DNA of 64,000 nt from Streptomyces cadmiisoli (lineage in GTDB: Bacteria > Actinomycetota > Actinomycetes > Streptomycetales > Streptomycetaceae). Numbering within the stretch: the stretch's first letter is position 1; each line of letters begins with the position of its first letter. Of this stretch, positions 1-64,000 are shown piece after piece. The position numbers and the translations under genes are program-made. The stretch lies in the NCBI RefSeq assembly GCF_003261055.1, contig NZ_CP030073.1, positions 2,046,001 to 2,110,000 of the forward strand, written 5' to 3'. Under the pieces are notes generated by a model. It worked only from the letters and a program-made list of their open reading frames with translations, was not told the DNA's origin and ran no database searches.

Positions 1-199
1 CTCCCACGGCCTGGGCGACGGGCATGCGCTGCTTGAGCACCCCGGCCGGGTGCTGGATCTTGCCGCAGCCCTCGCACTTCAGATTGCAGGCGAAGAGTGG
101 CTCCAGTTCGACGATGAGCGGGAACTTGTCGCGCCTACGAAGCCTCTGTTCGGCCAAGTATGTAGCGACCTTGATGGACTGGCGCAGCGGCATGGCCAT
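1..199 (-). CDS. hpnH: Hopanoid radical SAM protein HpnH, N-terminal part only
   Basis: HpnH joins an adenosyl group to the hopene C35 side chain (adenosylhopane formation), the first step in making extended bacteriohopanepolyols. Only about 66 residues lie in the window; the gene runs off the left edge. The protein begins MAMPLRQSIKVATYLAEQRL and carries the radical SAM cluster motif CNLKCEGC (C-x3-C-x2-C) near residue 38. The ATG at 199 follows a strong ribosome site (AGGAGG-type, complement of 207-214) that lies over the end of hpnG. It starts 5 bases after the hpnG stop, so it is the next gene of the same minus-strand hopanoid operon. Family and truncation are clear; the remainder cannot be judged. 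Confidence 0.9.
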   Translation of the reverse strand, partial: MAMPLRQSIKVATYLAEQRLRRRDKFPLIVELEPLFACNLKCEGCGKIQHPAGVLKQRMPVAQAVG

Positions 200-204
200 C
201 GGGC

Positions 205-846
205 TCACCTCCTGGGGAGCAGCACATTACGGTGCCATTCATAGAATGTCGGAAGAATGGATCGCAGGACGCGGAAAGCTGATATTCCACCGCGCACCGT
301 GCCGATACGGACGAGTTCATGTTCTGGAGCGTCCACGACCACCCGGACGGCCGCAACCGGACGCGCACCCGTACGCCCGGCGCTCAGAAGCGTTGCGGCC
401 GACTCCATGTCGGCCGCGATCGCGCCGGTGGCCAGCAGCTCGGACCGCTCCGGACCGCGTACGACGTGGTCGGCACCGGTGAGCGGCCCGGTGTGGACGG
501 TGCGGCCGGGCACGGCGCGGGTGAGTTCCTTGACCAGCAGCTCGGTTCCGTCGCAGGGGGTGCTGCCGTCCGGGTGCCGGGTCTCCTCGGCGACGACCAG
601 GTCGCCGGGGTGCATGCCCGGGGCGAGCCCCGCGCAGAAGCCGGTGGCGAGCACGGCCGCGTCGGTGAGGGCCGGGTCCGCGAGCGCCCGGGTGACGGCG
701 CGCTCGGCCGCCCGGGGCCCCATACCGGTGCGCAGCACGACGACCGGCCCGCCGGCACCGCCGCGGTCGCCCAGGCGCAGGGCCAGGCGTTCGATGCCGA
801 GCGCGCAGGCGATCAGCAGCGGTTCCGGTGCCGGCCGCGTGCTCAT
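205..846 (-). CDS. hpnG: HpnG-type hopanoid phosphorylase / nucleosidase
   Basis: A 213-residue protein of the purine phosphorylase/MTA-SAH nucleosidase fold. In hopanoid pathways HpnG removes adenine from adenosylhopane, giving ribosylhopane for bacteriohopanetetrol. Supporting signs are the glycine-rich VVVLRTGMGPRAAERA segment near residue 33, GFCAGLAPGMHPGDLVVAEE in the middle, and the late AADMESAA motif typical of nucleoside phosphorylases. The start is the ATG at 846 because ATGA overlaps the stop of the cyclase gene by 4 bases, which implies translational coupling. The same frame stays open far upstream through the cyclase gene, but that run is a high-GC shadow. Its position between shc and hpnH supports the role. 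Confidence 0.88.
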   Translation of the reverse strand: MSTRPAPEPLLIACALGIERLALRLGDRGGAGGPVVVLRTGMGPRAAERAVTRALADPALTDAAVLATGFCAGLAPGMHPGDLVVAEETRHPDGSTPCDGTELLVKELTRAVPGRTVHTGPLTGADHVVRGPERSELLATGAIAADMESAATLLSAGRTGARPVAAVRVVVDAPEHELVRIGTVRGGISAFRVLRSILPTFYEWHRNVLLPRR

Positions 847-2837
847 CCGCTCCCCCGGGCCTGCGCGAGGGGCTCGGCGTGGACGTACCGGCCGAGCGCG
901 GTCAGCGGGAAGACCTGCCGGTAGAGGTGGTAGTTGATGGAGAAGTCCCACGGGAAGCCCGTGCCGGTGAAGTACGGCTCGTCCCAGGACCCGTCCTCCC
1001 GCTGGGTCGCCACCAGCCAGGCGACGCCGCGCTCCACGGCCTTGGAGTCCCGCTCCCCGGCCGCCAGCAGGGCCATCAGCGCCCAGGCGGTCTGCGAGGC
1101 GGTGGAGGCGCCCCGGCCGCTCCAGCTCCGGGCGTCGTCGTAGGAGCGCAGGTCCTCGCCCCAGCCGCCGTCGTCGTTCTGCACCTTCTCCAGCCAGGTC
1201 ACCGCGCGGCGGACCGCCGGGTGCGAGCCGGGGATGCCGGCGGCGACGAGGGCGGGCACCACCGATCCGGTGCCGTAGACGTAGTTGACGCCCCATCGCC
1301 CGAACCAGGAACCGTCGGGCTCCTGCTCGGCCAGCAGCCACTGGATGCCGCGCCGGGTGCGCGGGTCGTGGGCGAGGCCCTCGAGGGCGAGCATCTCCAC
1401 CACGTGCGCGGTGACATCGGCGGACGGTGGGTCGATGACCTCGCCGAAGTCGCAGAACGGCAGCCGGTTGGGGAAGGGGCTGGTGTTGTCGACGTCGAAG
1501 GCGCCCCAGGCGCCGTTCTTCGACTGCATGCCGAGGTTCCAGCGCACGCCGCGGCCGATCGCCCGGTCCACCCGTTCCTGGTCGTGGTGCCGGACCCGGC
1601 GCAGCGCGAGGACCACCTCGGCGGTGTCGTCGATGTCGGGGTAGTTGTCGTTGTGGAACTCGAAGGCCCAGCCGCCGGGCGGCAGACCCGGCCGGCGCAC
1701 CGACCAGTCGCCGGGCCGGACGATCTGCTCGCCCAGCATCCAGTCCGCCGCCTTGACCAGCTGCGGGTGGTCGGCGGGCACACCGGCGTCGGCCAGCGCG
1801 ATGGTCGCCAGACAGGTGTCCCACACCGGGGACTGGCAGGCCTCGATCATCCGGGCCCCGTCCTCGCGCCACACGGCGTACCGGTCCAGGGACTCGAGGC
1901 CGGCCCGCATCACGGGGTGCCGCAGGTCGTAGCCGAGCAGATGCAGCGCGATCAGCGAGTACACCGCGGGCGGCTGGATGCCGCCCCAGCAGCCGTCGTT
2001 CTCCTGCCGCTCGATGATCCAGCGTGCGGCCGCGCGCATCGCGGCCCTGCGCAGCCCTCGGGGGGCGACCTTCCGCAGGACGTGCAGTGCCCTGTCCAGA
2101 CGCTGGAAGGCCCCGTCCCAGGTGGCCGCCGGGGCCAGCGGCCGGACCGGGTTCGGCACGGCGGGATCGGTGTGCAGCTCGTCCAGCGGGAAGGGGGCCG
2201 GCCGGACCGGCCGCTTCGCGGACACGACGGTCAGCGGGACGATGGTCTGCCGCGCCCAGCAGCCGAAGTCGTAGATGTTGAGCGGCACCCACTTGGGGAA
2301 GTAGATGATCTCCGGCGGGAGTTCGGGCAGGTCCTCCCACTTCCACCAGCCGAAGAGGGCCAGCCAGATCCTGGTGAAGACGCGGGCGGCCGCGATGCCG
2401 CCCCGGTCCCGGATCCACTGCGACGCTTCGGCCATGTGCGGCGCGTCGGGTTCGTCGCCGGCCAGTCGCAGGGCGACGTAGGCCTCGATGGTGGCGGAGA
2501 GTTCACCCGGTCCGCCGTGGAAGGTGGCCCAGGTGCCGTCCTCGCGCTGCTCCCCCCGGATGAACAGTGCGGCGGCCTGTGTGGTGGCCTCGTCGCGGAC
2601 CCCCAGGAACTGGCGCAGGAGCAGGTCCTCGGCGTCCATGGTGACGTTCGTCTCCAGGTCGCCCTTCCACCAGCCCTCGGCGTCCTGCCGGGACAGCAGG
2701 TGGTCGGTGGCGCGCCGGGTGGCGTGCGCGGCGGCTTGTTCGACCCCGGCCGCCACGGGGGTGATGCTCTCGGTTTCGCTGGCCGCGGCTGCGCGGGGTG
2801 GCAGGGCCCCGGTGCTTCCGTCGGTCGTCGCTGTCAT
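843..2837 (-). CDS. shc: Squalene-hopene cyclase
   Basis: A 664-residue class II triterpene cyclase that cyclises squalene to hopene/diplopterol at the membrane. The catalytic acid motif DIDDTA (DxDD) is at residues 401-404. Several QW-type repeats are visible, for example QEDGTW-like (REDGTWATF, near 98), NDGCWGG (near 280), KNGAWGAFD, PDGSWFGRW, DDGGWGED and EDGSWDEPYF near the C terminus. The length is slightly above the usual 630-650 because of an Ala/Thr-rich N-terminal extension of about 25 residues. The next gene upstream, the polyprenyl synthase, ends 119 bases before its start, the only sizeable gap in the operon, so an internal promoter is possible. HpnG overlaps its stop. Confidence 0.96.
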   Translation of the reverse strand: MTATTDGSTGALPPRAAAASETESITPVAAGVEQAAAHATRRATDHLLSRQDAEGWWKGDLETNVTMDAEDLLLRQFLGVRDEATTQAAALFIRGEQREDGTWATFHGGPGELSATIEAYVALRLAGDEPDAPHMAEASQWIRDRGGIAAARVFTRIWLALFGWWKWEDLPELPPEIIYFPKWVPLNIYDFGCWARQTIVPLTVVSAKRPVRPAPFPLDELHTDPAVPNPVRPLAPAATWDGAFQRLDRALHVLRKVAPRGLRRAAMRAAARWIIERQENDGCWGGIQPPAVYSLIALHLLGYDLRHPVMRAGLESLDRYAVWREDGARMIEACQSPVWDTCLATIALADAGVPADHPQLVKAADWMLGEQIVRPGDWSVRRPGLPPGGWAFEFHNDNYPDIDDTAEVVLALRRVRHHDQERVDRAIGRGVRWNLGMQSKNGAWGAFDVDNTSPFPNRLPFCDFGEVIDPPSADVTAHVVEMLALEGLAHDPRTRRGIQWLLAEQEPDGSWFGRWGVNYVYGTGSVVPALVAAGIPGSHPAVRRAVTWLEKVQNDDGGWGEDLRSYDDARSWSGRGASTASQTAWALMALLAAGERDSKAVERGVAWLVATQREDGSWDEPYFTGTGFPWDFSINYHLYRQVFPLTALGRYVHAEPLAQARGSG

Positions 2838-2956
2838 GGCTTCCCCTTCGTGCAGTCCTGCAATACGTGCATCTGCTGTGGGTCCGCCGTCGGCCGGTGC
2901 ACACGAATCCGCGGCACCGGCCGGCGACTACGCGAGGCTTATTCGGCCGATAGTGA

Positions 2957-4084
2957 TCATCTCTTTCGTACGACGACGAAGTCGGCGAGCGCCGTGAACT
3001 GCCTGCGCACCCGCTCGGGCATGTCGACGGCGTGGAGGGCTTCGACGGCGATCCGGTGCTGGCGGCGCGCTTCCTCCGCGGTCCAGTCCCGGCCGCCGGC
3101 CTCCTCGATGAGGGCGGCGCGGGCCGCGAACTCCGCCTCCGAGAAGGTCGCGAAGTCACTGCTCTTGGCGTCGGCGGAGAGCAGTTCGCCCAGTCGCTCG
3201 GAGGCAGCGCCGCCCGCCGCGAGCGCGGCGACGACCGGCAGGGACTTCTTGCGCTGGCGCAGATCGCTCCAGGTCTGCTTGCCGGTGGCCTCCGGGTCGC
3301 CCCAGATGCCGAGCAGGTCGTCCACGGCCTGGAAGGCGAGGCCGAGGTGGTAGCCGTACTTCTCCAGGGTGTCGGCGGTGCGGTCGTCCGCGCCGCCGAG
3401 CACGGCGCCGATGGAGCTGGCGGACGCCAGCAGGGCGCCGGTCTTGTTGCCCTCCATCTCCAGGCACTCCTCGACGCTGACGCGGTCGCGGTGCTCGTAG
3501 GAGATGTCCTGGGCCTGACCGTCGATCAGCGCGCGGGTCGCGGTGGTCAGCCGGCGGGTGGCGCGGCCGGCCTCGACGGTGCCGAGTTCCAGCAGCACCT
3601 CGTTGGCCAGGGCGAACAGGGCGTCGCCGACCAGGATCGCCTGGGCGGGACCGTGCACCTTCCAGACGGTGTCGCGGTGCCGGCGCTGTTCGTCGCCGTC
3701 CATCAGGTCGTCGTGCAGGAGGGAGAAGTTGTGGACCAGTTCGACGGCGACGGCGCCGGGCACACCGGTCTCCGGCGCGGCCCCGGTGACCTCTGCGGAC
3801 AGCACCGCGAGGGCCGGACGCACGGCCTTGCCGCCGTCGCCCGCGGCGGGGTTGCCGGCGGCGTCGATCCAGCCGAAGTGGTAGGCGGCGACCGTGTCCA
3901 TGGGGGGCGCCAGGCGTTCGACAGCCGCCCTCAGTACCGGTGTGGCAAGGGTCCGGCCGCGCTCCAGGAGCGCGATCACCTCCACCGCGTCGGCAGCCGT
4001 CTCGGCCGGGGGCACAGTGGGCACAGTCTCTCCTCTTGTCGCGGTACCGGGGGTGCGGGGGCCTGCCGCGCGCTGATCGAGCAT
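2957..4084 (-). CDS. Polyprenyl diphosphate synthase (trans-type) of the hopanoid operon
   Basis: A 375-residue trans-prenyl diphosphate synthase that condenses isopentenyl diphosphate with an allylic diphosphate. In this operon farnesyl diphosphate, the substrate of HpnC/HpnD, is the expected product, although chain length cannot be read from the sequence. The first Asp-rich motif DDLMD is at residues 125-129 and the second region reads FQAVDDLLGIWGD. The second motif has DDLLG rather than DDxxD, which from memory is common in Streptomyces GGPP-type synthases. The start ATG at 4084 shares TGATG with the hpnE stop. A long N-terminal extension (about 60 residues before the first conserved helix) makes an internal start possible. 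Confidence 0.88.
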   Translation of the reverse strand: MLDQRAAGPRTPGTATRGETVPTVPPAETAADAVEVIALLERGRTLATPVLRAAVERLAPPMDTVAAYHFGWIDAAGNPAAGDGGKAVRPALAVLSAEVTGAAPETGVPGAVAVELVHNFSLLHDDLMDGDEQRRHRDTVWKVHGPAQAILVGDALFALANEVLLELGTVEAGRATRRLTTATRALIDGQAQDISYEHRDRVSVEECLEMEGNKTGALLASASSIGAVLGGADDRTADTLEKYGYHLGLAFQAVDDLLGIWGDPEATGKQTWSDLRQRKKSLPVVAALAAGGAASERLGELLSADAKSSDFATFSEAEFAARAALIEEAGGRDWTAEEARRQHRIAVEALHAVDMPERVRRQFTALADFVVVRKR

Positions 4085-5484
4085 CACGCCGCCTCCTCGA
4101 CGTCGAAGAGGTGGCGGGGGCGGGGCCGGCCCAGGGCGCTCAGCGCGGCGTCTGCCGCACCGATGCCACTGCGGACCGCACTCTCCATGGTCGCGGGCCA
4201 CCCGGTGGCGGTCCACGCTCCGGCCAGGTACAGGCCGGGTGCCTTGGTGCGGGCGCCGGGCCGCAGCCGTCCGACGCCCGGTGCGGGAGCGAACGTGGCG
4301 GTGCGCTCCCTGGTCACGAAGAAGTCCCGCACCTGGGCACCGCGGGCGTGGGGCAGCAGCCGCTCGAGCTCGGGCAGGTAGCGCTCCCGCAGCGCGGCGA
4401 CGGTGGTGTCGATGTCGTCGTGCGCCGCGGACTGCGACAGCGCGAGGTACTGGCCCTCGCGGAGTCCGGACGCCTCGGTGCGGTCGAAGACCCACTGCAC
4501 CGGGGTGCCGAGGGCGGTCACGAACGGCGTGCCGAGCACCTTGCGGTCGTAGACGACATGAATGTTGAGGATCGGCGCGGTGCCGATCCTCAACAGCTGC
4601 CCGGGAGCGTCGAGCGCGCCGTCCGGCAGCAGGTCGTGCGTCTCGCGCTGCGGTACGGCGAGCACCACCGCGTCCGCGTCGAGGCTCTCGCCGGGAACCT
4701 GGACGGTCCAACGCCCGTTGTCGTTGCGGGAGACGGAGGTGACGCGTGTCCGGATCAAGGTGCGTACGCCCGCGGAGTCGAGCGCCTTGCGAGCCAGCCG
4801 GTCGTGCAGTTCGCCCAGCGGGACGCGTGCCCAGCCGATGTCGGCCGCGCCCGGGTCGGACAGCAGACCGGTCTTGAACACCATCGCGGCGAGCCCCAGC
4901 GAACAGTCGCCCGCGACCGCGTTGAGGGTGGCGACCCCGACCAGGTCCCACAGGGCCTCGACGGCACGCGCCGACTGACCGTGCGCGGTCAGCCAGCTGC
5001 CGAAGTCCTGCGCGTCCAGGGACGGATCGGCGAGGTCGAGCCCCTTGAGCGCGAGCGCGGCCCGGCCGACGCCGGCGCGCTCGGCGAGTGAGAGGTGCGG
5101 ATACGTCGCGAGGCTGCGCCCGAGGTGCAGGGGCACGGGCAGCGCGTCGCGCCGCAGCCTGCCGAGCCGTCGGCCCTCGGGCCGGGTGACATCGAGAACG
5201 GGCACGTCGAGACGATCCTGCAACGGAGCCAGCGCGGTGCCGTCGACGCGGTCGAGGAACCAGCGGTAGGCGGTGCAGCAGCGCAGATAGACGTGCTGCC
5301 CGTTGTCGACGGTGAGCCCGTCGCGCTGGAAGGAGAAGGCGAGTCCGCCCAGGCGGGGACGCCCTTCGAGCAAGGTGACGCGCACTCCGGCGTCGGCGAG
5401 CGCGAGCGCGGCCGTGATGCCGGCGAGTCCGCCGCCCACCACCACGGCGTCCCTCGCGGGCCCGGACCGTTTGCCGTCGGTCAT
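4084..5484 (-). CDS. hpnE: Squalene-associated FAD-dependent desaturase HpnE
   Basis: A 466-residue flavoprotein of the phytoene desaturase/amine oxidase fold. HpnE reduces hydroxysqualene, made by HpnC from presqualene diphosphate, to squalene. The N terminus has the FAD-binding VVVGGGLAGITAALALADAG (residues 15-34), followed by the GRPRLGGLAFSF segment (near 41-52) typical of this oxidoreductase family. A second FAD contact region occurs near the C terminus (GLYLAGAWTATGWPATMES). Its ATG at 5484 overlaps the stop of the small DUF6380-like gene as ATGA, and its stop overlaps the prenyl synthase start as TGATG. It is therefore locked into a translationally coupled chain. Confidence 0.93.
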   Translation of the reverse strand: MTDGKRSGPARDAVVVGGGLAGITAALALADAGVRVTLLEGRPRLGGLAFSFQRDGLTVDNGQHVYLRCCTAYRWFLDRVDGTALAPLQDRLDVPVLDVTRPEGRRLGRLRRDALPVPLHLGRSLATYPHLSLAERAGVGRAALALKGLDLADPSLDAQDFGSWLTAHGQSARAVEALWDLVGVATLNAVAGDCSLGLAAMVFKTGLLSDPGAADIGWARVPLGELHDRLARKALDSAGVRTLIRTRVTSVSRNDNGRWTVQVPGESLDADAVVLAVPQRETHDLLPDGALDAPGQLLRIGTAPILNIHVVYDRKVLGTPFVTALGTPVQWVFDRTEASGLREGQYLALSQSAAHDDIDTTVAALRERYLPELERLLPHARGAQVRDFFVTRERTATFAPAPGVGRLRPGARTKAPGLYLAGAWTATGWPATMESAVRSGIGAADAALSALGRPRPRHLFDVEEAA

Positions 5485-5621
5485 CGTGCACCCTCCCCCA
5501 CGAACCGGCCGTGGCGCGGGAACCGGCCACGGCAGGCCGTTGAAGTCTGGGACGCCACGCGCAGGCGGAGGGTTGCGTGCCGCATTTCGCCGGCGGCATC
5601 ACCTTGGCCCAGGTTGTCCAT
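5481..5621 (-). CDS. 46-residue DUF6380-like small protein between hpnD and hpnE
   Basis: A short gene missed by length filters. It starts with an ATG at 5621 that shares TGATG with the hpnD stop, and its TGA overlaps the hpnE ATG (ATGA), so it fills the gap exactly with no spare base. The protein begins MDNLGQGDAAGEMRHATLRL and ends GRFPRHGRFVGEGAR. It is basic, has one Cys (residue 30) and no obvious membrane segment. From memory it resembles the short Streptomyces family DUF6380, whose members have the same opening and the same GEGAR ending. Function is unknown. The perfect junctions on both sides argue that it is translated, either as a real product or as a coupling device for hpnE. Confidence 0.72.
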   Translation of the reverse strand: MDNLGQGDAAGEMRHATLRLRVASQTSTACRGRFPRHGRFVGEGAR

Positions 5622-6571
5622 CAGGCGCGCCTCCTGACGGTCCGGCGGGTCACGTGCCGGGTGTCGAGGCCGGACAGACCGCGCACGGCGACATAGGCCT
5701 TCTCACGTCCGGGCAGCGAGACCCTGCCCCGCAGCACCGCCTCCGGGTCGCGCTCGATGCGGTCGAGCAGGCGGCGGTAGATGCCGGCCATCGCGGCGAC
5801 ACAGGCACCGCTGCGCCGGTCGAGCATGGGCAGCAACTGGTAGCCCTCGGCGAAGAGGGCACGGGCCCGGCGCACCTCGAAGTGCACGAGGCCGGCGAAG
5901 TCGGAGCCCTCCGGTGCCGTCGGCCCGCTGAAACCGGCCGAGCAGCCGAACTTGGCGAGGTCGTCGGCGGGCAGATAGGTGCGGCCCCCCTCGGCGTCCT
6001 CACGGACGTCGCGCAGGATGTTGGTGAGCTGGAGCGCGAGCCCGAGCGTGTCGGCGTACTCGGACGCACGTTCGACGCCGCGCGCTCCCGGTTCCGTGCC
6101 GAAGACGCCGAGCGAGAGCCGCCCGATGGCGCCGGCCACACAGCGGCAGTAGGCCTTCAGGTCGTCCCAGGTCTCGTACGTCTCGCCGCGGACGTCCATG
6201 AGGACGCCGTCGATGAGCTCGTCCAGGCCGCCCAGCGGGATCGGGAAGTGCCGGGCGGCGTGCGCTAGGGCGACCGCGACCGGGTCGGTGTCGTCCTCGG
6301 CCACCGCGTCCTCGCGGATCCGGGTGAGCAGCGCCCGGGTGTCATTGAGCCTGACCCTCTTGACCTCGTCGACGAGGTCGCCGTCACCGATGTCGTCGAC
6401 ACGGCGGGAGAACGCGTACAGCGCCGACATCGCCCGCCGCTTGGGCGTCGGCAGCAGCCTGATGCCGTAGGCGAAGTTACGGGCCTGCTGTCCGGTGACG
6501 GCCTCGCAGTAGCTGTAGGCGGCGAGTACCGGTGCGGACACGTGCGGTTCCGACTCCACGGTCCGGATCAC
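5621..6571 (-). CDS. hpnD: Presqualene diphosphate synthase HpnD
   Basis: A 316-residue squalene/phytoene synthase-family enzyme that condenses two farnesyl diphosphates to presqualene diphosphate. The first substrate-Mg motif DDIGD is at residues 59-63 within FSRRVDDIGDGD. The second lies in LQLTNILRDVREDAEGGRTY, with the Asp residues spaced as in the family. YETWDDLKAYC is a further conserved segment. The ATG at 6571 overlaps the hpnC stop as ATGA. In the three-enzyme route HpnC, HpnD and HpnE together replace a single squalene synthase. HpnD is told from HpnC by its DVRGETYETWDDL segment and its second position in the operon; the assignment within the pair is slightly less certain than the family. 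Confidence 0.92.
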   Translation of the reverse strand: MIRTVESEPHVSAPVLAAYSYCEAVTGQQARNFAYGIRLLPTPKRRAMSALYAFSRRVDDIGDGDLVDEVKRVRLNDTRALLTRIREDAVAEDDTDPVAVALAHAARHFPIPLGGLDELIDGVLMDVRGETYETWDDLKAYCRCVAGAIGRLSLGVFGTEPGARGVERASEYADTLGLALQLTNILRDVREDAEGGRTYLPADDLAKFGCSAGFSGPTAPEGSDFAGLVHFEVRRARALFAEGYQLLPMLDRRSGACVAAMAGIYRRLLDRIERDPEAVLRGRVSLPGREKAYVAVRGLSGLDTRHVTRRTVRRRA

Positions 6572-7470
6572 CCCTCTCCTCGCAGAGTCACGCCCACCTC
6601 GCGCAGCAGCCGGAGCTTGCCGGGCTTGGGCGGGCCGGGAAGTACGTCGTATTCGGCGGCGGCGATCGCTCGGACCGCCGCCCTTCCCCCTGCCACGAAC
6701 CCCGCGAGCAGCAGCCTCAGTCTGCCGTGCACGCTACCCACGAGGGGGTCGCCCTCATTCAGCAGGACGCGGGCGCGTTGGGCCTCGTACGCGACCAGGG
6801 CGCGCACCGACGCGCCCGCGGTGGGCGCGGCGAGGTCCGCCTCCTGGACGTGGAAGCGCTTCATGTCCTCGGCGGGCAGGTAGACGCGGTCGCGGCCCAG
6901 GTCCTCGGCCACGTCCTGGAGGTGCTCGACGATCTGCAGGGCCGTGCAGACCGCGTCGGAGCGGCGGATCCGCTCGGGCGTCGCGGTGCCGGTGACCGCG
7001 AGCACGAGCCGGCCCACGGGGTTGGCGGACAGCTCGCAGTAGGCGAGCAGGTCGTCCCAGGTCTCGTACCGCTTGACGAGCTGGTCCTGACGGTTGGCGG
7101 CGATCAGACCGAGGAAGGGCTCGGGCGTCAGGGAGCAGCGGCGGACGGTCGGCTGCAGACGGCGCAGCAGGGGGTGGCGCGGGGTGCCGTCGAAGACCCG
7201 GCGCAGATCCGCCTCGAAGGCGTCCAGGAGCACCAGCCGGTCCCCGGCGTCCTCGGCGGACACGCCGAGCAGGCGCGCGTCGGCGCCGCCGGGGGCGAGG
7301 TCGCCGTCACCGATGTCGTCCACGAGGCGGGCGAAGCCGTACACCGCCATCAGGTCGTCGCGCCAGGCTCTGGGCAGGAAGAAAGGGGCCACGGGGAAGT
7401 TCTCGGCCGTGGCCTTGTCGAGCGTCGCGCGCTCCGCGTTCCGCGAGCGTGCCGTGTCGGTTCCCGTCAC
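6568..7470 (-). CDS. hpnC: Hydroxysqualene synthase HpnC
   Basis: A 300-residue squalene/phytoene synthase-family protein. HpnC converts presqualene diphosphate to hydroxysqualene. The motifs are FARLVDDIGDGD (Asp at 51, 52, 55) and LQIVEHLQDVAEDLGRDRVY, with the HpnC-like ENFPVAPFFLPR opening at residues 23-34. I chose the GTG at 7470 because it gives the family N terminus and its GTGA overlaps the stop of a 21-codon ORF upstream. An ATG at 7500 in the same frame is possible but lacks a ribosome site and would add MCRPRPGQRT, which looks non-coding. It is the first enzyme gene of the operon. Confidence 0.9.
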   Translation of the reverse strand: MTGTDTARSRNAERATLDKATAENFPVAPFFLPRAWRDDLMAVYGFARLVDDIGDGDLAPGGADARLLGVSAEDAGDRLVLLDAFEADLRRVFDGTPRHPLLRRLQPTVRRCSLTPEPFLGLIAANRQDQLVKRYETWDDLLAYCELSANPVGRLVLAVTGTATPERIRRSDAVCTALQIVEHLQDVAEDLGRDRVYLPAEDMKRFHVQEADLAAPTAGASVRALVAYEAQRARVLLNEGDPLVGSVHGRLRLLLAGFVAGGRAAVRAIAAAEYDVLPGPPKPGKLRLLREVGVTLRGEG

Positions 7471-7532
7471 TGTTCGCTGCCCTGGGCGGGGACGGCACAT
7501 GCCTCGCGGAGCTGGGGAGTTTCCGTAGCCAT
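7467..7532 (-). CDS. Possible 21-codon leader ORF ahead of hpnC
   Basis: An ATG at 7532 opens a 21-codon frame (begins MATETPQLREACAVP) whose TGA overlaps the hpnC GTG start as GTGA. A GGGAG ribosome-site-like stretch lies about 11 bases upstream. The junction has the same form as the others in this operon, so translation of hpnC may be coupled to this leader. The peptide has no recognisable domain, and no run of one amino acid suggests attenuation. It could also be chance, since in high-GC DNA short open frames are common. Confidence 0.4.
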   Translation of the reverse strand: MATETPQLREACAVPAQGSEQ

Positions 7533-7805
7533 TGCCGTCACATCTCCCGTTCTACACTGCGGACCCAATACACACTATTTCGGACACGCCGCCCGTGGTT
7601 CCGTGCGGCTGCCCGGTGGAAGGTGTCGCGCATTATGGCCCTACTTGCCGTGATTCGGCACCGGTACAGCTTACGTTGTACAACGCGACGTGGACCGTGG
7701 GGGTGTCCCCCGCATCACAACAACACACCGATCGTTGTCAAGCATCCTGCGGGCGACCGGAGTTGACGCATCCTTTGCCGACGGCCGGACCCCTGACGGA
7801 CGACG
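7533..7805. promoter_or_regulatory. Intergenic region upstream of the hopanoid operon with a 12-bp palindrome
   Basis: This stretch separates the hop operon start from the terminator of the exporter operon and must hold the hop promoter (minus strand). A perfect 12-bp palindrome CGTTGTACAACG lies at 7674-7685 and is a plausible repressor site, placed about 140 bases before the leader ORF. No convincing -10/-35 pair stands out; CATAAT (complement near 7634) is the most AT-rich hexamer but its -35 partner is poor. No gene is seen. Confidence 0.4.
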
Positions 7806-7840
7806 CGGGGCCCCGCCGGACCGGTTCCGGCGAAGCCCCG
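7806..7840 (-). terminator. Hairpin after the exporter ATPase gene
   Basis: Arms of 14 bases at 7806-7819 and 7827-7840 pair with two mismatches around a 7-base loop. It lies 9 bases past the stop codon of the ABC ATPase gene. There is no U-tract, as is usual for Streptomyces intrinsic terminators. Confidence 0.65.
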
Positions 7841-7849
7841 AATGCCGTG

Positions 7850-8638
7850 TTACTTGCCGGTGAACTTCTCGTACTCCTTCAGGACCTCGTCGGTCGGGCC
7901 GTCCATGCGCAGCTCACCGCGCTCCAGCCACAGCACGCGGTCGCAGGTGTCGCGGATCGACTTGTTGTTGTGGCTGACCAGAAACACCGTGCCGGCGTGC
8001 TTGCGCAGCTCCCGGATCCGCTCCTCGGAGCGCTTCTGGAACTTGCGGTCGCCGGTGGCCAGCGCCTCGTCGATCATCAGGACGTCGTGGTCCTTCGCCG
8101 CCGCGATGGAAAAGCGCAGGCGGGCCGCCATACCGGAGGAGTAGGTCCGCATCGGGAGCGTGATGAAGTCGCCCTTCTCGTTGATGCCCGAGAAGTCGAC
8201 GATCTCCTGGTAGCGCTCCTTGATCTGCTCGCGCGACATGCCCATGGCGAGGCCGCCCAATATGACGTTCCGCTCACCGGTCAGGTCGTTCATCAGGGCC
8301 GCGTTCACACCGAGCAGGGACGGCTGGCCGTTGGTGTAGACCTTGCCGCTCTCGGCCGGCAGCAGACCGGCGATGGCGCGCAGCAGCGTCGACTTGCCGG
8401 AGCCGTTGGAGCCGATCAGACCGATCGCCTCGCCCCGGTGGGCGATGAAGGACACACCTCGTACGGCGTGCACCTTGCGCACCCCGCGCGCCGCGTCGTC
8501 GGACCCCCGCTTGAGCATGCGGCTCAGGGCGGCGGTGGCGCTGCCCTTGCCGGCCTTGGCGCCGTTGACGCGGTAGACGATGTGCAGCTCGTCCGCGATG
8601 ACGGTGGGGATGCTCTGCTCGGGAGCGGACTCAGCCAC
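7850..8638 (-). CDS. ABC exporter ATPase, Wzt/TagH type
   Basis: A 262-residue ATPase of the polysaccharide/teichoic-acid exporter class. Walker A is GSNGSGKST (76-84), the signature is YSSGMAARLRFS and Walker B is VLMIDEAL, followed by VSHNNKSIRDTC with the switch His. The N terminus has about 60 residues before the P-loop, as in TagH/Wzt. The long C-terminal substrate-binding domain of many Wzt and TagH proteins is absent, so substrate recognition probably does not need a cap decoration. It overlaps the permease gene upstream by 8 bases and is the last gene of the minus-strand locus, followed by a hairpin. Inferred substrate: a lipid-linked polymer or glycolipid made by the upstream genes. 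Confidence 0.9.
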   Translation of the reverse strand: MAESAPEQSIPTVIADELHIVYRVNGAKAGKGSATAALSRMLKRGSDDAARGVRKVHAVRGVSFIAHRGEAIGLIGSNGSGKSTLLRAIAGLLPAESGKVYTNGQPSLLGVNAALMNDLTGERNVILGGLAMGMSREQIKERYQEIVDFSGINEKGDFITLPMRTYSSGMAARLRFSIAAAKDHDVLMIDEALATGDRKFQKRSEERIRELRKHAGTVFLVSHNNKSIRDTCDRVLWLERGELRMDGPTDEVLKEYEKFTGK

Positions 8639-9560
8639 GGCCGTACCTCTCCTCCGCCTTCCAGAAGTACACGAAGCCGCCGAGCGCGAAGAGCACGGCC
8701 CAGCCGCCGGCGACCGCCCAGATGTGGTCGGGCAGGTTCTCGGAGCCGTAGCCGTCGATGAGCGCGAAGCGCATCAGGTCCATGTAGACGGCCGCCGGGT
8801 TCCACTGCAGCACGGTGGCGATCCACTGCGGCTTGTCGGCGAGCATGATCGGGATGGAGTACATCACCCCGGACGCGTACATCCAGGTACGCATCACGAA
8901 CGGCATCAGCTGCGCCAGGTCCGGGGTCTTGGCGCCGGCCCGGGCCATGACCAGGGCGAGCCCGGTGTTGAAGCAGAACTGGAGCGCCAGCACCGGGACG
9001 ATCAGCAGCCAGGACAGGTCCGGGAAGCTGCCGAACGCACACGTCACCGTGAACAGCACGATCATGGAGAACAGCAGCTGCTGGAGCTGCTGGAGCGCGA
9101 AGGAGATCGGCAGCGAGGCGCGCGGGAAGTGCAGGGCGCGCACCAGGCCCAGGTTGCCGGAGATCGCGCGCACGCCCGCCATGACGGAGCTCTGCGTGAA
9201 GGTGAACACGAACACGCCCGTGACCAGGAACGGGATGTACACCTCGCGCGGCATGCCGCGGTCCGCTTCGAGGATCACGCCGAAGACGAAGAAGTACACG
9301 GCGGCGTTGAGCAGCGGCGTGACCACCTGCCACAGCTGGCCGAGCTTGGCCTGGCTGTACTGGGCGGTCAGTTTGGCGCGCGAGAAGGCGAGGATGAAGT
9401 GCCGCCGGTCCCAGAGCTGGCGGACGTACTCGACGAGGGAGGGCCGGGCGCCGCTGACGGACAGGCCGTACTTCTCGGCGAGCCGTGCCGGGGACAGTCC
9501 TTCGTCGGGTGACGGAGGCGCGGTCACCGCGACTCCGCCGTCGTGCGTTGTCTCACTCAC
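8631..9560 (-). CDS. ABC exporter permease, Wzm/TagG (ABC-2) type
   Basis: A 309-residue integral membrane protein of the ABC-2 family with about six predicted membrane segments, for example VVTPLLNAAVYFFVFGVIL, LLFSMIVLFTVTCAFG and LLIVPVLALQFCFN. The cytosolic N-terminal part carries RAKLTAQYSQAKLGQLWQV, the amphipathic interface helix typical of polysaccharide exporters. It pairs with the ATPase gene downstream, which it overlaps by 8 bases. The gap to the glycosyltransferase gene upstream is 97 bases, so a separate promoter is possible, though the direction and content suggest one locus. Confidence 0.9.
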   Translation of the reverse strand: MSETTHDGGVAVTAPPSPDEGLSPARLAEKYGLSVSGARPSLVEYVRQLWDRRHFILAFSRAKLTAQYSQAKLGQLWQVVTPLLNAAVYFFVFGVILEADRGMPREVYIPFLVTGVFVFTFTQSSVMAGVRAISGNLGLVRALHFPRASLPISFALQQLQQLLFSMIVLFTVTCAFGSFPDLSWLLIVPVLALQFCFNTGLALVMARAGAKTPDLAQLMPFVMRTWMYASGVMYSIPIMLADKPQWIATVLQWNPAAVYMDLMRFALIDGYGSENLPDHIWAVAGGWAVLFALGGFVYFWKAEERYGRG

Positions 9561-9657
9561 TGGTGGAAACTTTCGTCTTCGAGATGCGCGGCCTGTACGG
9601 GCAGGGCATGGGCCGGGAGCCGAGCCATGCGCCCGAATGCTCTCAGGGACGAGCTTG

Positions 9658-10542
9658 TCAGATCACCGGTGGTCGGCCCAGCCGGGTCAGCCGCCACACC
9701 GTACGCCACTTCATGGGCCTGCGGGGGCCGCAAGGAGTGCGCCAGCCCTCCCGGAAGCCGCCGAACCAGGCCCGCAGGGCGGGCCGCGAAGGGCGGCGCA
9801 GCAAGGTGAGCAGCAGCCAGATGCCCAGGTAGACCGGCACCAGGGCGGCGGGCAGGTTGCGGCGGGCCAGCCAGACGCGGTTGCGGGCGACCATGCGGTG
9901 GTAGACCGCGTGCCGTGAGGGCGCGGTCGTCGGGTGGTACAGCACCATGTCGGACCGGTAGTCGATCATCCAGCCCGCGTCGAGGGCCCGCCACGCCAGA
10001 TCGGTTTCCTCGTGCGCGTAGAAGAACGCGTCCGGCAGGCCGCCGACCTCGGCGAGGACCTGGGTGCGCACGGCGTTGGCGCCGCCGAGGAACGTGGTGA
10101 CCCTGGAGGACCGCATCGGGTCGGAGGCGCGCAGCCGGGGCACGTGGCGGCGCTGGGTGACACCGGTGTCCGGATCGGCGATGCGGAAGCTGACGATGCC
10201 GAGCCGCGCGTCGGCCGCGAAGGCCTCGCGGCACAGCTCCGCGGTGTCGGTGCGGGCGAGCAGGCCGTCGTCGTCCAGGAAGAGCAGGACGTCGACCTCG
10301 CGGCCGCTCGGACCGAAGGCCTCGATACCGACGTTGCGGCCGCCCGGGATGCCGAGGTTCTCCGGCAGCTCGACCGTACGGACGCCGTCGGGGACCTCGG
10401 GCACGGGTGATCCGTTGCCGACCACGACCACGGATATCGGGTCGCCGTCCTGCTTGGCGACCGAGTCGACCAGGGCGCGCAGTTCCTCGGGGCGGTTGCC
10501 CATCGTGATGATGACCGCCCCGACCTTCAGCCCGGCGCTCAC
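9658..10542 (-). CDS. Family 2 glycosyltransferase
   Basis: A 294-residue GT-A glycosyltransferase. The N terminus GAVIITMGNRPEELRALVDS and the NLGIPGGRNVGIEA segment are the nucleotide-sugar fold. The metal-binding motif is FLDDDG near residue 90, and AHEETDLAWRA (about 190) is the acceptor-side acidic motif shared with rhamnosyl- and galactofuranosyl-transferases. A hydrophobic stretch PVYLGIWLLLTLLRR near the C terminus suggests membrane association. The GTG start at 10542 overlaps the stop of the CDP-alcohol phosphotransferase as GTGA. The sugar is unknown; the divergent galE nearby suggests galactose. Confidence 0.85.
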   Translation of the reverse strand: MSAGLKVGAVIITMGNRPEELRALVDSVAKQDGDPISVVVVGNGSPVPEVPDGVRTVELPENLGIPGGRNVGIEAFGPSGREVDVLLFLDDDGLLARTDTAELCREAFAADARLGIVSFRIADPDTGVTQRRHVPRLRASDPMRSSRVTTFLGGANAVRTQVLAEVGGLPDAFFYAHEETDLAWRALDAGWMIDYRSDMVLYHPTTAPSRHAVYHRMVARNRVWLARRNLPAALVPVYLGIWLLLTLLRRPSRPALRAWFGGFREGWRTPCGPRRPMKWRTVWRLTRLGRPPVI

Positions 10543-11318
10543 CGGAGCCTGCTGGAGGCCAGGACGGACACGAGGTGCAGCAGCGTCTGGAGAAGGGCGA
10601 TACCGGCCAGGACGGCGACCCCGAGCCGGGTGAAGAACAGATCGCCGCGCACCGCGTCCAGCACCGCGAGGAGCAGGATCAGCAGCGACGCCTCGATGCC
10701 GAGCACCAGCCGGTGGAACTTCAGCGCCCCGGCCGCCCTGCGGGCCAGCGCCATGCCCGAGGAGCGCGGTTCGGACGCGGCCTCCTTGACCGGCGGCAGT
10801 CCGCCCTGGTGGCGGGCGACGCCCACGAGGTCCGTCTCGGCCTTGATCAGGATCGCGCCGAGCGCGGCCAGGGTGCCGAGGAAGGCCCAGAGCCAGTCGA
10901 TCCGGCCGGATCCCCACAGGTCGGCGGCGCGCAGCCCGAAGCCGACCAGCACCGCGGCGTCGCACAGGTAGGCGCCGACCCGGTCCAGGTAGACCCCGCC
11001 GAGCGAGAACTGCTTCTTCCAGCGCGCGATCTCGCCGTCGACGCAGTCGAGCAGCAGGTAGAGCTGGACCATCAGCACGCCGAGCACGGCGCCAGCGATG
11101 CCCGGCACCAGCAGCGCCGGGGCGGCGAGGACGCCGAAGAGGGTCATCAGGTACGTGAGCTGGTTGGGCGTGATCCTGGTGTTCACCAGGTAGCGGTCGA
11201 CCCGCAGCGACACCTCGCGCATGTAGAGGCGTCCCGCCCAGTGCTCACCGCTGCGCCGGTCCTTGACCCCCGCGGGGTGGACGACCGGCCGGAGTTCAGC
11301 TACCGATGGCCTTGACAT
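10539..11318 (-). CDS. CDP-alcohol phosphotransferase with a non-canonical active site
   Basis: A 259-residue polytopic membrane enzyme of the CDP-alcohol phosphatidyltransferase family, which moves a phospho-alcohol from CDP to an acceptor. The signature is at residues 91-116: D91, D94, G95, A98, R99, G108 and D112 match the family pattern, but position 116, normally the fourth Asp and proposed general base, is Ala (DRVGAYLCD). About five hydrophobic segments follow. The ATG at 11318 lies inside the upstream dehydrogenase gene (23-base overlap), and its stop overlaps the glycosyltransferase start. A second transferase at 13094-14884 has the complete motif, so this copy may be specialised or inactive. 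Confidence 0.83.
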   Translation of the reverse strand: MSRPSVAELRPVVHPAGVKDRRSGEHWAGRLYMREVSLRVDRYLVNTRITPNQLTYLMTLFGVLAAPALLVPGIAGAVLGVLMVQLYLLLDCVDGEIARWKKQFSLGGVYLDRVGAYLCDAAVLVGFGLRAADLWGSGRIDWLWAFLGTLAALGAILIKAETDLVGVARHQGGLPPVKEAASEPRSSGMALARRAAGALKFHRLVLGIEASLLILLLAVLDAVRGDLFFTRLGVAVLAGIALLQTLLHLVSVLASSRLR

Positions 11319-12357
11319 AGTCCGCGTAGATGTCCTTGATCTGGTGGGTTTGCAGGTCGAGGTGCTCGAGGATCGTGTAGCGGCCGGGCCGGGTCCGCGG
11401 CGCGTACTCCACGACCCGGACGAACTCGTCGGGCGTGAAGCCGATCTCCTCCGGGAGCACCGGCAGCCCGTGCCGGCGCAGCACCCCCGCCATGTACACG
11501 GATTCCTCCTGCGCCCCGCGCAGATACATCGCGAAGGCCGCGCCGAGCCCGCACTGCTCGCCGTGGGCGGCGGCCCGCCGGGGGAAGAGCAGGTCGAAGG
11601 CGTGGTTGATCTCGTGGCAGGCACCGGAGGAGGGGCGGGAGTCGCCCGACACCGACATGGCGATGCCGCTGAGGACCAGCGCCTCGGCCAGTACCTGCAG
11701 GAAGTCGTTGTCGCCGATGCCGCCCGGGTGCCGGAGCACCGCCTCGCCCGCCTGACGGGCCATGGCCGCGGCGAGTCCGTCGATCTTCTCGCCCTTGACG
11801 CGGTGGGCGAGCTCCCAGTCGGCGATGGCGGAGATGTTGGAGACGGCGTCGCCGATGCCGGCCCGGACGAAGCGGACCGGTGCCTCGCGGATGACGTCCA
11901 GGTCGATCACGACGGCGATCGGGTTGGGCACGCCGTACGAGCCGCGTCCCGCGTCGTTGTCGAGGGTGGCCACCGGGGAGCACAGGCCGTCGTGCGCGAG
12001 GTTCGTGGGGACGGCGACCAGCGGCAGCCCGACACGGGCCGCGGCGAACTTGGCGCAGTCGATGATCTTGCCGCCGCCGAGGCCGACGAGCGCGTCGAAG
12101 TGGCCCGCCCTGATGTCGGCGGCCAGCCGGACGGCGTCGTCGAGGGTGCCGCCGCCCACCTCGTACCAGGTGGCGCCGGGCAATTGCGGGGCGACGCGGT
12201 CGCGCAGCCGGGCGCCGGAGCCGCCGCTGACGGCGACCGCGAGCTTGCCCGAGTGCGAGATGCGCTCGTCGGCGAGCACACCGGCCAGATCGTCGAGGGC
12301 ACCCGGACGGATGTCCACGACGACCGGCGACGGTATGAGCCGGGTCAGTACTGGCAC
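11296..12357 (-). CDS. Glycerol-1-phosphate dehydrogenase-like (EgsA/AraM-type) enzyme
   Basis: A 353-residue iron/zinc alcohol dehydrogenase-family protein. GLGGGKIIDCAK (92-103) is the NAD-binding loop, NLAHDGLCSPVATL (119-132) resembles the substrate region of sn-glycerol-1-phosphate dehydrogenases, and the metal ligands appear to be D170 (GIGDAVSN), H248 and H265 (CHEINH, AAAHGEQ). EgsA/AraM enzymes reduce dihydroxyacetone phosphate to sn-glycerol-1-phosphate, the enantiomer used in archaeal lipids. The GTG at 12357 overlaps the cytidylyltransferase gene by 13 bases. Context, flanked by CDP-alcohol enzymes, fits production of a phospho-polyol for CDP activation. Exact substrate is inferred; a related phospho-polyol is possible. 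Confidence 0.78.
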   Translation of the reverse strand: MPVLTRLIPSPVVVDIRPGALDDLAGVLADERISHSGKLAVAVSGGSGARLRDRVAPQLPGATWYEVGGGTLDDAVRLAADIRAGHFDALVGLGGGKIIDCAKFAAARVGLPLVAVPTNLAHDGLCSPVATLDNDAGRGSYGVPNPIAVVIDLDVIREAPVRFVRAGIGDAVSNISAIADWELAHRVKGEKIDGLAAAMARQAGEAVLRHPGGIGDNDFLQVLAEALVLSGIAMSVSGDSRPSSGACHEINHAFDLLFPRRAAAHGEQCGLGAAFAMYLRGAQEESVYMAGVLRRHGLPVLPEEIGFTPDEFVRVVEYAPRTRPGRYTILEHLDLQTHQIKDIYADYVKAIGS

Positions 12358-13097
12358 GCGATCTCCCGTCCCCGGGCGAGATCGTCGTGGTTGTCGATCT
12401 CGACCCACGGCACGTCGCCGATGGGTGCCACATCGATCCGGAAGCCGCGGTTCACGAGCTCCTGGTAGCCGTGCTCGTAGAACTGCTGGGGGTCGGTCTC
12501 CCACACGGTCCGCAGGGCGTCGGCCAGCTCGGGGGCGGCGTCGCCCTCGATGAGGGTGACGCCGATGTACTCGCCGGTGGCCTCGGCCGGGTCCATCAGC
12601 TTGGTGATCCGCCGGACGCCCCGGGCGGGGTCGACGACGACCTTCATCTCCTCGTCGGCCAGCGACTTCACGTCGTCGAGGGCGAGGATGATCCGCCTGC
12701 CGTCGCCACGGGCGGCGAGCAGTGTCCGCTCCACGGAGACCGGGTGCACGGTGTCGCCGTTGGCGAGGATCACGCCGTCCTTGAGGGCGTCACGGCCGCA
12801 CCACAGGGAGTAGGCGTTGTTCCACTCCTCGGCCTTGTCGTTGTCGATCAGGGTGAGCCGCAGACCGTACGTGCGCTCCAGCTCCTCCTTGCGCGCGTAC
12901 ACGGCCTCCTTGCGGTAGCCGACGATGATCGCGGCCTCCGTCAGTCCGACCTCGGCGAAGTTGCCGAGCGTCAGGTCGAGAACCGTGGGGCCGTCCTCGC
13001 TGCCCGCGGGCCCCACCGGCACCAGTGCCTTGGGCAGGGTGTCGGTGTAGGGGCGCAGACGCCGGCCGGCGCCGGCCGCCAGCACGAGGCCGATCAT
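12345..13097 (-). CDS. LicC-like phospho-alcohol cytidylyltransferase
   Basis: A 250-residue nucleotidyltransferase. The N terminus GLVLAAGAGRRLRPYTDTLP followed by KALVPVG is the classical signature (GxGxRLxPxTxxxPK) and NGDTVHP near 115 supplies the metal-binding Asp. WNNAYSLWCGRDAL and WVEIDNHDDLARG near the end are typical of phosphocholine cytidylyltransferase-like and inositol-phosphate cytidylyltransferase proteins. Expected reaction: CTP plus a phospho-alcohol gives a CDP-alcohol, here probably for the two adjacent CDP-alcohol phosphotransferases, with the phospho-alcohol from the G1P-dehydrogenase-like enzyme. The ATG at 13097 overlaps the stop of the upstream gene as ATGA. Confidence 0.83.
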   Translation of the reverse strand: MIGLVLAAGAGRRLRPYTDTLPKALVPVGPAGSEDGPTVLDLTLGNFAEVGLTEAAIIVGYRKEAVYARKEELERTYGLRLTLIDNDKAEEWNNAYSLWCGRDALKDGVILANGDTVHPVSVERTLLAARGDGRRIILALDDVKSLADEEMKVVVDPARGVRRITKLMDPAEATGEYIGVTLIEGDAAPELADALRTVWETDPQQFYEHGYQELVNRGFRIDVAPIGDVPWVEIDNHDDLARGREIACQY

Positions 13098-14884
13098 GCG
13101 GGTTCTCCTTCGTCGTGTACGGCGGGCGCGCCGCCCCGGTGGGCGGACACCCAGAAGCGGATGCTCTCGACGAGCACCACCAGGGCGACGGCCACGGCGA
13201 GAACCGTGAGCGCGACCTTGAACTGCGCGGCGGTCAGCAGTACGGCCAGCAGGGCGACCAGCAACGTGCGTCCCTCGTGCCCCCCGATCGCCCGCGTGAG
13301 CCAGTGCGGGGGCGCCCCCGCGTCGCCGCGGATGCGGTAGACCGTGTCGTAGTGATGGTAGGCGACGGCGGCCACCAGCCCGAAAGCCGCGGGAAGCGTT
13401 CCGTTCACGTCCGATTCAGCCGCGAGGAGGAGGACGGTGCCGTACTCGGCGGCGCGGAAGAACGGCGGGACCAGCCAGTCCAGGGCGCCCTTGAGCGGAC
13501 GGGCGACGGCCACGGCGGACAGTCCGGCGTAGCCGAGCGCGCCGAGCGCGGTCTGCCATGAGGCGCCCCAAAGTGCGGCGGGGATCACTACGAGCAGTCC
13601 GCCGGCCGCGGCGGCCGGCGGGGCGGGGATCCGCACCCGGTCGCGCACGAACCGGGCCGCCGCCAGCGCGAGAGGGCCGCTGTCCGCGAGGTCCGCGAGC
13701 GCCCGCGCAGCCCGGTCCGTGCGCCGGGCCCTGCGGGTCAGCGACCGCAGGACACGGCCCGCGGTGGTGTACGTCGCGGCGAAGGCGCAGCCGATCAGCA
13801 GGACGACGAAGGTGATGCGCGGAGTGGTGACCGCGGTCAGGACGGCGATCAGCGCCCAGCGCTCCCCGATCGGCAGAACGATCATCCGTCGCACCCACAC
13901 CGTCCAGCCGACGCTGTCGAGCCGGTCGGAGAGGGCGGCGGTGGGACTGGTGTTGGCGGCGTCCCCGGCGTTGCCCTCGTTGAAGGCGAAGTCCACGACG
14001 TGCCGGCAGGTCTGCAGGACCATCGCGCCGAGAGCGAGGGCCCATACGTCGTCCCCGCCGCGGGCGGCGCCGAGCGCGAGGCCCGCGTAGTAGGCGTATT
14101 CCTTGGCCCGGTCGAAGGTGGCGTCCAGCCAGGCGCCGAGGGTGGAGTACTGCAGGGAGTAGCGGGCGAGCTGGCCGTCGGTGCAGTCCAGCACGAAGGA
14201 GGCGATCAGCAGCAGTCCGGCCGCGACGAACCCGGCGCGGGTGCCGGTGGCCGCGCAGCCCGCGGCGATCAGCGCGGTGACCAGGGACGCGGTGGTGACC
14301 TGGTTCGGGGTGAGGCCGCGGCGGGCGCACCAGCGGGCGAGATAGCGGGAGTAGGGGCTGACGCAGTAGGTGGTGAAGAAGCCGTCACGGGCCTTCACGG
14401 CCGACTTCAGGCGCACGGCCTCGTCGTCGACGGCGGCGACGGCCTGCCGTGCCTCGTTGCGGGCCTGCGGGTCGGCGGGGACCGCGGCGACCAGGCTGCC
14501 CAGCTCGGGACGGTGCACATCGGTGTCGAGGGCGGCGGCCACCCGGTCGGCGAGGCTGTCGACGAGGGTCGTCCCGCCGCCGACTGCGTTCTCCCGCGCC
14601 AGCGCCCGGGTCAGGGCGGGCCGGCCGGCCGCCTGCGCGGTCACGGCGCCGGGTATCGCGGCGAGCGGGAAGCGGGGGTCGGTGAGACCGAGCCGCAGCG
14701 CGTGCAGGTGCCCGACGAAACGCGGGTCGACGACGGCGACCCGCTCACCGGCCGGCACCTGGGCGAGCAGGTTCTCGGCGGCGGCGGAATCGGCGGCGGT
14801 GTGCACCTCGAAGCCGAGGGACCGCAGATCGTCCTCGATCGACGATCCGGGGACCGGCTGACCGGCGAGGATGGCGGTCGACAA
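13094..14884 (-). CDS. DUF5941-type CDP-alcohol phosphotransferase fusion
   Basis: A 596-residue protein and the first gene of the minus-strand locus. Residues 1 to about 165 form a soluble domain I do not recognise (from memory, such proteins are named DUF5941). Residues 190-260 contain a complete CDP-alcohol phosphotransferase motif: D233, D236, G237, A240, R241, G250, D254, D258. The lead-in DGFFTTYCVSPYSRYLARWC followed by TPNQVTTAS resembles the start of the DIPP-synthase domain in bifunctional inositol-phosphate enzymes. The C-terminal half has many hydrophobic segments, so it is a large polytopic protein, about twice the length of a minimal family member. Substrate unknown. Confidence 0.8.
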   Translation of the reverse strand: MSTAILAGQPVPGSSIEDDLRSLGFEVHTAADSAAAENLLAQVPAGERVAVVDPRFVGHLHALRLGLTDPRFPLAAIPGAVTAQAAGRPALTRALARENAVGGGTTLVDSLADRVAAALDTDVHRPELGSLVAAVPADPQARNEARQAVAAVDDEAVRLKSAVKARDGFFTTYCVSPYSRYLARWCARRGLTPNQVTTASLVTALIAAGCAATGTRAGFVAAGLLLIASFVLDCTDGQLARYSLQYSTLGAWLDATFDRAKEYAYYAGLALGAARGGDDVWALALGAMVLQTCRHVVDFAFNEGNAGDAANTSPTAALSDRLDSVGWTVWVRRMIVLPIGERWALIAVLTAVTTPRITFVVLLIGCAFAATYTTAGRVLRSLTRRARRTDRAARALADLADSGPLALAAARFVRDRVRIPAPPAAAAGGLLVVIPAALWGASWQTALGALGYAGLSAVAVARPLKGALDWLVPPFFRAAEYGTVLLLAAESDVNGTLPAAFGLVAAVAYHHYDTVYRIRGDAGAPPHWLTRAIGGHEGRTLLVALLAVLLTAAQFKVALTVLAVAVALVVLVESIRFWVSAHRGGAPAVHDEGEPA

Positions 14885-15192
14885 CCGAACTCACTCCCTG
14901 GGTTCCGACGCGTCCACGCCGGCCGTGTGCAAGGTGGGGGCGCACCGCCGGGCCGCGTGATGGGCTGCGCCAGGCGGGCGACATGTCGGCAGAGGCTATC
15001 GGATGATGAGAAGCCTGTGTTCACCGACCGTTCATGGCCCGGTCGACACAGTCTGCTGGGACCTCCGCGTAGATCATCATCAGGGATGCCCGGCCCGTCG
15101 TACAACATCGCGTGTACGGAAGCGGGCATTCACGGCATCCGGCACTCCACCGCGGACGGCCGGCGGTGCGGCCGGGCTTAGGGTGGGCTGCC
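14885..15192. promoter_or_regulatory. Divergent intergenic region between the glycopolymer locus and galE
   Basis: About 308 bases with no gene that I can support. It must carry promoters for both directions. An inverted repeat CGTACA-8-TGTACG lies at 15099-15118, and a G-rich AGGGTGGG stretch just before galE probably serves as its ribosome site. No clear -10/-35 pair was found. Confidence 0.35.
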
Positions 15193-16164
15193 ATGACGTG
15201 GCTGATCACCGGCGGTGCCGGATACATCGGGGCACATGTGGCGCGGGCCATGACCGGGGCCGGGGAGCGTGTGATCGCGCTGGACGACCTCTCGGCCGGG
15301 GTGCCCTCGCGTCTCCCGGCGGACGTGCCGCTGGTCCGCGGCTCGTCACTGGACGGCGCGCTGCTCGAGCGTGTGCTGGCCGAGCACGCGGTGACGGGTG
15401 TGGTGCACCTGGCCGCCCGCAAGCAGGTCGCCGAGTCGGTGGCACAGCCCACCCGGTACTACCGGGAGAACGTGGGCGGACTCACGACGCTGCTCGACGC
15501 GGTCGCCGAGGCCGGGATCGAACGGTTCCTGTTCTCCTCGTCGGCGGCGGTGTACGGCGATCCGGACGTGGACCTCATCACGGAGGACACGCCGTGCGCC
15601 CCGGTGAACCCCTACGGCGAGACCAAGCTCGCCGGCGAGTGGCTGGTGCGCGCGGCGGGGCAGGCGCACGGCATCGCGACGGCGTGCCTGCGCTTCTTCA
15701 ACGTGGCGGGGGCCGCCGCGCCGGAGCTGGCCGACACCGGCGTCTTCAACGTCGTCCCCATGGTCTTCGACCGGCTCACCCGCGACGAGGCCCCGAGGAT
15801 CTTCGGGGACGACTACCCCACGCCGGACGGCACCTGCGTCCGCGACTACATCCATGTGGCCGATCTCGCCGACGCGCACCTCGCGGCGGCCCGGCGGCTG
15901 TCCGCGCCGGGCGCCTCCGGCGACCTGACGGTCAACATCGGCCGCGGCGAGGGGGTGTCCGTGCGGGAGCTGATCACGCTGATCGGCGAGGCGACCGGGG
16001 ACACCCGCCCGCCGCTCGTCGAGGCACGCCGTCCGGGGGACGCGCCGCGGGCCGTCGCCTCGGCCGCGCGGGCCGCCGAGGAACTGGGCTGGACGGCCCG
16101 GCGCACCGTGCGCGAGATGGTCGACTCGGCCTGGCGGGGATGGCAGCTGCACCACGGCGGATGA
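15193..16164 (+). CDS. galE: UDP-glucose 4-epimerase
   Basis: A 323-residue extended short-chain dehydrogenase. The NAD-binding motif TGGAGYIGAHVARA (6-19) opens the protein. The catalytic residues are in FSSSAAVYG (Ser about 116) and NPYGETK (Y141, K145). RDYIHVADLADAHL is the usual GalE C-domain signature. It interconverts UDP-glucose and UDP-galactose. It is transcribed away from the exporter/CDP-alcohol locus from a shared intergenic region, which suggests it supplies UDP-galactose to that pathway, though GalE also serves general metabolism. The ATG at 15193 gives the classical N terminus; a hairpin follows the gene. Confidence 0.92.
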   Translation: MTWLITGGAGYIGAHVARAMTGAGERVIALDDLSAGVPSRLPADVPLVRGSSLDGALLERVLAEHAVTGVVHLAARKQVAESVAQPTRYYRENVGGLTTLLDAVAEAGIERFLFSSSAAVYGDPDVDLITEDTPCAPVNPYGETKLAGEWLVRAAGQAHGIATACLRFFNVAGAAAPELADTGVFNVVPMVFDRLTRDEAPRIFGDDYPTPDGTCVRDYIHVADLADAHLAAARRLSAPGASGDLTVNIGRGEGVSVRELITLIGEATGDTRPPLVEARRPGDAPRAVASAARAAEELGWTARRTVREMVDSAWRGWQLHHGG

Positions 16165-16175
16165 TCACCCAAGGC

Positions 16176-16208
16176 CCCTGACCTGCGGATCGTTTGCGCA
16201 GGTCAGGG
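16176..16208 (+). terminator. Hairpin after galE
   Basis: A perfect 12-bp stem (16176-16187 with 16197-16208, CCCTGACCTGCG and its complement) closes a 9-base loop, 11 bases past the galE stop. It is a strong rho-independent terminator candidate without a T-run. Confidence 0.75.
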
Positions 16209-16301
16209 CACATGACAACGGTGTTCAGTGCCGCGTTGCCGGATACCCCCCACCCGTAGTTCACTGTGATCCGGAACCGATCGCAGGAGGGCTGATCTCC
16301 C

Positions 16302-17240
16302 ATGGGGGCAGGGCACGACCACGGGCACGGGCACGGCGCGCCGGTCACCGGTACGGCGGCCGCCGCCTACCGCGGCCGGCTGCGGGTGGCACTCGGCATC
16401 ACACTGACCGTGACGGTGGTCGAGATCGTCGGTGGTGTCCTCGCGGACTCCCTCGCGCTGATCGCGGACGCCGCGCACATGGCGACCGACGCGCTCGGCC
16501 TGGGCATGGCGCTGCTCGCGATCCACTTCGCCAACCTCCCGGCGAGCCGGAACCGCACGTTCGGACTCGCCCGCGCGGAGATCCTCGCCGCGCTCGCCAA
16601 CTGCCTGCTGCTGCTCGGCGTCGGCGGATACGTCCTGTACGAGGCGATCCAGCGGTTCATCACCCCGGCCGGCACCGAGGGCGGTCTGACCATCGTGTTC
16701 GGCCTGATCGGCCTGGTGGCGAACATGATCTCCCTCTCGCTGCTGATGCGCGGCCGGCGGGAGAGCCTGAACGTGCACGGCGCCTTCCTGGAGGTGGCGG
16801 CGGACGCGCTGGGCTCGGTGGCCGTGCTGATCTCCGCGACCGTGATCCTCACCACCGGCTGGCAGTACGCCGACCCGATCGCCTCGCTCGTGATCGGGCT
16901 GATGATCGTGCCGCGCACGCTGAAGCTGCTGCGCGAGACCCTCGACGTGCTGCTGGAGTCGGCCCCCAAGGGCGTCGACATGACGGAGGTGCGCTCGCAC
17001 ATGCTGGCGCTCGACGGCGTGGAGGAGGTGCACGACCTGCACGCCTGGACGATCACGTCGGGCATGCCGGTGCTGTCCGCGCACGTGGTGGTGCGCTCCG
17101 ACGTCCTGAACGCGATAGGGCACGAGAAAATGCTCCACGAGCTCCAGGGCTGCCTGGGCGACCACTTCGACGTGGAGCACTGCACCTTCCAGCTGGAACC
17201 GGGCGGGCACGCGGAGCACGAGGCGCGGCTCTGCCACTGA
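16302..17240 (+). CDS. Cation diffusion facilitator metal exporter (ZitB/CzcD type)
   Basis: A 312-residue inner-membrane antiporter that exports zinc or related divalent cations. The N terminus is His-rich (HDHGHGHG), and six membrane helices follow. The metal site is made by ADAAHMATD (helix 2, HxxxD) and AFLEVAADALGS (helix 5, where the equivalent His-Asp pair is reduced to one Asp plus HGAF just before it). The C-terminal cytosolic domain begins near VDMTEVRSHM and contains VHDLHAWTITSG, the usual dimerisation fold. The stop is followed by about 250 bases without a recognisable gene before idi. Confidence 0.92.
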   Translation: MGAGHDHGHGHGAPVTGTAAAAYRGRLRVALGITLTVTVVEIVGGVLADSLALIADAAHMATDALGLGMALLAIHFANLPASRNRTFGLARAEILAALANCLLLLGVGGYVLYEAIQRFITPAGTEGGLTIVFGLIGLVANMISLSLLMRGRRESLNVHGAFLEVAADALGSVAVLISATVILTTGWQYADPIASLVIGLMIVPRTLKLLRETLDVLLESAPKGVDMTEVRSHMLALDGVEEVHDLHAWTITSGMPVLSAHVVVRSDVLNAIGHEKMLHELQGCLGDHFDVEHCTFQLEPGGHAEHEARLCH

Positions 17241-17493
17241 CCCGGCGGCTCCGGCGGGCCGGGCTGCCACGGATCACGGCGCGCCCGGCCGGCCGGGCGG
17301 CGACGGAGCGCAGCGGTCCGCCGACCGGCGGCGTCCTCACCGTCGTACGCCCCGCCGCGGACGGTTCCCGCGCCGCCGCGCCGGGCACGATCACCTACCG
17401 GGCCCCTCTTCCGGTGCCGACGCGCCGCGAAGTGCCGGGAGTGCCGGATTCGTACGGCAGACTGGGGCCCGAGGAACGAGGCGAAGGATGGGT

Positions 17494-18087
17494 ATGCCGA
17501 TCACACCTGCCACCGCGACGCACAGCTCGTCGAACGGCACCACTGAAGCGGTCCTGCTGGAACTGGTCGACGAGCACGGCGTGACGATCGGCACCGCGGA
17601 GAAGCTGGCCGCCCACCAGGCGCCGGGCCAGCTGCACCGGGCGTTCTCGGTCTTCCTGTTCGACGAGCACGGCCGGCTGCTGCTCCAGCAGCGGGCGCTC
17701 GGCAAGTACCACTCCCCCGGTGTGTGGTCCAACACCTGCTGCGGTCATCCGTACCCGGGCGAGGCGCCCTTCGCGGCGGCGGCCCGGCGGACGTACGAGG
17801 AGCTCGGCATCTCGCCGTCGCTGCTCGCCGAGGCCGGCACGGTGCGCTACAACCACCCGGACCCGGCCTCCGGCCTGGTGGAGCAGGAGTACAACCACCT
17901 CTTCGTCGGCATGGTGCAGTCGCCGCTGCGGCCGGACCCGGAGGAGGTGCACGCCACGGCCTTCGTCACCCCGGCCGAGCTGGCGGAGCGAGCAGCGAAG
18001 GACACCTTCTCGGCGTGGTTCATGACGGTCCTGGACGCGGCCCGCCCCGCGATCAAGGAGCTGACCGGCCCGTCCGCGGGCTGGTGA
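17494..18087 (+). CDS. idi: Isopentenyl-diphosphate delta-isomerase, type 1
   Basis: A 197-residue Nudix-fold enzyme that interconverts isopentenyl and dimethylallyl diphosphate. The catalytic Cys is in WSNTCCGHPYPGE and the metal-binding and second active-site region in EYNHLFVG. The Nudix-like helix is AARRTYEELGI. I chose the ATG at 17494 (MPITPATATHSS) because AAGGA lies 7 bases upstream; an ATG 6 bases earlier overlaps that site. It supports the isoprenoid flow into the hopanoid operon 10 kb away. Its stop lies 3 bases from the stop of the convergent regulatory gene. Confidence 0.94.
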   Translation: MPITPATATHSSSNGTTEAVLLELVDEHGVTIGTAEKLAAHQAPGQLHRAFSVFLFDEHGRLLLQQRALGKYHSPGVWSNTCCGHPYPGEAPFAAAARRTYEELGISPSLLAEAGTVRYNHPDPASGLVEQEYNHLFVGMVQSPLRPDPEEVHATAFVTPAELAERAAKDTFSAWFMTVLDAARPAIKELTGPSAGW

Positions 18088-18090
18088 GCC

Positions 18091-18636
18091 TTACGGCAGC
18101 CGGGCCGGCCTGAACGGCAGGGCGGCCCAGATCACCTTGCCGCCGCTCGACGTGTGCTCGACGTCGCACACACCGCCCGCCTCGCGGGTGATCTCACGCA
18201 CCAGCAGCAGACCACGGCCGCCCGTCCGGCCGTGGTCGGCCTCCAGCGCGGTGGGCCGGTAGGGGTGGTTGTCCTCCACGGAGACCCGCACCCACTCGGC
18301 ACCCACGGCGACCTCCACGGCGAGCATCGGCGACAGCAGCGCCGCGTGCCGGACCGCGTTCGTGACCAGCTCCGAGACGATCAGCAGCAGGCCCTGGACC
18401 AGGTCGTCCGGGACCGGGACCCGCTGGCGGACCAGCAGGTCGCGCACCGCGTGCCGGGCCTGTGGGACCGAGGCGTCCACGGCCGGGGCGGTGAACCGCC
18501 ACACCCCTTCGAACGGCAGCGGACCGCGCGTCCCCGGTTCCACGGGTGCGTCCGTGCCGCCTTCTGGGCGTGGGGCGGGCCCGCGCCCTGGATTGTCCAT
18601 CGTCCGGTCGCCACCCTTGTGCTCGATTGTCACCAC
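18091..18636 (-). CDS. HATPase-domain regulatory protein (anti-sigma factor-like)
   Basis: A 181-residue protein of the Streptomyces RsbW-like ATP-binding family. The Bergerat-fold signatures are LLLIVSELVTNAVRHA (N box), VRVSVEDNHP (G1) and GRTGGRGLLLVREI (G2). About 45 N-terminal residues are Pro/Gly-rich linker. Such proteins usually sequester a sigma factor or act as stand-alone kinases of anti-anti-sigma proteins. No STAS partner or sigma factor gene is adjacent, so the target is unknown. Start uncertain: the GTG at 18636 gives the full frame and an ATG at 18600 (MDNPGRG) is an alternative. Confidence 0.82.
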   Translation of the reverse strand: MVTIEHKGGDRTMDNPGRGPAPRPEGGTDAPVEPGTRGPLPFEGVWRFTAPAVDASVPQARHAVRDLLVRQRVPVPDDLVQGLLLIVSELVTNAVRHAALLSPMLAVEVAVGAEWVRVSVEDNHPYRPTALEADHGRTGGRGLLLVREITREAGGVCDVEHTSSGGKVIWAALPFRPARLP

Positions 18637-18989
18637 ACGTCGAGTGTTGGTAACGGGGCACTGCGCGCCGGAGAACTGAACACAAGTCAGCTGTTATCGA
18701 GCGCTTCTGACCGTTGGCGTATGACACGGTCAGTTGTGGGACTGCTCCTGTCTGACTCGTGCGGACTTTGCGAACTCTTCGGGTTGTACGGGTTTGACGG
18801 CGCCCACTTCGGCGTCCCTGGTGGCGCCGTCTTCGGCGTCCCGGTGGCGCCCTCTGCCGCGTCCCCGACGGCATCCCGTGCCACGCACCCTCCCGGCGTC
18901 CCCGTCGGCGTCGCCGGGCCGTGCGTGGCGGCCGGGCGGCAGCACCCTCGTCGATCGCGGCGAGACACCGTGCGGCTAGCATCCCGCGC
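18637..18989. repeat. Intergenic region with a tandem imperfect repeat
   Basis: About 350 bases between divergent genes. A 21-22 base unit, CTTCGGCGTCCC followed by GGTGGCGCC, occurs twice in tandem (18807-18828 and 18831-18851) within a stretch rich in GGCGTCCC copies up to about 18910. A minus-strand frame through it reads repeated PPGTPK-like turns, but it has no start signal or known homology. The part next to 18660-18740 is AT-richer and probably holds the promoter of the HATPase gene. Confidence 0.45.
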
Positions 18990-19787
18990 ATGAACGCCCA
19001 GCTGTCGCACCATGTCGCCGACTCGGTGGCCACCGTCGTGATCGACCATCCGGCGAAGCGCAACGCGATGACCGCCGCGATGTGGCGGGCGCTGCCGGAG
19101 CTGCTGGGCACCCTGGCCGCCGATCCGCGGGTGCGGGCGCTGGTCCTGACGGGGGCGGGCGGCACGTTCTGCGCCGGGGCGGACATCTCGACGCTGCGGG
19201 AGTCACCCGAGGAGGCGCAGCGGCTCGCGGTCCGGGCCGAGGAGGAGCTCGCCGCGTTCCCCAAGCCGACGCTGGCGGCGATCCGCGGGCACTGCGTGGG
19301 CGGCGGGGCCCAGCTCGCGGCGGCCTGCGATCTGCGGTTCGCCGAGCAGGGTGCGCTGTTCGGGGTCACGCCGGCGAAGCTCGGGATCGTGTATCCGGCC
19401 TCCGCCACCCGGCGCCTGACGGCCCTGGTCGGTCCGGCGACCGCCAAGTACCTGCTGTTCTCCGGCGAGTTGATCGACAGCGAACGGGCGTTGCGCACGG
19501 GCCTGGTGGACGAGGTGCTTCCCGGGGCCGCGCTCGACGAGCGGGTCGCGGAGTTCACCCGGATCCTCGTGTCCCGCTCGCAGCTGACGCAGGCGGCGGC
19601 GAAGGAGTTCACCGCCGGACGCGCCGACCGGGACGCGTACTGGAGCGAGCAGGCGCGCACCGGTGACGACACCGCGGAGGGGGTCGCCGCGTTCCTGGAG
19701 CGCAGGGCGCCCCGCTTCACCTGGACGGCGCCGGCACCGCACTCCGAGCGCGACGACAGGCGGCCGGCCCTTCAGGAACCTTCCTGA
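18990..19787 (+). CDS. Enoyl-CoA hydratase/isomerase family protein
   Basis: A 265-residue crotonase-fold enzyme. The oxyanion-hole segments are AGADISTLRESP and AIRGHCVGGGAQLAAACDLR (about 95-115), and the C-terminal part has GVTPAKLGIVYPASATRRLT. Of the two crotonase catalytic Glu positions, the first (after GGG) is Gln here (GGGAQL) and the second region is LGIVYP, so it may be an isomerase or another crotonase reaction, not a classical hydratase. The ATG at 18990 follows CATCCCGCGC with no clear ribosome site and may be nearly leaderless. It stands alone. Confidence 0.85.
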   Translation: MNAQLSHHVADSVATVVIDHPAKRNAMTAAMWRALPELLGTLAADPRVRALVLTGAGGTFCAGADISTLRESPEEAQRLAVRAEEELAAFPKPTLAAIRGHCVGGGAQLAAACDLRFAEQGALFGVTPAKLGIVYPASATRRLTALVGPATAKYLLFSGELIDSERALRTGLVDEVLPGAALDERVAEFTRILVSRSQLTQAAAKEFTAGRADRDAYWSEQARTGDDTAEGVAAFLERRAPRFTWTAPAPHSERDDRRPALQEPS

Positions 19788-20039
19788 CCGTCCCCTGCCC
19801 TGCTCGCCCTGCTCCCGCCCGTCCTCCCCTCCTGATGTCGCCCGGTCCGCCCGGCACCGCGGAGCGGACTCCACGCGCGCGTGTCGTCCGTCCGTGCATG
19901 ACGGGCGACCGGGTGAGGTACCCGGAGACCGCCCGGCCGCCGCAAGCGACCCGTCCGGCAGACGGAGCAATCCGACGGACCGGGTATCCGGGACCGAGGG
20001 CCGACGAAGACGGTCGACACAGACGAGAGGGGATTCGAC

Positions 20040-20177
20040 GTGTTGCGAGCCGTCCTGGATGTGCTGCGCCGGATCGGCGGTGCCGTGGCCACCGTCGTGA
20101 CGCTGCCCTTCCGTGCACTGGCCCGCCTGTTCGGCGGCGCCTCGGGGTCCGCACGGCGCGGAGCGCGACATGTGTGA
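20040..20177 (+). CDS. LPFR-motif small protein
   Basis: A 45-residue protein starting at a GTG with GAGAGGGG 8 bases upstream. It reads LRAVLDVLRRIGGAVATVVT, then LPFRALARLFGGASG and a basic tail. The central LPFR and the amphipathic hydrophobic helix match a small conserved Streptomyces family known by that motif (from memory). It is probably membrane-associated. Function unknown. It lies 100 bases before tex on the same strand and was too short for ordinary ORF calling. Confidence 0.78.
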   Translation: MLRAVLDVLRRIGGAVATVVTLPFRALARLFGGASGSARRGARHV

Positions 20178-20277
20178 CCGAGGCGCGCCTCGCCGCAATC
20201 GTGCCCTGGTCCCCCACTGTCGGTGACACCTGCCACAATTGCCGCGCAACCCGAAGTTGAGAAGGCGGTACGGGATC

Positions 20278-22659
<2,382 letters not shown>

Positions 22660-22668
22660 GACCCACGG

Positions 22669-22702
22669 GCCCGGCCCCCGTCCGTTTGCGGGGGCCGGGC
22701 CG
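22669..22702 (+). terminator. Hairpin after tex
   Basis: A perfect 13-bp G/C stem (22669-22681 with 22690-22702) closes an 8-base loop containing TTT. It starts 9 bases past the tex stop. Confidence 0.8.
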
Positions 22703-22724
22703 CCCTCACTCGTAGGCTGGCCGC

Positions 22725-23294
22725 ATGACCACTTCGCGTGCGCTCACCTGGAACGTCACCGCCGCCCACGGCTACGAGACCGCCTGGGTCGACTGCGACG
22801 GCGGAACACTGCGGGCCCGGGGCCGGGCGGTCGGCACGACCCCGGCGCCCTACTGGATCTCCTACGAGCTCGAAACCGGCGAGGACCGTGTGACCCGGCG
22901 GCTTCGGGTGATCGCGGAGACCTCGGACCACACCCGCTCCCTCGATCTGCGGCACGACGGGCACGGCACCTGGACCGCGGACGGGGCGCCGGTGCCCCAG
23001 GTCGACGGGGCGCTCGACTGCGATCTGGCGTTGTGCCCTCTGACCAACACCATGCCGGTGCTCCGGCACGGTCTGCACCGGTCGGGCGGCACCCGCAGTT
23101 TCCTGATGGCCTGGGTGTCCGTGCCCGACCTGGCCGTGCGGCCGTCGCCGCAGACCTACACCTATCTCGCGCCGACCGACGGCGGCTCACGCGTGGGCTT
23201 CGCCTCGGGTGACTTCCGCAGCGAGCTGGAGTTCGACACGGAAGGGTTCGTCGTCGACTACCCGGGGCTGGCGACCCGGCTGACTCCTCGCTAA
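22725..23294 (+). CDS. Putative glycolipid-binding domain protein
   Basis: A 189-residue protein matching, from memory, the putative glycolipid-binding family (formerly DUF1089). Family features are the opening LTWNVTAAHGYETAWVDCDG, the WISYELE segment, LDCDLALCPLTNTMPVLRHG, and the late TYTYLAPTDGG followed by ELEFDTEGFVVDYPGLATRL. It has no signal peptide and no membrane segment. The biochemical role is unproven. Its stop overlaps the stop of the convergent ABC-F gene by 4 bases. Confidence 0.82.
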   Translation: MTTSRALTWNVTAAHGYETAWVDCDGGTLRARGRAVGTTPAPYWISYELETGEDRVTRRLRVIAETSDHTRSLDLRHDGHGTWTADGAPVPQVDGALDCDLALCPLTNTMPVLRHGLHRSGGTRSFLMAWVSVPDLAVRPSPQTYTYLAPTDGGSRVGFASGDFRSELEFDTEGFVVDYPGLATRLTPR

Positions 23295-24931
23295 CGCTCC
23301 GTCACCTTGCCGTCGGCGACCTCCAGGCGACGTGTCACCCGGACCGCGTCCAGCATCCGGCGGTCGTGGGTGACCAGCAGCAGCGTGCCGGTGTAGGCGT
23401 CGAGAGCCGACTCCAGCTGCTCGATCGCGGGCAGATCGAGGTGGTTGGTGGGCTCGTCGAGGACGAGGAGGTTGACGCCCCTGCCCTGGAGCAGGGCGAG
23501 GGCGGCACGGGTGCGTTCACCCGGCGACAGACCGGCCGCGGGCCGCAGCACATGGTCGGACTTCAGCCCGAACTTGGCCAGCAGCGTGCGGACCTCGACC
23601 GGTTCGGTGTCCGGAACCGCCGCGCCGAACACGTCCAGCAGCGGCTCGGAGCCGTGGAACAGCTTGCGGGCCTGGTCGACCTCGCCGACCTGGACTCCGG
23701 AGCCGAGGGCGGCGTGCCCGGCGTCCAGGGGAACCCGGCCGAGCAGGGCGCCCAGGAGGGTCGACTTGCCGGCCCCGTTGGCGCCGGTGACGGCGACCCG
23801 GTCCGCCCAGTCGATCTGGAGGCCGACGGGGCCGAGCACGAAGTCACCGCGCCGGACCTCGGCGTCACGCAGGGTGGCGACGACCGCCCCGGACCGGGGC
23901 GCGGTGGCGATCTCCATCCGCAGCTCCCACTCCTTGCGGGGCTCCTCGACCACCTCCAGCCGTTCGATCATGCGCTGGGTCTGGCGGGCCTTCGCGGCCT
24001 GCTTCTCACTGGCCTCGCTGCGGAACTTGCGGCCGATCTTGTCGTTGTCGTTGCCCGCCTTGCGCCGGGCGTTCTTCACGCCCTTGTCCATCCAGGAGCG
24101 CTGGGTCTGCGCCCGTTCCTGGAGAGCGGTCCGCTTGTCGGCGTACTCCTCGTAGTCCTCGCGGGCGTGCCGACGGGCCACCTCGCGCTCCTCCAGGTAG
24201 GCGGCGTAGCCGCCGCCGTAGAGGTTGATCCGGCCCTGGGCGAGGTCGAGTTCCAGGACCTTGGTGACCGTGCGGGTGAGGAACTCGCGGTCGTGGCTGA
24301 CGACGACCGTCCCGGCGCGCAGGCCGCCGACGAAGCGTTCGAGCCGCTCCAGGCCGTCCAGGTCGAGGTCGTTGGTCGGCTCGTCGAGCAGGAAGACGTC
24401 GTAGCGGGAGAGCAGCAGGGAGGCGAGACCGGCGCGCGCGGCCTGGCCGCCGGACAGCGAGGTCATCGCCTGGTCGAGTCCGACGGCCAGGCCGAGCGAG
24501 TCGGCGACCTCCTCGGCCCGCTCGTCGAGATCGGCGCCGCCGAGGTCGAGCCAGCGCTCCAGGGCGGCGGCGTAGGCGTCGTCGGCGCCGGGTGCTGAGT
24601 CGACCAGCGCCTGGGTGGCCTCGTCCATGACCCGCTGGGCCTCGGCGACACCGGTACGGCGGGCCAGGAACTCCCGCACCGACTCCCCGGGCCTGCGCTC
24701 CGGCTCCTGCGGCAGGTGCCCGACCGTCGCGGTCGCCGGGGACAGCCGCAGCTCGCCGCCCTCCGGTGTGTCGAGCCCGGCGAGCAGGCGCAGCAGGGTG
24801 GACTTGCCCGCGCCGTTGGCGCCGACGAGCCCGATCACGTCGCCGGGCGCGACGACCAGGTCGAGGTCCGCGAACAGGACACGGTCGCCGTGGCCGGCGG
24901 ACAGGTTCTTGGCGACGAGGGTGGCAGTCAT
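23291..24931 (-). CDS. ABC-F family ATPase
   Basis: A 546-residue soluble protein with two ABC domains and no membrane segments. Walker A motifs are GANGAGKST (about 37 and again near 370), signatures LSGGQAARA and LSPGERTRA, Walker B FLLDEPTNDLD and LVLDEPTNHLD. The linker between domains is highly charged with an Arg/Lys-rich helix pair (MDKGVKNARRKAGNDNDKIG), as in ribosome-associated ABC-F proteins. Such proteins bind the ribosomal E site; this one lacks a structured leader like that of the second ABC-F gene at 45227, so it is more likely a housekeeping type. Confidence 0.9.
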   Translation of the reverse strand: MTATLVAKNLSAGHGDRVLFADLDLVVAPGDVIGLVGANGAGKSTLLRLLAGLDTPEGGELRLSPATATVGHLPQEPERRPGESVREFLARRTGVAEAQRVMDEATQALVDSAPGADDAYAAALERWLDLGGADLDERAEEVADSLGLAVGLDQAMTSLSGGQAARAGLASLLLSRYDVFLLDEPTNDLDLDGLERLERFVGGLRAGTVVVSHDREFLTRTVTKVLELDLAQGRINLYGGGYAAYLEEREVARRHAREDYEEYADKRTALQERAQTQRSWMDKGVKNARRKAGNDNDKIGRKFRSEASEKQAAKARQTQRMIERLEVVEEPRKEWELRMEIATAPRSGAVVATLRDAEVRRGDFVLGPVGLQIDWADRVAVTGANGAGKSTLLGALLGRVPLDAGHAALGSGVQVGEVDQARKLFHGSEPLLDVFGAAVPDTEPVEVRTLLAKFGLKSDHVLRPAAGLSPGERTRAALALLQGRGVNLLVLDEPTNHLDLPAIEQLESALDAYTGTLLLVTHDRRMLDAVRVTRRLEVADGKVTER

Positions 24932-24980
24932 CAGACCGTCGATCCTAACGGCCCGGCGGTGCCGCGGTCGCCCCGTGCCC

Positions 24981-26003
24981 TCACCGGGCCATCGCCTCCA
25001 CCAGCACGCTTCCCGCCGTCCGCGCCACCACGAAGGACTCCCCCTTCACGGCCTTGGCGTCCAGGGCGATGCGGTGCCGGCCGGCTTCGAGCAGGCCGTC
25101 GAACACCTCGTGGGAGTGGGCGCGGGCGAGCCGGTCGAGGCGGTACGCGGTGAGGCGGACCCGGCAGGCGGAGGTGACCTCCACACCCGCCTCGCCGTCG
25201 GCGGCGACCAGGCGGGTGAGGCGGCGCTGCTCCACCGGGCTGCGGTCGAGGGCGTGTTCGATCTGGGCGACCAGGAGCGGGACGATCGGGGCCAGCCCCT
25301 CGACCTCGGGCACGTCGACCCCGGCACGCCGGAAGGCTTGCCGGACGGCGGCGCGCTGCTCCCGGCCGACGCCGCGGCCGAAGGCGACGGCGCCGTAGCC
25401 GCGCAGTTCGTCGGGCGGTACGCCGTCGGCGTCCTGGGCGATGTCGGCGCCGATGCCGATGGTGCGCAGGGCGGCGGCGAGCTTGGCGAGCAGGGCGACG
25501 CGGGCGCCGATCAGCAGGACCCGGCGTCGGCTGCCGGGGCCGTCACCGTTCAGCAGGGAGCTCAGCGCCGTGCGGTACTCCTCGCCGTGGAAGCGGAACG
25601 GGCCGATGCCGTGGTAGCCGTTGAGGTCCAGGTCGACGTGTTCGTCCGTCTGCCAGGCGAAGTCCCGCCACACGTAGTCGTCGTCGGCCCGGTCGATGAC
25701 CGCGGTCACCGCTCCGCAGCCGAGGTCGGCGCAGTCGGGGCAGCCGTAGATGACGTACCGCCCCTGCGGCAACGGGGCGTCGGCCTCCAGCAGCAGGCTG
25801 CGCACCTGGGCGGTGAAGATGGCGGGCGGGATGTCGGAGGCGAGGGGTGAGACGGCGTCCAGGTCGGACAGCTGGAACAGCAGGGGGCGTCCGTCGACGA
25901 CGAAGTCCACGAAGTCCCGGTGGACCTGGTAGCCACCGTCTGCGAGAACTTCACCGGCACGCATCGCCGGTGCCAGGCCGAAGGTCGCGTACGCGGCACA
26001 CAT
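24981..26003 (-). CDS. Conserved protein of unknown function, possible oxidoreductase
   Basis: A 340-residue protein that I do not recognise with confidence. Residues 1-150 form one domain ending with YGCPDCADLGCGAVTAVI, a Cys-rich stretch that could bind metal. Around 175-210 there is a Rossmann-like segment RVLLIGARVALLAKLAAALR followed by IGADIAQDAD. The rest is acidic and helical. Streptomyces relatives are, from memory, named only oxidoreductase, without evidence. The start is the ATG at 26003 (MCAAYATFGLAPAMRAGEVL); a long open frame upstream is antisense to the flavoprotein gene. It is divergent from that gene with 66 bases between. Confidence 0.6.
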   Translation of the reverse strand: MCAAYATFGLAPAMRAGEVLADGGYQVHRDFVDFVVDGRPLLFQLSDLDAVSPLASDIPPAIFTAQVRSLLLEADAPLPQGRYVIYGCPDCADLGCGAVTAVIDRADDDYVWRDFAWQTDEHVDLDLNGYHGIGPFRFHGEEYRTALSSLLNGDGPGSRRRVLLIGARVALLAKLAAALRTIGIGADIAQDADGVPPDELRGYGAVAFGRGVGREQRAAVRQAFRRAGVDVPEVEGLAPIVPLLVAQIEHALDRSPVEQRRLTRLVAADGEAGVEVTSACRVRLTAYRLDRLARAHSHEVFDGLLEAGRHRIALDAKAVKGESFVVARTAGSVLVEAMAR

Positions 26004-26069
26004 GATGTGAGTATCCCCAGAGTGACGCCGCTGTGAGCACGGCATGACACATTCCGCTACGGTCCCGGC

Positions 26070-27035
26070 GTGAACAGTGACCTGAGGGGCGATGTGGTCG
26101 TCGTCGGCGGAGGCGTCGTCGGGCTGACCACGGCGGTGCTGCTGGCCGAGCGCGGCCTGCGGGTACGGGTGTGGACACGGGAGCCCGTCGAGCGGACCAC
26201 CTCGGCGGTTGCGGGCGCGCTGTGGTGGCCGTACCGGATCGAGCCGGAGGCCTCGGCGCGCGCGTGGGCGCTGCGCTCGCTCGACGTGTACGGGGAGTTG
26301 GCCGGGCGGCCCGAGGTGACCGGCGTACGCATGGTCGAAGGAGTAATGGGCGGGACGGATCCGGACGCGGTGGGCAGCTGGACGGCGGGCCGCCTGCCGG
26401 GGATGCGGGCGGCCACCGCGGCGGAGTTCGCCGGTCCGGCGGGGCTGTGGGCCCGGCTGCCGCTGATCGACATGTCGGTCCATCTGCCCTGGCTGCGCGG
26501 GCGCCTCGAGGCGGCGGGCGGAACGGTGCAGGAGCGCGCGGTGTCGGCGCTCGCGCAGGCCGACGCGCCGGTCGTGGTCAACTGCACGGGGCTGGGGGCG
26601 CGCGAGCTGGTGCCGGACCCGGCGGTGCGGCCGGTGCGCGGGCAGTTGGTGGTGGTGGAGAACCCCGGAATCCGCACCTGGCTCGTCACCGAGGACCCGG
26701 CGGGTGAGATGGCGTACGTCTTCCCGCACCCGCGGCGGGTGGTACTGGGTGGCACGGCGGAGGAGGACGCGTGGTCGCCGCGGCCGGATCCGGCGGTGGC
26801 CGAGGCGATCGTACGGCGGTGCGCGGCGCTGCGGCCGGAGCTCGCCGGGGCGCGGATCCTGGAGCACCGCGTCGGGCTCCGCCCGGTGCGCGACACGGTG
26901 CGGCTGGAGCGGGATTCGCTGCCGGACGGCCGGGTGCTGGTGCACAACTACGGCCACGGGGGCGGCGGCGTGACCGTGGCGTGGGGGTGCGCGCGGGAGG
27001 CGGCCGGGCTGGTGGCCGCGGCCGCCTCCGGGTGA
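26070..27035 (+). CDS. D-amino-acid oxidase-like FAD-dependent oxidoreductase
   Basis: A 321-residue flavoprotein. The FAD motif VVVVGGGVVGLTTAVLLAERG starts at residue 9 (GxGxxG). AGALWWPYRIEP near 48 is typical of D-amino-acid oxidases, and the C-terminal signature VLVHNYGHGGGGVTVAWGCA (about 293-312) matches the family. The reaction would be oxidative deamination of a D-amino acid with H2O2 release; substrate is not readable. The start is a GTG at 26070 with no clear ribosome site. It ends 1 base from the stop of the convergent secreted hydrolase gene. Confidence 0.88.
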   Translation: MNSDLRGDVVVVGGGVVGLTTAVLLAERGLRVRVWTREPVERTTSAVAGALWWPYRIEPEASARAWALRSLDVYGELAGRPEVTGVRMVEGVMGGTDPDAVGSWTAGRLPGMRAATAAEFAGPAGLWARLPLIDMSVHLPWLRGRLEAAGGTVQERAVSALAQADAPVVVNCTGLGARELVPDPAVRPVRGQLVVVENPGIRTWLVTEDPAGEMAYVFPHPRRVVLGGTAEEDAWSPRPDPAVAEAIVRRCAALRPELAGARILEHRVGLRPVRDTVRLERDSLPDGRVLVHNYGHGGGGVTVAWGCAREAAGLVAAAASG

Positions 27036-27036
27036 G

Positions 27037-28998
27037 TCAGCCGCCCGCGCCGGGGCCGGGTACGCGCCGGGCGGTGCGCGGTTCGCCCACTCCGTCGAGC
27101 GGCCCGGCGGCGGGCGCGGGCGGCGTGGCGCCCGAGGTCGCGCGGGCGAACGCCGCGGTGCCGCCGACCAGCGGTACGCGCGCCGAGGTGCGGGACAGGT
27201 CGAGCGTCAGCGTGGGTGTGTCGGCCGGCGGGTCGATCAGGTCGCGGTCGGTGCCCCCGACGATCAGCGCGAGTCGGTGTCCGGCCGGGACGACGTGGTC
27301 GGTCGCCGCCAGGTCCAGGGTGATCGTGTAGGACCTGCCCGGGGTGAGCGGGGCCCCCTCGGCGTCGGAGGCGTGGTTGCCGAGGTCGGCCCAGCCGCGG
27401 CTGACGACGGTGTGGCCGACGTGGGCGGTCTTCGCCCGGGTCTCGCGGTAGCAGGCGCTGTCGCCGGGCGTGCTCGCGCCCCAGCAGGTGCGGTCGGGGA
27501 GCGTGACGATCCCCTCGGCGGCGTCGGTGTGGTCGCGGACGGTGTCCGGGCCGAGGTCGACGAGGACGGCGGACAGGTGTGCCGTCGGGGTGGTCGGCCG
27601 GACGGTGACGGTGACCTCGGACGAGCCGGACAGGCGCAGCTCGCGGGTGAGCGGCCCGGTCGTGAAGCCGGCCTTGTCGGGTGTGGTGCGGTCGACGGCG
27701 GCGGCCCAGTCGGTCTCGCCGCGCCGCGGATCGTCCGTGAAGGTCTCGGTGCCGCTGCCGGTGCGCAGGCCGAGGGTGCCGACGCCCGGCCGGGTTCCCT
27801 TGCCGGGTCTCAGGCGGACGGTGCCGGTGCCGCGCGGCGGCCACACCGAGGAGGTGACCCACCGGTCCGGCGAGCGTTCGATGTCGGCCACGGGTTCGCG
27901 GTCGACGCCGTTGTCGTAGCCGAGGAGTTCGTGGTCGAACCAGCGGTGCAGGGTCTCCACCCAGGTGGCGCGGCGGAGGTCGAAGGGGTCGACGTGGCCG
28001 GCCCGGGACAGCCAGATCTTGCGTTCGACGCCGTTCCGGGCGAGGGCGTCCCACCACGGGCCGACGTGTTGCATCCGCACGTTGAGGTCCTGCATGCCGT
28101 GGATCAGGAAGACGCTCGCCTCGATCCTGCCGGCGGCCCTGACGGAGTCGCGCTCGGTCCACAGCCGGGTCCGGTCGCCGGTGCGCGGCGCGCCGGCGAC
28201 GAGCTCGCGCTGGACCGCGGCGCACCGGGCGCGGGCGTCGGGGCTGTCGACGTGGTGCGACAGCCAGTCGGGGCCCGAGTCGTACAGCGGGGCGCCCTTG
28301 CTGAAGTAGTAGTCGTACCAGGAGGAGATCGCGCTGATCGGCACGATGGTCTCCAGGCCCTCGACGCCGGTGGCGGCGACAGCGTTGGCGATGGTGCCGT
28401 CCCAGCTCTTGCCGATCATTCCGGTTCTGCCGTCGGTCCAGTCGGCGCCGGCGCGGGTGGTGCCGGTACGGGTGGTGTACGCGGTGGCGCGGCCGTTGAG
28501 CCAGTCGACGACGGCCTTGGCGGACTGGACGTCAAAGCGGCCGCCGACGTCGACGCAGCCGTCGGAGCGGCTCGTACCGGCGAGGTCGACACCGACGAAC
28601 GCGTAGCCGCGCGGCACGAAGTAGTTGTCGTAGAACAGCGGCATACGGACCACGTCGCCCTGGGCGTCGTAGGTCTTGCGCTGGCTCTCGTTGCCCCGGC
28701 CGCAGCAGGAGTAGTACGGGCCGGCCTCCATGATGACGGGCACCTTGCGGCCCTGCCGCGTGGGCTCACGCGGGCGGACGATGTCGACGGCGACCCGGTC
28801 GGTCCTGCCGTCGCCGTCGCCATCGAGCCGGGTGTCCACCCAGACCGCCTCTCGGACGGCGTCCTCGTACGAGTGGACGGGCAGGCTCTCGCGCGGGCCG
28901 GTCTGTGCCGCGGCGGGGGTGACGAGGGCGGCCAGCACGGCGGCGGCCGCCGCCGTCGCGAGCGGTCTCCAGCTCGTGAAGCGCGTGCGTGTCGGCAT
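27037..28998 (-). CDS. Secreted Xaa-Pro dipeptidyl-peptidase-like hydrolase (CocE/NonD family)
   Basis: A 653-residue secreted serine hydrolase. Residues 1 to about 31 are a signal peptide (MPTRTRFTSWRPLATAAAAA, then a cut near AAA-Q). The alpha/beta hydrolase domain has the nucleophile S198 in GKSWDG and the oxyanion Tyr region in AGPYYSCC. DLAGTSRSDG is the conserved strand-turn. The Asp and His of the triad are in AGRIEASVFLIHGMQDLNV and SRAGHVDPFDLR. A C-terminal jelly-roll domain (from about residue 385) is typical of the family. Likely substrates are proline-containing peptides or esters outside the cell. Confidence 0.88.
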   Translation of the reverse strand: MPTRTRFTSWRPLATAAAAAVLAALVTPAAAQTGPRESLPVHSYEDAVREAVWVDTRLDGDGDGRTDRVAVDIVRPREPTRQGRKVPVIMEAGPYYSCCGRGNESQRKTYDAQGDVVRMPLFYDNYFVPRGYAFVGVDLAGTSRSDGCVDVGGRFDVQSAKAVVDWLNGRATAYTTRTGTTRAGADWTDGRTGMIGKSWDGTIANAVAATGVEGLETIVPISAISSWYDYYFSKGAPLYDSGPDWLSHHVDSPDARARCAAVQRELVAGAPRTGDRTRLWTERDSVRAAGRIEASVFLIHGMQDLNVRMQHVGPWWDALARNGVERKIWLSRAGHVDPFDLRRATWVETLHRWFDHELLGYDNGVDREPVADIERSPDRWVTSSVWPPRGTGTVRLRPGKGTRPGVGTLGLRTGSGTETFTDDPRRGETDWAAAVDRTTPDKAGFTTGPLTRELRLSGSSEVTVTVRPTTPTAHLSAVLVDLGPDTVRDHTDAAEGIVTLPDRTCWGASTPGDSACYRETRAKTAHVGHTVVSRGWADLGNHASDAEGAPLTPGRSYTITLDLAATDHVVPAGHRLALIVGGTDRDLIDPPADTPTLTLDLSRTSARVPLVGGTAAFARATSGATPPAPAAGPLDGVGEPRTARRVPGPGAGG

Positions 28999-29208
28999 GC
29001 GCGGGACGGTACCCGCGTCAACTCCTGCGCCGAAGCGGGCGACCGCCCACCGGAGTGTCGGCCGACGGCCGGGAGCGACGGCTGATGCGGCCGAGCCGGT
29101 GACGGCCGGATGGCGATCGTGTGACAGCGGACGGTGCGGACAGGTCTGGGGACACAGCCACTCAATAGGCTCCGAACGGACTTTCCGCCCCTAGGACTTG
29201 GAGCTCTC

Positions 29209-30762
29209 GTGCACCGCAGAATCACCGCACCGGGCGCGCTGGCGGCCGTCACCCTGCTGCTGGCGATCCCGGCATCGGCCTCGAGCCGCTCCCCCGGCGC
29301 TCCGGGCATCGGCGACCCCTACTACCCGGCGTACGGCAACGGCGGCTACGACGTCTCCCACTACGACCTCAGACTGAAGTACCAGCCCGCCACGGACAGG
29401 TTGGACGGCACGGCGACCCTGCTGGCGCGCACCACCCAGGACCTGGTCCGCTTCAATCTGGACTTCCTGCTCGACGTCAGCGAGGTCCGGGTCGACGGCG
29501 CGAAGGCGGCGTTCAGGACCTCCGGTGAACACGAACTGGAGATCACCCCGGACAAGCCGCTGGCCAAGGGCACACCCGTGACGGTCGTCGTGCGCTACGG
29601 CGGAGTCCCGTCGAAGAAGCAGGCGTACGGGTTCACCAGCTGGCTGCGCACCCCGGACGGCGGTGTCGCGGCCGGTGAGCCGGAGGCCGCCTGGTGGTGG
29701 TTCCCCAGCAACGACCACCCGCTCGACAAGGCCACGTACGACGTGTCGGTGCAGGTCCCGGACGGCAGTCAGGCCATCTCCAACGGCACCTTGCAGTCGG
29801 CGTCCTCCCGGGCCGGCTGGACCCGCTACAGCTGGCGGTCCGACAAACCGCAGGCCACCTATCTGGCCACGCTCGCGGTCGGCAGGTTCGACATCACGAC
29901 CGGCACCACGAAGGGCGGCATCCCGGTCCTCAGCGCGTACAGCAAGGATCTGGGCAATGTCTACGGCGCGGCGCGGTCCAGCGTCGAGCGGACCGGGGAG
30001 ATCGCCGACTGGCTGACCGGCTACTTCGGGCCGTATCCGTACAACGCCCTCGGCGGGTACGTGCCGAACACCGGCACGGGGTACGCCCTGGAGACCCAGA
30101 CGCGGCCCTACTACAGCCCGCGGCAGTTCGCCGCCGGGTCGAACACGTCGGTCGTCGTGCACGAGCTGGCCCACCAGTGGTACGGCGACCTGGTGTCGGT
30201 GGCCCGCTGGAAGGACATCTGGATCAACGAGGGCTTCGCGCGCTACGCGCAGTGGCTGTGGTCCGAGCACGAGGGCGAGGGCACGGCGCAGCAGCTCGCG
30301 GACCACGTGTACGCCTCCCGGCCGGCCGACGATCCCTTCTGGAAGGTCGCACCCGGCGACCCGGGGCCGGAGAACCAGTTCCACCTGGCCGTGTACGACC
30401 GGGGCGCCCTGGCGCTCCAGGCACTGCGGAACAGGATCGGCGACGCCGACTTCTTCGCCGTGCTGAAGGGCTGGCCGGCGAAGTACGCGCACGGCAACGC
30501 GTCGGTGGCGGACTTCCGGCGGTACGCCGAGCAGGTCTCCGGCAAGCCGCTCGGCGGGCTGTTCGACACCTGGCTGTACCGGCCGTCGAAGCCGGCGGCG
30601 GACGCGGCGCGGGACGCGTCGATCCCGGTCCGGGCGGCGGGGGCGAAGGGGACGCCGGTGCAGCCGAAGTCGTGGAAGAAGATCGCCGCGACCAACGGTG
30701 TCCACGAGCGGGGGCACAAGCGGTCAGGCGGGCGCGTTGCGGGAGGCGGGCACGTGGAGTAG
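29209..30762 (+). CDS. Secreted M1-family zinc metallopeptidase
   Basis: A 517-residue secreted aminopeptidase-like enzyme. The signal peptide is residues 1 to about 25 (MHRRITAPGALAAVTLLLAI). The zinc motif HELAH is at 318-322 with the third ligand E341 in WINEGFARY. The aminopeptidase exopeptidase motif is GYALETQ (291-297), where the family often has GAMEN. Shorter than cytosolic PepN because the C-terminal superhelical domain is missing, as in other secreted actinobacterial M1 enzymes. GTG start at 29209 with GGAG 6 bases upstream. The last 25 residues are basic and Gly-rich. Confidence 0.9.
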   Translation: MHRRITAPGALAAVTLLLAIPASASSRSPGAPGIGDPYYPAYGNGGYDVSHYDLRLKYQPATDRLDGTATLLARTTQDLVRFNLDFLLDVSEVRVDGAKAAFRTSGEHELEITPDKPLAKGTPVTVVVRYGGVPSKKQAYGFTSWLRTPDGGVAAGEPEAAWWWFPSNDHPLDKATYDVSVQVPDGSQAISNGTLQSASSRAGWTRYSWRSDKPQATYLATLAVGRFDITTGTTKGGIPVLSAYSKDLGNVYGAARSSVERTGEIADWLTGYFGPYPYNALGGYVPNTGTGYALETQTRPYYSPRQFAAGSNTSVVVHELAHQWYGDLVSVARWKDIWINEGFARYAQWLWSEHEGEGTAQQLADHVYASRPADDPFWKVAPGDPGPENQFHLAVYDRGALALQALRNRIGDADFFAVLKGWPAKYAHGNASVADFRRYAEQVSGKPLGGLFDTWLYRPSKPAADAARDASIPVRAAGAKGTPVQPKSWKKIAATNGVHERGHKRSGGRVAGGGHVE

Positions 30763-31023
30763 GTGGTGTGCCGGGTGGTCCGGGGGCGCCGGGCCGCCCG
30801 GCGGCAGGCGTGGGCGGGCGGGCACGAGGAGCAGGCGGTGCGCCGGGGGTCCGGGCGCCCCTGGCCACCCGGCCGTGCGCGTGGGCGCATCACGCGTGAC
30901 TCCGCCGGGGGCCGGGGACGCCCGGGAACTAGTAGACTGTCGCGACTAAGTGTCGTTGTGGCGTACGGAGTTGGGGTCGGGCAGGCTTCGCTTGATGCTT
31001 CCGTTCGGCCGGGCAGGGGTGCC

Positions 31024-32174
31024 GTGTCCTCGCAGAAGAAGTATCCGGTTGTCTTGAGTGCCGAAGACCGTCGGGCGTTGGAGCGTGTGACGACGACGGG
31101 GGTCCGCAGCGCGTCGATGATCAGGCGGGCGCGGGTGCTGCTCGCGTTGGACACCTCGGCCGGTGAGGTCGCTCCGCGGGCGGTGATCGCGGAGCGGGTC
31201 GGGGTCTCGTGCGATTCGGTCCGCCTGATCTCGAAGCGGTACGCGGAGACCGGGGGCGATGTGTGGGCCACGGTCGGCCGGAAGGAACGCGCACTGCCGC
31301 CGGTGCCCTCCTCGGTGACCGGCGAGGTCGAGGCAAGGCTGATTGCGCTGGCCTGCTCGAAGCCGCCCGAAGGACACGCCCGCTGGTCGCTGCGCCTGCT
31401 GGAGAAGCACGTCGCGCTGGCTGAGGACATCCCGGATCTGGACCACTCCACGATCGGGCGGGTCTTAAAAAAACGGAACTACGCCCTCACGTGAAGAAGT
31501 GCTGGACCATCCCGCCGGCCGCGAACGCGGCCTTCGCCGCGGCGATGGAGGACGTCCTGGCGGTCTACCGCCGACCCTTCGACCCGGCGCGCCCCGTGGT
31601 GTGCATGGACGAGAAGCCGTACCAGCTGCTCGGCCACGTCCGCGATCCGCTTCCCGCGAGGCCGGGCCGTGACCGGCGCGAGGACAACGAGTACGTCCGC
31701 TCGGGGACCTGCTCGATCTTCTGCTGGGTCGAGCCGCTGCGCGGATGGCGGCGCGTGGACGCGCAGTCCCGCCGGACCAGGGTCGACTGGGCGCACCAGG
31801 TCGAACACCTGCTGACCGTGGACTATCCCGACGCCGCCACGGTCGTGCTGGTGATGGACAACCTCAACACCCACACCACCGCCTCGCTCTACGAGGCGTT
31901 CGACCCGGCAAAGGCCTTCGCGCTGGCCCAGCGCCTGGAGATCCACCACACCCCCAAACACGGGTCCTGGCTCAACATCGCCGAGATCGAGCTTTCCGCG
32001 CTCACCCGCCAGTGCCTGGACCGCCGCATCAACGACCTCACCGTGCTCAACACCGAACTCGCCGCCTGGCAGCAGCACACCAACAGCAACCAGCGCCAAG
32101 TCGACTGGCACTTCACCACCGACGACGCACGCGTGAAACTACGCCACCTCTACCCAACCACACAGCGAAATTAA
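31024..32174 (+). CDS. IS630-family DDE transposase made by -1 frameshifting
   Basis: Two frames make one enzyme. The first (31024-31494, 156 codons from a GTG with AGGGG upstream) is the helix-turn-helix DNA-binding part ([20 protein letters not shown]). The second (GTG at 31491 to 32174) is the DDE domain: [21 protein letters not shown] and [12 protein letters not shown] supply D, D and E. The frames meet at 31465-31474, read TTA AAA AAA C in the first frame. A -1 slip there yields [17 protein letters not shown] and a product of 383 residues, the normal family length. The slippery run is preceded by TTA, a rare bldA-dependent codon. A simple frameshift mutation is the alternative. Confidence 0.87.
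31465..31474 (+). promoter_or_regulatory. Programmed -1 frameshift site of the transposase
   Basis: The sequence TTAAAAAAAC has seven A residues (31467-31473). In the first frame two AAA codons sit in tandem, so both tRNAs can slip back by one base and keep pairing. The downstream frame is open through the slip point. Confidence 0.7.
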
Positions 32175-32191
32175 GCCGCGACAGTCCACTA

Positions 32192-32386
32192 GTGCCGTGG
32201 CAGGCAACGTTCGCCCGTCGAGGAGCGGCGTCCGGTGCGTGCTCTCGGCGTGCCGGCCGGAAGTCCTCGTACTGGACGTACTCGGACTTTCGGCCGGTGC
32301 GGCGAGGGGGGCACCTCCCACGCCTTTCAGGCAGTGGGGGAGCGTGCCGGGCGTCGCGACGGGGCGAACGTTGCCTGCCACGGCAC
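32192..32386. mobile_element. 195-bp MITE-like element with 25-bp perfect terminal inverted repeats
   Basis: Bordered by TA at 32190-32191 and 32387-32388. The perfect inverted repeats are 32192-32216 and 32362-32386 (each end reads GTGCCGTGGCAGGCAACG inward). The interior has no gene and folds strongly: CCGGCCGGAAGTCC pairs with GGACTTTCGGCCGG around GTACTGGACGTAC, and a second hairpin spans about 32310-32350. Its repeats differ from those of the adjacent IS, so it would be mobilised by another IS630-like transposase. Similar structured intergenic repeats are, from memory, common in Streptomyces. Confidence 0.8.
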
Positions 32387-33318
32387 TAGGCCGGTCGCGC
32401 CGCGGTCGGTGCTGACTCCTCCTCGGCGGCCCGGGCGAGCAGGTCCGCGCGGCCGATGGCCTCGGCCCGGGTCGACGGGACCGTGCAGGCGTGGGCTCCG
32501 GCCACCGCGCCGTACAGGGCGCACCGCGCGGGCGGTTCACCGCTGAGCCGGCCGAAGAGGAACGCGGCGGCGAAGGCGTCGCCCGCGCCGTTGGAGTCGA
32601 CGACCGGGGCTCGGGGCACCACCGCCGGTATCCGGGTCAGTTCGCCGTCGGCGAGCAGGAACGCGCCTTCGGCACCGGCGGTGGCGACGACCACCTCGGC
32701 GCGGCCCCGCTCGACGATGCCGCGCATGGTCCGCTCGGGGTCCTTCAGGGCGGCGGCCGAGAGGAAGACGACGTCGGCGGTGTGCGCGAACGGCTCGTGG
32801 TACGGATTCTCGCCGTCCCAGTCGTGCAGATCCGTGGACAGGGGCACACCCGTCTCGCGCAGCACCGGCAACGCGTGGGCGCACGGCTGGGTGAGGGAGA
32901 CGTGGACATGGCGGCTGCCCGCGGCCAGCGCCCGGACCACCGGCTCGGGCAGCCGGTCGTCGGTGTGCGAGCGGCTGGTGTCGTACAGGGAGAGCCGCCG
33001 GCCGTCGGGGGCGACGAGGTTCACCGCGCGCTTGGTGCCGGCCGGCTGCGGTACGGCGGTGAGCGGGATGTCCCGGTCGCGGTGGAGCGCGCGCACCAGT
33101 TCGCCCTCGGGGTCGTCGCCGATCATGTCGAGGTGGTGGGTGCGCAGGCCCAGGGCGCTCAGGCCGAGGGCGACGAAGTCACCGGTCTGCCCGGCCCGGG
33201 TGCGGATCCCGGAGTCGATCATGTAGCTGTCGGCGTACGGGAGGGGCAGCTCCGGTACGTACACGATCGTGTCGACGCCCGCGCCGCCCAGCACGAGCAC
33301 GTCGGTGTCCCTGGTCAA
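32386..33318 (-). CDS. PfkB-family carbohydrate/nucleoside kinase
   Basis: A 310-residue ribokinase-fold kinase. The substrate Gly motif is RTRAGQTGDFVALGLSALGL (about 40-59) and the catalytic motif VVDSNGAGDAFAAAFLFG (about 253) contains the base Asp in GAGD. The substrate could be a sugar or nucleoside. The start is a TTG at 33318; TTGA overlaps the stop of the macrodomain gene, so the two are coupled. The stop codon TAG (32388-32386) is formed by the target TA and first base of the MITE-like element, so the original C terminus has probably been altered; the last residues ESAPTAARPA look non-conserved. Confidence 0.85.
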   Translation of the reverse strand: MTRDTDVLVLGGAGVDTIVYVPELPLPYADSYMIDSGIRTRAGQTGDFVALGLSALGLRTHHLDMIGDDPEGELVRALHRDRDIPLTAVPQPAGTKRAVNLVAPDGRRLSLYDTSRSHTDDRLPEPVVRALAAGSRHVHVSLTQPCAHALPVLRETGVPLSTDLHDWDGENPYHEPFAHTADVVFLSAAALKDPERTMRGIVERGRAEVVVATAGAEGAFLLADGELTRIPAVVPRAPVVDSNGAGDAFAAAFLFGRLSGEPPARCALYGAVAGAHACTVPSTRAEAIGRADLLARAAEEESAPTAARPA

Positions 33319-33806
33319 TTCCGGCCGCCCTCCCCGTGGTCGTAGACCGTGACGGCGACACCCCGGCGGGTCAGCCGCTCGGTGACGAGCGGTTCGACGA
33401 GGGGCCATCTGCCGCCGGCCAGGCCGCAGCCTATCCGGGGCATGTGGACCGAGGCGCCGAGTTCCACCGCCCGGTCGGCGAGGCGGCCCAGGGCGGTGTC
33501 GATCGCCTCGTACCGGACGGGGACGCCTTTGCTCCCGGTGCGGATACCGCGCTGGCCGATCATGTTGGCCACCCACACGTACCGCTCGACCTGGACGAAC
33601 TGGACCGCGCCCAGTGCGAAGTCGTTCGACGCGCGGTCGCGGTGCCAGGCGCGGTAGGCCGCCTCCGGCTCCGGCCAGCGACGCGACACGGCCACGACGA
33701 AGCCCTTCCCCCAGCCCCCCATGTCGTTGCAGACATGGGCGATCAGCTTGACGCCCTTGACCGACGGCACGGTGGCATCACCCCGGACATATGCGATCTC
33801 CGACAT
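33315..33806 (-). CDS. Macrodomain protein (ADP-ribose binding/hydrolysing)
   Basis: A 163-residue stand-alone macrodomain. Family motifs are YVRGDATVP (residues 6-14), LIAHVCNDMGGWGKGFVVAV (the ADP-ribose loop), and MPRIGCGLAGGRWPLVEPLV in the second half. Such proteins remove or bind ADP-ribose, O-acetyl-ADP-ribose or ADP-ribose-1-phosphate. ATG start at 33806 after GGTGGCG. Coupled to the PfkB kinase by a 4-base overlap, which suggests the kinase might act on a sugar released here, an inference only. Confidence 0.88.
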   Translation of the reverse strand: MSEIAYVRGDATVPSVKGVKLIAHVCNDMGGWGKGFVVAVSRRWPEPEAAYRAWHRDRASNDFALGAVQFVQVERYVWVANMIGQRGIRTGSKGVPVRYEAIDTALGRLADRAVELGASVHMPRIGCGLAGGRWPLVEPLVTERLTRRGVAVTVYDHGEGGRN

Positions 33807-34026
33807 GACGCCACCGTAGGCCCCGGCACTGACAGTGGCCCCGGACCGGCCTTCTCGCGGTCCGGCCGCCGCTCGGTCCGGTCCACCGGCTGAGCCGCGC
33901 CGGTTCCTGATCCGCGGCACGCCCGACCTTGCGGCGCACGGCATGATCGGCCGAGGTCCGCCGCAAGATCGCCGAAGGATGCTCACGAGGTTTCACAGCA
34001 CTGGTGGGACAGCGATACTGCTGCGC

Positions 34027-34785
34027 ATGACGACCGACACCGAGGAGCCGACCCTCACGATCGACAAACTGGCCGCCCGGGCCGGCATCACGGTGCGCAC
34101 CGTCCGCTTCTACGGCACCAAGGGCCTGCTGCCGCCGCCCGCGATCGGTCCGCGCCGGGTGGGGCACTACGGGCGCGATCACCTGGCTCGGCTCGCACTG
34201 ATCGAGGAACTGCAGCACCAGGGCATGACGCTCGCCGCCATCGAGCGCTACCTCCGGCAGCTGCCGCCCGACCTCACCCCGCAGGACCTCGCGATGCATC
34301 GGGCCGTGGTGGCGTCCTGGGCGCCGGACACGGTGGAGACGCTCACGCGGACACGGCTGGAGCGGCGCGCGGGGCGGGCACTGAGCGACGAGGACCTGCG
34401 GAGGCTCGCGGCGATGGGTGTGGTGGCACCGGCCGACGACGACTACCGGGTCGACTGCGGACTGCTCCGGCTCGGCGTGCAGTTGCTCGACGTGCCGCTG
34501 TCCCAGGAGTCGATCCTCGCGGCACGCACCGCGCTCGTCGAGCACGCGCGTGCCGCCGCGCACGAGCTGTCGCAGCTTCTGCGCGGCGAGGTGGCGGAGC
34601 GGGACGCCGGCGCGGTGCGGTCCCTGTCGGCGCACATGGAGCCCATCGTGGTGCAGGCGCTGCTGACGGCCTTTCAGCGGTCGTTGCGGGAGGAGCTGCG
34701 GGAGTGGGTCGGCGGGCCGCCGGCCGACGCCTCGGCCGAGGCTGGCGGGGGCGGACAGCGAGAGCAAGCCGGCGAACCGGGGTAG
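34027..34785 (+). CDS. MerR-family transcriptional regulator
   Basis: A 252-residue regulator. The N-terminal winged helix is TIDKLAARAGITVRTVRFYG (11-30) with GHYGRDHLARLALIEELQHQ as the second element, then a coiled-coil QGMTLAAIERYLRQL. The C-terminal 150 residues are an effector domain without conserved Cys, so it is not a metal or redox sensor of the classical type. Upstream (33980-34026) the sequence is AT-richer and likely contains its promoter. No obvious target gene is next to it; the tail is Gly/Gln-rich. Confidence 0.87.
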   Translation: MTTDTEEPTLTIDKLAARAGITVRTVRFYGTKGLLPPPAIGPRRVGHYGRDHLARLALIEELQHQGMTLAAIERYLRQLPPDLTPQDLAMHRAVVASWAPDTVETLTRTRLERRAGRALSDEDLRRLAAMGVVAPADDDYRVDCGLLRLGVQLLDVPLSQESILAARTALVEHARAAAHELSQLLRGEVAERDAGAVRSLSAHMEPIVVQALLTAFQRSLREELREWVGGPPADASAEAGGGGQREQAGEPG

Positions 34786-35066
34786 ACGGGCCGGAGCGGA
34801 GCACAGGCCGGAGCACCGCCGAGGCGGGCCGGAGCACCGCCGGACGCGGGCCGGACGCGTCGCCGAGGCGGGCCGGGACACCGCCTGAGACTGAAGCGCC
34901 GCCGAAAGCCGGAACACCACCGGACGTCGGAGCACCGCCGGCGGGAAGCCGGAACACCACCGGACGCGATCCGGGGCGCGTCGCGCCCGGCCCGACGTGC
35001 GCCGCGTGAGGTGCCCGAAGCACGCGAACCGCCGCGCGCCCGCCCCCGGCGCCCCGGGCGGCGGCG
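34786..35066. repeat. Intergenic degenerate repeat array
   Basis: About 280 bases built from variants of GCCGGAGCACCGCCG and GCCGGAACACCACCGGACG. The unit AAGCCGGAACACCACCGGAC occurs at 34906-34925 and again at 34946-34965, a 40-base period. No gene is supported; minus-strand frames read Gly/Ala/Pro repeats. Likely slippage-derived sequence after merR. Confidence 0.5.
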
Positions 35067-35097
35067 AGGGGCGGTTCGTCGGCTGCGAACCGCCCCT
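35067..35097 (-). terminator. Hairpin after the fatty-acid oxidation gene
   Basis: A perfect 12-bp stem (35067-35078 AGGGGCGGTTCG with 35086-35097) around a 7-base loop, 6 bases past the stop of the bifunctional enzyme on the minus strand. Confidence 0.78.
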
Positions 35098-35103
35098 GAC
35101 AGC

Positions 35104-37287
35104 TCAGCGCGCGTCCGTGAAGGTCTCCCCCTTCTCCGCCATGTCCACCAGCATGGCCGGCGGGGTGAAGCGCTCCCCGTAGCGCTCGGCCAGCTCACGC
35201 GCGCGTGCGACGAAGGCGGGCACACCGGCGCCGTCGCGGTAGCCGTTGACGTACTGGAGGACGCCACCGGTCCAGCCCGGGAAGCCGATGCCGAAGACGG
35301 AGCCGATGTTGGCGTCGGCGACGGAGGTCAGCACCCCCTCCTCCAGGAGCCGGACGGTGTCCAGCGCCTCGGAGAACAGCATGCGCTCCTGCATGTCCTC
35401 GAACGGGATCCGGGCGTCCTCGCGCGTGAAGTGCTCGCGCAGCCCCGGCCACAGGCCCGTGCGGCTGCCGTCCGGCCCGTACTCGTAGAAGCCGGCACCG
35501 CCGCTGCGGCCGGTGCGTCCGAACTCGTCCACCATGCGGTCGATGACGGACTCCGCCGGATGCGCCTGCCAGGTGCCGCCGGCCTCCTCGACGGCCCGCC
35601 TGCTCTCGTTGCGGATCTTGCGCGGGAGCGTCAGCGTCAGCTCGTCCATGAGCGACAGCACCTTCGCCGGGTAGCCGGCCTGCGCCGCCGCCTGCTCCAC
35701 GGACGCGGGTTCGATCCCCTCGCCGACCATGGCGACGCCCTCGTTGATGAAGTGGCCGATCACCCGGGAGGTGAAGAAGCCACGCGAGTCGTTGACGACG
35801 ATCGGCGTCTTGTTGATCTGCCGGACCAGGTCGAAGGCGCGGGCCAGGGCCTCGTCGCCGGTGCGCTCGCCCTTGATGATCTCGACGAGCGGCATCTTGT
35901 CGACCGGCGAGAAGAAGTGCAGTCCGATGAAGTCCGTCTGGCGCTGCACTCCCTCGGCGAGCGCGGAGATCGGCAGCGTCGAGGTGTTGGAGCACAGCAG
36001 CGCGTCCGGGGCGACGACCTGCTCGATCTCCTGGAACACCTTGTGCTTGAGCGCGGTGTCCTCGAAGACCGCCTCGATGACCGCGTCGCAGCCCTCGAGG
36101 TCCTGGATCTCGGCCGTGGGCGTGATCCGTGCCAGCAGCGCGTCCGCCTTCTCCTGTGTCGTACGGCCCTTGGCGACGGACTTGGCGCACAGCTTCTCGG
36201 AGTACGCCTTGCCCTTGAGGGCCGCCTCCAGGGAGACGTCCTTGAGGACGACGTCGATGCCCGCGCGGGCGCAGGCGTAGGCGATGCCCGCGCCCATCAT
36301 CCCGGCGCCGAGAACGGCCGCCTTGCGCACCTGGCGGGGCTCGACGCCCTTGGGGCGGTTGGCGCCGGAATTGACGGCCTGGAGGTCGAAGAAGAAGGCC
36401 TGGATCATGTTCTTCGCCGTCTGGCCGGCGGCCAGCTCCACGAAGTAGCGGGCCTCGATGACCTGGGCGGTCTCGAAGTCGACCTGGGAGCCCTCGACGG
36501 CGGCCGCGAGGATGGCGCGCGGCGCCGGATAGGGGGCGTTGTTCGTCTGCTTGCGCAGGCCGGCCGGGAAGGCGGGCAGGTTGGCGGCGAACTTGGGGTT
36601 GGCGGGGGTGCCGCCGGGGATGCGGTGGCCGGGCCTGTCCCAGGGCTGCTGCGACTCGGGGTTGGCGTCGATGAAGGCGCGTGCCTTGGCGAGCAGTTCC
36701 TCCCGGGTGTCCGCCACGTCGTCGATCAGGCCGTTCTCCAGGGCGCGGCGCGGGCTGTACTGGGTGCCCTGGAGGAGGACCTTGAGCAGGGCGTCGGCGA
36801 TGCCCAGCAGCCGCACCGTGCGGACCACGCCGCCGCCTCCGGGCAGCAGGCCGAGGGTGACCTCGGGGCAGCCGATCTTCGAGCCGGGCGCGTCGAGGGC
36901 GACGCGGTGATGGCAGGCGAGGGCGATCTCGTAGCCGCCGCCGAGGGCCGCGCCGTTCAGCGCGGCGACGACCGGCTTGCCGAGCGTTTCGATACGGCGC
37001 AGGTGGCGCTTGATCGCGAGGCCGCCGTCGAACAGCTGCTGGGCCGTCTCGGGGGTCACCCGGATGAGGTCGCGCAGGTCGCCGCCGGCGAAGAAGGTCT
37101 TCTTCGCCGAGGTGAGGATGATGCCGCGGATCGAGTCCTGCTCGGCCTCCAGCCGGTCGGTGATCGCGGCGAGCGAGTCACGGAACGCCTGGTTCATGGT
37201 GTTGGCGGACTGGGCGGGGTCGTCGAGGACGAGGGTGACGACACCGGTGTCGTCCTGTTCCCAGCGGATGGTGGTGCTCTCGGTCAT
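35104..37287 (-). CDS. FadB-type bifunctional enoyl-CoA hydratase / 3-hydroxyacyl-CoA dehydrogenase
   Basis: A 727-residue two-domain enzyme for beta-oxidation. The N-terminal crotonase part has FFAGGDLRDLI and NGAALGGGYEIALACHHRVA with the catalytic Glu residues (GYEIA and, later, CPEVTLGLLPGGGG). The dehydrogenase part begins near 310 with VRKAAVLGAGMMGAGIAYAC (NAD motif) and has GLHFFSPVDKMPLVEII followed by the VNDSRGFFTSRVI segment. It converts enoyl-CoA to 3-ketoacyl-CoA for the thiolase encoded 37 bases upstream. ATG start at 37287. A hairpin follows it, so it closes the operon. Confidence 0.93.
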   Translation of the reverse strand: MTESTTIRWEQDDTGVVTLVLDDPAQSANTMNQAFRDSLAAITDRLEAEQDSIRGIILTSAKKTFFAGGDLRDLIRVTPETAQQLFDGGLAIKRHLRRIETLGKPVVAALNGAALGGGYEIALACHHRVALDAPGSKIGCPEVTLGLLPGGGGVVRTVRLLGIADALLKVLLQGTQYSPRRALENGLIDDVADTREELLAKARAFIDANPESQQPWDRPGHRIPGGTPANPKFAANLPAFPAGLRKQTNNAPYPAPRAILAAAVEGSQVDFETAQVIEARYFVELAAGQTAKNMIQAFFFDLQAVNSGANRPKGVEPRQVRKAAVLGAGMMGAGIAYACARAGIDVVLKDVSLEAALKGKAYSEKLCAKSVAKGRTTQEKADALLARITPTAEIQDLEGCDAVIEAVFEDTALKHKVFQEIEQVVAPDALLCSNTSTLPISALAEGVQRQTDFIGLHFFSPVDKMPLVEIIKGERTGDEALARAFDLVRQINKTPIVVNDSRGFFTSRVIGHFINEGVAMVGEGIEPASVEQAAAQAGYPAKVLSLMDELTLTLPRKIRNESRRAVEEAGGTWQAHPAESVIDRMVDEFGRTGRSGGAGFYEYGPDGSRTGLWPGLREHFTREDARIPFEDMQERMLFSEALDTVRLLEEGVLTSVADANIGSVFGIGFPGWTGGVLQYVNGYRDGAGVPAFVARARELAERYGERFTPPAMLVDMAEKGETFTDAR

Positions 37288-37324
37288 GACGGGTCTCCGT
37301 AGAAGTCTCTGGGTGCCGCTGGGG

Positions 37325-38539
37325 TCAGATGCGTTCGACGATCGTGGCGATGCCCATGCCGCCGCCCACGCAGAGCGTGGCGAGGCCGTAGCGCTTGTCC
37401 TGGCGCTCCAGTTCGTCGACGAGCGTGCCGAGGATCATCGCGCCGGTGGCGCCGAGCGGGTGGCCGAGTGCGATGGCGCCGCCGTTGACGTTGACCTTGT
37501 CCAGCGGCACGCCCATCTCGCGGACGAAGCGCAGGACGACCGCGGCGAACGCCTCGTTGATCTCGACGAGGTCGATGTCGTCGATGGTCAGACCGGCCTT
37601 GGCGAGGGCCTTGCGGCTGGCGGGCGCGGGACCGGTGAGCATGATGGTGGGCTCGGAGCCGGAGACCGCGGCGGAGACGATCCGCGCGCGCGGGGTCAGG
37701 CCGTACCGCTCGCCGACCTCCTTCGAGCCGATCGCGACCAGGGCGGCGCCGTCCACGATGCCGGAGGAGTTGCCCGCGTGGTGGACGTGGTCGATCTTCT
37801 CGACCCAGTGGTACTTCTGCAGCGCCACGGCGTCGAAGCCGCCGAGGTCGCCGATGTCCGCGAACGACGGCTTCAGCTTGGCGAGCGACTCGACGGTGGT
37901 GCCGGGGCGCGGGTGCTCGTCGTGGTCGAGGACGACCAGGCCGCCGCGGTCCTTGACGGGGACGACGGACCGCTGGAACCGGCCGTCCTTCCACGCCGTC
38001 GCGGCACGCTCCTGCGAGAGCGCCGCGTACTCGTCGACGTCGTGGCGGGACAGGCCCTCGATCGTGGCGATCAGGTCGGCGCTGATGCCCTGCGGTACGA
38101 AGTCGACGGCGAGGTTGGTCATGGGGTCGTTGAACCAGGCACCGCCGTCCGAGGCCATCGGCACCCGGGACATCGACTCGACCCCGCCCGCGAGGACGAG
38201 GTCCTCCCAGCCCGAACGCACCTTGGCCGCGGCGGTGTTGACGGCTTCCAGACCGGAGGCGCAGAAGCGGTTCTCCTGTACGCCGGCCACGGTGTCCGGC
38301 AGGCCCGCGGCGACGGCCGCGATGCGGGCGATGTCGGAGCCCTGGTCGCCGACCGGGCCGACGACGCCGAGCACGATGTCGTCGATGGCGGCCGGGTCGA
38401 GGCCGGGGAACCGGTCGCGGAGTTCGTGGATGAGCCCGACGACCAGGTCGATGGGCTTGGTGCCGTGCAGGGCGCCGTTCGCCTTGCCGCGTCCGCGCGG
38501 GGTGCGGATCGCGTCGTACACGTACGCTTCGGTGGTCAC
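37325..38539 (-). CDS. Acetyl-CoA C-acyltransferase (thiolase)
   Basis: A 404-residue degradative thiolase. The acyl-binding Cys is C93 in [14 protein letters not shown], and the C-terminal residues are in [24 protein letters not shown] and the second Cys in [11 protein letters not shown] start at 38539 with AAAGG 7 bases upstream. Third step of beta-oxidation; its product acetyl-CoA and shortened acyl-CoA. Forms an operon with the bifunctional enzyme downstream (37-base gap) and the CoA-transferase upstream (59-base gap). Confidence 0.93.
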
Positions 38540-38598
38540 TGGGGGGCCTTTCGATGAGGGTTCTTCGAGGTGGCGGGGTCGGTGCGCCGGACGCCGGG

Positions 38599-39735
38599 TC
38601 AGGTGCCGGTCTGTGTCAGGCCTGGTACGTCCCAGTCGCGGGCGACGTCGGCGGTGCCGGCGCCCGGCTGCGCGGGTCCGCTGCGGACGGCGGTCGGGGT
38701 GGCGGAGAAGCGGGGGGCGGGGGCGGGCTGGGTGATGCCGCCGTGGTCGGTGAAGGTGCCGCGGGCGGCGAGGTGGGGATGGTGCGGTGCCTCGCGCAGC
38801 GACAGCACGGGAGCCACGCAGGCGTCGGAGCCTTCGAAGACGGCCGTCCACTCCTGCCTGGTGCGGGTCTTGAAGCGGGCGGCGACGGTCTCGCGCAGTT
38901 CGGCCCAGCGGGTGACGTCCTTGCGGGCCGGGGCCTGGTCCGCGATGCCGAGCAACCCGACGAACTCGTCGTAGAACTGCTGCTCCAGCGCGCCGACCGC
39001 CATGTACCGGCCGTCGGCGGTCTCGTAGGTGCCGTAGAAGGGGCAGCCGCCGTCGAGGAGGTTGGCGGAGCGGCGGTCCTGCCAGCCGCCGGCGGCGAGC
39101 ATGCCGTGGATCATCGCGGCGAGGTGGGAGGCGCCGTCCACGATGGCGGCGTCGACGACCTGCCCGCTTCCGGTGGCGCGCGCGTGGTGCAGGGCGGCGA
39201 GGACGCCGACGACCAGGTAGAGGGAGCCGCCCGCGTAGTCGCCGACCAGGTTGGCGGGGACGGCCGGGGCCTCGTCGTCCCGGCCGATCATGCCGAGGGT
39301 GCCGGTGAGCGCGATGTAGGCGATGTCGTGCCCGGCGCGGTCGGCCAGCGGACCGTCCTGTCCCCAGCCGGTCATGCGGCCGTAGACGAGCGCGGGGTTG
39401 CGGGCGTGGCAGGCCCGCGGGCCGACGCCCAGGCGCTCCGCGACACCCGGCCGGTAGCCCTCGATCAGGATGTCGGCGCGCTCGGCCAGGTCCAGGACCC
39501 GGGACGGGCCGTCCGGCGACTTGAGGTCGACGACCACCGAGCGCTTGTTGCGGTTGGTGATGTCGAAGGCGGGGTTCACCGCGAGTCCGGAGCCACCCGG
39601 GCGGTCGACGCGTACGACGTCGGCGCCGAGGTCGGCCAGGAGCATGGCGGCGAAGGGGCCCGGTCCGATTCCTGCCAGCTCGACCACGCGTACGCCGGTG
39701 AGCGGGCCCTGCGGTGGCGTCTCTGCCGTGGTCAT
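38599..39735 (-). CDS. Family III CoA-transferase / alpha-methylacyl-CoA racemase-like (CaiB type)
   Basis: A 378-residue protein. The N-terminal [20 protein letters not shown] and [11 protein letters not shown] segments are family hallmarks. [11 protein letters not shown] and [16 protein letters not shown] are closest to alpha-methylacyl-CoA racemase, where the His and Asp are catalytic, not to oxalate/formyl-CoA transferases. This would let the operon handle methyl-branched fatty acids, which are the major Streptomyces lipids. It is the first gene of the beta-oxidation operon. Start ATG at 39735. Confidence 0.85.
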
Positions 39736-39812
39736 CCAGCCCCCTGTGCTGTGACACTACTGATGTAACACCGGTGATGGTAGGAACGCGTTTCAGTGGA
39801 CACAAGGCTTTC

Positions 39813-39832
39813 ACGAGCAAGCGCTTAGCCAC
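39813..39832. promoter_or_regulatory. Palindromic operator candidate upstream of the beta-oxidation operon
   Basis: GAGCAAGCGCTTAGCC, centred on the perfect palindrome AAGCGCTT (39819-39826), lies about 85 bases before the CaiB-type gene. Its form resembles TetR-family operators upstream of fatty-acid genes. No TetR gene lies nearby. Confidence 0.35.
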
Positions 39833-39880
39833 TTTAGGATGCGGCGCGCGCGAGGGCACCCGGAGTACGCCCGGTGAGGG

Positions 39881-40261
39881 TCAGCGGACGTCCAGCTCCG
39901 CGGTCAGCCGCTTCGGGGCTATGGCGCGGTAGCTCTCCTCCACCCAGTCGCGGAGCAGCTCCACGGCCGGGGCGCCCTTCCGCTCCAGCGGGACGCTCAC
40001 CCAGCCGGACCTGCCCAGGCCGTAGCCGGCGGGCTCGGCGCCCGGGGCGGTGAGGGCGTGGGCGCGCGTGGTGTCGTCCTTGAGCTTGACCGTGATCCGC
40101 AGCGGGTGGCTCCCGTCGTCCACGCCGAGGAAGACGAAGACCTTCTTGTTGACCTTGGCGACGCTCTCGCCCCAGGGGAACTCCTCCTGCGCGCCCGGCA
40201 GTCCGAGCGCGAACTCGCGTACTTTCTCCCACTTCCGCAGGGCGTTGCCGGGCACGGGCAC
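39881..40261 (-). CDS. MmcQ/YjbR-family DNA-binding-like protein
   Basis: A 126-residue protein of the CyaY-like MmcQ/YjbR fold. Family segments are VREFALGLPGAQEEFPWGES (14-33), the KKVFVFLGVD strand, and WVSVPLERKGAPAVELLRDW near the end. I chose the GTG at 40261 because GGAGG lies 6 bases upstream; a longer frame would add a basic stretch. Role is unknown although YjbR folds resemble DNA-binding proteins. It is divergent from the oxidoreductase gene with 90 bases between. Confidence 0.82.
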   Translation of the reverse strand: MPVPGNALRKWEKVREFALGLPGAQEEFPWGESVAKVNKKVFVFLGVDDGSHPLRITVKLKDDTTRAHALTAPGAEPAGYGLGRSGWVSVPLERKGAPAVELLRDWVEESYRAIAPKRLTAELDVR

Positions 40262-40351
40262 CGTCCACCTCCGGGCTCGTCGTCGTGCTCCGTCCACCTC
40301 ACGCTAGCCTCAGCCACCGACAGCGGCGCGGCTGCGGAAGCGAGAGGTGTC

Positions 40352-41542
40352 ATGAGCAGGCTGAAAAGGACGGACCGTCCCTACGACATCGTGCTCTTCG
40401 GGGCCACCGGCTTCGTCGGGGAACTCACGGCGGAGTACCTCGCCGCCCACGCGCCCGAGGACCTGCGCTGGGCGATCGCCGGCCGCGGTGAACTGAAACT
40501 GGCCCGGCTGCGGGAGCGGTTGCGGGGCCTGGCGCCGGGCGGCGCGGAGATCGGGGTGCTGCGCGCCGACGTCGCCGATCCGGCGTCGCTGCGCCGCCTC
40601 GCCGAGCAGGCGCGCGTGGTGGCGTCCACGGTGGGCCCCTACGTGACGTACGGCGAGGAGCTGGTCGCGGCCTGCGCGGACACCGGCGCGGACTGTCTCG
40701 ACCTGTCGGGTGAGCCGGAGTTCATCGACCGGATGTACGTACGGCACGACGCACGCGCGCGGGAGACCGGCGCCCGGCTGGTGCACGCCTGCGGTTTCGA
40801 CTCGGTGCCGCACGACCTCGGGGTGTACTTCACGGTGCGGCAGCTGCCCGAGGGCGTACCGCTGACGGTCGACGCGTACGTGACCGTCGACGCCACCCTC
40901 TCGGGTGGCACGTTCGCCTCCGCGCTGAACCAGATGTCGCGGGGGCGCCGGCTGGCGGCCGCGGCCCGGGACCGCCGCCGGCACGAGCCGCGCCTGGTGG
41001 GACGGCGGGCGGTGGCGCCGACCGGGGCGCCGCGGTTCGCCCCGGAGGTCGGCGCCTGGGCACTGCCGCTGCCGACGGTCGACCCGCAGATCGTGCGCGG
41101 TTCGGCGAGGGCGCTGGACCGGTACGGCCCCGACTTCCGCTACCGGCAGTACGCGGCCGTACGGCACCTGCCCGTCGCGTTCGGCGCGGTGGCGGCCGTC
41201 GGCACGCTGGCGGTGGCCGCCCAACTGCCGTCCGCGCGGCGCTGGTTGTCCGGCCGGCTCCAGCCCGGGGAGGGTCCGAGCGCCGAGAAGCGGGCGCGGA
41301 GCTGGTTCTCCGTGCGGTTCGTCGGCGAGGGCGGCGGCCGGCGGGTCTTCACCGAGGTCGCCGGCGGCGACCCCGGGTACGGGGAGACGGCGAAGATGTT
41401 CGCCGAGGGAGCCCTGTCCCTGGCCTTCGACGACCTCCCGCCGACGGCCGGTCAGGTCACCACGGCCGCGGCGATGGGCGACGCGCTGACCGAGCGGCTG
41501 CGCGCGGCGGGCATGACGTTCCGGGTGGCGGCGGTCCGGTGA
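40352..41542 (+). CDS. Saccharopine-dehydrogenase-fold oxidoreductase (trans-acting enoyl reductase-like)
   Basis: A 396-residue protein. The N-terminal nucleotide motif DIVLFGATGFVGELTAEYLA (12-31) is GxxGxxG type. TVGPYVTYGEELVAACADTG and CLDLSGEPEFI are conserved segments of the saccharopine dehydrogenase-like family, which includes the mycobacterial trans-acting enoyl reductase. HACGFDSVPHDLGV follows. A hydrophobic segment near 285-300 suggests membrane contact. Likely reduces a lipid-linked or acyl substrate; true saccharopine dehydrogenase activity is unlikely. ATG at 40352 with GAGAGG upstream. Confidence 0.85.
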   Translation: MSRLKRTDRPYDIVLFGATGFVGELTAEYLAAHAPEDLRWAIAGRGELKLARLRERLRGLAPGGAEIGVLRADVADPASLRRLAEQARVVASTVGPYVTYGEELVAACADTGADCLDLSGEPEFIDRMYVRHDARARETGARLVHACGFDSVPHDLGVYFTVRQLPEGVPLTVDAYVTVDATLSGGTFASALNQMSRGRRLAAAARDRRRHEPRLVGRRAVAPTGAPRFAPEVGAWALPLPTVDPQIVRGSARALDRYGPDFRYRQYAAVRHLPVAFGAVAAVGTLAVAAQLPSARRWLSGRLQPGEGPSAEKRARSWFSVRFVGEGGGRRVFTEVAGGDPGYGETAKMFAEGALSLAFDDLPPTAGQVTTAAAMGDALTERLRAAGMTFRVAAVR

Positions 41543-41550
41543 ACCGGTGC

Positions 41551-41585
41551 GGCCGGGGGCCTCTGCACAGGGGCCCTCTTCGGCC
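41551..41585. terminator. Hairpin between two convergent genes
   Basis: GGCCTCTG (41558-41565) pairs with CAGGGGCC (41568-41575), with outer GGCCG/CGGCC arms at 41551-41555 and 41581-41585. It lies 9 bases past one stop and 13 bases before the other, so it may serve both. Confidence 0.6.
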
Positions 41586-41597
41586 GGCGGAACCCGC

Positions 41598-41744
41598 CTA
41601 GAAGGTCCACTCGGCCAGCGTGTAGATCATCCCGCCGATCCAGGCGAGACCGGCCGCCACGGCCAGGACCAGTCCGAGCGTCACGGCCCGCTCGACGGGC
41701 CGGCTGGGGTGGGCGAGGGGCTCGGGAGCGCGGTGCGTCGTCAT
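41598..41744 (-). CDS. 48-residue single-pass membrane protein
   Basis: A short gene below usual length cutoffs. It starts at an ATG at 41744 (MTTHRAPEPLAHPSRP) and has one clear transmembrane segment AVTLGLVLAVAAGLAWIGGM near residues 20-39, ending IYTLAEWTF. The layout (polar 19-residue N terminus, one helix, aromatic C terminus) resembles, from memory, small Streptomyces membrane proteins annotated as morphogenic (MmpA), but I cannot confirm it. It stands alone, convergent to the oxidoreductase gene. Confidence 0.68.
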   Translation of the reverse strand: MTTHRAPEPLAHPSRPVERAVTLGLVLAVAAGLAWIGGMIYTLAEWTF

Positions 41745-41983
41745 GCGGATCAGCCTGCCGATCATGCCGCGCACCGGACATCCGTCGTCGTACTCAGCCG
41801 GGACCGCGCGGCGTTCGCCACGTACTCAGGTCGTACTCAGATGCCGCCCGGACGCGGCCGAGGCCGAGGAAGCGGCGACGGGGCGGCGCACAGGCCGCCC
41901 AGCCGTGTGACCGTACCGACGCGACCACCTGTCTGTGACGCGACGAGGCCGGGCCCCGACGCCGAGTCCCGGCCGTGCCCCGG

Positions 41984-42676
41984 TCAGCGGCCGACGGAGT
42001 CGCGCAGGGCCCGCCGGCACAGGGAGTCCGCGAGCCGGGTCGTCTCCGGCAGCCGGTAACGCGGCGTCAGCCGCAGTACATGGGCGCAGGCCGTGTCGAG
42101 GTCCACGCGGTGGCCGACCGACACGAACACCGGTTTGACCCCGTCCCGGGTGCGCAGGGCGCGCCCGACCTCCTCGGGCCCGTCCAGCAGCGGTGCGGCC
42201 GACCCGCGGGCGGGGGCCGGATCGTCATGGGTGAAGGCGAACGGGTTCTTGGCGACGCCGATCGTCGGCAGGCCGGTGAGGACGCCGAGATGGCTGGCGA
42301 GGCCGAAGCGGCGCGGGTGGGCCAGGCCGTAGCCGTCGCAGACGACGAGTCCCGGCGGACGGGACAGGGCGTCGAGGGCGGCCAGCACGGTCGGGATCTC
42401 GCGGAAGGCGAGCAGGCCGGGCACGTACGGGAAGGAGATCCGCCCGACGGCCGTCGCCTCGGCGACCACCGCGAGCGTGGCCGCGTCCAGCACGACGGCC
42501 GCTGCCGCCACCACGTCCCGCTCGTCGTCGTAGGCGACGTCGACGCCGGTCACGTGCCCCGTCCCGGGCGGTGGACCGGGCTCGTCCAGCACCACCCGCT
42601 CGCGCAGCCGGTCCTGGACCGCCCTGGCCTGTTCCTCGGTCGCGGGCCAGCCCGCGGGAATGCTCACGGTCGTCAT
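41984..42676 (-). CDS. nfi: Endonuclease V
   Basis: A 230-residue deoxyinosine-specific endonuclease that nicks DNA near deaminated adenine. The catalytic Asp is in VTGVDVAYDD (about 43-52); PYVPGLLAFREIPTVLAAL and LVVCDGYGLAHPRRFGLASH are the classical motifs with the Glu and Asp ligands. GVAKNPF and VKPVFVSVGHRVDLDTA are also family-conserved. ATG at 42676. About 240 bases with no gene separate it from the small membrane protein gene downstream. Confidence 0.93.
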   Translation of the reverse strand: MTTVSIPAGWPATEEQARAVQDRLRERVVLDEPGPPPGTGHVTGVDVAYDDERDVVAAAAVVLDAATLAVVAEATAVGRISFPYVPGLLAFREIPTVLAALDALSRPPGLVVCDGYGLAHPRRFGLASHLGVLTGLPTIGVAKNPFAFTHDDPAPARGSAAPLLDGPEEVGRALRTRDGVKPVFVSVGHRVDLDTACAHVLRLTPRYRLPETTRLADSLCRRALRDSVGR

Positions 42677-42727
42677 GGTGGTGCCGAGCGTACGGGGCAG
42701 CGGCCGGCTCCCCGGTGGCCGGGCCGG

Positions 42728-43051
42728 TCACTTGCCGAGCGCGCGCCGCAGCTCCTGCTTGTTCATGTCCGAACGGCCGTGGATGTTGCGCCGCTTGGCC
42801 TCCTCGTACAGCTGGTCGTAGGTGGGTCCCTGGGCCCCGTGCCCCGAGCGCAGGCCGCCCCGCCGGCCGGACGACATGTCCTGCGTGGACGTCCGGCCGG
42901 CGGTCTTGGACTCCCCGGCCCGGGCGCGTTCCTTGTTCACCGTGCGCGCGGCGATCTCCTCGGCGCGCTCGGTGCTCTCACCCCGGTCGCGGGCGCTCTG
43001 CTTGATGTGCTCGTACTGGCGCTCCCGCTTGGGACTCGAACCGCGTGGCAT
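42728..43051 (-). CDS. Small charged protein with SAP/Rho-N-like C terminus
   Basis: A 107-residue very basic and polar protein. Residues 1-50 are charged helix (RERQYEHIKQSARDRGESTE), a Gly/Ser/Arg-rich linker follows, and the last 35 residues (YDQLYEEAKRRNIHGRSDMN then KQELRRALGK) form a SAP or Rho-N-like helix-extended-loop-helix with nucleic-acid-binding character. Streptomyces copies are often named plasmid stabilization protein without proof. It lies 51 bases upstream of nfi on the same strand and may be cotranscribed. Confidence 0.75.
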   Translation of the reverse strand: MPRGSSPKRERQYEHIKQSARDRGESTERAEEIAARTVNKERARAGESKTAGRTSTQDMSSGRRGGLRSGHGAQGPTYDQLYEEAKRRNIHGRSDMNKQELRRALGK

Positions 43052-43134
43052 GGCCGCTCACTTCCCCTGGTGTCCTGTCGGGTTCCCGGAGGCGGGTACC
43101 CACATCGGGAGCGAATACGGCATTCCCGGCGCGG

Positions 43135-44256
43135 TCAGTGCTCCAGCCGGGCGATGCGCCCCTGCTCTCCCGCGGCCCAGCAGCCCAGGTCGGGCGTGCA
43201 GTCGACGGTGTCGTACGACCCCGAGTCGACCGTCCGCCAGGTGCGGCCGCCGTCCGTGGTCAGATCGGTGCCCGTCGGGCCGACCGCGAGGGCGGCCGTG
43301 CGGCTGTGCGGGAGCCAGGTGACGCCGGAGCGGTAGGCGGGCGGCGCGGTGGCGGCGGAGCGCCAGGTACGGCCGCCGTCGGGGGTGTGCGCCGCGGCAC
43401 GCGGTGACGTCTGGTCGGGTCGGTAGTCACCGCCCACCGCGAGACCGTGCGCACGGTCCCGGAAGGCCAGCGCGAACACACCGCGGGCCGGATCGCCCGC
43501 CGGGATCGGCGCCTCGGCGGCCCGCCAGGTCAACCCGCGGTCGGCCGAGTGCAGCACACGCGCGTGCGCACCGCCCCCGGTGGCCATCCAGACGTCCCGC
43601 GGACCGGCGGAGACCAGACATTGTCCGCTCGCCGCGAATCCCGCCTCACCCGCGAGAGCGGGCGGCATCCCCGTGTCGGGCAGCACCTTCCAGGACCGGC
43701 CGCCGTCACGGGTGGACAGGATCCGGAACCTGCCGTCGACGGGGTCGCTCATGGCCAGGCCGTGACGGCCGTCGAAAAAGGTCATGCAGTCGTAGAAGGC
43801 CCGCGCGTCGGTGTTGCGGAACGCTTCCGTCCAGGTCGCTCCGCCGTCCTCGGTGCGGTACACCCGGGACGCCTCGCCCTCGCCGATGGCCAGGACCACG
43901 GCCCGCCTCGCGTCGAACGCCTCGATGTCCCGGAACTGGAGCTCGGCCGTGCCCGGCGGCGAGACGTTCCGCCAGCTCGCCCCGCCGTCCACGGTGCGCA
44001 GGACGGTGCCCCCGGTTCCGGACACCCAGGCGACCTTGCGGCTGACGGCCGCCAGACCCCGGAAACGGACGTCGGGGGTGCCGCTGTCCCTGAGTTCCCA
44101 GTGCGGCACCCGGCGTTCCGGCGTGTGCGCCCCCGCCGGCACGGCCGTCGCCGCGGTCAGCGCCGCCGCGCAGAGCAGGCCCGTGATCACCGCCCGGCCC
44201 GTGCGCCTCGCCCGTGTCTCCCGTACCGTCCGCCGCGTGCTCCCCAAGCGCCTCAT
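43135..44256 (-). CDS. Secreted BNR/YCF48-type beta-propeller protein
   Basis: A 373-residue exported protein. Arg-rich N terminus with twin Arg (TRRTVRETRARRTGRAVITG), hydrophobic core LLCAAALTAATAV and a cut near AGA-H. The mature part contains repeated Asp-box-like motifs: TVDGGASWRNV, TEDGGATWTE, TRDGGRSWKV, SADRGLTWRA, TPDGGRTWRS, TTDGGRTWRT, six blades of a sialidase/photosystem-stability-type propeller. No catalytic residues of sialidases are visible. Function unknown; some relatives are named oxidoreductase. ATG at 44256. Confidence 0.8.
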   Translation of the reverse strand: MRRLGSTRRTVRETRARRTGRAVITGLLCAAALTAATAVPAGAHTPERRVPHWELRDSGTPDVRFRGLAAVSRKVAWVSGTGGTVLRTVDGGASWRNVSPPGTAELQFRDIEAFDARRAVVLAIGEGEASRVYRTEDGGATWTEAFRNTDARAFYDCMTFFDGRHGLAMSDPVDGRFRILSTRDGGRSWKVLPDTGMPPALAGEAGFAASGQCLVSAGPRDVWMATGGGAHARVLHSADRGLTWRAAEAPIPAGDPARGVFALAFRDRAHGLAVGGDYRPDQTSPRAAAHTPDGGRTWRSAATAPPAYRSGVTWLPHSRTAALAVGPTGTDLTTDGGRTWRTVDSGSYDTVDCTPDLGCWAAGEQGRIARLEH

Positions 44257-44469
44257 GGCGGGCGAAGCTAGCCCAGCGCTCCGACGCCGTCCAGAGGGCC
44301 CGGGACCGCCGAAGCCCGGATGCGGCGGACTGGCCGGATCACGTCCATCACGCGCGACGGTGACGGACGTCACGCCGAGCGTGTGCACGGATCGGCCGGT
44401 TCCGTCGTCTCTTCCAGTGCCCGGCGTCATTCCCGGAAGTCCGTCCGGCCGTCACAAGGGAGCAAGGCG

Positions 44470-44886
44470 TTGTCCACCGTCATCGAGCAGCCCGTCGAGG
44501 CCCGCCTCGTCGCCGCCGCGCCGCGGATGCCGAACATCCCCGCGACGCTCCGCTACGACCTGAACGACCCGTTCGCCGTCCGGATGACGTTCCCGGCACC
44601 GGCCACGCTGGGGGGCGAGGAGGTCTGCTGGACCTTCTCCCGCGAACTGCTGGCGACCGGCCTGCACAGCCCCCGCGGCGACGGCGACGTGCGCGTGCGG
44701 CCCTACGGCTACGACCGCACGGTGCTGGAGTTCCACGCCCCCGAGGGCACCGCCGTGGTGCACGTCCGCTCGGGTGAGCTGCGCCGGTTCCTGGAGGCGA
44801 CCCGCGCCCTGGTGCCCGACGGTCTGGAGCACACGCACCTGGACCTCGACCACGATCTGGCGGAGCTGATGCGCGACGCCTGCTGA
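44470..44886 (+). CDS. SsgA-like sporulation/cell-division regulator
   Basis: A 138-residue SsgA-like protein (SALP), a family confined to sporulating actinobacteria that localises division and cell-wall remodelling. Family segments: LRYDLNDPFAVRMTFP, VCWTFSRELLATGLHSPRG, GDVRVRPYGYDRTVLEFH and the C-terminal LRRFLEATRALVP. I set the start at the TTG at 44470 (TTGTCCACCGTC) with AAGGG and AAGG upstream. Which SALP it is cannot be decided here. Confidence 0.9.
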   Translation: MSTVIEQPVEARLVAAAPRMPNIPATLRYDLNDPFAVRMTFPAPATLGGEEVCWTFSRELLATGLHSPRGDGDVRVRPYGYDRTVLEFHAPEGTAVVHVRSGELRRFLEATRALVPDGLEHTHLDLDHDLAELMRDAC

Positions 44887-44948
44887 CCCGGACATGACGT
44901 CGCCTGCCGGATCCGACGTGACGGCGGGGCAGGCACGAGTGCGCTTCC

Positions 44949-44985
44949 AAATTCCTTTGACAGTGCACACAGCCCTTCGTACGGT
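44949..44985 (+). promoter_or_regulatory. Strong promoter of the ABC-F leader, with AT-rich upstream element
   Basis: TTGACA (44957-44962), a 17-base spacer, and TACGGT (44980-44985) form a near-consensus housekeeping promoter. AAATTCC (44949-44955) sits just upstream of the -35, the arrangement described for WhiB7/WblC-dependent promoters of antibiotic-resistance genes. Transcription would start about 44992, giving a leader of roughly 235 bases. Confidence 0.62.
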
Positions 44986-45011
44986 GTACAGCGGTCCTGT
45001 TGCCGCCGATT

Positions 45012-45133
45012 GGAGAAGGACGTTGCTCGTCTGAGGTCCTGAGACACCGCGTCACACCTGTCAGGTGTGTGCGCAGCGTGCGACCTCGGCGTTCCAGCCG
45101 TCCTTGCGGAACAGGGCTTCCTCCGTCCTTCTC
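45012..45133 (+). promoter_or_regulatory. Structured 5' leader of the ABC-F gene, possible attenuator
   Basis: GGAGAAGG (45012-45019) is a strong ribosome site followed at 45023-45034 by TTG CTC GTC TGA, a three-codon open frame. The site lies in GAGAAGGACG (45013-45022), which is perfectly complementary to CGTCCTTCTC (45124-45133). Other foldings are GTCTGAGG around the short-ORF stop with CCTGAGAC (45028-45044), and CACACCT-GTC-AGGTGTG (45053-45069). Mutually exclusive pairings like these are typical of ribosome-mediated attenuators. Confidence 0.5.
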
Positions 45134-45226
45134 ACGCCCTGAGCTCCCCCGGCCCGCTCGGTGGTCGCCGCCCCCGGTGTCTCGATACGCGTTGCCCTGA
45201 TCGCATCAAGCAACCGCGAGGCCCGT

Positions 45227-46867
45227 ATGAATGCTTCCGTCACCTGTACGTCGCTCTCCTTCGCCTGGCCCGACGGCACCCCCGTCTTCGACGGCCTGGA
45301 CGTCTCCTTCGGCCCCGGCCGGACCGGACTCGTCGGCGTCAACGGATCCGGGAAGTCGACCCTGCTCAAACTGATCGCCCGGGAACTGGCACCGCACGAC
45401 GGCACCGTCCGCGTCGCGGGCGAACTCGGCCACCTTCCGCAGACCGTCACGCTCGACACCTCGCTGCGCGTCGACGAGGTGCTCGGCATCGCCGCCCGGC
45501 GGGCGGCCCTGCACGCCATCGAGGCCGGCGACGTGGCCGAGGAGCACTTCGAGACGGTCGGCGACGACTGGGACGTCGAGGAGCGCGCCCTCGCCACCCT
45601 CGGGGAACTCGGCCTCGGCCACGTCGAGTTGGGGCGCACGATCGGCGAGATCTCCGGCGGCGAGTCCGTTCTGCTCCGGTTGGCGGCACTGCTGCTGCGC
45701 CGGCCGGACGTCCTCCTGCTCGACGAGCCCACGAACAACCTCGACCTGTACGCGCGCAAACGGCTCCACGCGGCCGTCGCGGCCTGGCCGGGCGTCCTGA
45801 TCGTGGTCAGCCACGACCGTGAGCTCCTCGACCTGGTCGACCAGATCGCCGATCTGCGCGGCGGGGAGATCACCTGGTACGGGGGCAACTTCTCGGCCTA
45901 CGAGGAGGCCCTCGCAGCCGAGCAGGAGGCGGCCGAACGCATGGTGCGGTCCGCCGAGGCCGACTTCCGCAAGCAGAAGCGCGAACTGGTCGACGCCCAG
46001 GTCAAGTTGGCCCGCCGCAAGCGGTACGGGCAGAAGATGTGGGACCAGAAGCGCGAACCGAAGATCGTGATGGGGGCGCGCAAGCGCGCGGCGCAGGAGT
46101 CCGCGGGCAAGCACCGCATCATGCACGAGGAGAAGCTCGCCGAAGCCAGGGAGCGCCTCGACGAGGCGGTGGAGGCCGTGCGGGACGACGACGAGATCCG
46201 CGTCGACCTCCCGTACACGGCGGTGCCGCCGGGCCGGTCCGTGCTCACCCTGCGGGACCTCGAACTCGCCCACGGCGCGTGTGCCGCGGGCGGTCTCGAT
46301 CTGCACGGTCCGGAGCGGATCGCGCTGATCGGGCGCAACGGCGCGGGCAAGACGACGCTGCTGCGGACGATCGCCGGGGAGCTGGAACCGGTGTCGGGCG
46401 AGGCGACGGCACACGTGCCGCTGCGGTTCCTGCCGCAGCGCCTCGACGTCCTCGACGGCGAACTCACCGTCGCCGAGAACGTGGCCCGGTTCGCGCCGGG
46501 CGCCACCGACAACCGGATCCGGGCGCGGCTGGCCCGCTTCCTGTTCCGGGGCGCCCGCGCCGACCAGAGGGCGCAGACACTGTCCGGCGGCGAACGCTTC
46601 CGCGCGTCGCTGGCGGCGCTGATGCTGTCCGAGCCGGCCCCGCAGCTGCTCATGCTGGACGAGCCGACGAACAACCTGGACATGGCGAGCGTGCGGCAGC
46701 TCACCACCGCACTGGAGTCGTACGAGGGCGCGCTGGTCGTGGCCAGTCACGATCTGCCGTTCCTGGAGTCGATCGGCATCACGCGCTGGCTGCTGATGGA
46801 CCAGGGACTCACCGAAATCACGCCAGATGCTGTCGGGTTTCCCACCTGGCGTCGGCGGCATGCCTGA
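45227..46867 (+). CDS. ABC-F family ATPase, probable antibiotic-resistance type
   Basis: A 546-residue soluble protein with two ABC domains. Walker A GVNGSGKST (about 37) and GRNGAGKTT (about 370); signatures ISGGESVLL (first, unusual) and LSGGERFRA; Walker B LLLDEPTNNLD and LMLDEPTNNLD. The interdomain linker is Lys/Arg-rich (ARRKRYGQKMWDQKREPKIV), the ribosome-probing element. No membrane segments, so not an exporter. The long structured leader with a short ORF suggests induction by ribosome-targeting drugs, as for known resistance ABC-F genes. ATG at 45227 with GAGG 5 bases upstream. Confidence 0.9.
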   Translation: MNASVTCTSLSFAWPDGTPVFDGLDVSFGPGRTGLVGVNGSGKSTLLKLIARELAPHDGTVRVAGELGHLPQTVTLDTSLRVDEVLGIAARRAALHAIEAGDVAEEHFETVGDDWDVEERALATLGELGLGHVELGRTIGEISGGESVLLRLAALLLRRPDVLLLDEPTNNLDLYARKRLHAAVAAWPGVLIVVSHDRELLDLVDQIADLRGGEITWYGGNFSAYEEALAAEQEAAERMVRSAEADFRKQKRELVDAQVKLARRKRYGQKMWDQKREPKIVMGARKRAAQESAGKHRIMHEEKLAEARERLDEAVEAVRDDDEIRVDLPYTAVPPGRSVLTLRDLELAHGACAAGGLDLHGPERIALIGRNGAGKTTLLRTIAGELEPVSGEATAHVPLRFLPQRLDVLDGELTVAENVARFAPGATDNRIRARLARFLFRGARADQRAQTLSGGERFRASLAALMLSEPAPQLLMLDEPTNNLDMASVRQLTTALESYEGALVVASHDLPFLESIGITRWLLMDQGLTEITPDAVGFPTWRRRHA

Positions 46868-47096
46868 CAGCACACACGCGTACATCACGATCACCGGGAC
46901 CAGGGATGACAAGGTCACCGTCACCGGCTCGGGCGGCGCCTGGACGACGGAGTACGAGGGGCCGGCCGACCGTTTCGAGCGGCTGTACCTGAAGCGCGAC
47001 CTGTCCGCCCTGAGCGGCAGGACCCGCGATCTGGTCCGGGAGTGTCCGCCGACCACGTCGTCGACATGGGACCGGGCGCGGCGGGCGGCCGGGTGA
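46860..47096 (+). CDS. Hypothetical 78-codon ORF overlapping the ABC-F stop
   Basis: ATG at 46860 overlaps the end of the ABC-F gene by 8 bases. The product (MPDSTHAYITITGTRDDKVT to the middle DRFERLYLKRDLSALSGRTR) has good third-position G/C bias up to about residue 60. The last 19 codons overlap, in another frame, a UvrA-like remnant. No known domain. A frameshift or deletion may have cut an older, longer gene. Confidence 0.4.
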   Translation: MPDSTHAYITITGTRDDKVTVTGSGGAWTTEYEGPADRFERLYLKRDLSALSGRTRDLVRECPPTTSSTWDRARRAAG

Positions 47097-47176
47097 TCTT
47101 CGAGGGGACACCGGCGCGGCTCCTGGAGTCGACCGTGTCGGTCACCGGGGAGCATCTGCGGCGCGCGGTGGGGTAG
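47042..47176 (+). pseudogene. C-terminal remnant of a UvrA-like (excinuclease ABC subunit A paralogue) gene
   Basis: This 45-codon frame reads SADHVVDMGPGAAGGRVIFE then GTPARLLESTVSVTGEHLRR and ends at TAG. That is the characteristic C terminus of UvrA and its drug-resistance paralogues (ADHVIDLGPGAG, GTP, TG.HL), but the ABC domains before it are missing. It lies directly behind the ABC-F gene, with the frame of the preceding ORF shifted relative to it. Confidence 0.65.
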
Positions 47177-47347
47177 ACGCTCCCGGCAGAAGGTGTACGC
47201 CGGTCCGGCCCCGGGCCGGCGTACACCCGGTCCCTCCCCGGCGGGGGGACTGTCGTCACCCGGAACGGGCCTGCATGATGGGCGCCGGCATCCCGGCCGG
47301 TTCCGCCCGCGCACGTCCGCACGTTCACCCGATACGGAGACCTCCCC

Positions 47348-48124
47348 GTGCCCAGCAAGAAGGCTCTCGTCCGCCGCCCCGGCCCGCGCCTGGCCGAAGG
47401 GCTGGTCACCCATGTCGAGCGCACCGAGGTGGACCTCGCGCGCGCGACGGAGCAGTGGGAGGCGTACGTGGAGGCCCTGCGCACGCACGGCTGGGAGACG
47501 ATCGAGGTGGACCCGGCCGACGACTGCCCCGACGCCGTGTTCGTCGAGGACGCGGTGGTGATGTACAAGAACGTCGCCCTGATCGCGCGTCCCGGCGCCG
47601 AATCGCGCCGGGCCGAGACGGCGGGTGTCGAGGAGGTCGTGGCGAGCCTGGGCTGTTCGGTGAACTGGGTCTGGGAGCCGGGCACTCTGGAGGGCGGCGA
47701 CGTACTGAAGATCGGCGACACGATCTACGTCGGCCGCGGGGGACGCACCAACGCCGCCGGGCTCCAACAGCTGCGCGCCGCCTTCGAACCGCTCGGCGCC
47801 CGGGTCGTCGCCGTGCCGGTGAGCAAGGTGCTGCACCTGAAGTCGGCGGTGACGGCGCTGCCCGACGGCACGGTCGTCGGGCACATCCCGCTGATGGACA
47901 CGCCGTCGCTGTTCGGGCGCTTCCTGCACGTGCCGGAGGAGTCCGGCTCGCACGTGGTGCTGCTCGGCGGCGACAAACTCCTCATGGCGGCCGGCGCCCC
48001 GAAGACGGCCGAGCTGTTCAAGGAGCTCGGGTACACCCCGGTCGTCGTGGACATCAGCGAGTTCGAGAGACTTGAGGGCTGTGTGACCTGCCTGTCGGTA
48101 CGGCTGCGCGATCTGTACGCCTGA
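47348..48124 (+). CDS. Dimethylarginine dimethylaminohydrolase
   Basis: A 258-residue amidinotransferase-fold enzyme that hydrolyses methylated arginine to citrulline. The catalytic Cys is C248 in EGCVTCLSVRL, the catalytic His is in VLHLKSAVTALPDG, and EGGDVLKIGD and VFVEDAVV supply the acidic substrate ligands. GTG at 47348 preceded by GGAGA. Length fits DDAH (about 255), shorter than arginine deiminase. No partner gene is evident. A hairpin lies downstream. Confidence 0.9.
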   Translation: MPSKKALVRRPGPRLAEGLVTHVERTEVDLARATEQWEAYVEALRTHGWETIEVDPADDCPDAVFVEDAVVMYKNVALIARPGAESRRAETAGVEEVVASLGCSVNWVWEPGTLEGGDVLKIGDTIYVGRGGRTNAAGLQQLRAAFEPLGARVVAVPVSKVLHLKSAVTALPDGTVVGHIPLMDTPSLFGRFLHVPEESGSHVVLLGGDKLLMAAGAPKTAELFKELGYTPVVVDISEFERLEGCVTCLSVRLRDLYA

Positions 48125-48151
48125 TCGGACGACACCACGTCGGACGACGCA

Positions 48152-48172
48152 CCGGAATCCACCCGATTCCGG
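48152..48172 (+). terminator. Hairpin after DDAH gene
   Basis: CCGGAATC (48152-48159) pairs perfectly with GATTCCGG (48165-48172) around a 5-base loop, 27 bases past the DDAH stop. Confidence 0.6.
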
Positions 48173-48235
48173 AGGATCGGAATGCCTCGCGGACCTGGGG
48201 ACGGCGCCTGAACAGCGATCTTTACAGCGCACTTA

Positions 48236-48282
48236 ACCTACGGCTTCGTAACCTACGGATTCGTAGCCTACGATTCCGTAGG
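48236..48282. promoter_or_regulatory. Three tandem 15-bp operator-like repeats upstream of the desaturase gene
   Basis: ACCTACGGCTTCGTA, ACCTACGGATTCGTA and GCCTACGATTCCGTA follow one another without spacing (48236-48280), closed by GG. Each unit is a quasi-palindrome of the type CTACG-4-CGTAG, and the last reads CCTACGATTCCGTAGG. The spacing is 1.4 helix turns. The array lies 57 bases before the desaturase start, so it probably covers or flanks the promoter and binds a TetR-like lipid regulator. Confidence 0.7.
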
Positions 48283-48338
48283 TTGCGGCATCCGCTCGCC
48301 GATTCCATCGGTTTGTCCCACGTCCCCCTGGAGTACCC

Positions 48339-49319
48339 GTGTCGATCACCTCTCCTCACCTCGGCAGCTCTTCCGCCTGGACTGACGCCCGGCTGCTGTA
48401 CGCACTGGAGGAAGTGGTCGAAAAGGAACTCAACCGGCATCTGAAGGTCGCCAAGGACTGGATGCCCCACGAGTACGTTCCGTGGAGCGACGGCCGCAAC
48501 TTCCCCGGCCTGTTCGAGGACGGCGATGCCTGGGACAAGGAGCAGTCCAAGGTCACCGAGATCGGCCGTATCGCCCTCGTGGTCAACCTGCTGACCGAGG
48601 ACAACCTGCCCAGCTACCACCACGAGATCGCCACCCTGTTCGGCCGGGACGGAGCCTGGGGTACCTGGGTGCACCGCTGGACGGCGGAGGAGGGCCGGCA
48701 CGGCATCGTGATGCGGGACTACCTGCTCACCTCGCGCGCGGTGGACCCGGACAAGCTGGAGGAGTTCCGCATGGCGCACATGGCGGAGGGCTTCGAGTCG
48801 GACAACCGGCACTCGATGCTGCACTCGGTGGCGTACGTCGCCTTCCAGGAACTCGCCACGCGCATCTCGCACCGCAACACCGGCCACCAGTCCGGTGACC
48901 CCGTCTGCGACCGCATGCTGGCCCGCATCGCGACCGACGAGAACCTGCACATGGTCTTCTACCGCAACCTCCTGAAGGCGGCGTTCGAGCTCGCGCCCGA
49001 CCTGACCATGCAGGCCGTGCGGGACGTAGTGGTGAACTTCCGTATGCCCGGCCACGGCATGCCGGGCTTCGAGCGGGCCGCCGCGCAGATGGCCATCGGC
49101 GAGGTCTACAACCTCCGCATCCACCACGACGACGTGCTCCAGCCCGTCCTGCGCCACCTCAAGGTCATGGACATCGCCGACCTCGGCCCCGAGGGCATGA
49201 AGGCCCAGGAGGAACTCGGCCTGTACATGCACGGGCTGGACACGGAGGCCGCGAAGTTCGACGAGAAGCTGGCGGCCCGCAAGGCCCGTATGGCGGCGCG
49301 CGCCGCCGCCTCGGTCTGA
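48339..49319 (+). CDS. Acyl-ACP (stearoyl-ACP type) desaturase
   Basis: A 326-residue soluble di-iron desaturase that inserts a double bond into acyl chains. The iron ligands are the Glu and His in WTAEEGRHG (about 108-116, ExxRH) and ATDENLHMVFYR (second ExxH), with earlier Glu in LLTEDNLPSYH. GTG at 48339 with CTGGAG upstream. It has no membrane segment. The operator array upstream suggests control by a fatty-acid-responsive repressor, perhaps for membrane fluidity. Confidence 0.92.
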   Translation: MSITSPHLGSSSAWTDARLLYALEEVVEKELNRHLKVAKDWMPHEYVPWSDGRNFPGLFEDGDAWDKEQSKVTEIGRIALVVNLLTEDNLPSYHHEIATLFGRDGAWGTWVHRWTAEEGRHGIVMRDYLLTSRAVDPDKLEEFRMAHMAEGFESDNRHSMLHSVAYVAFQELATRISHRNTGHQSGDPVCDRMLARIATDENLHMVFYRNLLKAAFELAPDLTMQAVRDVVVNFRMPGHGMPGFERAAAQMAIGEVYNLRIHHDDVLQPVLRHLKVMDIADLGPEGMKAQEELGLYMHGLDTEAAKFDEKLAARKARMAARAAASV

Positions 49320-49334
49320 CGGGTGCGGGGCCGG

Positions 49335-49356
49335 ACGCGCGTCGGGGGGCGCGCGT
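49335..49356 (+). terminator. Hairpin after the desaturase gene
   Basis: ACGCGCG (49335-49341) pairs with CGCGCGT (49350-49356) around an 8-base G-rich loop, 15 bases past the stop. Short stem. Confidence 0.42.
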
Positions 49357-49512
49357 ACGGTGCCCGGGCCGTGCTTGTACGCGCGGGTGCGCACGTACGT
49401 CCGTGAGGGGCGGCCGGTCCTGGCGCGCCCGGCGCCACCGATGCCGGTTCCGGCGAACAGAACCGGCCGGATCGGTCACATCGGCCCACGACGGCGGATC
49501 CCCCGGTGCGGG

Positions 49513-49758
49513 TCAGTGCGAGGAACGCCGGAGCTGAAGCCGTTCCTTCTCGGACAGTCCGCCCCAGACGCCGAAGCGTTCGTCGTTGGCCAGGGCGTAC
49601 TCCAGGCAGGCGGAGCGCATCTCGCACATACCGCAGATGCGCTTCGCCTCGCGCACCGAGCTGCCCGGCTCGGGAAAGAAGAACTCGGCCCCGGTCTGCG
49701 CGCACAGGGCCTGGCTCCGCCAGGCGGGATCGGCGGGGCTGATCGTTTCGGAGTGCAT
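49513..49758 (-). CDS. WhiB-like (Wbl) iron-sulfur transcription factor
   Basis: An 81-residue Wbl protein. The four cluster Cys are C19, C42, C45 and C51 (C-x22-C-x2-C-x5-C), and the turn motif is GVWGGLSEKER (63-73), followed by a short basic tail QLRRSSH. These proteins bind a [4Fe-4S] cluster and usually the sigma factor. Length fits the small WhiB class without the AT-hook of WhiB7/WblC. ATG at 49758. Two direct repeats 32 bases upstream may control it. Confidence 0.92.
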   Translation of the reverse strand: MHSETISPADPAWRSQALCAQTGAEFFFPEPGSSVREAKRICGMCEMRSACLEYALANDERFGVWGGLSEKERLQLRRSSH

Positions 49759-49790
49759 GCCCCGAGCGTGCCGGACGGCGAAAAACGTTC

Positions 49791-49808
49791 GATCAACGTC
49801 GGATCAAC
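49791..49808 (-). promoter_or_regulatory. Direct GTTGATC repeats upstream of the Wbl gene
   Basis: GTTGATC (on the minus strand) occurs at 49802-49808 and 49791-49797, spaced by 11 bases, one helical turn, with a third GTT following. The repeats lie 33-50 bases before the ATG and could be a regulator site or promoter element. The remaining bases to 50053 hold no gene. Confidence 0.42.
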
Positions 49809-50053
49809 GCCGCCCGCAGACCTCCGGCCGTCCCGATGATGACCGCGCCGACGCCCGGGCGCACGGCGGCGCGCGGAAGCCGCGGCACCGGGAAAGCACC
49901 CGGTCGCGCGAAGGCCGCGGCACCGGCGGCACCCGGCACGGCGGTCGGTGCCACCGGCACGCGGCCACGGCGTGGTCGCGCCAGCGATTGCCGGCAGGCG
50001 GTGCGAGACTCGGCAGTGCAGGCAACGGGCCCCCTTTCGCAAGGAGTGCGAGG

Positions 50054-50848
50054 ATGCTCACCACCCGTTTCGTCAACGGCGCTCCCAACTGGGTCGACCT
50101 CGGCACCACCGACCTCGACGGCGCCGCCTCCTTCTACGGCGCCCTCTTCGGCTGGCGGTTCGAGTCGGCGGGACCCGAAGCTGGCGGCTACGGCTTCTTC
50201 GAGCTGAACGGCCGGAAGGTCGCCGGTGGCATGCAGAACCCCGCCGAGCAGGGCCCGCCGTCCTGGACCGTGTACTTCCGCAGCGCGGACGCCCGGGCCA
50301 CGGCCGAGGCGGTCGAGCAGGCGCACGGCACGGTGCGCATGCGGCCCATGCAGGTGATGGACCAGGGCCACATGGCGATCGTGGCCGACAGCGCCGGGGT
50401 GCCGTTCGGCATCTGGCAGCCGGCCGCGCTCGAGGGTGTGGACGTGCTCAACGAGCCCGGCGCGCTGTGCTGGCTGGAACTGTACGTTCCGGACGTCCCC
50501 GCGGCCGCGGGGTTCTACCACTCGGTGCTGGGCTGGGAGACCTCGTCCGTCCTGTTCCCCGGCGGCGCCTACACGTGCGTCAACCCGGCCGGTCAGGAGG
50601 AGGACACGGTGTTCGGCGGCTTCGTCGCGCTGTCCGACGATCCCGCGGAGGCCGCGACGGGCGCCTACTGGCTGCCGTACTTCGAGGTCACCGACACGGA
50701 CGCCGTGGTCGCCGAGGCAGAGGAGCTGGGCGGCAGGGTCCGGATGCCGGCCACGGATGTGCCGGACGTCGGCCGCGTCGCCAAACTGGCCGATCCGTAC
50801 GGCGCCCGCTTCGCCGTGATCAGGACCGCACCGCCGCAGGACGCCTGA
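50054..50848 (+). CDS. Two-domain VOC (glyoxalase/extradiol-dioxygenase fold) protein
   Basis: A 264-residue protein with two tandem VOC domains (1-128 and 134-260). Each starts with a substrate strand (NWVDLGTTDLDGAASFYGAL; CWLELYVPDVPAAAGFYHSV) and ends with DSAGVPFGIWQ or DPYGARFAVI. Metal ligands of glyoxalase I are not all evident, so it may bind a small molecule or confer resistance. ATG at 50054 with AAGGAG upstream. Function unknown. Confidence 0.85.
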   Translation: MLTTRFVNGAPNWVDLGTTDLDGAASFYGALFGWRFESAGPEAGGYGFFELNGRKVAGGMQNPAEQGPPSWTVYFRSADARATAEAVEQAHGTVRMRPMQVMDQGHMAIVADSAGVPFGIWQPAALEGVDVLNEPGALCWLELYVPDVPAAAGFYHSVLGWETSSVLFPGGAYTCVNPAGQEEDTVFGGFVALSDDPAEAATGAYWLPYFEVTDTDAVVAEAEELGGRVRMPATDVPDVGRVAKLADPYGARFAVIRTAPPQDA

Positions 50849-50896
50849 CGGACCGCCCGGCCCGGGAAGACCCCACGACGGCCCCGGGCGCCCCCG

Positions 50897-51952
50897 CTAC
50901 GCCGACGCGCGCCGCACCAGCGTGGTCGGCAGGACCACACCCGCGGTGTCGTCCCCGGCGTCCGGGGCCTGCTCCCCCTCCCCGTCGGCGTTGCGGCGGT
51001 CCAGGCGGCGCAGCAGGAGGCGGGCCATCAGCCGGCCCATCTCCTCGATGTCCTGACGGATCGTGGTGAGCGGCGGGTCGGTCTGCTCGGCGACCGGCAG
51101 CATGTCGTCGAAACCGATCACGGCCACGTCGTCGGGCACACGCCGCCCCCGTTCGCGCAGCACCCGCAGGGCGCCCGCGGCGGTGATGTCGTTCGCGGCG
51201 AACACGCCGTCCAGGTCGGGGCAGCGGTCGAGGAGTTCGCGCATGGCCCGCTCTCCCCCGGCCGGGCTGAAGTCGCCCTCGACGATCAGCCGCGGGTCGG
51301 CGTCGGCCATGACGTCGCGGAAGCCGTCGAGCCGGTCCACCGCGGAGGTCTGGTCGAGGGCGCCGGTGATGTGCGCGATGCGCGTACGGCCCAGGCCGAC
51401 CAGATGACGGACGGCGGTTCGGGCGCCGCCCCGGTTGTCGCTGTCCACGTACACCGCCCGGTGCGTGCCGTCGCTCCAGCCGGGACGTCCGCCGAAGACG
51501 GTCGGGACGCCGGCGTGCCGGATCAGGCCGGGCAGCGCGTCGTCGAGGTGCAGCGAGAAGACCAGCGCCCCGTCGACATGCCCGCCGGCCAGATAGCGGC
51601 CCACCCGGGCGTGGTCGTCGCGGCCCTCGGTGAGCAGCAGCACGAGTTGGCTGTCGTGGGCGGTCAACTCCTTGCTGATGCCGCGCAGTTGCAGCGCGAA
51701 GAAGGGGTCGGCGAAGACCCGGGTCTCGGGTTCCGCGATGACGACGGCGACGGCGTCGTGACGTCTGGTCACCAGGCTGCGGGCGGCCTGGTTGGGGACG
51801 TAGCCGAGTTCGTCGACCGCCTGGCGGACGCGTTCGACGAGACGTTCGCGGACACCGTCCCCGCCGTTGACCACCCGGGACACGGTGGCACGGGACACCC
51901 CCGCGCGTGCGGCCACGGCCTCCAGCGTGGGGCGGGTCACTGCCTCGGTCAC
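50897..51952 (-). CDS. LacI-family transcriptional repressor
   Basis: A 351-residue regulator. The helix-turn-helix is TLEAVAARAGVSRATVSRVV followed by NGG and the hinge VDELGYVPNQAARSLVTRR. The periplasmic-binding-like core ends with the dimer signature DDVAVIGFDDMLPVAEQTDP and TTIRQDIEEMGRLMARLLLR. I chose the GTG at 51952 because GAGGAG lies 7 bases upstream. An operator-like palindrome is 60 bases upstream, suggesting autoregulation. The controlled sugar genes are not next to it. Confidence 0.9.
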   Translation of the reverse strand: MTEAVTRPTLEAVAARAGVSRATVSRVVNGGDGVRERLVERVRQAVDELGYVPNQAARSLVTRRHDAVAVVIAEPETRVFADPFFALQLRGISKELTAHDSQLVLLLTEGRDDHARVGRYLAGGHVDGALVFSLHLDDALPGLIRHAGVPTVFGGRPGWSDGTHRAVYVDSDNRGGARTAVRHLVGLGRTRIAHITGALDQTSAVDRLDGFRDVMADADPRLIVEGDFSPAGGERAMRELLDRCPDLDGVFAANDITAAGALRVLRERGRRVPDDVAVIGFDDMLPVAEQTDPPLTTIRQDIEEMGRLMARLLLRRLDRRNADGEGEQAPDAGDDTAGVVLPTTLVRRASA

Positions 51953-52010
51953 TTCGGCACTCCTCACCGGCGATTGCCGATCAGGATAGTCCGCGGGCCG
52001 CCGAGGGCGT

Positions 52011-52022
52011 GAGAGCGCTCTC
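52011..52022. promoter_or_regulatory. LacI-type operator palindrome
   Basis: GAGAGCGCTCTC (52011-52022) is a perfect palindrome centred on CGCG-type GCGC, the usual form of Streptomyces LacI-family operators. It lies 59 bases before the LacI gene start, so it is probably its own operator. Confidence 0.72.
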
Positions 52023-52067
52023 CCTCGGCGGGCCGCCGCCACGGACCCGTGCTCCGGCCGTGCCGTC

Positions 52068-52107
52068 GGGTCGCTCCGGGCGGTGGATCCGCCGCCCGGA
52101 GCGACCC
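52068..52107 (-). terminator. Hairpin after the laccase gene
   Basis: A perfect 16-bp stem (52068-52083 GGGTCGCTCCGGGCGG with 52092-52107) and an 8-base loop, 18 bases past the laccase stop on the minus strand. It also insulates the LacI gene. Confidence 0.85.
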
Positions 52108-52124
52108 CTCGGCCGGAGCGGCCC

Positions 52125-53090
52125 TCAGTGCGCGTGCGAGCCCCCGGAGCGGTGGGCCCCGCCGTCGTGGCCCGGGATCGTGCCGTCCGGCTTCTTCACC
52201 AGGAACAGCCCCACCATCCCCATGTCGGAGTGGCTCTGCACATGGCAGTGGTACATCCACGCGCCGGCGCCCACCCCCTCGCCCGCGATCACCTGGAAGC
52301 CGAAGGAGTCGGCGGGCCCGACGATCTTGTTGTCGATCACCTGGCTCGGGTCGTCGGGGCCTGTCAGCATGCCGGTGCGGTTGTCCGCCCAGCGGTGACC
52401 GTGCATGTGGAAGGTGTGGTAGTACTCGCCGTGCGTGATCATCACGAACTCGACCCGGTCGCCCACCGTGGCCTCGAAGTCGGGGCCTGCGGGCAGGTTG
52501 TTGATGGTCATGTCGTTGAAGACGATCGTGTGCGTGCTGTCCGGGAGGATGTCGCCCTTCCGGCGCACGATCACCGGCCCGTACAGCCCCTTGCGGATGC
52601 CGCCCGTGCCGTGGTCCGTGCCCACCACATGGTCGTGGTAGTGCCAGTAGCCCGCGCTGCCCGCCCGCCAGGTGCCGTCCGAACGGCGGCCCGGCGCGTG
52701 CGTGCGCCAGGTGTAGGTGCGGGATTCGCCCGGTGCGACGGCGCTGCCGCTCATCCTCGTGCCGTCGCTGGAGATCTCGTAGTCCAGCCCGTGCACATGC
52801 AGACTCGCCGTCACGTCCGTCGTGTTCTCGAACTCGATGTGCACGGTGTCGCCCTCGTTGAGTTCGATCAAGGGACCCGGGACGGTCGCCTTGCCTTTCT
52901 CGAACCCGTAACCCAACTGTCCGTCGGCGAGCTTCTCGGCATAGATCTTCAGATGCCTCACCTCGCCGCCCGCCGGGGCCTTCCTGACCGTCTCGGCGGC
53001 CGGTATCGCCTCCGACGCCACCGACAACGATGTCGCCGCGACGGCCGCGCCACCCAGGAGGACCCGTCGGTTGAACCCACGTCTGTCCAC
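52125..53090 (-). CDS. Two-domain small laccase (SLAC-type multicopper oxidase)
   Basis: A 321-residue secreted copper oxidase. The Tat signal is [20 protein letters not shown]. Copper ligands: [26 protein letters not shown] and [15 protein letters not shown], the last with the type 1 Cys, His and Met. Two cupredoxin domains only, so it should form a trimer like SLAC of S. coelicolor, which it matches closely in memory. The C-terminal tail is His/Gly-rich. It oxidises phenols and reduces oxygen to water; also linked to copper homeostasis. Strong hairpin downstream. Confidence 0.95.
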
Positions 53091-53189
53091 GCCGAACTCC
53101 CCACTCCGGTACGGAGTTCGAGACGGTAGCGGGACGCGCGGCGTTTATCCACACTCAGGACAAAGTTTGTTCCATCCCGGTCATACCTA

Positions 53190-53218
53190 TTGGCGAGTCA
53201 GGCAAAGAGGTCTAGCTT
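53190..53218 (+). promoter_or_regulatory. Candidate promoter of the ThuA/sugar dehydrogenase module
   Basis: TTGGCG (53190-53195), a 17-base spacer and TAGCTT (53213-53218) resemble a housekeeping promoter 43 bases before the ATG. This 170-base divergent region also serves the laccase gene. Confidence 0.35.
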
Positions 53219-53260
53219 CCTAGGCGCTGTTGCTGTGACCGACGAGGGGTGAGTGACCAC

Positions 53261-55777
53261 ATGCGGTCCACTTCGCACCACAGACCCATGGAATCCAGGG
53301 AGTTGCGCAGGAAGAGGAGGTCGAGGCGGGCCTGGACGGCCGCCCTGACCGCCGGGTTAGTCACCGCGGGCCTGCTGTCAGGCTCGAGCGCCGGTGCGCT
53401 TCCGGCGCCGGATCCGTCCCTGACAACGATGTCCGTCAAGTCGCCGCCCGGCGGCGCCAACGTACGTGTGCTGATCTTCCACGGGTCCGCGGCACCCGGC
53501 GACGAGTCTCCCGTCGTGAACGCCGGTATCGAGGCGATCGAGCGGATCGGGCTGACCGGTCCCACCGACCAGCGCTTCAAGGTCGAGGCCACGGACGACG
53601 CCTCGGTGTTCACCAACGGCACGCGGCTGGGCCGGTTCAACGCGGTCGTGTTCCTGACCGGCGGCGGGGACGTCCTGGACGCGGAGCAGGAGGCCGGACT
53701 CGAGGCCTACATGGAGGCCGGCGGCGGATTCGTCGGCATCCACGACGCCGCCCGCGCCGAACCGTACTCGAGCTGGTTCACCGGTCTGGTCGGGGCCCGC
53801 CCGGCGGCCTCCAGCCCGACCTCCGCGCAGCGTGCCACCGTCGAGGTCGGCGACCGCCTGCATCCCGCCACCAAGGACCTGCCGGTGACGTGGAAGCGTC
53901 CCGACAAGTGGCCGAACTGGGTGAAGAACCCCTCGGGCGACGTGCACACGGTGGCGCGGGTGCGCGAGTCGACGTACCAGCCCGGCACCGGCGCCAACGG
54001 CTGGGACCATCCGATCAGCTGGTGCCGTGACTACGACGGCGGCCGTTCCTTCTACACCGGCATGGGCGGCACGGTGTCGTCCTACGACGAGACCGATTTC
54101 CGGACGCATCTGCGCGGCGCCCTGCTGTGGACCACGCGTCTGGTGCAGGCCGACTGCAAGGCGACCGTCAACGGCAACTACAAGGCGGAGCGGCTGACCC
54201 GGCCCAATCAGGCCGGCCAGAACGACCAGATCGGCGAACCGCACGGACTGGTCGCCGCTCCCGACGGCCGCGTCCTGTACATCGGCCGCGGCGGCGCCGA
54301 CAGCTCGCAGCCGGTGGTCACCGACTGGAACAACCCCGACATCGGCAAGGGCAAGGGCGAGGTCCACGTCTACGACCCGAGAACCGGGCAGGTCACCCTG
54401 GCGGGCGCCCTGTCGGTGTTCGGCAACAAGGGCGGCGGCGACGAGTTCGTCAAGGTCGAGGAGGGCCTGCTCGGCATCGAGCTCGATCCGCGCTTCGATC
54501 AGAACGGCTGGGTGTACCTCCACTACACCCCGCACGCGCAGATCAACCGGGACACCCGGATGGCCGAGCGGCGCGTCTCCCGCTTCACGCTCGACCTCGC
54601 CACCAACAAGCTCGACCTGGGCAGCGAGAAGGTGCTGCTCAAGTGGCCGGTGCAGATCCACAGCTGCTGCCACTCGGGCGGCGGTATGACGTGGGACTCC
54701 AAGGGCAACCTGTACATCGCGACCGGCGACAACAACTCCAGCCGGTTCAGCGACGGCTACTCGGGCAACAACCCCGAGCCGAACTACAAGGGCGTGTCCT
54801 ACGCCGACGCGCGCCGCACCGCCGGCAACACCAACAACCTCAACGGCAAGATCCTGCGCATCCACCCGGAACCCGACGGGACGTACACCCTCCCCGACGG
54901 CAACCTGTTCACCGGGCGGGAGACCGCCGAGGGCGGCGGCAAGACGCGCGGTGAGATCTATGTGATGGGCGTCCGCAACCCTGCGCGCATCTTCGTCGAC
55001 AAGGCGACCGACGTCCTGTACGCCGGCTGGGTCGGCCCGGACGCCTCGACTCCCTCGACGGTGTGGGGTCCCGCCAAGTACGACACCTTCGCCGCCATCA
55101 CCGAGGCGAGCAACCGGGGCTGGCCGTACTGCATGGGCAACAAGCAGCCCTACCGAGACCGGAACCTGCCGGACCCGACCAAGCCGCTCGGCTGGTACGA
55201 CTGCGACCACCCGAAGAACGAGTCCCCGAACAACGACGGCCTGGTCAACCTCCCGCCGGTCACCGGCAACAACATCTGGTACTCACCGCAGGGCGGCGCG
55301 CCCGACTTCCCGCGCGACGCGAACGGCGTGCCCTCCTACAAGCAGGAGGAGGCCACCTACGGGCTGCCCTGGCTCAAGGGCGGCGGGCAGGCCGCGATGA
55401 ACGGTCCGGTCTACCGGATCGGCGACGTCTCGGCCGGCAGCACCGTCAAATGGCCCGCCTACTGGGACGGCAAGTGGTTCGTCGGCGACTTCTACGACGC
55501 CGATCAGCCGCGCAACGCGGTGCTGATGGATCCGAAGACACAGGCCGACGGCGGTCTGCCGGTGCACTCGGAGTCCCTGAAGAAGATCGTGCCGATCGGC
55601 AACGACGGGATCAAGAACCTGATGGACTGGAAGTTCGGTCCGGACGGCGCGCTGTACGTCCTGGACTACGGGCGCGGCTTCTTCACCTCGGACGCCAAGT
55701 CGGCACTGTGGCGCGTGACCTACACCGGCGGCGGGCCGACCCCGGCCGCCGACCAGCTGGCGAGGGGGTCGAAGTGA
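53261..55777 (+). CDS. Secreted ThuA-domain plus sugar-dehydrogenase (GSDH beta-propeller) protein
   Basis: An 838-residue exported protein. Signal region: Arg-rich MRSTSHHRPMESRELRRKRR then hydrophobic AALTAGLVTAGLLSG. Residues about 60-290 form a ThuA domain (VRVLIFHGSA, VVFLTGGGDVLDAEQEAGLE, GGGFVGIHDAARAEPYSSWF). From about 320 a glucose/sorbosone dehydrogenase-like six-bladed propeller follows (EPHGLVAAPDGRVLYIGRGG, EEGLLGIELDPRF, HSGGGMTWDSKGNLYIATGD, RGWPYCMGN, FGPDGALYVLDYGRG). ThuA is known from keto-trehalose metabolism, GSDH from PQQ-type sugar oxidation. ATG at 53261 fits the GAGGGG site better than the GTG at 53249. Overlaps the next gene as GTGA. Confidence 0.85.
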   Translation: MRSTSHHRPMESRELRRKRRSRRAWTAALTAGLVTAGLLSGSSAGALPAPDPSLTTMSVKSPPGGANVRVLIFHGSAAPGDESPVVNAGIEAIERIGLTGPTDQRFKVEATDDASVFTNGTRLGRFNAVVFLTGGGDVLDAEQEAGLEAYMEAGGGFVGIHDAARAEPYSSWFTGLVGARPAASSPTSAQRATVEVGDRLHPATKDLPVTWKRPDKWPNWVKNPSGDVHTVARVRESTYQPGTGANGWDHPISWCRDYDGGRSFYTGMGGTVSSYDETDFRTHLRGALLWTTRLVQADCKATVNGNYKAERLTRPNQAGQNDQIGEPHGLVAAPDGRVLYIGRGGADSSQPVVTDWNNPDIGKGKGEVHVYDPRTGQVTLAGALSVFGNKGGGDEFVKVEEGLLGIELDPRFDQNGWVYLHYTPHAQINRDTRMAERRVSRFTLDLATNKLDLGSEKVLLKWPVQIHSCCHSGGGMTWDSKGNLYIATGDNNSSRFSDGYSGNNPEPNYKGVSYADARRTAGNTNNLNGKILRIHPEPDGTYTLPDGNLFTGRETAEGGGKTRGEIYVMGVRNPARIFVDKATDVLYAGWVGPDASTPSTVWGPAKYDTFAAITEASNRGWPYCMGNKQPYRDRNLPDPTKPLGWYDCDHPKNESPNNDGLVNLPPVTGNNIWYSPQGGAPDFPRDANGVPSYKQEEATYGLPWLKGGGQAAMNGPVYRIGDVSAGSTVKWPAYWDGKWFVGDFYDADQPRNAVLMDPKTQADGGLPVHSESLKKIVPIGNDGIKNLMDWKFGPDGALYVLDYGRGFFTSDAKSALWRVTYTGGGPTPAADQLARGSK

Positions 55778-57978
55778 TACGCCGACGAAGAGTCTGGACG
55801 GCCGTGTTCGCCGCCGTGCTCATGTTGCTCGGCCTGCAGTCGATCGTCGCGGTGGGGCAGACCGACCCACCGGGCCGGGCGGCCGAGCAGGTGCTCAACT
55901 GGACCGCCGGCAACGACATCACCAAGTACGCGTCGGCGCCCGCCACGGCGGTCGCCGGTCCGGCGACGATCGTGTTCGAGAACAGCGCGGCGACCGGCAA
56001 CACCACCGGGATGCCGCACACGCTGACGTTCATCACGTCCGACCCCGAGTTCAACAACGACGTCCAGCTGAACATCCTGGCCAATCCGAACGACGGCCAG
56101 GGCGGGCGGCACACGGCTCAGGTCACCCTGACCCCGGGCCGCTACTTCTACTACTGCACCATCCCCGGCCACGGGCAGATGCAGGGCATCCTGGTGGTGA
56201 CCGAGGGCAGCGGCGAGGACACCACGGCGCCGACGACCTCGGCCGAGGTGCTCGGCACGCAGAACTCCCAGGGCGAGTACGTCGGTTCCGCGAGCGTCCA
56301 GGTCACGGCCGACGACGCGGACGGATCCGGGGTCGAGCGGATCGAGTACGCGATCGGCGACGCCGGCGCCTGGCAGCCGTACACCGCGCCGGTCGTCGTC
56401 GACCAGGTGGGCGATCACGAGGTCCGCTACCGGGCGGTCGACAAGGCGGGCAACGTGTCCGCGGAGAAGAGCGCCCAGTTCACGGTGGTGCCGGTGCCGA
56501 CGGACGACACCGCGCCGCCGGAGACCTCGGCCACCGTCACCGGTGAGCGGAACCCCGACGGCACCTACGTCGACATGGCGACGGTCACCGTCACCGCGTC
56601 CGACACGGGCTCCGGGGTCAACACCATCGAGTACGCGATCGGTGCCTCCGGCGGCTGGCAGCCGTACACCGCGCCGGTGATGGTGCACGAGGCCGGCGCA
56701 CACACCGTCCGCTACCGCGCCACCGACAAGGCGGGCAACGTGGCGGCCGAGAAGAGCGTCGAGTTCACGGTGGTCGCCGCGCCGCCGCAGGACACCACTC
56801 CGCCGGTGACCGGTGTGACCGTGGACGGCACCCGGAACTCCGACGGGGCGTACGTGGGCAACGCCAAGGTCACCGTCAGCGCGACCGACACGGGCGGTTC
56901 GGGCGTCGCGAGCGTCGAGTACTCGCTCGACGGCGGCCCCTACCTCACGTACGCCGGACCCCTGGTCGTCGACCGGGTGGGCCCGCACACCATGGCGTAC
57001 CGGGCGAGCGACGAGGCGGGCAACACCTCCGAGGCGCGCAGCGTCAGCTTCACGGTGGTGGCGGGCGGCGGGGTGCCGGCGCCCGACTGCCCCGAGTACG
57101 ACGAGCGGCGGACGGTCATCGTCGGCACCGTCGACTCCGGCGTGCCCAACCGGCTCACCGAGAACCGGTGCCGGATCAACGAGCTGATCGAGGACGAGAA
57201 GGAGTGGACGTCCCACGCGCTGTTCCTCAAGCACGTGCAGACGGTCCTCGACCAGCTGAAGAAGGACGGTGTCGTCGACCAGCGGGAGTACCGGGCGATC
57301 AACAAGGCCGCCCGCCAGTCCGGCATCGGCAAGCCGGGCCAGACCGAGGGCTACCGCTCGATCCTCGACAGCAGCGCGGACTCCTTCGCCAAGTGGCAGC
57401 ACGTCGGCGGCGGTTCCTTCGCGCAGAACACCGACGGATCGATCACCAGCGGCACCACCAAGGCCGGCCTGGGCATGCTGTGGTTCCCGCAGCGCAAGTA
57501 CGGTGACTTCTCGCTCAGGCTCCAGTGGCGGGACGACGCTCCCGGCACGGGCAACGCCAACTCCGGTGTGTTCGTGCGCTTCCCCTACGTCCACGAGCAT
57601 CCGGAGGAGTCCCGGCCGGAGTGGGTCGCCATCAAGTACGGGCACGAGGTGCAGGTGCTGGACCGGCCCGACGGCGACATGTACAAGACGGGGTCCGTCT
57701 ACGGCTTCGACCGCGTGGGCCTGGCCGGCGCGGGCGTGACGCAGAAGGGCACCTGGAACGACTACGAGATCCGGGTGGTCGACCAGCACTACTCGGTCTA
57801 CCGCAACGGTGTGCTGATCAACGAGTTCGACAACACCGGCGGCCAGGAGTTCACTCCGCCGCGCTCCGACGACCCCGGCACGGACGGGCGGCGGTTCGCC
57901 TCCGGCTACATCGGGCTCCAGGTGCACGGCACGACGGACGTGGTCTCGTTCCGCGACATCAGGATCAAGGAGTTGTAG
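55774..57978 (+). CDS. Secreted cupredoxin - OmpL47-like repeat - DUF1080 protein
   Basis: A 734-residue exported protein starting at a GTG that overlaps the upstream stop as GTGA. Signal peptide: residues 1 to about 28. Residues 35-145 are a cupredoxin with type 1 copper ligands H82, C128, H133 and M136 (YYCTIPGHGQM). Then three Ig-like OmpL47-type repeats (about 150-430), each with a DGTYV-like and YRAxDKAGN segment. After a short linker, residues about 500-734 are a DUF1080/3-keto-disaccharide hydrolase domain (NSGVFVRFPY, HEVQVLDRPDGD, ending VVSFRDIRIKEL). Electron transfer and sugar cleavage may be combined. Confidence 0.82.
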   Translation: MIRRRRVWTAVFAAVLMLLGLQSIVAVGQTDPPGRAAEQVLNWTAGNDITKYASAPATAVAGPATIVFENSAATGNTTGMPHTLTFITSDPEFNNDVQLNILANPNDGQGGRHTAQVTLTPGRYFYYCTIPGHGQMQGILVVTEGSGEDTTAPTTSAEVLGTQNSQGEYVGSASVQVTADDADGSGVERIEYAIGDAGAWQPYTAPVVVDQVGDHEVRYRAVDKAGNVSAEKSAQFTVVPVPTDDTAPPETSATVTGERNPDGTYVDMATVTVTASDTGSGVNTIEYAIGASGGWQPYTAPVMVHEAGAHTVRYRATDKAGNVAAEKSVEFTVVAAPPQDTTPPVTGVTVDGTRNSDGAYVGNAKVTVSATDTGGSGVASVEYSLDGGPYLTYAGPLVVDRVGPHTMAYRASDEAGNTSEARSVSFTVVAGGGVPAPDCPEYDERRTVIVGTVDSGVPNRLTENRCRINELIEDEKEWTSHALFLKHVQTVLDQLKKDGVVDQREYRAINKAARQSGIGKPGQTEGYRSILDSSADSFAKWQHVGGGSFAQNTDGSITSGTTKAGLGMLWFPQRKYGDFSLRLQWRDDAPGTGNANSGVFVRFPYVHEHPEESRPEWVAIKYGHEVQVLDRPDGDMYKTGSVYGFDRVGLAGAGVTQKGTWNDYEIRVVDQHYSVYRNGVLINEFDNTGGQEFTPPRSDDPGTDGRRFASGYIGLQVHGTTDVVSFRDIRIKEL

Positions 57979-58990
57979 GTCCCTGCTTGCGCGCCCTGCT
58001 CGGCTGGACCCGCTTCGGCTCGCCCGGCATCTTCGGATACTCGGGCGGGTAGGGCAGGTCGCCCAGCCCGTGATCGTGCTCGTCACGGCGGGCCAGTTCG
58101 AGCAGGGCCTCCAGGGAGTGACGCCGGTCGTCCATGCCCGCGTGCACGTCGCCGAGTTCGGCGAAGCGCGCGGGCATGGTCGCGAGGTCGAAGTCCCGCG
58201 GATGCGCGACGCCGACCTCGTCCCAGCGCAGCGGCGCGGAGACCGGGGCGTGCGGGCGCGGCCGTACGGAGTAGGCGGAGGCGATCGTGCGGTCCCGCGC
58301 GGTCTGGTTGTAGTCGACGAAGATCCGCTCGCCGCGCTCCTCCTTCCACCACTTGATCGTCACCTGGTCCGGCATCCGGCGCTCCAGCTCCCGGCCGACC
58401 GCGATGGCCGCTCGGCGGACCTGGGTGAAGGTCCAGCGCGGCTCGATGGGCACGAAGACGTGCAGCCCGCGTCCGCCCGAGGTCTTGGGCCAGCCGCGCA
58501 GACCGCCGAACTCTTCGAGGACAGCGCGTAGTTCGTGGGCGGCGCGGACGGCGTCGTCGAAGTCGGTGCCCGGCTGCGGATCGAGGTCGATACGGAGTTC
58601 GTCGGGGCTGTCCACGTCGTCGCGGCGCACCGGCCAGGGGTGGAAGGTCAGCGTGCCGAACTGGGCGGCCCACAGGACGGCGGCCTCCTCGGTGGGGCAC
58701 ATCTCGTCGGCGGCGCGTCCGCTCGGGAAGGTGATGTGGGCGGTGGGGATCCAGTCGGGCATGTTCTTCGGGGCCCGCTTCTGGAAGAACGACTCGCCGG
58801 TGACGCCGTCCGGGTAGCGCTCCAGGGTGGTGGGCCGGTTGCGCAGGGCGCGCAGGATGCCGGGGCCGACCGCCTGGTAGTACCGGGCGAGGTCCAGCTT
58901 GGTGTAGCCGCGCTCGGGGAAGAACACCTTGTCCGGGCTGGACAGCCGTACGGTCCGGCCGCCCGCCTGAAGTTCCACCGCTTCGCCCAT
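57965..58990 (-). CDS. LigD-type polymerase/primase domain protein
   Basis: A 341-residue archaeo-eukaryotic primase-fold polymerase of the bacterial end-joining family. Catalytic and conserved motifs: RIDLDPQPGTDF (metal-binding Asp), KTSGGRGLHVFVPIE (SxGxGxH motif) and ERIFVDYNQTARDRTIASAY (third Asp). Early conserved segment SSPDKVFFPERGYTKLDLA. It extends primers at breaks with ribonucleotide preference in NHEJ. ATG at 58990. Its 3' end overlaps the 3' end of the convergent secreted protein by 14 bases. A ligase gene is divergent 74 bases away. Confidence 0.92.
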   Translation of the reverse strand: MGEAVELQAGGRTVRLSSPDKVFFPERGYTKLDLARYYQAVGPGILRALRNRPTTLERYPDGVTGESFFQKRAPKNMPDWIPTAHITFPSGRAADEMCPTEEAAVLWAAQFGTLTFHPWPVRRDDVDSPDELRIDLDPQPGTDFDDAVRAAHELRAVLEEFGGLRGWPKTSGGRGLHVFVPIEPRWTFTQVRRAAIAVGRELERRMPDQVTIKWWKEERGERIFVDYNQTARDRTIASAYSVRPRPHAPVSAPLRWDEVGVAHPRDFDLATMPARFAELGDVHAGMDDRRHSLEALLELARRDEHDHGLGDLPYPPEYPKMPGEPKRVQPSRARKQGPTTP

Positions 58991-59064
58991 GCGAGCCACC
59001 GTAGGCCCGCGCCGGTCCGTGCGCACACCGGGCGGACGGGGGCCGCCGGGCGCAGAATCGGAGC

Positions 59065-60135
59065 ATGGATCTGCCGGTGATGCCTCCCGTCAAGCCGATG
59101 CTCGCCAAGTCCGCGGCGAAGATTCCACCGGACATGCACTACGAGGCCAAGTGGGACGGCTTCCGCGCGATCGTGTTCCGCGACGGGGACGAGGTGGAGC
59201 TCGGCAGCCGCACCACCAAGCCGCTGACCAGGTACTTCCCCGAGCTGGTGGCGGCGCTGAAGGAGCGCTTGCCGCAGCGCTGCGTGCTCGACGGGGAGAT
59301 CGTCGTCGCCCGCGAGGGGCGGCTGGACTTCGACGCGCTCAGCGAGCGCATCCATCCCGCCGAGTCCCGGGTGCGGACGCTCGCGGAGCGCACTCCGGCC
59401 TCGTTCGTCGCCTTCGACCTGCTGGCGCTGGCCGACGAGTCGCTGCTGGACGTACCCCTCGGTGACCGGCGTGCCCTGCTGGTGATGGCGCTGTCCGGGG
59501 TGCGGGCGCCGGTGCACGTGGCGCCGGCGACCACCGACATCGACACGGCCCGGCGATGGTTCGAGCAGTACGAGGGGGCGGGTCTGGACGGGGTGATCGC
59601 CAAGCCGCTCGACCTGCGGTACCTCCCCGACCAGCGGGCCATGTTCAAGGTCAAGCACGAGCGGACGGCGGACGTCGTCGTCGCGGGCTACCGGCTGCAC
59701 AAGAGCGGCCCGGTCGTCGGCTCGCTGCTGCTGGGCCTCTACGACGACCGGGGTGCCCTCCAGCACGTGGGCGTGTCCGCCGCGTTCGCCATGAAGCGGC
59801 GGGCGGAACTGATCGAGGAGCTGGAGCCGCTGCGCATGGCGGACGTCACGGGGCATCCGTGGGCGGCCTGGGCGCAGGAGTCGGCGCACGAGTCGGCCCG
59901 GCTGCCGGGCGCGCCGAGCCGCTGGTCGGGCAAGAAGGACCTGTCATGGGTGCCGCTGCGGCCGGAGCGCGTGGCGGAGGTGGCCTACGACCACATGGAG
60001 AACGGGGCGCGCTTTCGGCACACGGCCCGCTTCCGCCGGTGGCGGCCGGACCGGACGCCGGAGAGCTGCACGTACGCCCAGCTGGAGGAGCCGGTGCGCT
60101 ACGACCTGGCGGAGATCTTCGCCCCGCAGACCTGA
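59065..60135 (+). CDS. ligC: ATP-dependent DNA ligase (LigC type)
   Basis: A 356-residue ligase without extra nuclease or polymerase domains. The adenylated Lys is K29 in YEAKWDGFRAI. Nucleotidyltransferase motifs SRTTKPLTRYFPEL, VLDGEIVV, GLDGVIAKPLDLRY and MFKVKHERTADVVV follow in order. The OB domain covers about 215-356. Together with the divergent polymerase domain gene it probably forms an alternative end-joining or base-repair pair; no Ku gene is seen in the window. Confidence 0.92.
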   Translation: MDLPVMPPVKPMLAKSAAKIPPDMHYEAKWDGFRAIVFRDGDEVELGSRTTKPLTRYFPELVAALKERLPQRCVLDGEIVVAREGRLDFDALSERIHPAESRVRTLAERTPASFVAFDLLALADESLLDVPLGDRRALLVMALSGVRAPVHVAPATTDIDTARRWFEQYEGAGLDGVIAKPLDLRYLPDQRAMFKVKHERTADVVVAGYRLHKSGPVVGSLLLGLYDDRGALQHVGVSAAFAMKRRAELIEELEPLRMADVTGHPWAAWAQESAHESARLPGAPSRWSGKKDLSWVPLRPERVAEVAYDHMENGARFRHTARFRRWRPDRTPESCTYAQLEEPVRYDLAEIFAPQT

Positions 60136-60174
60136 GGCGCCCCGGGCGGGTGACCGGTCCCCCGAGGGCGTGGA

Positions 60175-61365
60175 TCAGGGCTCCATGAGGATCTTCACGG
60201 CGCCGTCCTGCTTGTGCTGGAACATCTCGTAGGCGAGCGGCGCCTCGTCGAGCCTCAGCCGGTGGGTGGCGAAGCCGTCGACGCCCAGCGGGTCCTCGTC
60301 GGTGAGGTACGGCAGGATCTCGTCGGTCCAGCGGCGCACATTGGCCTGGCCCATCCGGATCTGGAGCTGCTTGTCGAACATGGTCAGCATCGGCAGCGGG
60401 TCGGCCGTGCCGCCGTAGACGCCGGCCAGGGACAGCGTGCCGCCGCGCCGCACCAGGTCGATGGCGGTGTGCAGGGCGGCGAGCCGGTCGACGGAGAAGC
60501 GTTCGGCGAGCGGGCCGCTCAGTTTCCGGGGCAGCAGCGCGGAGGCCTGCTGGGCCAGCCGGGCCGCCGCGCTGCCGTGCGCCTCGGTGCCGACCGCGTC
60601 GATCACGGCGTCGGGGCCGCGGCCGTCCGTCCGGTCGCGGATCGCGGCCACGAGTTCCTTCTCGTCGTCGAAGACCCTGAGGTCGAACGTCTCCACCCCC
60701 AGCTCCCGGGCCCGCCGCAGCCGGTCGCCGACCAGATCGACCCCGAACACCCGCCCGGCGCCCAGGGCCTGGGCGATGCGGCAGGCCATGTCGCCGACCG
60801 GTCCGAGTCCGAGGACCGCGATGCTGCCGCCGCGCGGGACGTCGGCGTAGGCGACGGCCTGCCAGGCGGTGGGCAGCACGTCGGACAGATAGACGAAGCG
60901 GTCGTCGGGCGGCCCGTGCGGGACCTTGATCGGGCCGAACTGCGCCTGCGGGACGCGCAGGTACTCGGCCTGGCCGCCCGGCACCGAGCCGTACAGGCGG
61001 GTGTAGCCGAACATGGCGGCGCCCATGCCCTCGCCGGTCACCTGGGTGGTCTCGCACTGGGTGGGCAGCGAGTCGAGGCACATCCAGCAGTTGCCGCACG
61101 CGATCTGGAACGGCACGACGATGCGGTCGCCGGCCGCCAGGTCCGGCACTCCGGGCCCGACCTCCTCGACGATGCCCATCGGTTCGTGTCCGAGGATGTC
61201 GCCCGGCGTCATGAACGGGGTGAGGACCTCGTACAGATGCAGATCGGAGCCGCACAGCCCGGTCGAGGTGACGCGGATGACGGCGTCGGTCGGTTCCTCG
61301 ATGCGTGGATCGGGCACGTTCTCCACCCGGACGTCCCGTCTGCCCTGCCACGTCACAGCCCTCAT
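60175..61365 (-). CDS. Zinc-dependent alcohol dehydrogenase (formaldehyde dehydrogenase-like MDR)
   Basis: A 396-residue medium-chain dehydrogenase. Catalytic zinc ligands: C38 (LCGSDLH), H60 E61 (LGHEPMG). Structural zinc Cys in IACGNCWMCLDSLPTQC. The NAD-binding motif is VLGLGPVGDMACRIAQALGA. A long insert (TQVTGEGMGAAMFGYTRLYG) after the zinc loop is typical of glutathione-independent formaldehyde dehydrogenases. ATG at 61365. It stands alone; stop about 40 bases from the ligase stop. Confidence 0.9.
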   Translation of the reverse strand: MRAVTWQGRRDVRVENVPDPRIEEPTDAVIRVTSTGLCGSDLHLYEVLTPFMTPGDILGHEPMGIVEEVGPGVPDLAAGDRIVVPFQIACGNCWMCLDSLPTQCETTQVTGEGMGAAMFGYTRLYGSVPGGQAEYLRVPQAQFGPIKVPHGPPDDRFVYLSDVLPTAWQAVAYADVPRGGSIAVLGLGPVGDMACRIAQALGAGRVFGVDLVGDRLRRARELGVETFDLRVFDDEKELVAAIRDRTDGRGPDAVIDAVGTEAHGSAAARLAQQASALLPRKLSGPLAERFSVDRLAALHTAIDLVRRGGTLSLAGVYGGTADPLPMLTMFDKQLQIRMGQANVRRWTDEILPYLTDEDPLGVDGFATHRLRLDEAPLAYEMFQHKQDGAVKILMEP

Positions 61366-61588
61366 CGTGCCGCGCTCCCTCCGCCTGCCCGAGTTCCCGG
61401 TCGCCGGTTCTGCGGCTCGGCCCGGGTACCCGGGCTGACCGGGGCGAACCGTCTACCGGACCCGTGGGCCGATCGGCGTATTCACCGCGAGCCGTCGACG
61501 CATTCGGCGGTCAGAAGTCGACGTATCTGCTCAGGTATGGCAAGCGATGAACGGATAAGCGCACAATCAACGACACGGGACTGGGTGG

Positions 61589-62605
61589 GTGGCGACGGTG
61601 GGCATGGGACGAACGGCGCGGGCGCGGCGCGCCGCCGCGGCGGTGGTACTGCTGGCGGCGGCGATGACGGCCTCCCTGACGACGGGCTGCACGAACGGCC
61701 GCGGCCCGGCCGACGACGGGCGCGGGCCCGCGACGACGCCCACACCGAGCCCGCGGCCCAGTGACTCCGGCGACGACGAGGCCGTCGCCGACGCCGGTCC
61801 GGTACTCGCCGTGAAGATCGACAACGTCCGCGGGGCCCGGCCGCAGACCGGCCTGACCGAGGCGGACGTCGTCTACGTCGAGCAGGTCGAGGGCGGGCTG
61901 AGCCGGCTGATGGCGGTGTACGCGAGCCGGCTGCCGAAGGTGGTCGGGCCGGTGCGCAGCGCCCGGGAGACCGACCTCGAACTGCTGCGCCAGTTCGACC
62001 GGCCGACGCTCGCCTTCTCCGGCGCCCAGCGCAAGCTGACCCCGCTGATCGACGGGGCCCCGCTGCGGGCCGAGCCGCCCGGCCGGACGTCGGGCGCGTA
62101 CTTCCGGGCCGCGGACGAGGCCGCCCCGCACAATCTGTACCTCCGCCCCGGGCGCGTGCTGCCGGAGGCCCCGGGCGCCGAGGCCCTGACCACCGGTTTC
62201 ACCTTCGGCGCGGCCCCGGCCGGCGGAACCGCGCAGCGGACCCGCACGGTGCGCTTCCCGGCGGCCCGCTTCACCTTCACCTGGTCCGCGGAACGAGGCC
62301 GCTATCTCGTCACGATGGACGGGACGCCCGCGACGACGGCCGACGGCACCCGGCTGGCTCCCGCGACCGTGGTGGTGCAGTACGTGCGCGTGCGCAGGTC
62401 GGAGTACTTCGACGCGCGCGGCAACAACACCCCGTTCAGCGAGACGGTGGGCACCGGGAAGGCACTGGTGCTGCGGGACGGCACGACGCACTCCGTGAAC
62501 TGGCGGCGCGCGACGGCCGGCGACGGCACCCGGTTCACGACCGGCGACGGCACGCCGGTGAACCTCGCCCCGGGCCAGGTGTGGGTCGTCCTGGTGAAGG
62601 CCTGA
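61589..62605 (+). CDS. DUF3048 lipoprotein
   Basis: A 338-residue predicted lipoprotein. The signal peptide ends in a lipobox ASLTTGC. A Pro/Thr/Ser-rich linker follows (GPATTPTPSPRPSDSGDD). The DUF3048 domain starts near VLAVKIDNVRGARPQTGLTE and includes GPVRSARETDLELLRQFDRP, RVRRSEYFDARGNNTPF and a late PVNLAPGQVWVVLV. Function unknown; relatives are extracellular in Gram-positives. Start uncertain: GTG at 61589 or ATG at 61604. Its stop abuts the stop of the convergent MarR gene without a gap. Confidence 0.83.
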   Translation: MATVGMGRTARARRAAAAVVLLAAAMTASLTTGCTNGRGPADDGRGPATTPTPSPRPSDSGDDEAVADAGPVLAVKIDNVRGARPQTGLTEADVVYVEQVEGGLSRLMAVYASRLPKVVGPVRSARETDLELLRQFDRPTLAFSGAQRKLTPLIDGAPLRAEPPGRTSGAYFRAADEAAPHNLYLRPGRVLPEAPGAEALTTGFTFGAAPAGGTAQRTRTVRFPAARFTFTWSAERGRYLVTMDGTPATTADGTRLAPATVVVQYVRVRRSEYFDARGNNTPFSETVGTGKALVLRDGTTHSVNWRRATAGDGTRFTTGDGTPVNLAPGQVWVVLVKA

Positions 62606-63070
62606 TCACGGATGCGCGGCATGGGACTCCGCGGGGTTGCGGAGTCCTTCCGCCGCGTCGGACACCCTGCGGATGAGTTCGAGGAACTGGGTCTGCTCGG
62701 CCGCGGACAGCGGCGCCAGGAGGACCTGGTTCATCCGGGCGGTGCGCACCGCGAGCTTGCGGTGGGCGCGCACGCCCTCGTCGGTCGCGCGCAGCAGGAA
62801 GCGGCGGCCGTCGCGGGGGTCGCGGGCCTTGTCCAGCAGTCCGCGACGGCCGAGGCGGCCGATCACCTCGGCGACGGTGGACCGGTCCAGGCCGACCCGC
62901 TCCCCCACCGAACGCTGATCGAGGCCCGGCTCGTCGACGAGCACGTCGAGGACGGCGAACTGCGGTGAGGTGATCTGCTCCGAGACCATCGTGTTCCACA
63001 GCAGGTGGTGCGCCTGCTGGAGCCGCCGGGCCAGATGCCCCGGGTGGTTGGCGAGGTCCGTCGCCGCCAT
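62606..63070 (-). CDS. pcaV: MarR-family repressor, PcaV-like
   Basis: A 154-residue winged-helix regulator. The DNA-binding segment is LDQRSVGERVGLDRSTVAEV followed by the wing DKARDPRDGRRFLLRAT. The N-terminal HLARRLQQAHHLLWNTMVSE matches, from memory, PcaV of S. coelicolor, which represses beta-ketoadipate (protocatechuate) genes and responds to protocatechuate. It is divergent from a CoA-transferase gene, with palindromic sites in between. Symbol is inferred from sequence memory and context. Confidence 0.8.
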   Translation of the reverse strand: MAATDLANHPGHLARRLQQAHHLLWNTMVSEQITSPQFAVLDVLVDEPGLDQRSVGERVGLDRSTVAEVIGRLGRRGLLDKARDPRDGRRFLLRATDEGVRAHRKLAVRTARMNQVLLAPLSAAEQTQFLELIRRVSDAAEGLRNPAESHAAHP

Positions 63071-63093
63071 GTCGGCTCCCCGTGGTCGATTCC

Positions 63094-63107
63094 GTCAGTG
63101 CACTGAC
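63094..63107. promoter_or_regulatory. PcaV-type operator, first site
   Basis: GTCAGTGCACTGAC is a perfect 14-bp palindrome, 23 bases before the MarR gene start. It is expected to mediate autorepression. Confidence 0.78.
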
Positions 63108-63223
63108 CATAGCGCGGTGGTGGCGTCGTGTCGCCGGGGCGGCGAGGGGCATGGCGATCACCCCGCCCGGGAATCCCGAGGTCTTGACGGCGCCACCGAC
63201 CGATGGGAGCGTGAAGAAAACTT

Positions 63224-63247
63224 CACTGATTTACTCAGTGCCCTGAG
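63224..63247. promoter_or_regulatory. PcaV-type operator, second site
   Basis: CACTGA (63224-63229) and TCAGTG (63235-63240) form an inverted pair, and CTCAGTGCCCTGAG (63234-63247) is a near-copy of the first palindrome. The site is 41 bases before the CoA-transferase start and should repress it. Confidence 0.72.
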
Positions 63248-63288
63248 CGATCGGGGTGCCGAAGCTCGGAAGAGATGGGGCCTGTCGA

Positions 63289-64000
63289 ATGGACAAGGTG
63301 GTGGCCACCGCCGCGGAGGCGGTGGCCGACGTACCGGACGGCGCGAGTCTGGCGGTCGGCGGCTTCGGGCTGAGCGGTGTGCCGGACGTGCTGATCCAGG
63401 CGCTCCACGAGCGTGCGGTGACCGGCCTGTCGGTGGTCTCCAACAACTGCGGGGCACTGGAGTCCGGCCTCGCGGTGCTGCTCGCCGCCGGGCGGATCGC
63501 GCGGGTGACCGGCTCCTACATCGGCGCGAACAAGGAGTTCGCCCGCCAGTACCTGGCCGGGGAACTGGAGGTGGAGCTGATCCCGCAGGGCACGCTGGCC
63601 GAGCGGCTGCGGGCCGGCGGCGCCGGGATCCCCGCCTTCTACACCCCGGCGGGCGTCGGCACCCAGGTCGCCGACGGCGGACTGCCCTGGCGCTACGACG
63701 GCTCCGGCGGCGTCGCGGTGACCTCACCGCCCAAGGAGGTGCGCGCGTTCGACGGCGTGGAGCACGTCCTGGAGCACGGCATCCGCACCGACTTCGCGCT
63801 CGTGCGCGCCGCCCGGGGCGACCGGCACGGCAATCTCGTCTTCAACAAGTCCGCCCGCAACTTCAACCCGCTCGCGGCGATGGCCGGGCGAATCACCGTC
63901 GCCGAGGTGGAGCGACTGGTCGAACCCGGCGAACTGGACCCGGACGCGGTGCACCTGCCCGGCGTCTTCGTCCAGCGCGTGGTGGCCCTCACACCCGAGC
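63289..64000 (+). CDS. pcaI: 3-oxoadipate/succinyl-CoA:3-ketoacid CoA-transferase subunit A, partial
   Basis: The first 237 codons of a family I CoA-transferase alpha subunit; the gene runs off the right edge. ADVPDGASLAVGGFGLSGVP (14-33) is the family CoA-transferase signature, with NNCGALESGLAVLLAAGRIA, YTPAGVGTQVADGG and NLVFNKSARNFNPLAAMAG following. In the beta-ketoadipate route it activates 3-oxoadipate with CoA from succinyl-CoA. The divergent PcaV-like repressor and operators support pcaI over a ketone-body enzyme. Confidence 0.85.
   Translation, partial: MDKVVATAAEAVADVPDGASLAVGGFGLSGVPDVLIQALHERAVTGLSVVSNNCGALESGLAVLLAAGRIARVTGSYIGANKEFARQYLAGELEVELIPQGTLAERLRAGGAGIPAFYTPAGVGTQVADGGLPWRYDGSGGVAVTSPPKEVRAFDGVEHVLEHGIRTDFALVRAARGDRHGNLVFNKSARNFNPLAAMAGRITVAEVERLVEPGELDPDAVHLPGVFVQRVVALTPE

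Follow-up and report, generated by a model that had tools for sequence, protein, structure and literature searches.

What does a seven-gene Streptomyces operon built on CDP-alcohol chemistry make, and where does its product go? We analyzed a 64-kb stretch of DNA (the window) in which profile matches confirmed all seven minus-strand genes and the divergent galE (Table 1). On the minus strand, CDPOH_A comes first, followed by the NTP, FeADH, CDPOH_B, GT2, Wzm-like, and Wzt-like genes, with HpnC and HpnD after the last of these. The seven genes had been described as overlapping, which holds for five of the six junctions; the Wzm-like and GT2 genes are separated by 97 nt. On balance, we lean toward a locus that makes and exports a glycerol phosphate-containing surface glycopolymer or glycolipid and is Pho-tuned, as judged from protein families and promoter sequence.

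Table 1. The operon, its promoter, and flanking genes (positions in the 64-kb window)
Feature	Position	Strand	Basis
Wzt/TagH-like ABC ATPase, 262 aa	7850..8638	-	Pfam ABC_tran
Wzm/TagG-like ABC permease	8631..9560	-	Pfam ABC2_membrane
GT2 glycosyltransferase	9658..10542	-	Pfam Glycos_transf_2
CDPOH_B, CDP-alcohol phosphotransferase homologue without D4	10539..11318	-	Pfam CDP-OH_P_transf
CDP-alcohol signature of CDPOH_B	10971..11048	-	Codon 116 (10971-10973) is Ala; catalytic Asp (D4) in the family
FeADH, EgsA/AraM-like glycerol-1-phosphate dehydrogenase	11296..12357	-	Pfam Fe-ADH_2; G1P dehydrogenase model; PDB matches
NTP, LicC-like nucleotidyltransferase, proposed CTP:glycerol-phosphate cytidylyltransferase	12345..13097	-	Pfam NTP_transferase
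CDPOH_A, CDP-alcohol phosphotransferase, first operon gene, TTG start	13094..14884	-	CDP-OH_P_transf 192-289 and DUF5941 390-596
PHO-box-like direct repeat, GTTCACCGACC GTTCATGGCCC	15019..15040	+	Divergent CDPOH_A/galE promoter
galE, divergent, optional neighbor	about 15193..16164	+	TIGR01179, 309 bits vs cut-off 262
HpnC	6568-7500
HpnD	5621-6571

The arrangement of these genes is not due to chance. Among 80 close loci (the best 80 of 534 matches), 74 have the complete seven-gene order followed directly by hpnC-hpnD, counting genes matched in two pieces as one and including L049 despite an opposite-strand GT2 match inside it. The six exceptions are four loci cut by contig ends (L032, L056, L066, and L076), one with no Wzt match (L034), and one with no Wzm match (L046). 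Since these 80 are the best of the matches, they represent close relatives only, and the wider genome samples weigh more. Across 150 Streptomycetaceae genomes sampled, FeADH is strong in 148 and CDPOH_B in 147, and both are absent from the same two genomes; co-conservation, which the original prediction had named as a check, was borne out. The core of the locus is also kept in four distant actinobacteria, and NTP and FeADH adjoin each other in distant genomes, where G204 has just one CDP-alcohol enzyme. Genes in the distant loci were called by a crude GC3 ranking, which lists some false frames and can overlook real genes, as happened with the NTP of G086, yet that gene was seen in the gene-order comparison. 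Synteny of the locus is already in print (PMC13118837).

The neighboring hopanoid operon is a frequent companion but not a universal one. L143, L144, and L146 keep the locus with no HpnC/HpnD in a 19.9-kb stretch (L144 also lacks CDPOH_A), 4.7 kb separate the locus from HpnC/HpnD in L148, and the distant stretches L123-L132 (13-20 kb) gave no HpnC/HpnD match. Hopanoid tailoring, which the adjacency in those 74 loci would favor, was rejected as the main function, since the locus is also kept where no hpn genes lie close by; we consider it highly improbable, and a functional tie to hopanoids is not supported.

The best NCBIfam model for FeADH is glycerol-1-phosphate (G1P) dehydrogenase (PRK00843), matched at 244.7 bits, below the cut-off of 413, against 87 bits for the glycerol dehydrogenase model. 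Its two top PDB matches are G1P dehydrogenases (4rgq, 7.7e-43), and the third (3ce9, 2.9e-42) is nearly as good and was deposited as a glycerol dehydrogenase. D170, H248, and H265, which we take to be the Asp/His/His metal ligands of the family, are kept, except that one distant locus, G045, has Glu in place of D170. FeADH likely converts dihydroxyacetone phosphate to sn-glycerol-1-phosphate, which would then be a building block of the product. For NTP, the nearest PDB structure is LicC (1jyk, E 3.7e-11, residues 3-111 only), and we propose that it is a cytidylyltransferase acting on glycerol phosphate. NTP is also similar to NCBIfam models for inositol-phosphate cytidylyltransferases and sugar-phosphate nucleotidyltransferases. 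This second resemblance, the FeADH score well under its cut-off, and the activity of some FeADH relatives on unrelated ketones would all fit another polyol or sugar-alcohol phosphate in place of G1P, with CDP activation, transfer, and export unchanged. We regard such a substrate as rather unlikely, given that the two best solved-structure matches of FeADH are G1P dehydrogenases and that related clusters contain TagB/F-like glycerophosphotransferase homologues, a point weakened by the ability of TagB/F-like enzymes to use ribitol as well.

With G1P as the preferred phospho-alcohol, the locus would share the FeADH family and its likely product with the EgsA/AraM pathways, which lead to archaeal lipids and, in Bacillus subtilis, to heptaprenylglyceryl phosphate. 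However, the genome contains no match to PcrB/GGGP synthase (PF01884, E <= 0.001), so an archaeal-type lipid pathway was rejected; in the locus, G1P would instead be CDP-activated. If this is correct, the bacterial G1P dehydrogenase gains a use outside archaeal-type lipids. A Streptomyces member of the FeADH family already appears in a published tree alignment (PMC5059525).

A standard wall teichoic acid locus was also rejected, in agreement with the original prediction: the genome has no match to TagD (TIGR01518, E <= 0.001), and there is no Glyphos_transf domain (TagB/TagF) among the locus proteins. The B. subtilis pathway (TagD-TagB-TagF-TagGH) resembles the locus in its CDP-glycerol-type activation, its TagGH-like exporter, and possibly its Pho control, but in place of TagD, TagB, and TagF, the locus has a LicC-like cytidylyltransferase, CDP-alcohol phosphotransferases, and a G1P-type dehydrogenase. 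The single Glyphos_transf (TagF-like) match in the genome is weak, lies 3.8 Mb from the locus, and adjoins an IspD-SDR fusion, which suggests CDP-ribitol. This second region (G000 C1, about 5.85 Mb) likewise carries CDP-alcohol polymer genes but is a separate, CDP-ribitol-type teichoic acid locus, with the IspD-SDR fusion, Glyphos_transf, and a TarS-linker GT2. TagB/TagF-like genes do occur within distant clusters, a finding absent from the original prediction: a Glyphos_transf gene adjoins NTP in G108, where the cluster also holds a WbaP-like gene; in G204, its neighbors are a CDP-alcohol enzyme with DUF5941 and Wzm/Wzt; and in G225, it lies beside CDPOH_B-GT2. The G225 protein had no match in 4 of the 13 genomes searched (G273, G249, G086, and G045), all of which have the locus core. 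Among the locus genes, we found no lipid-initiating enzyme, clear polymerase, or wall ligase, and the claim of a complete pathway with every step present was too strong.

We tested both CDP-alcohol enzymes for the family signature, D1xxD2GxxAR...GxxxD3xxxD4. In CDPOH_A, all eight residues are intact (DCTDGQLAR..GAWLDATFD; DCTDGQLARYSLQYSTLGAWLDATFD), and D233, D236, G237, A240, R241, G250, D254, and D258 are invariant in 41/41 sequences. The nearest PDB structure is AF2299 (4o6m), which has a pocket well suited to CDP-glycerol and other soluble donors (PMC4634129). The C-terminal DUF5941 is a membrane domain with extra hydrophobic segments; for eukaryotic relatives, it has been proposed that extra membrane helices accommodate an acceptor that is hydrophobic (PMC4634129). 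An N-terminal cytidylyltransferase domain was looked for and rejected, the first ∼155 residues having no PDB sequence match by single sequence or profile.

CDPOH_B, also nearest to AF2299 among PDB structures, lacks the catalytic D4, a feature that the original prediction did not contain. Both proteins share the family and the CDP-binding signature with AF2299, DIPP synthase, and PIP synthase, but CDPOH_B carries Ala or His where these enzymes have the catalytic Asp. Ala occupies the position in 79/80 close loci, and His occupies it in other Streptomycetaceae members and in each of the five strong copies from beyond this family. A nonredundant, pattern-based count of B-like motifs in the fetched loci gave 74 Ala and 17 His at D4; by the same count, the other CDP-alcohol motifs had Asp in 69/69. 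Such a protein could be a partner without catalytic activity, its sole role being to help CDPOH_A or the exporter: the D4N mutation nearly abolishes activity of the mycobacterial PIP synthase (PMC4634129), and within the family sample, the Ala form was seen only alongside a strong CDPOH_A match (25/25). Nevertheless, the seven non-D4 signature residues (D91, D94, G95, A98, R99, G108, and D112) are invariant in 26/26 sequences, and CDPOH_B with His at D4 is kept in 48/48 of the sampled genomes without intact CDPOH_A, which argues that at least the His form does more than assist CDPOH_A. A dead partner is therefore possible but, in our judgment, doubtful. The tie between CDPOH_B and G1P is not strict, since G225 has CDPOH_B but no strong FeADH. 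The natural Asp-to-His/Ala series offers a test of the catalytic-base model for a large membrane enzyme family.

The remaining proteins bear on what is built and exported. GT2 has NCBIfam matches to MftF and GlfT1 that are weak and far under cut-off. The exporter pair consists of an ABC-2 permease and an ABC ATPase of the Wzm/Wzt-TagGH type, although the named equivalog cut-offs were not reached: the permease scored 51.6 bits with the galactan exporter permease model, under its cut-off, and the best named match of the ATPase is TagH (184 bits vs. a cut-off of 320). A clear divergent galE was present in just 64/79 loci, and its proposed place in the core pathway was not supported; the rest of the predicted CDP-alcohol route, from G1P dehydrogenase-like enzyme, LicC-like cytidylyltransferase, and CDP-alcohol phosphotransferases to GT2 and Wzm/Wzt-type exporter, agreed with the family matches. 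Whether the product is a polymer is a further matter. A small glycophospholipid, with a glycerol-phosphate head on a lipid that is flipped across the membrane, would fit a locus with no clear polymerase, the hydrophobic segments of DUF5941, and a Wzt-like ATPase in which no C-terminal glycan-binding domain was found among its Pfam domains. We think this unlikely, since the exporter is similar to TagGH and galactan exporters and since the TagB/F-like and, in G108, WbaP-like genes of distant clusters are typical of polymers.

In the favored pathway to a surface glycopolymer or glycolipid, FeADH would supply sn-glycerol-1-phosphate, which NTP would convert to CDP-1-glycerol. CDPOH_A and CDPOH_B, in the membrane, would then transfer glycerol phosphate to a lipid-borne acceptor, GT2 would add sugar, and the Wzm/Wzt pair would flip the product outward. 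Polyglycerolphosphate lipoteichoic acid has been found in Streptomyces hygroscopicus and Streptomyces coelicolor, and PMC3196553 left its biosynthesis open; that report found no clear LtaS orthologue in actinobacteria, pointed instead to tagB/tagF orthologues in Streptomyces, and detected no lipoteichoic acid polymer in Streptomyces verticillus. Our best guess is that the locus is a candidate for this route, the likeness being a glycerol-phosphate polymer and the tie that of a candidate only. It is a concrete and deletable one, with FeADH strong in nearly all the sampled genomes of the family. A fuller version strikes us as improbable: sn-glycerol-1-phosphate, the archaeal enantiomer, would enter a surface polymer via CDP-1-glycerol with the help of the D4-less enzyme, and this route would take the place of TagB/TagF and LtaS as the source of the Streptomyces polyglycerolphosphate lipoteichoic acid. 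The acceptor of the D4-less enzyme would already be ionized (e.g., a polyprenyl or lipid phosphate), so that no general base would be needed.

Finally, the operon promoter carries a PHO-box-like element, which the original prediction lacked. With the consensus from PMC4415409, it is the sole match of its pattern in the window and consists of two 11-nt repeats, the first with the full GTTCACC core and the second with GTTCATG. A match with ≤2 mismatches lies upstream of CDPOH_A in 79/79 loci. It fades in other genera: among 13 other family loci with a CDPOH_A start, four have no mismatches, two have one, two have two, and five have at least three. Scanning the promoter region for sigma-70 sites gave no match. 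PhoP is predicted to bind here and would, in whichever direction, tune the operon to phosphate supply. In S. coelicolor, SCO6753 is a predicted PhoP target (PHO box or dyad) with an altered profile in the phoP mutant (PMC4173021), and synteny (zitB at SCO6751; hopanoids from SCO6759) places SCO6753 inside the locus.

All the genes named in the original prediction are present in the window. They were described as seven overlapping genes, which holds for five of the six junctions; the remaining one has a 97-nt gap. Divergent from the operon lies galE, followed by a cation-efflux gene (16302-17240) that matches by place and family zitB, listed as SCO6751 of S. coelicolor in the available text of PMC5472717. 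Since the S. coelicolor hopanoid cluster is said to begin at SCO6759 (passages of PMC4551226 and PMC2374992), synteny places the locus within SCO6752-6758. Farther along, 17395-22329 holds three candidate open frames (17395-17952, 18194-19720, and 19717-22329), provisionally on the minus strand, with no Pfam match.

Features of the locus, in window coordinates
Feature	Position	Arrangement or match
CDPOH_A (CDP-alcohol phosphotransferase with DUF5941)	14884-13094	leftwards from divergent promoter
NTP (LicC-like nucleotidyltransferase)	13097-12345	leftwards, after CDPOH_A
FeADH (glycerol-1-phosphate dehydrogenase-like)	12357-11296	leftwards, after NTP
CDPOH_B (CDP-alcohol phosphotransferase homologue without D4)	11318-10539	leftwards, after FeADH
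GT2 (family 2 glycosyltransferase)	10542-9658	leftwards, after CDPOH_B
Wzm (ABC permease)	9560-8631	leftwards, after GT2
Wzt (ABC ATPase)	8638-7850	leftwards, after Wzm; hpnC and hpnD next
PHO-box-like repeat GTTCACCGACC-GTTCATGGCCC	15019-15040	sole match to G[GT]TCA-N6-G[GT]TCA in the 64-kb window

The conserved gene order at issue in that prediction was borne out: 534 stretches matched, and of the top 80 (79 labeled Streptomyces, one ‘Actinobacteria bacterium’), 74 keep the seven genes in order together with hpnC-hpnD. Within a 150-genome family sample, CDPOH_B matched at E ≤ 6.2e-92 in 147 genomes and FeADH at E ≤ 1e-60 in 148. The CDPOH_B exceptions are G376 (71% complete, 1.4e-42) and G259 and G262 (E about 1e-4); the last two also miss FeADH, which argues that both genes were lost together. 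Across the phylum (n = 246), FeADH (E ≤ 4.4e-94) and CDPOH_B (E ≤ 2.3e-53) are each strong in 13 genomes and both are in 12, with G204 having FeADH only and G225 CDPOH_B only. Outside the family, GT2, CDPOH_B, FeADH, and NTP lie together or nearly so in four genomes (G086, G183, G108, and G045). Here, ∼15 kb separates NTP and CDPOH_A from FeADH in G108, and the fetched stretches revealed no CDPOH_A in G045 and no Wzm/Wzt in G183. Second strong FeADH copies occur in three genomes of the window’s genus (G310 C2:289541-290590, G298 C1:856393-857448, and G348 C1:1645477-1646535).

CDP-alcohol enzymes carry an eight-residue signature described as absolutely conserved, in which the fourth Asp (D4) is proposed to act as catalytic base; in mycobacterial PIP synthase, D4N nearly abolished activity and kept acceptor binding (PMC4634129; also passages of PMC6506517). 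In CDPOH_B, the seven other residues do not vary in any of 26 sequences from the family and phylum, and D4 is replaced. Ala stands there in 79 of 80 close loci (the exception, L067, has His), 17 loci across the family (L143-L159) divide into 12 with His and 5 with Ala, and each of the five strong copies outside the family has His. Non-redundant motifs from the fetched loci, counted by pattern and so omitting variants such as L167, comprised 74 Ala and 17 His for CDPOH_B-like enzymes and Asp in 69 of 69 remaining CDP-alcohol enzymes. On a 40-row tree, the D4 label changes at least twice. His is likely the older state, since the four distant rows, which sit on long branches, all carry it, and Ala would then have arisen two or more times, one of them in a paralogue also encoded by the window’s genome. 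The accessible open-licence literature yielded no report of a D4-less subfamily. That paralogue (C1:4120434-4121189; L191, L195) is a second D4-less (Ala) enzyme, 54% identical to CDPOH_B and adjoining a cytidine-deaminase-like gene; similar Ala paralogues occur in G382, G364, G307, G182, and G193.

The replacement was compared with the presence of CDPOH_A. Of the 150 family genomes, 38 gave no match to DUF5941 (standing for CDPOH_A), 12 gave a fragment or a weak match, and 100 gave a strong one (E ≤ 1.6e-54); the strong set includes G268, where the match is split between two frames, and G280 and G313, where it is partial. CDPOH_B has His in all 48 genomes read among the 50 without strong CDPOH_A (G259 and G262, without the locus, were left out) and 24 His and 25 Ala in 49 sampled genomes with it, as raw counts from related genomes that represent few independent events. 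Thus, in these samples, the Ala form is seen only alongside CDPOH_A. These sequences suggest that the His form can serve alone and that the Ala form would either use a different acceptor chemistry or rely on CDPOH_A.

The best named model for FeADH was NAD(P)-dependent glycerol-1-phosphate dehydrogenase (244.7 bits, under the cut-off of 413), compared with 87 bits for glycerol dehydrogenase. Its two top PDB matches are glycerol-1-phosphate dehydrogenases (7.7e-43 and 8.1e-43), and the third (2.9e-42) was deposited as a glycerol dehydrogenase. D170, H248, and H265 are retained, except that one distant locus has Glu at position 170. The nearest PDB entry to NTP is LicC phosphocholine cytidylyltransferase. 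No PcrB or TagD match was found in the window’s genome.

The PHO-box-like repeat sits at the promoter. The strict pattern occurs within the 600-nt promoter stretch in 39 of 73 full-length loci, with two matches in all remaining sequence. Across 79 loci (L032, having no CDPOH_A start, was dropped), GTTCA-N6-GTTCA was exact in 43, with one mismatch in 20 and two in 16, every one of them in the same orientation and within the 350 nt preceding CDPOH_A. Control windows from the same loci (2458 × 350 nt) gave no exact match, one mismatch in 0.37%, and two in 10.4%, so two-mismatch cases prove little by themselves, although all of them read GTTCACC or GTTCACT in the first repeat. In S. coelicolor, passages of PMC4415409 describe the PHO box as two 11-nt direct repeats, with GTTCACC the most conserved motif. 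The repeat persists in the 15 loci where no clear galE was identified, among which L026 at least shows galE matched in two pieces, and thus belongs to the operon. Against a Pho reading, the match fades in other genera, and two neighboring blocks (14979-15004 and 14885-14903), perhaps the promoter −10 region and ribosome-binding site, are more conserved (about 0.97) than the repeat (0.908; remainder 0.744; 80 sequences). By analogy with B. subtilis teichoic acid genes, the locus may be repressed on phosphate starvation.

The locus is likely phosphate-tuned and devoted to an exported glycerol-phosphate glycopolymer or glycolipid. According to the available text of PMC3196553, S. hygroscopicus and S. 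coelicolor contain a polyglycerolphosphate lipoteichoic acid for which neither an LtaS orthologue nor a pathway is known, and no such polymer was detectable in S. verticillus; the authors of that study favored a route shared with wall teichoic acid via tagB/tagF orthologues. In B. subtilis, the glycerol phosphates of wall and lipoteichoic acid are mirror images of each other (PMC7086022, in part). We hypothesize that the locus is the missing route to Streptomyces lipoteichoic acid. Parts of PMC13118837 already report Streptomyces synteny of crtB, tagH, tagG, araM, a CDP-alcohol enzyme, GT2, and a nucleotidyltransferase under a teichoic-acid label, and parts of PMC5059525 align a Streptomyces sequence of the glycerol-1-phosphate dehydrogenase family; no functional study of the locus was found in the accessible open-licence literature.

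Distant relatives link these genes to TagB/TagF-like (Glyphos_transf) proteins. In G108, NTP and such a gene (24.5 bits against a cut-off of 22.1) overlap, and Wzt has a WbaP-like sugar transferase as its neighbor; in G225, another (25.8 bits; 36% identity to that of G108 over 337 aligned columns) adjoins CDPOH_B and GT2. In G204, a cluster of Wzm, Wzt, a DUF5941 CDP-alcohol enzyme, and a fusion of GT2 to Glyphos_transf (383 bits) lies 0.9 Mb from a triad of NTP, FeADH, and CDP-alcohol enzyme. These clusters favor a glycerol- or ribitol-phosphate polymer setting. The triad is a minimal form: it is compact (L127:7378-9858), its CDP-alcohol enzyme has D4 intact, and neither the GT2 nor the Wzm of the window’s locus has a match beside it. 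A strict TagB/TagF-like partnership is disfavored, because the G225 protein as query had no match in 4 of 13 genomes (G273, G249, G086, and G045) and, in the window’s genome, matched the protein of the CDP-ribitol-like locus. This is that genome’s single weak Glyphos_transf protein, and the stretch encoding it (L172; C1:5846000-5858000) also holds an IspD-SDR fusion, a TarS-linker glycosyltransferase (GT2), and a PhoD-like phosphatase. Such a set probably forms a CDP-ribitol system and has the look of a teichoic acid locus in its own right.
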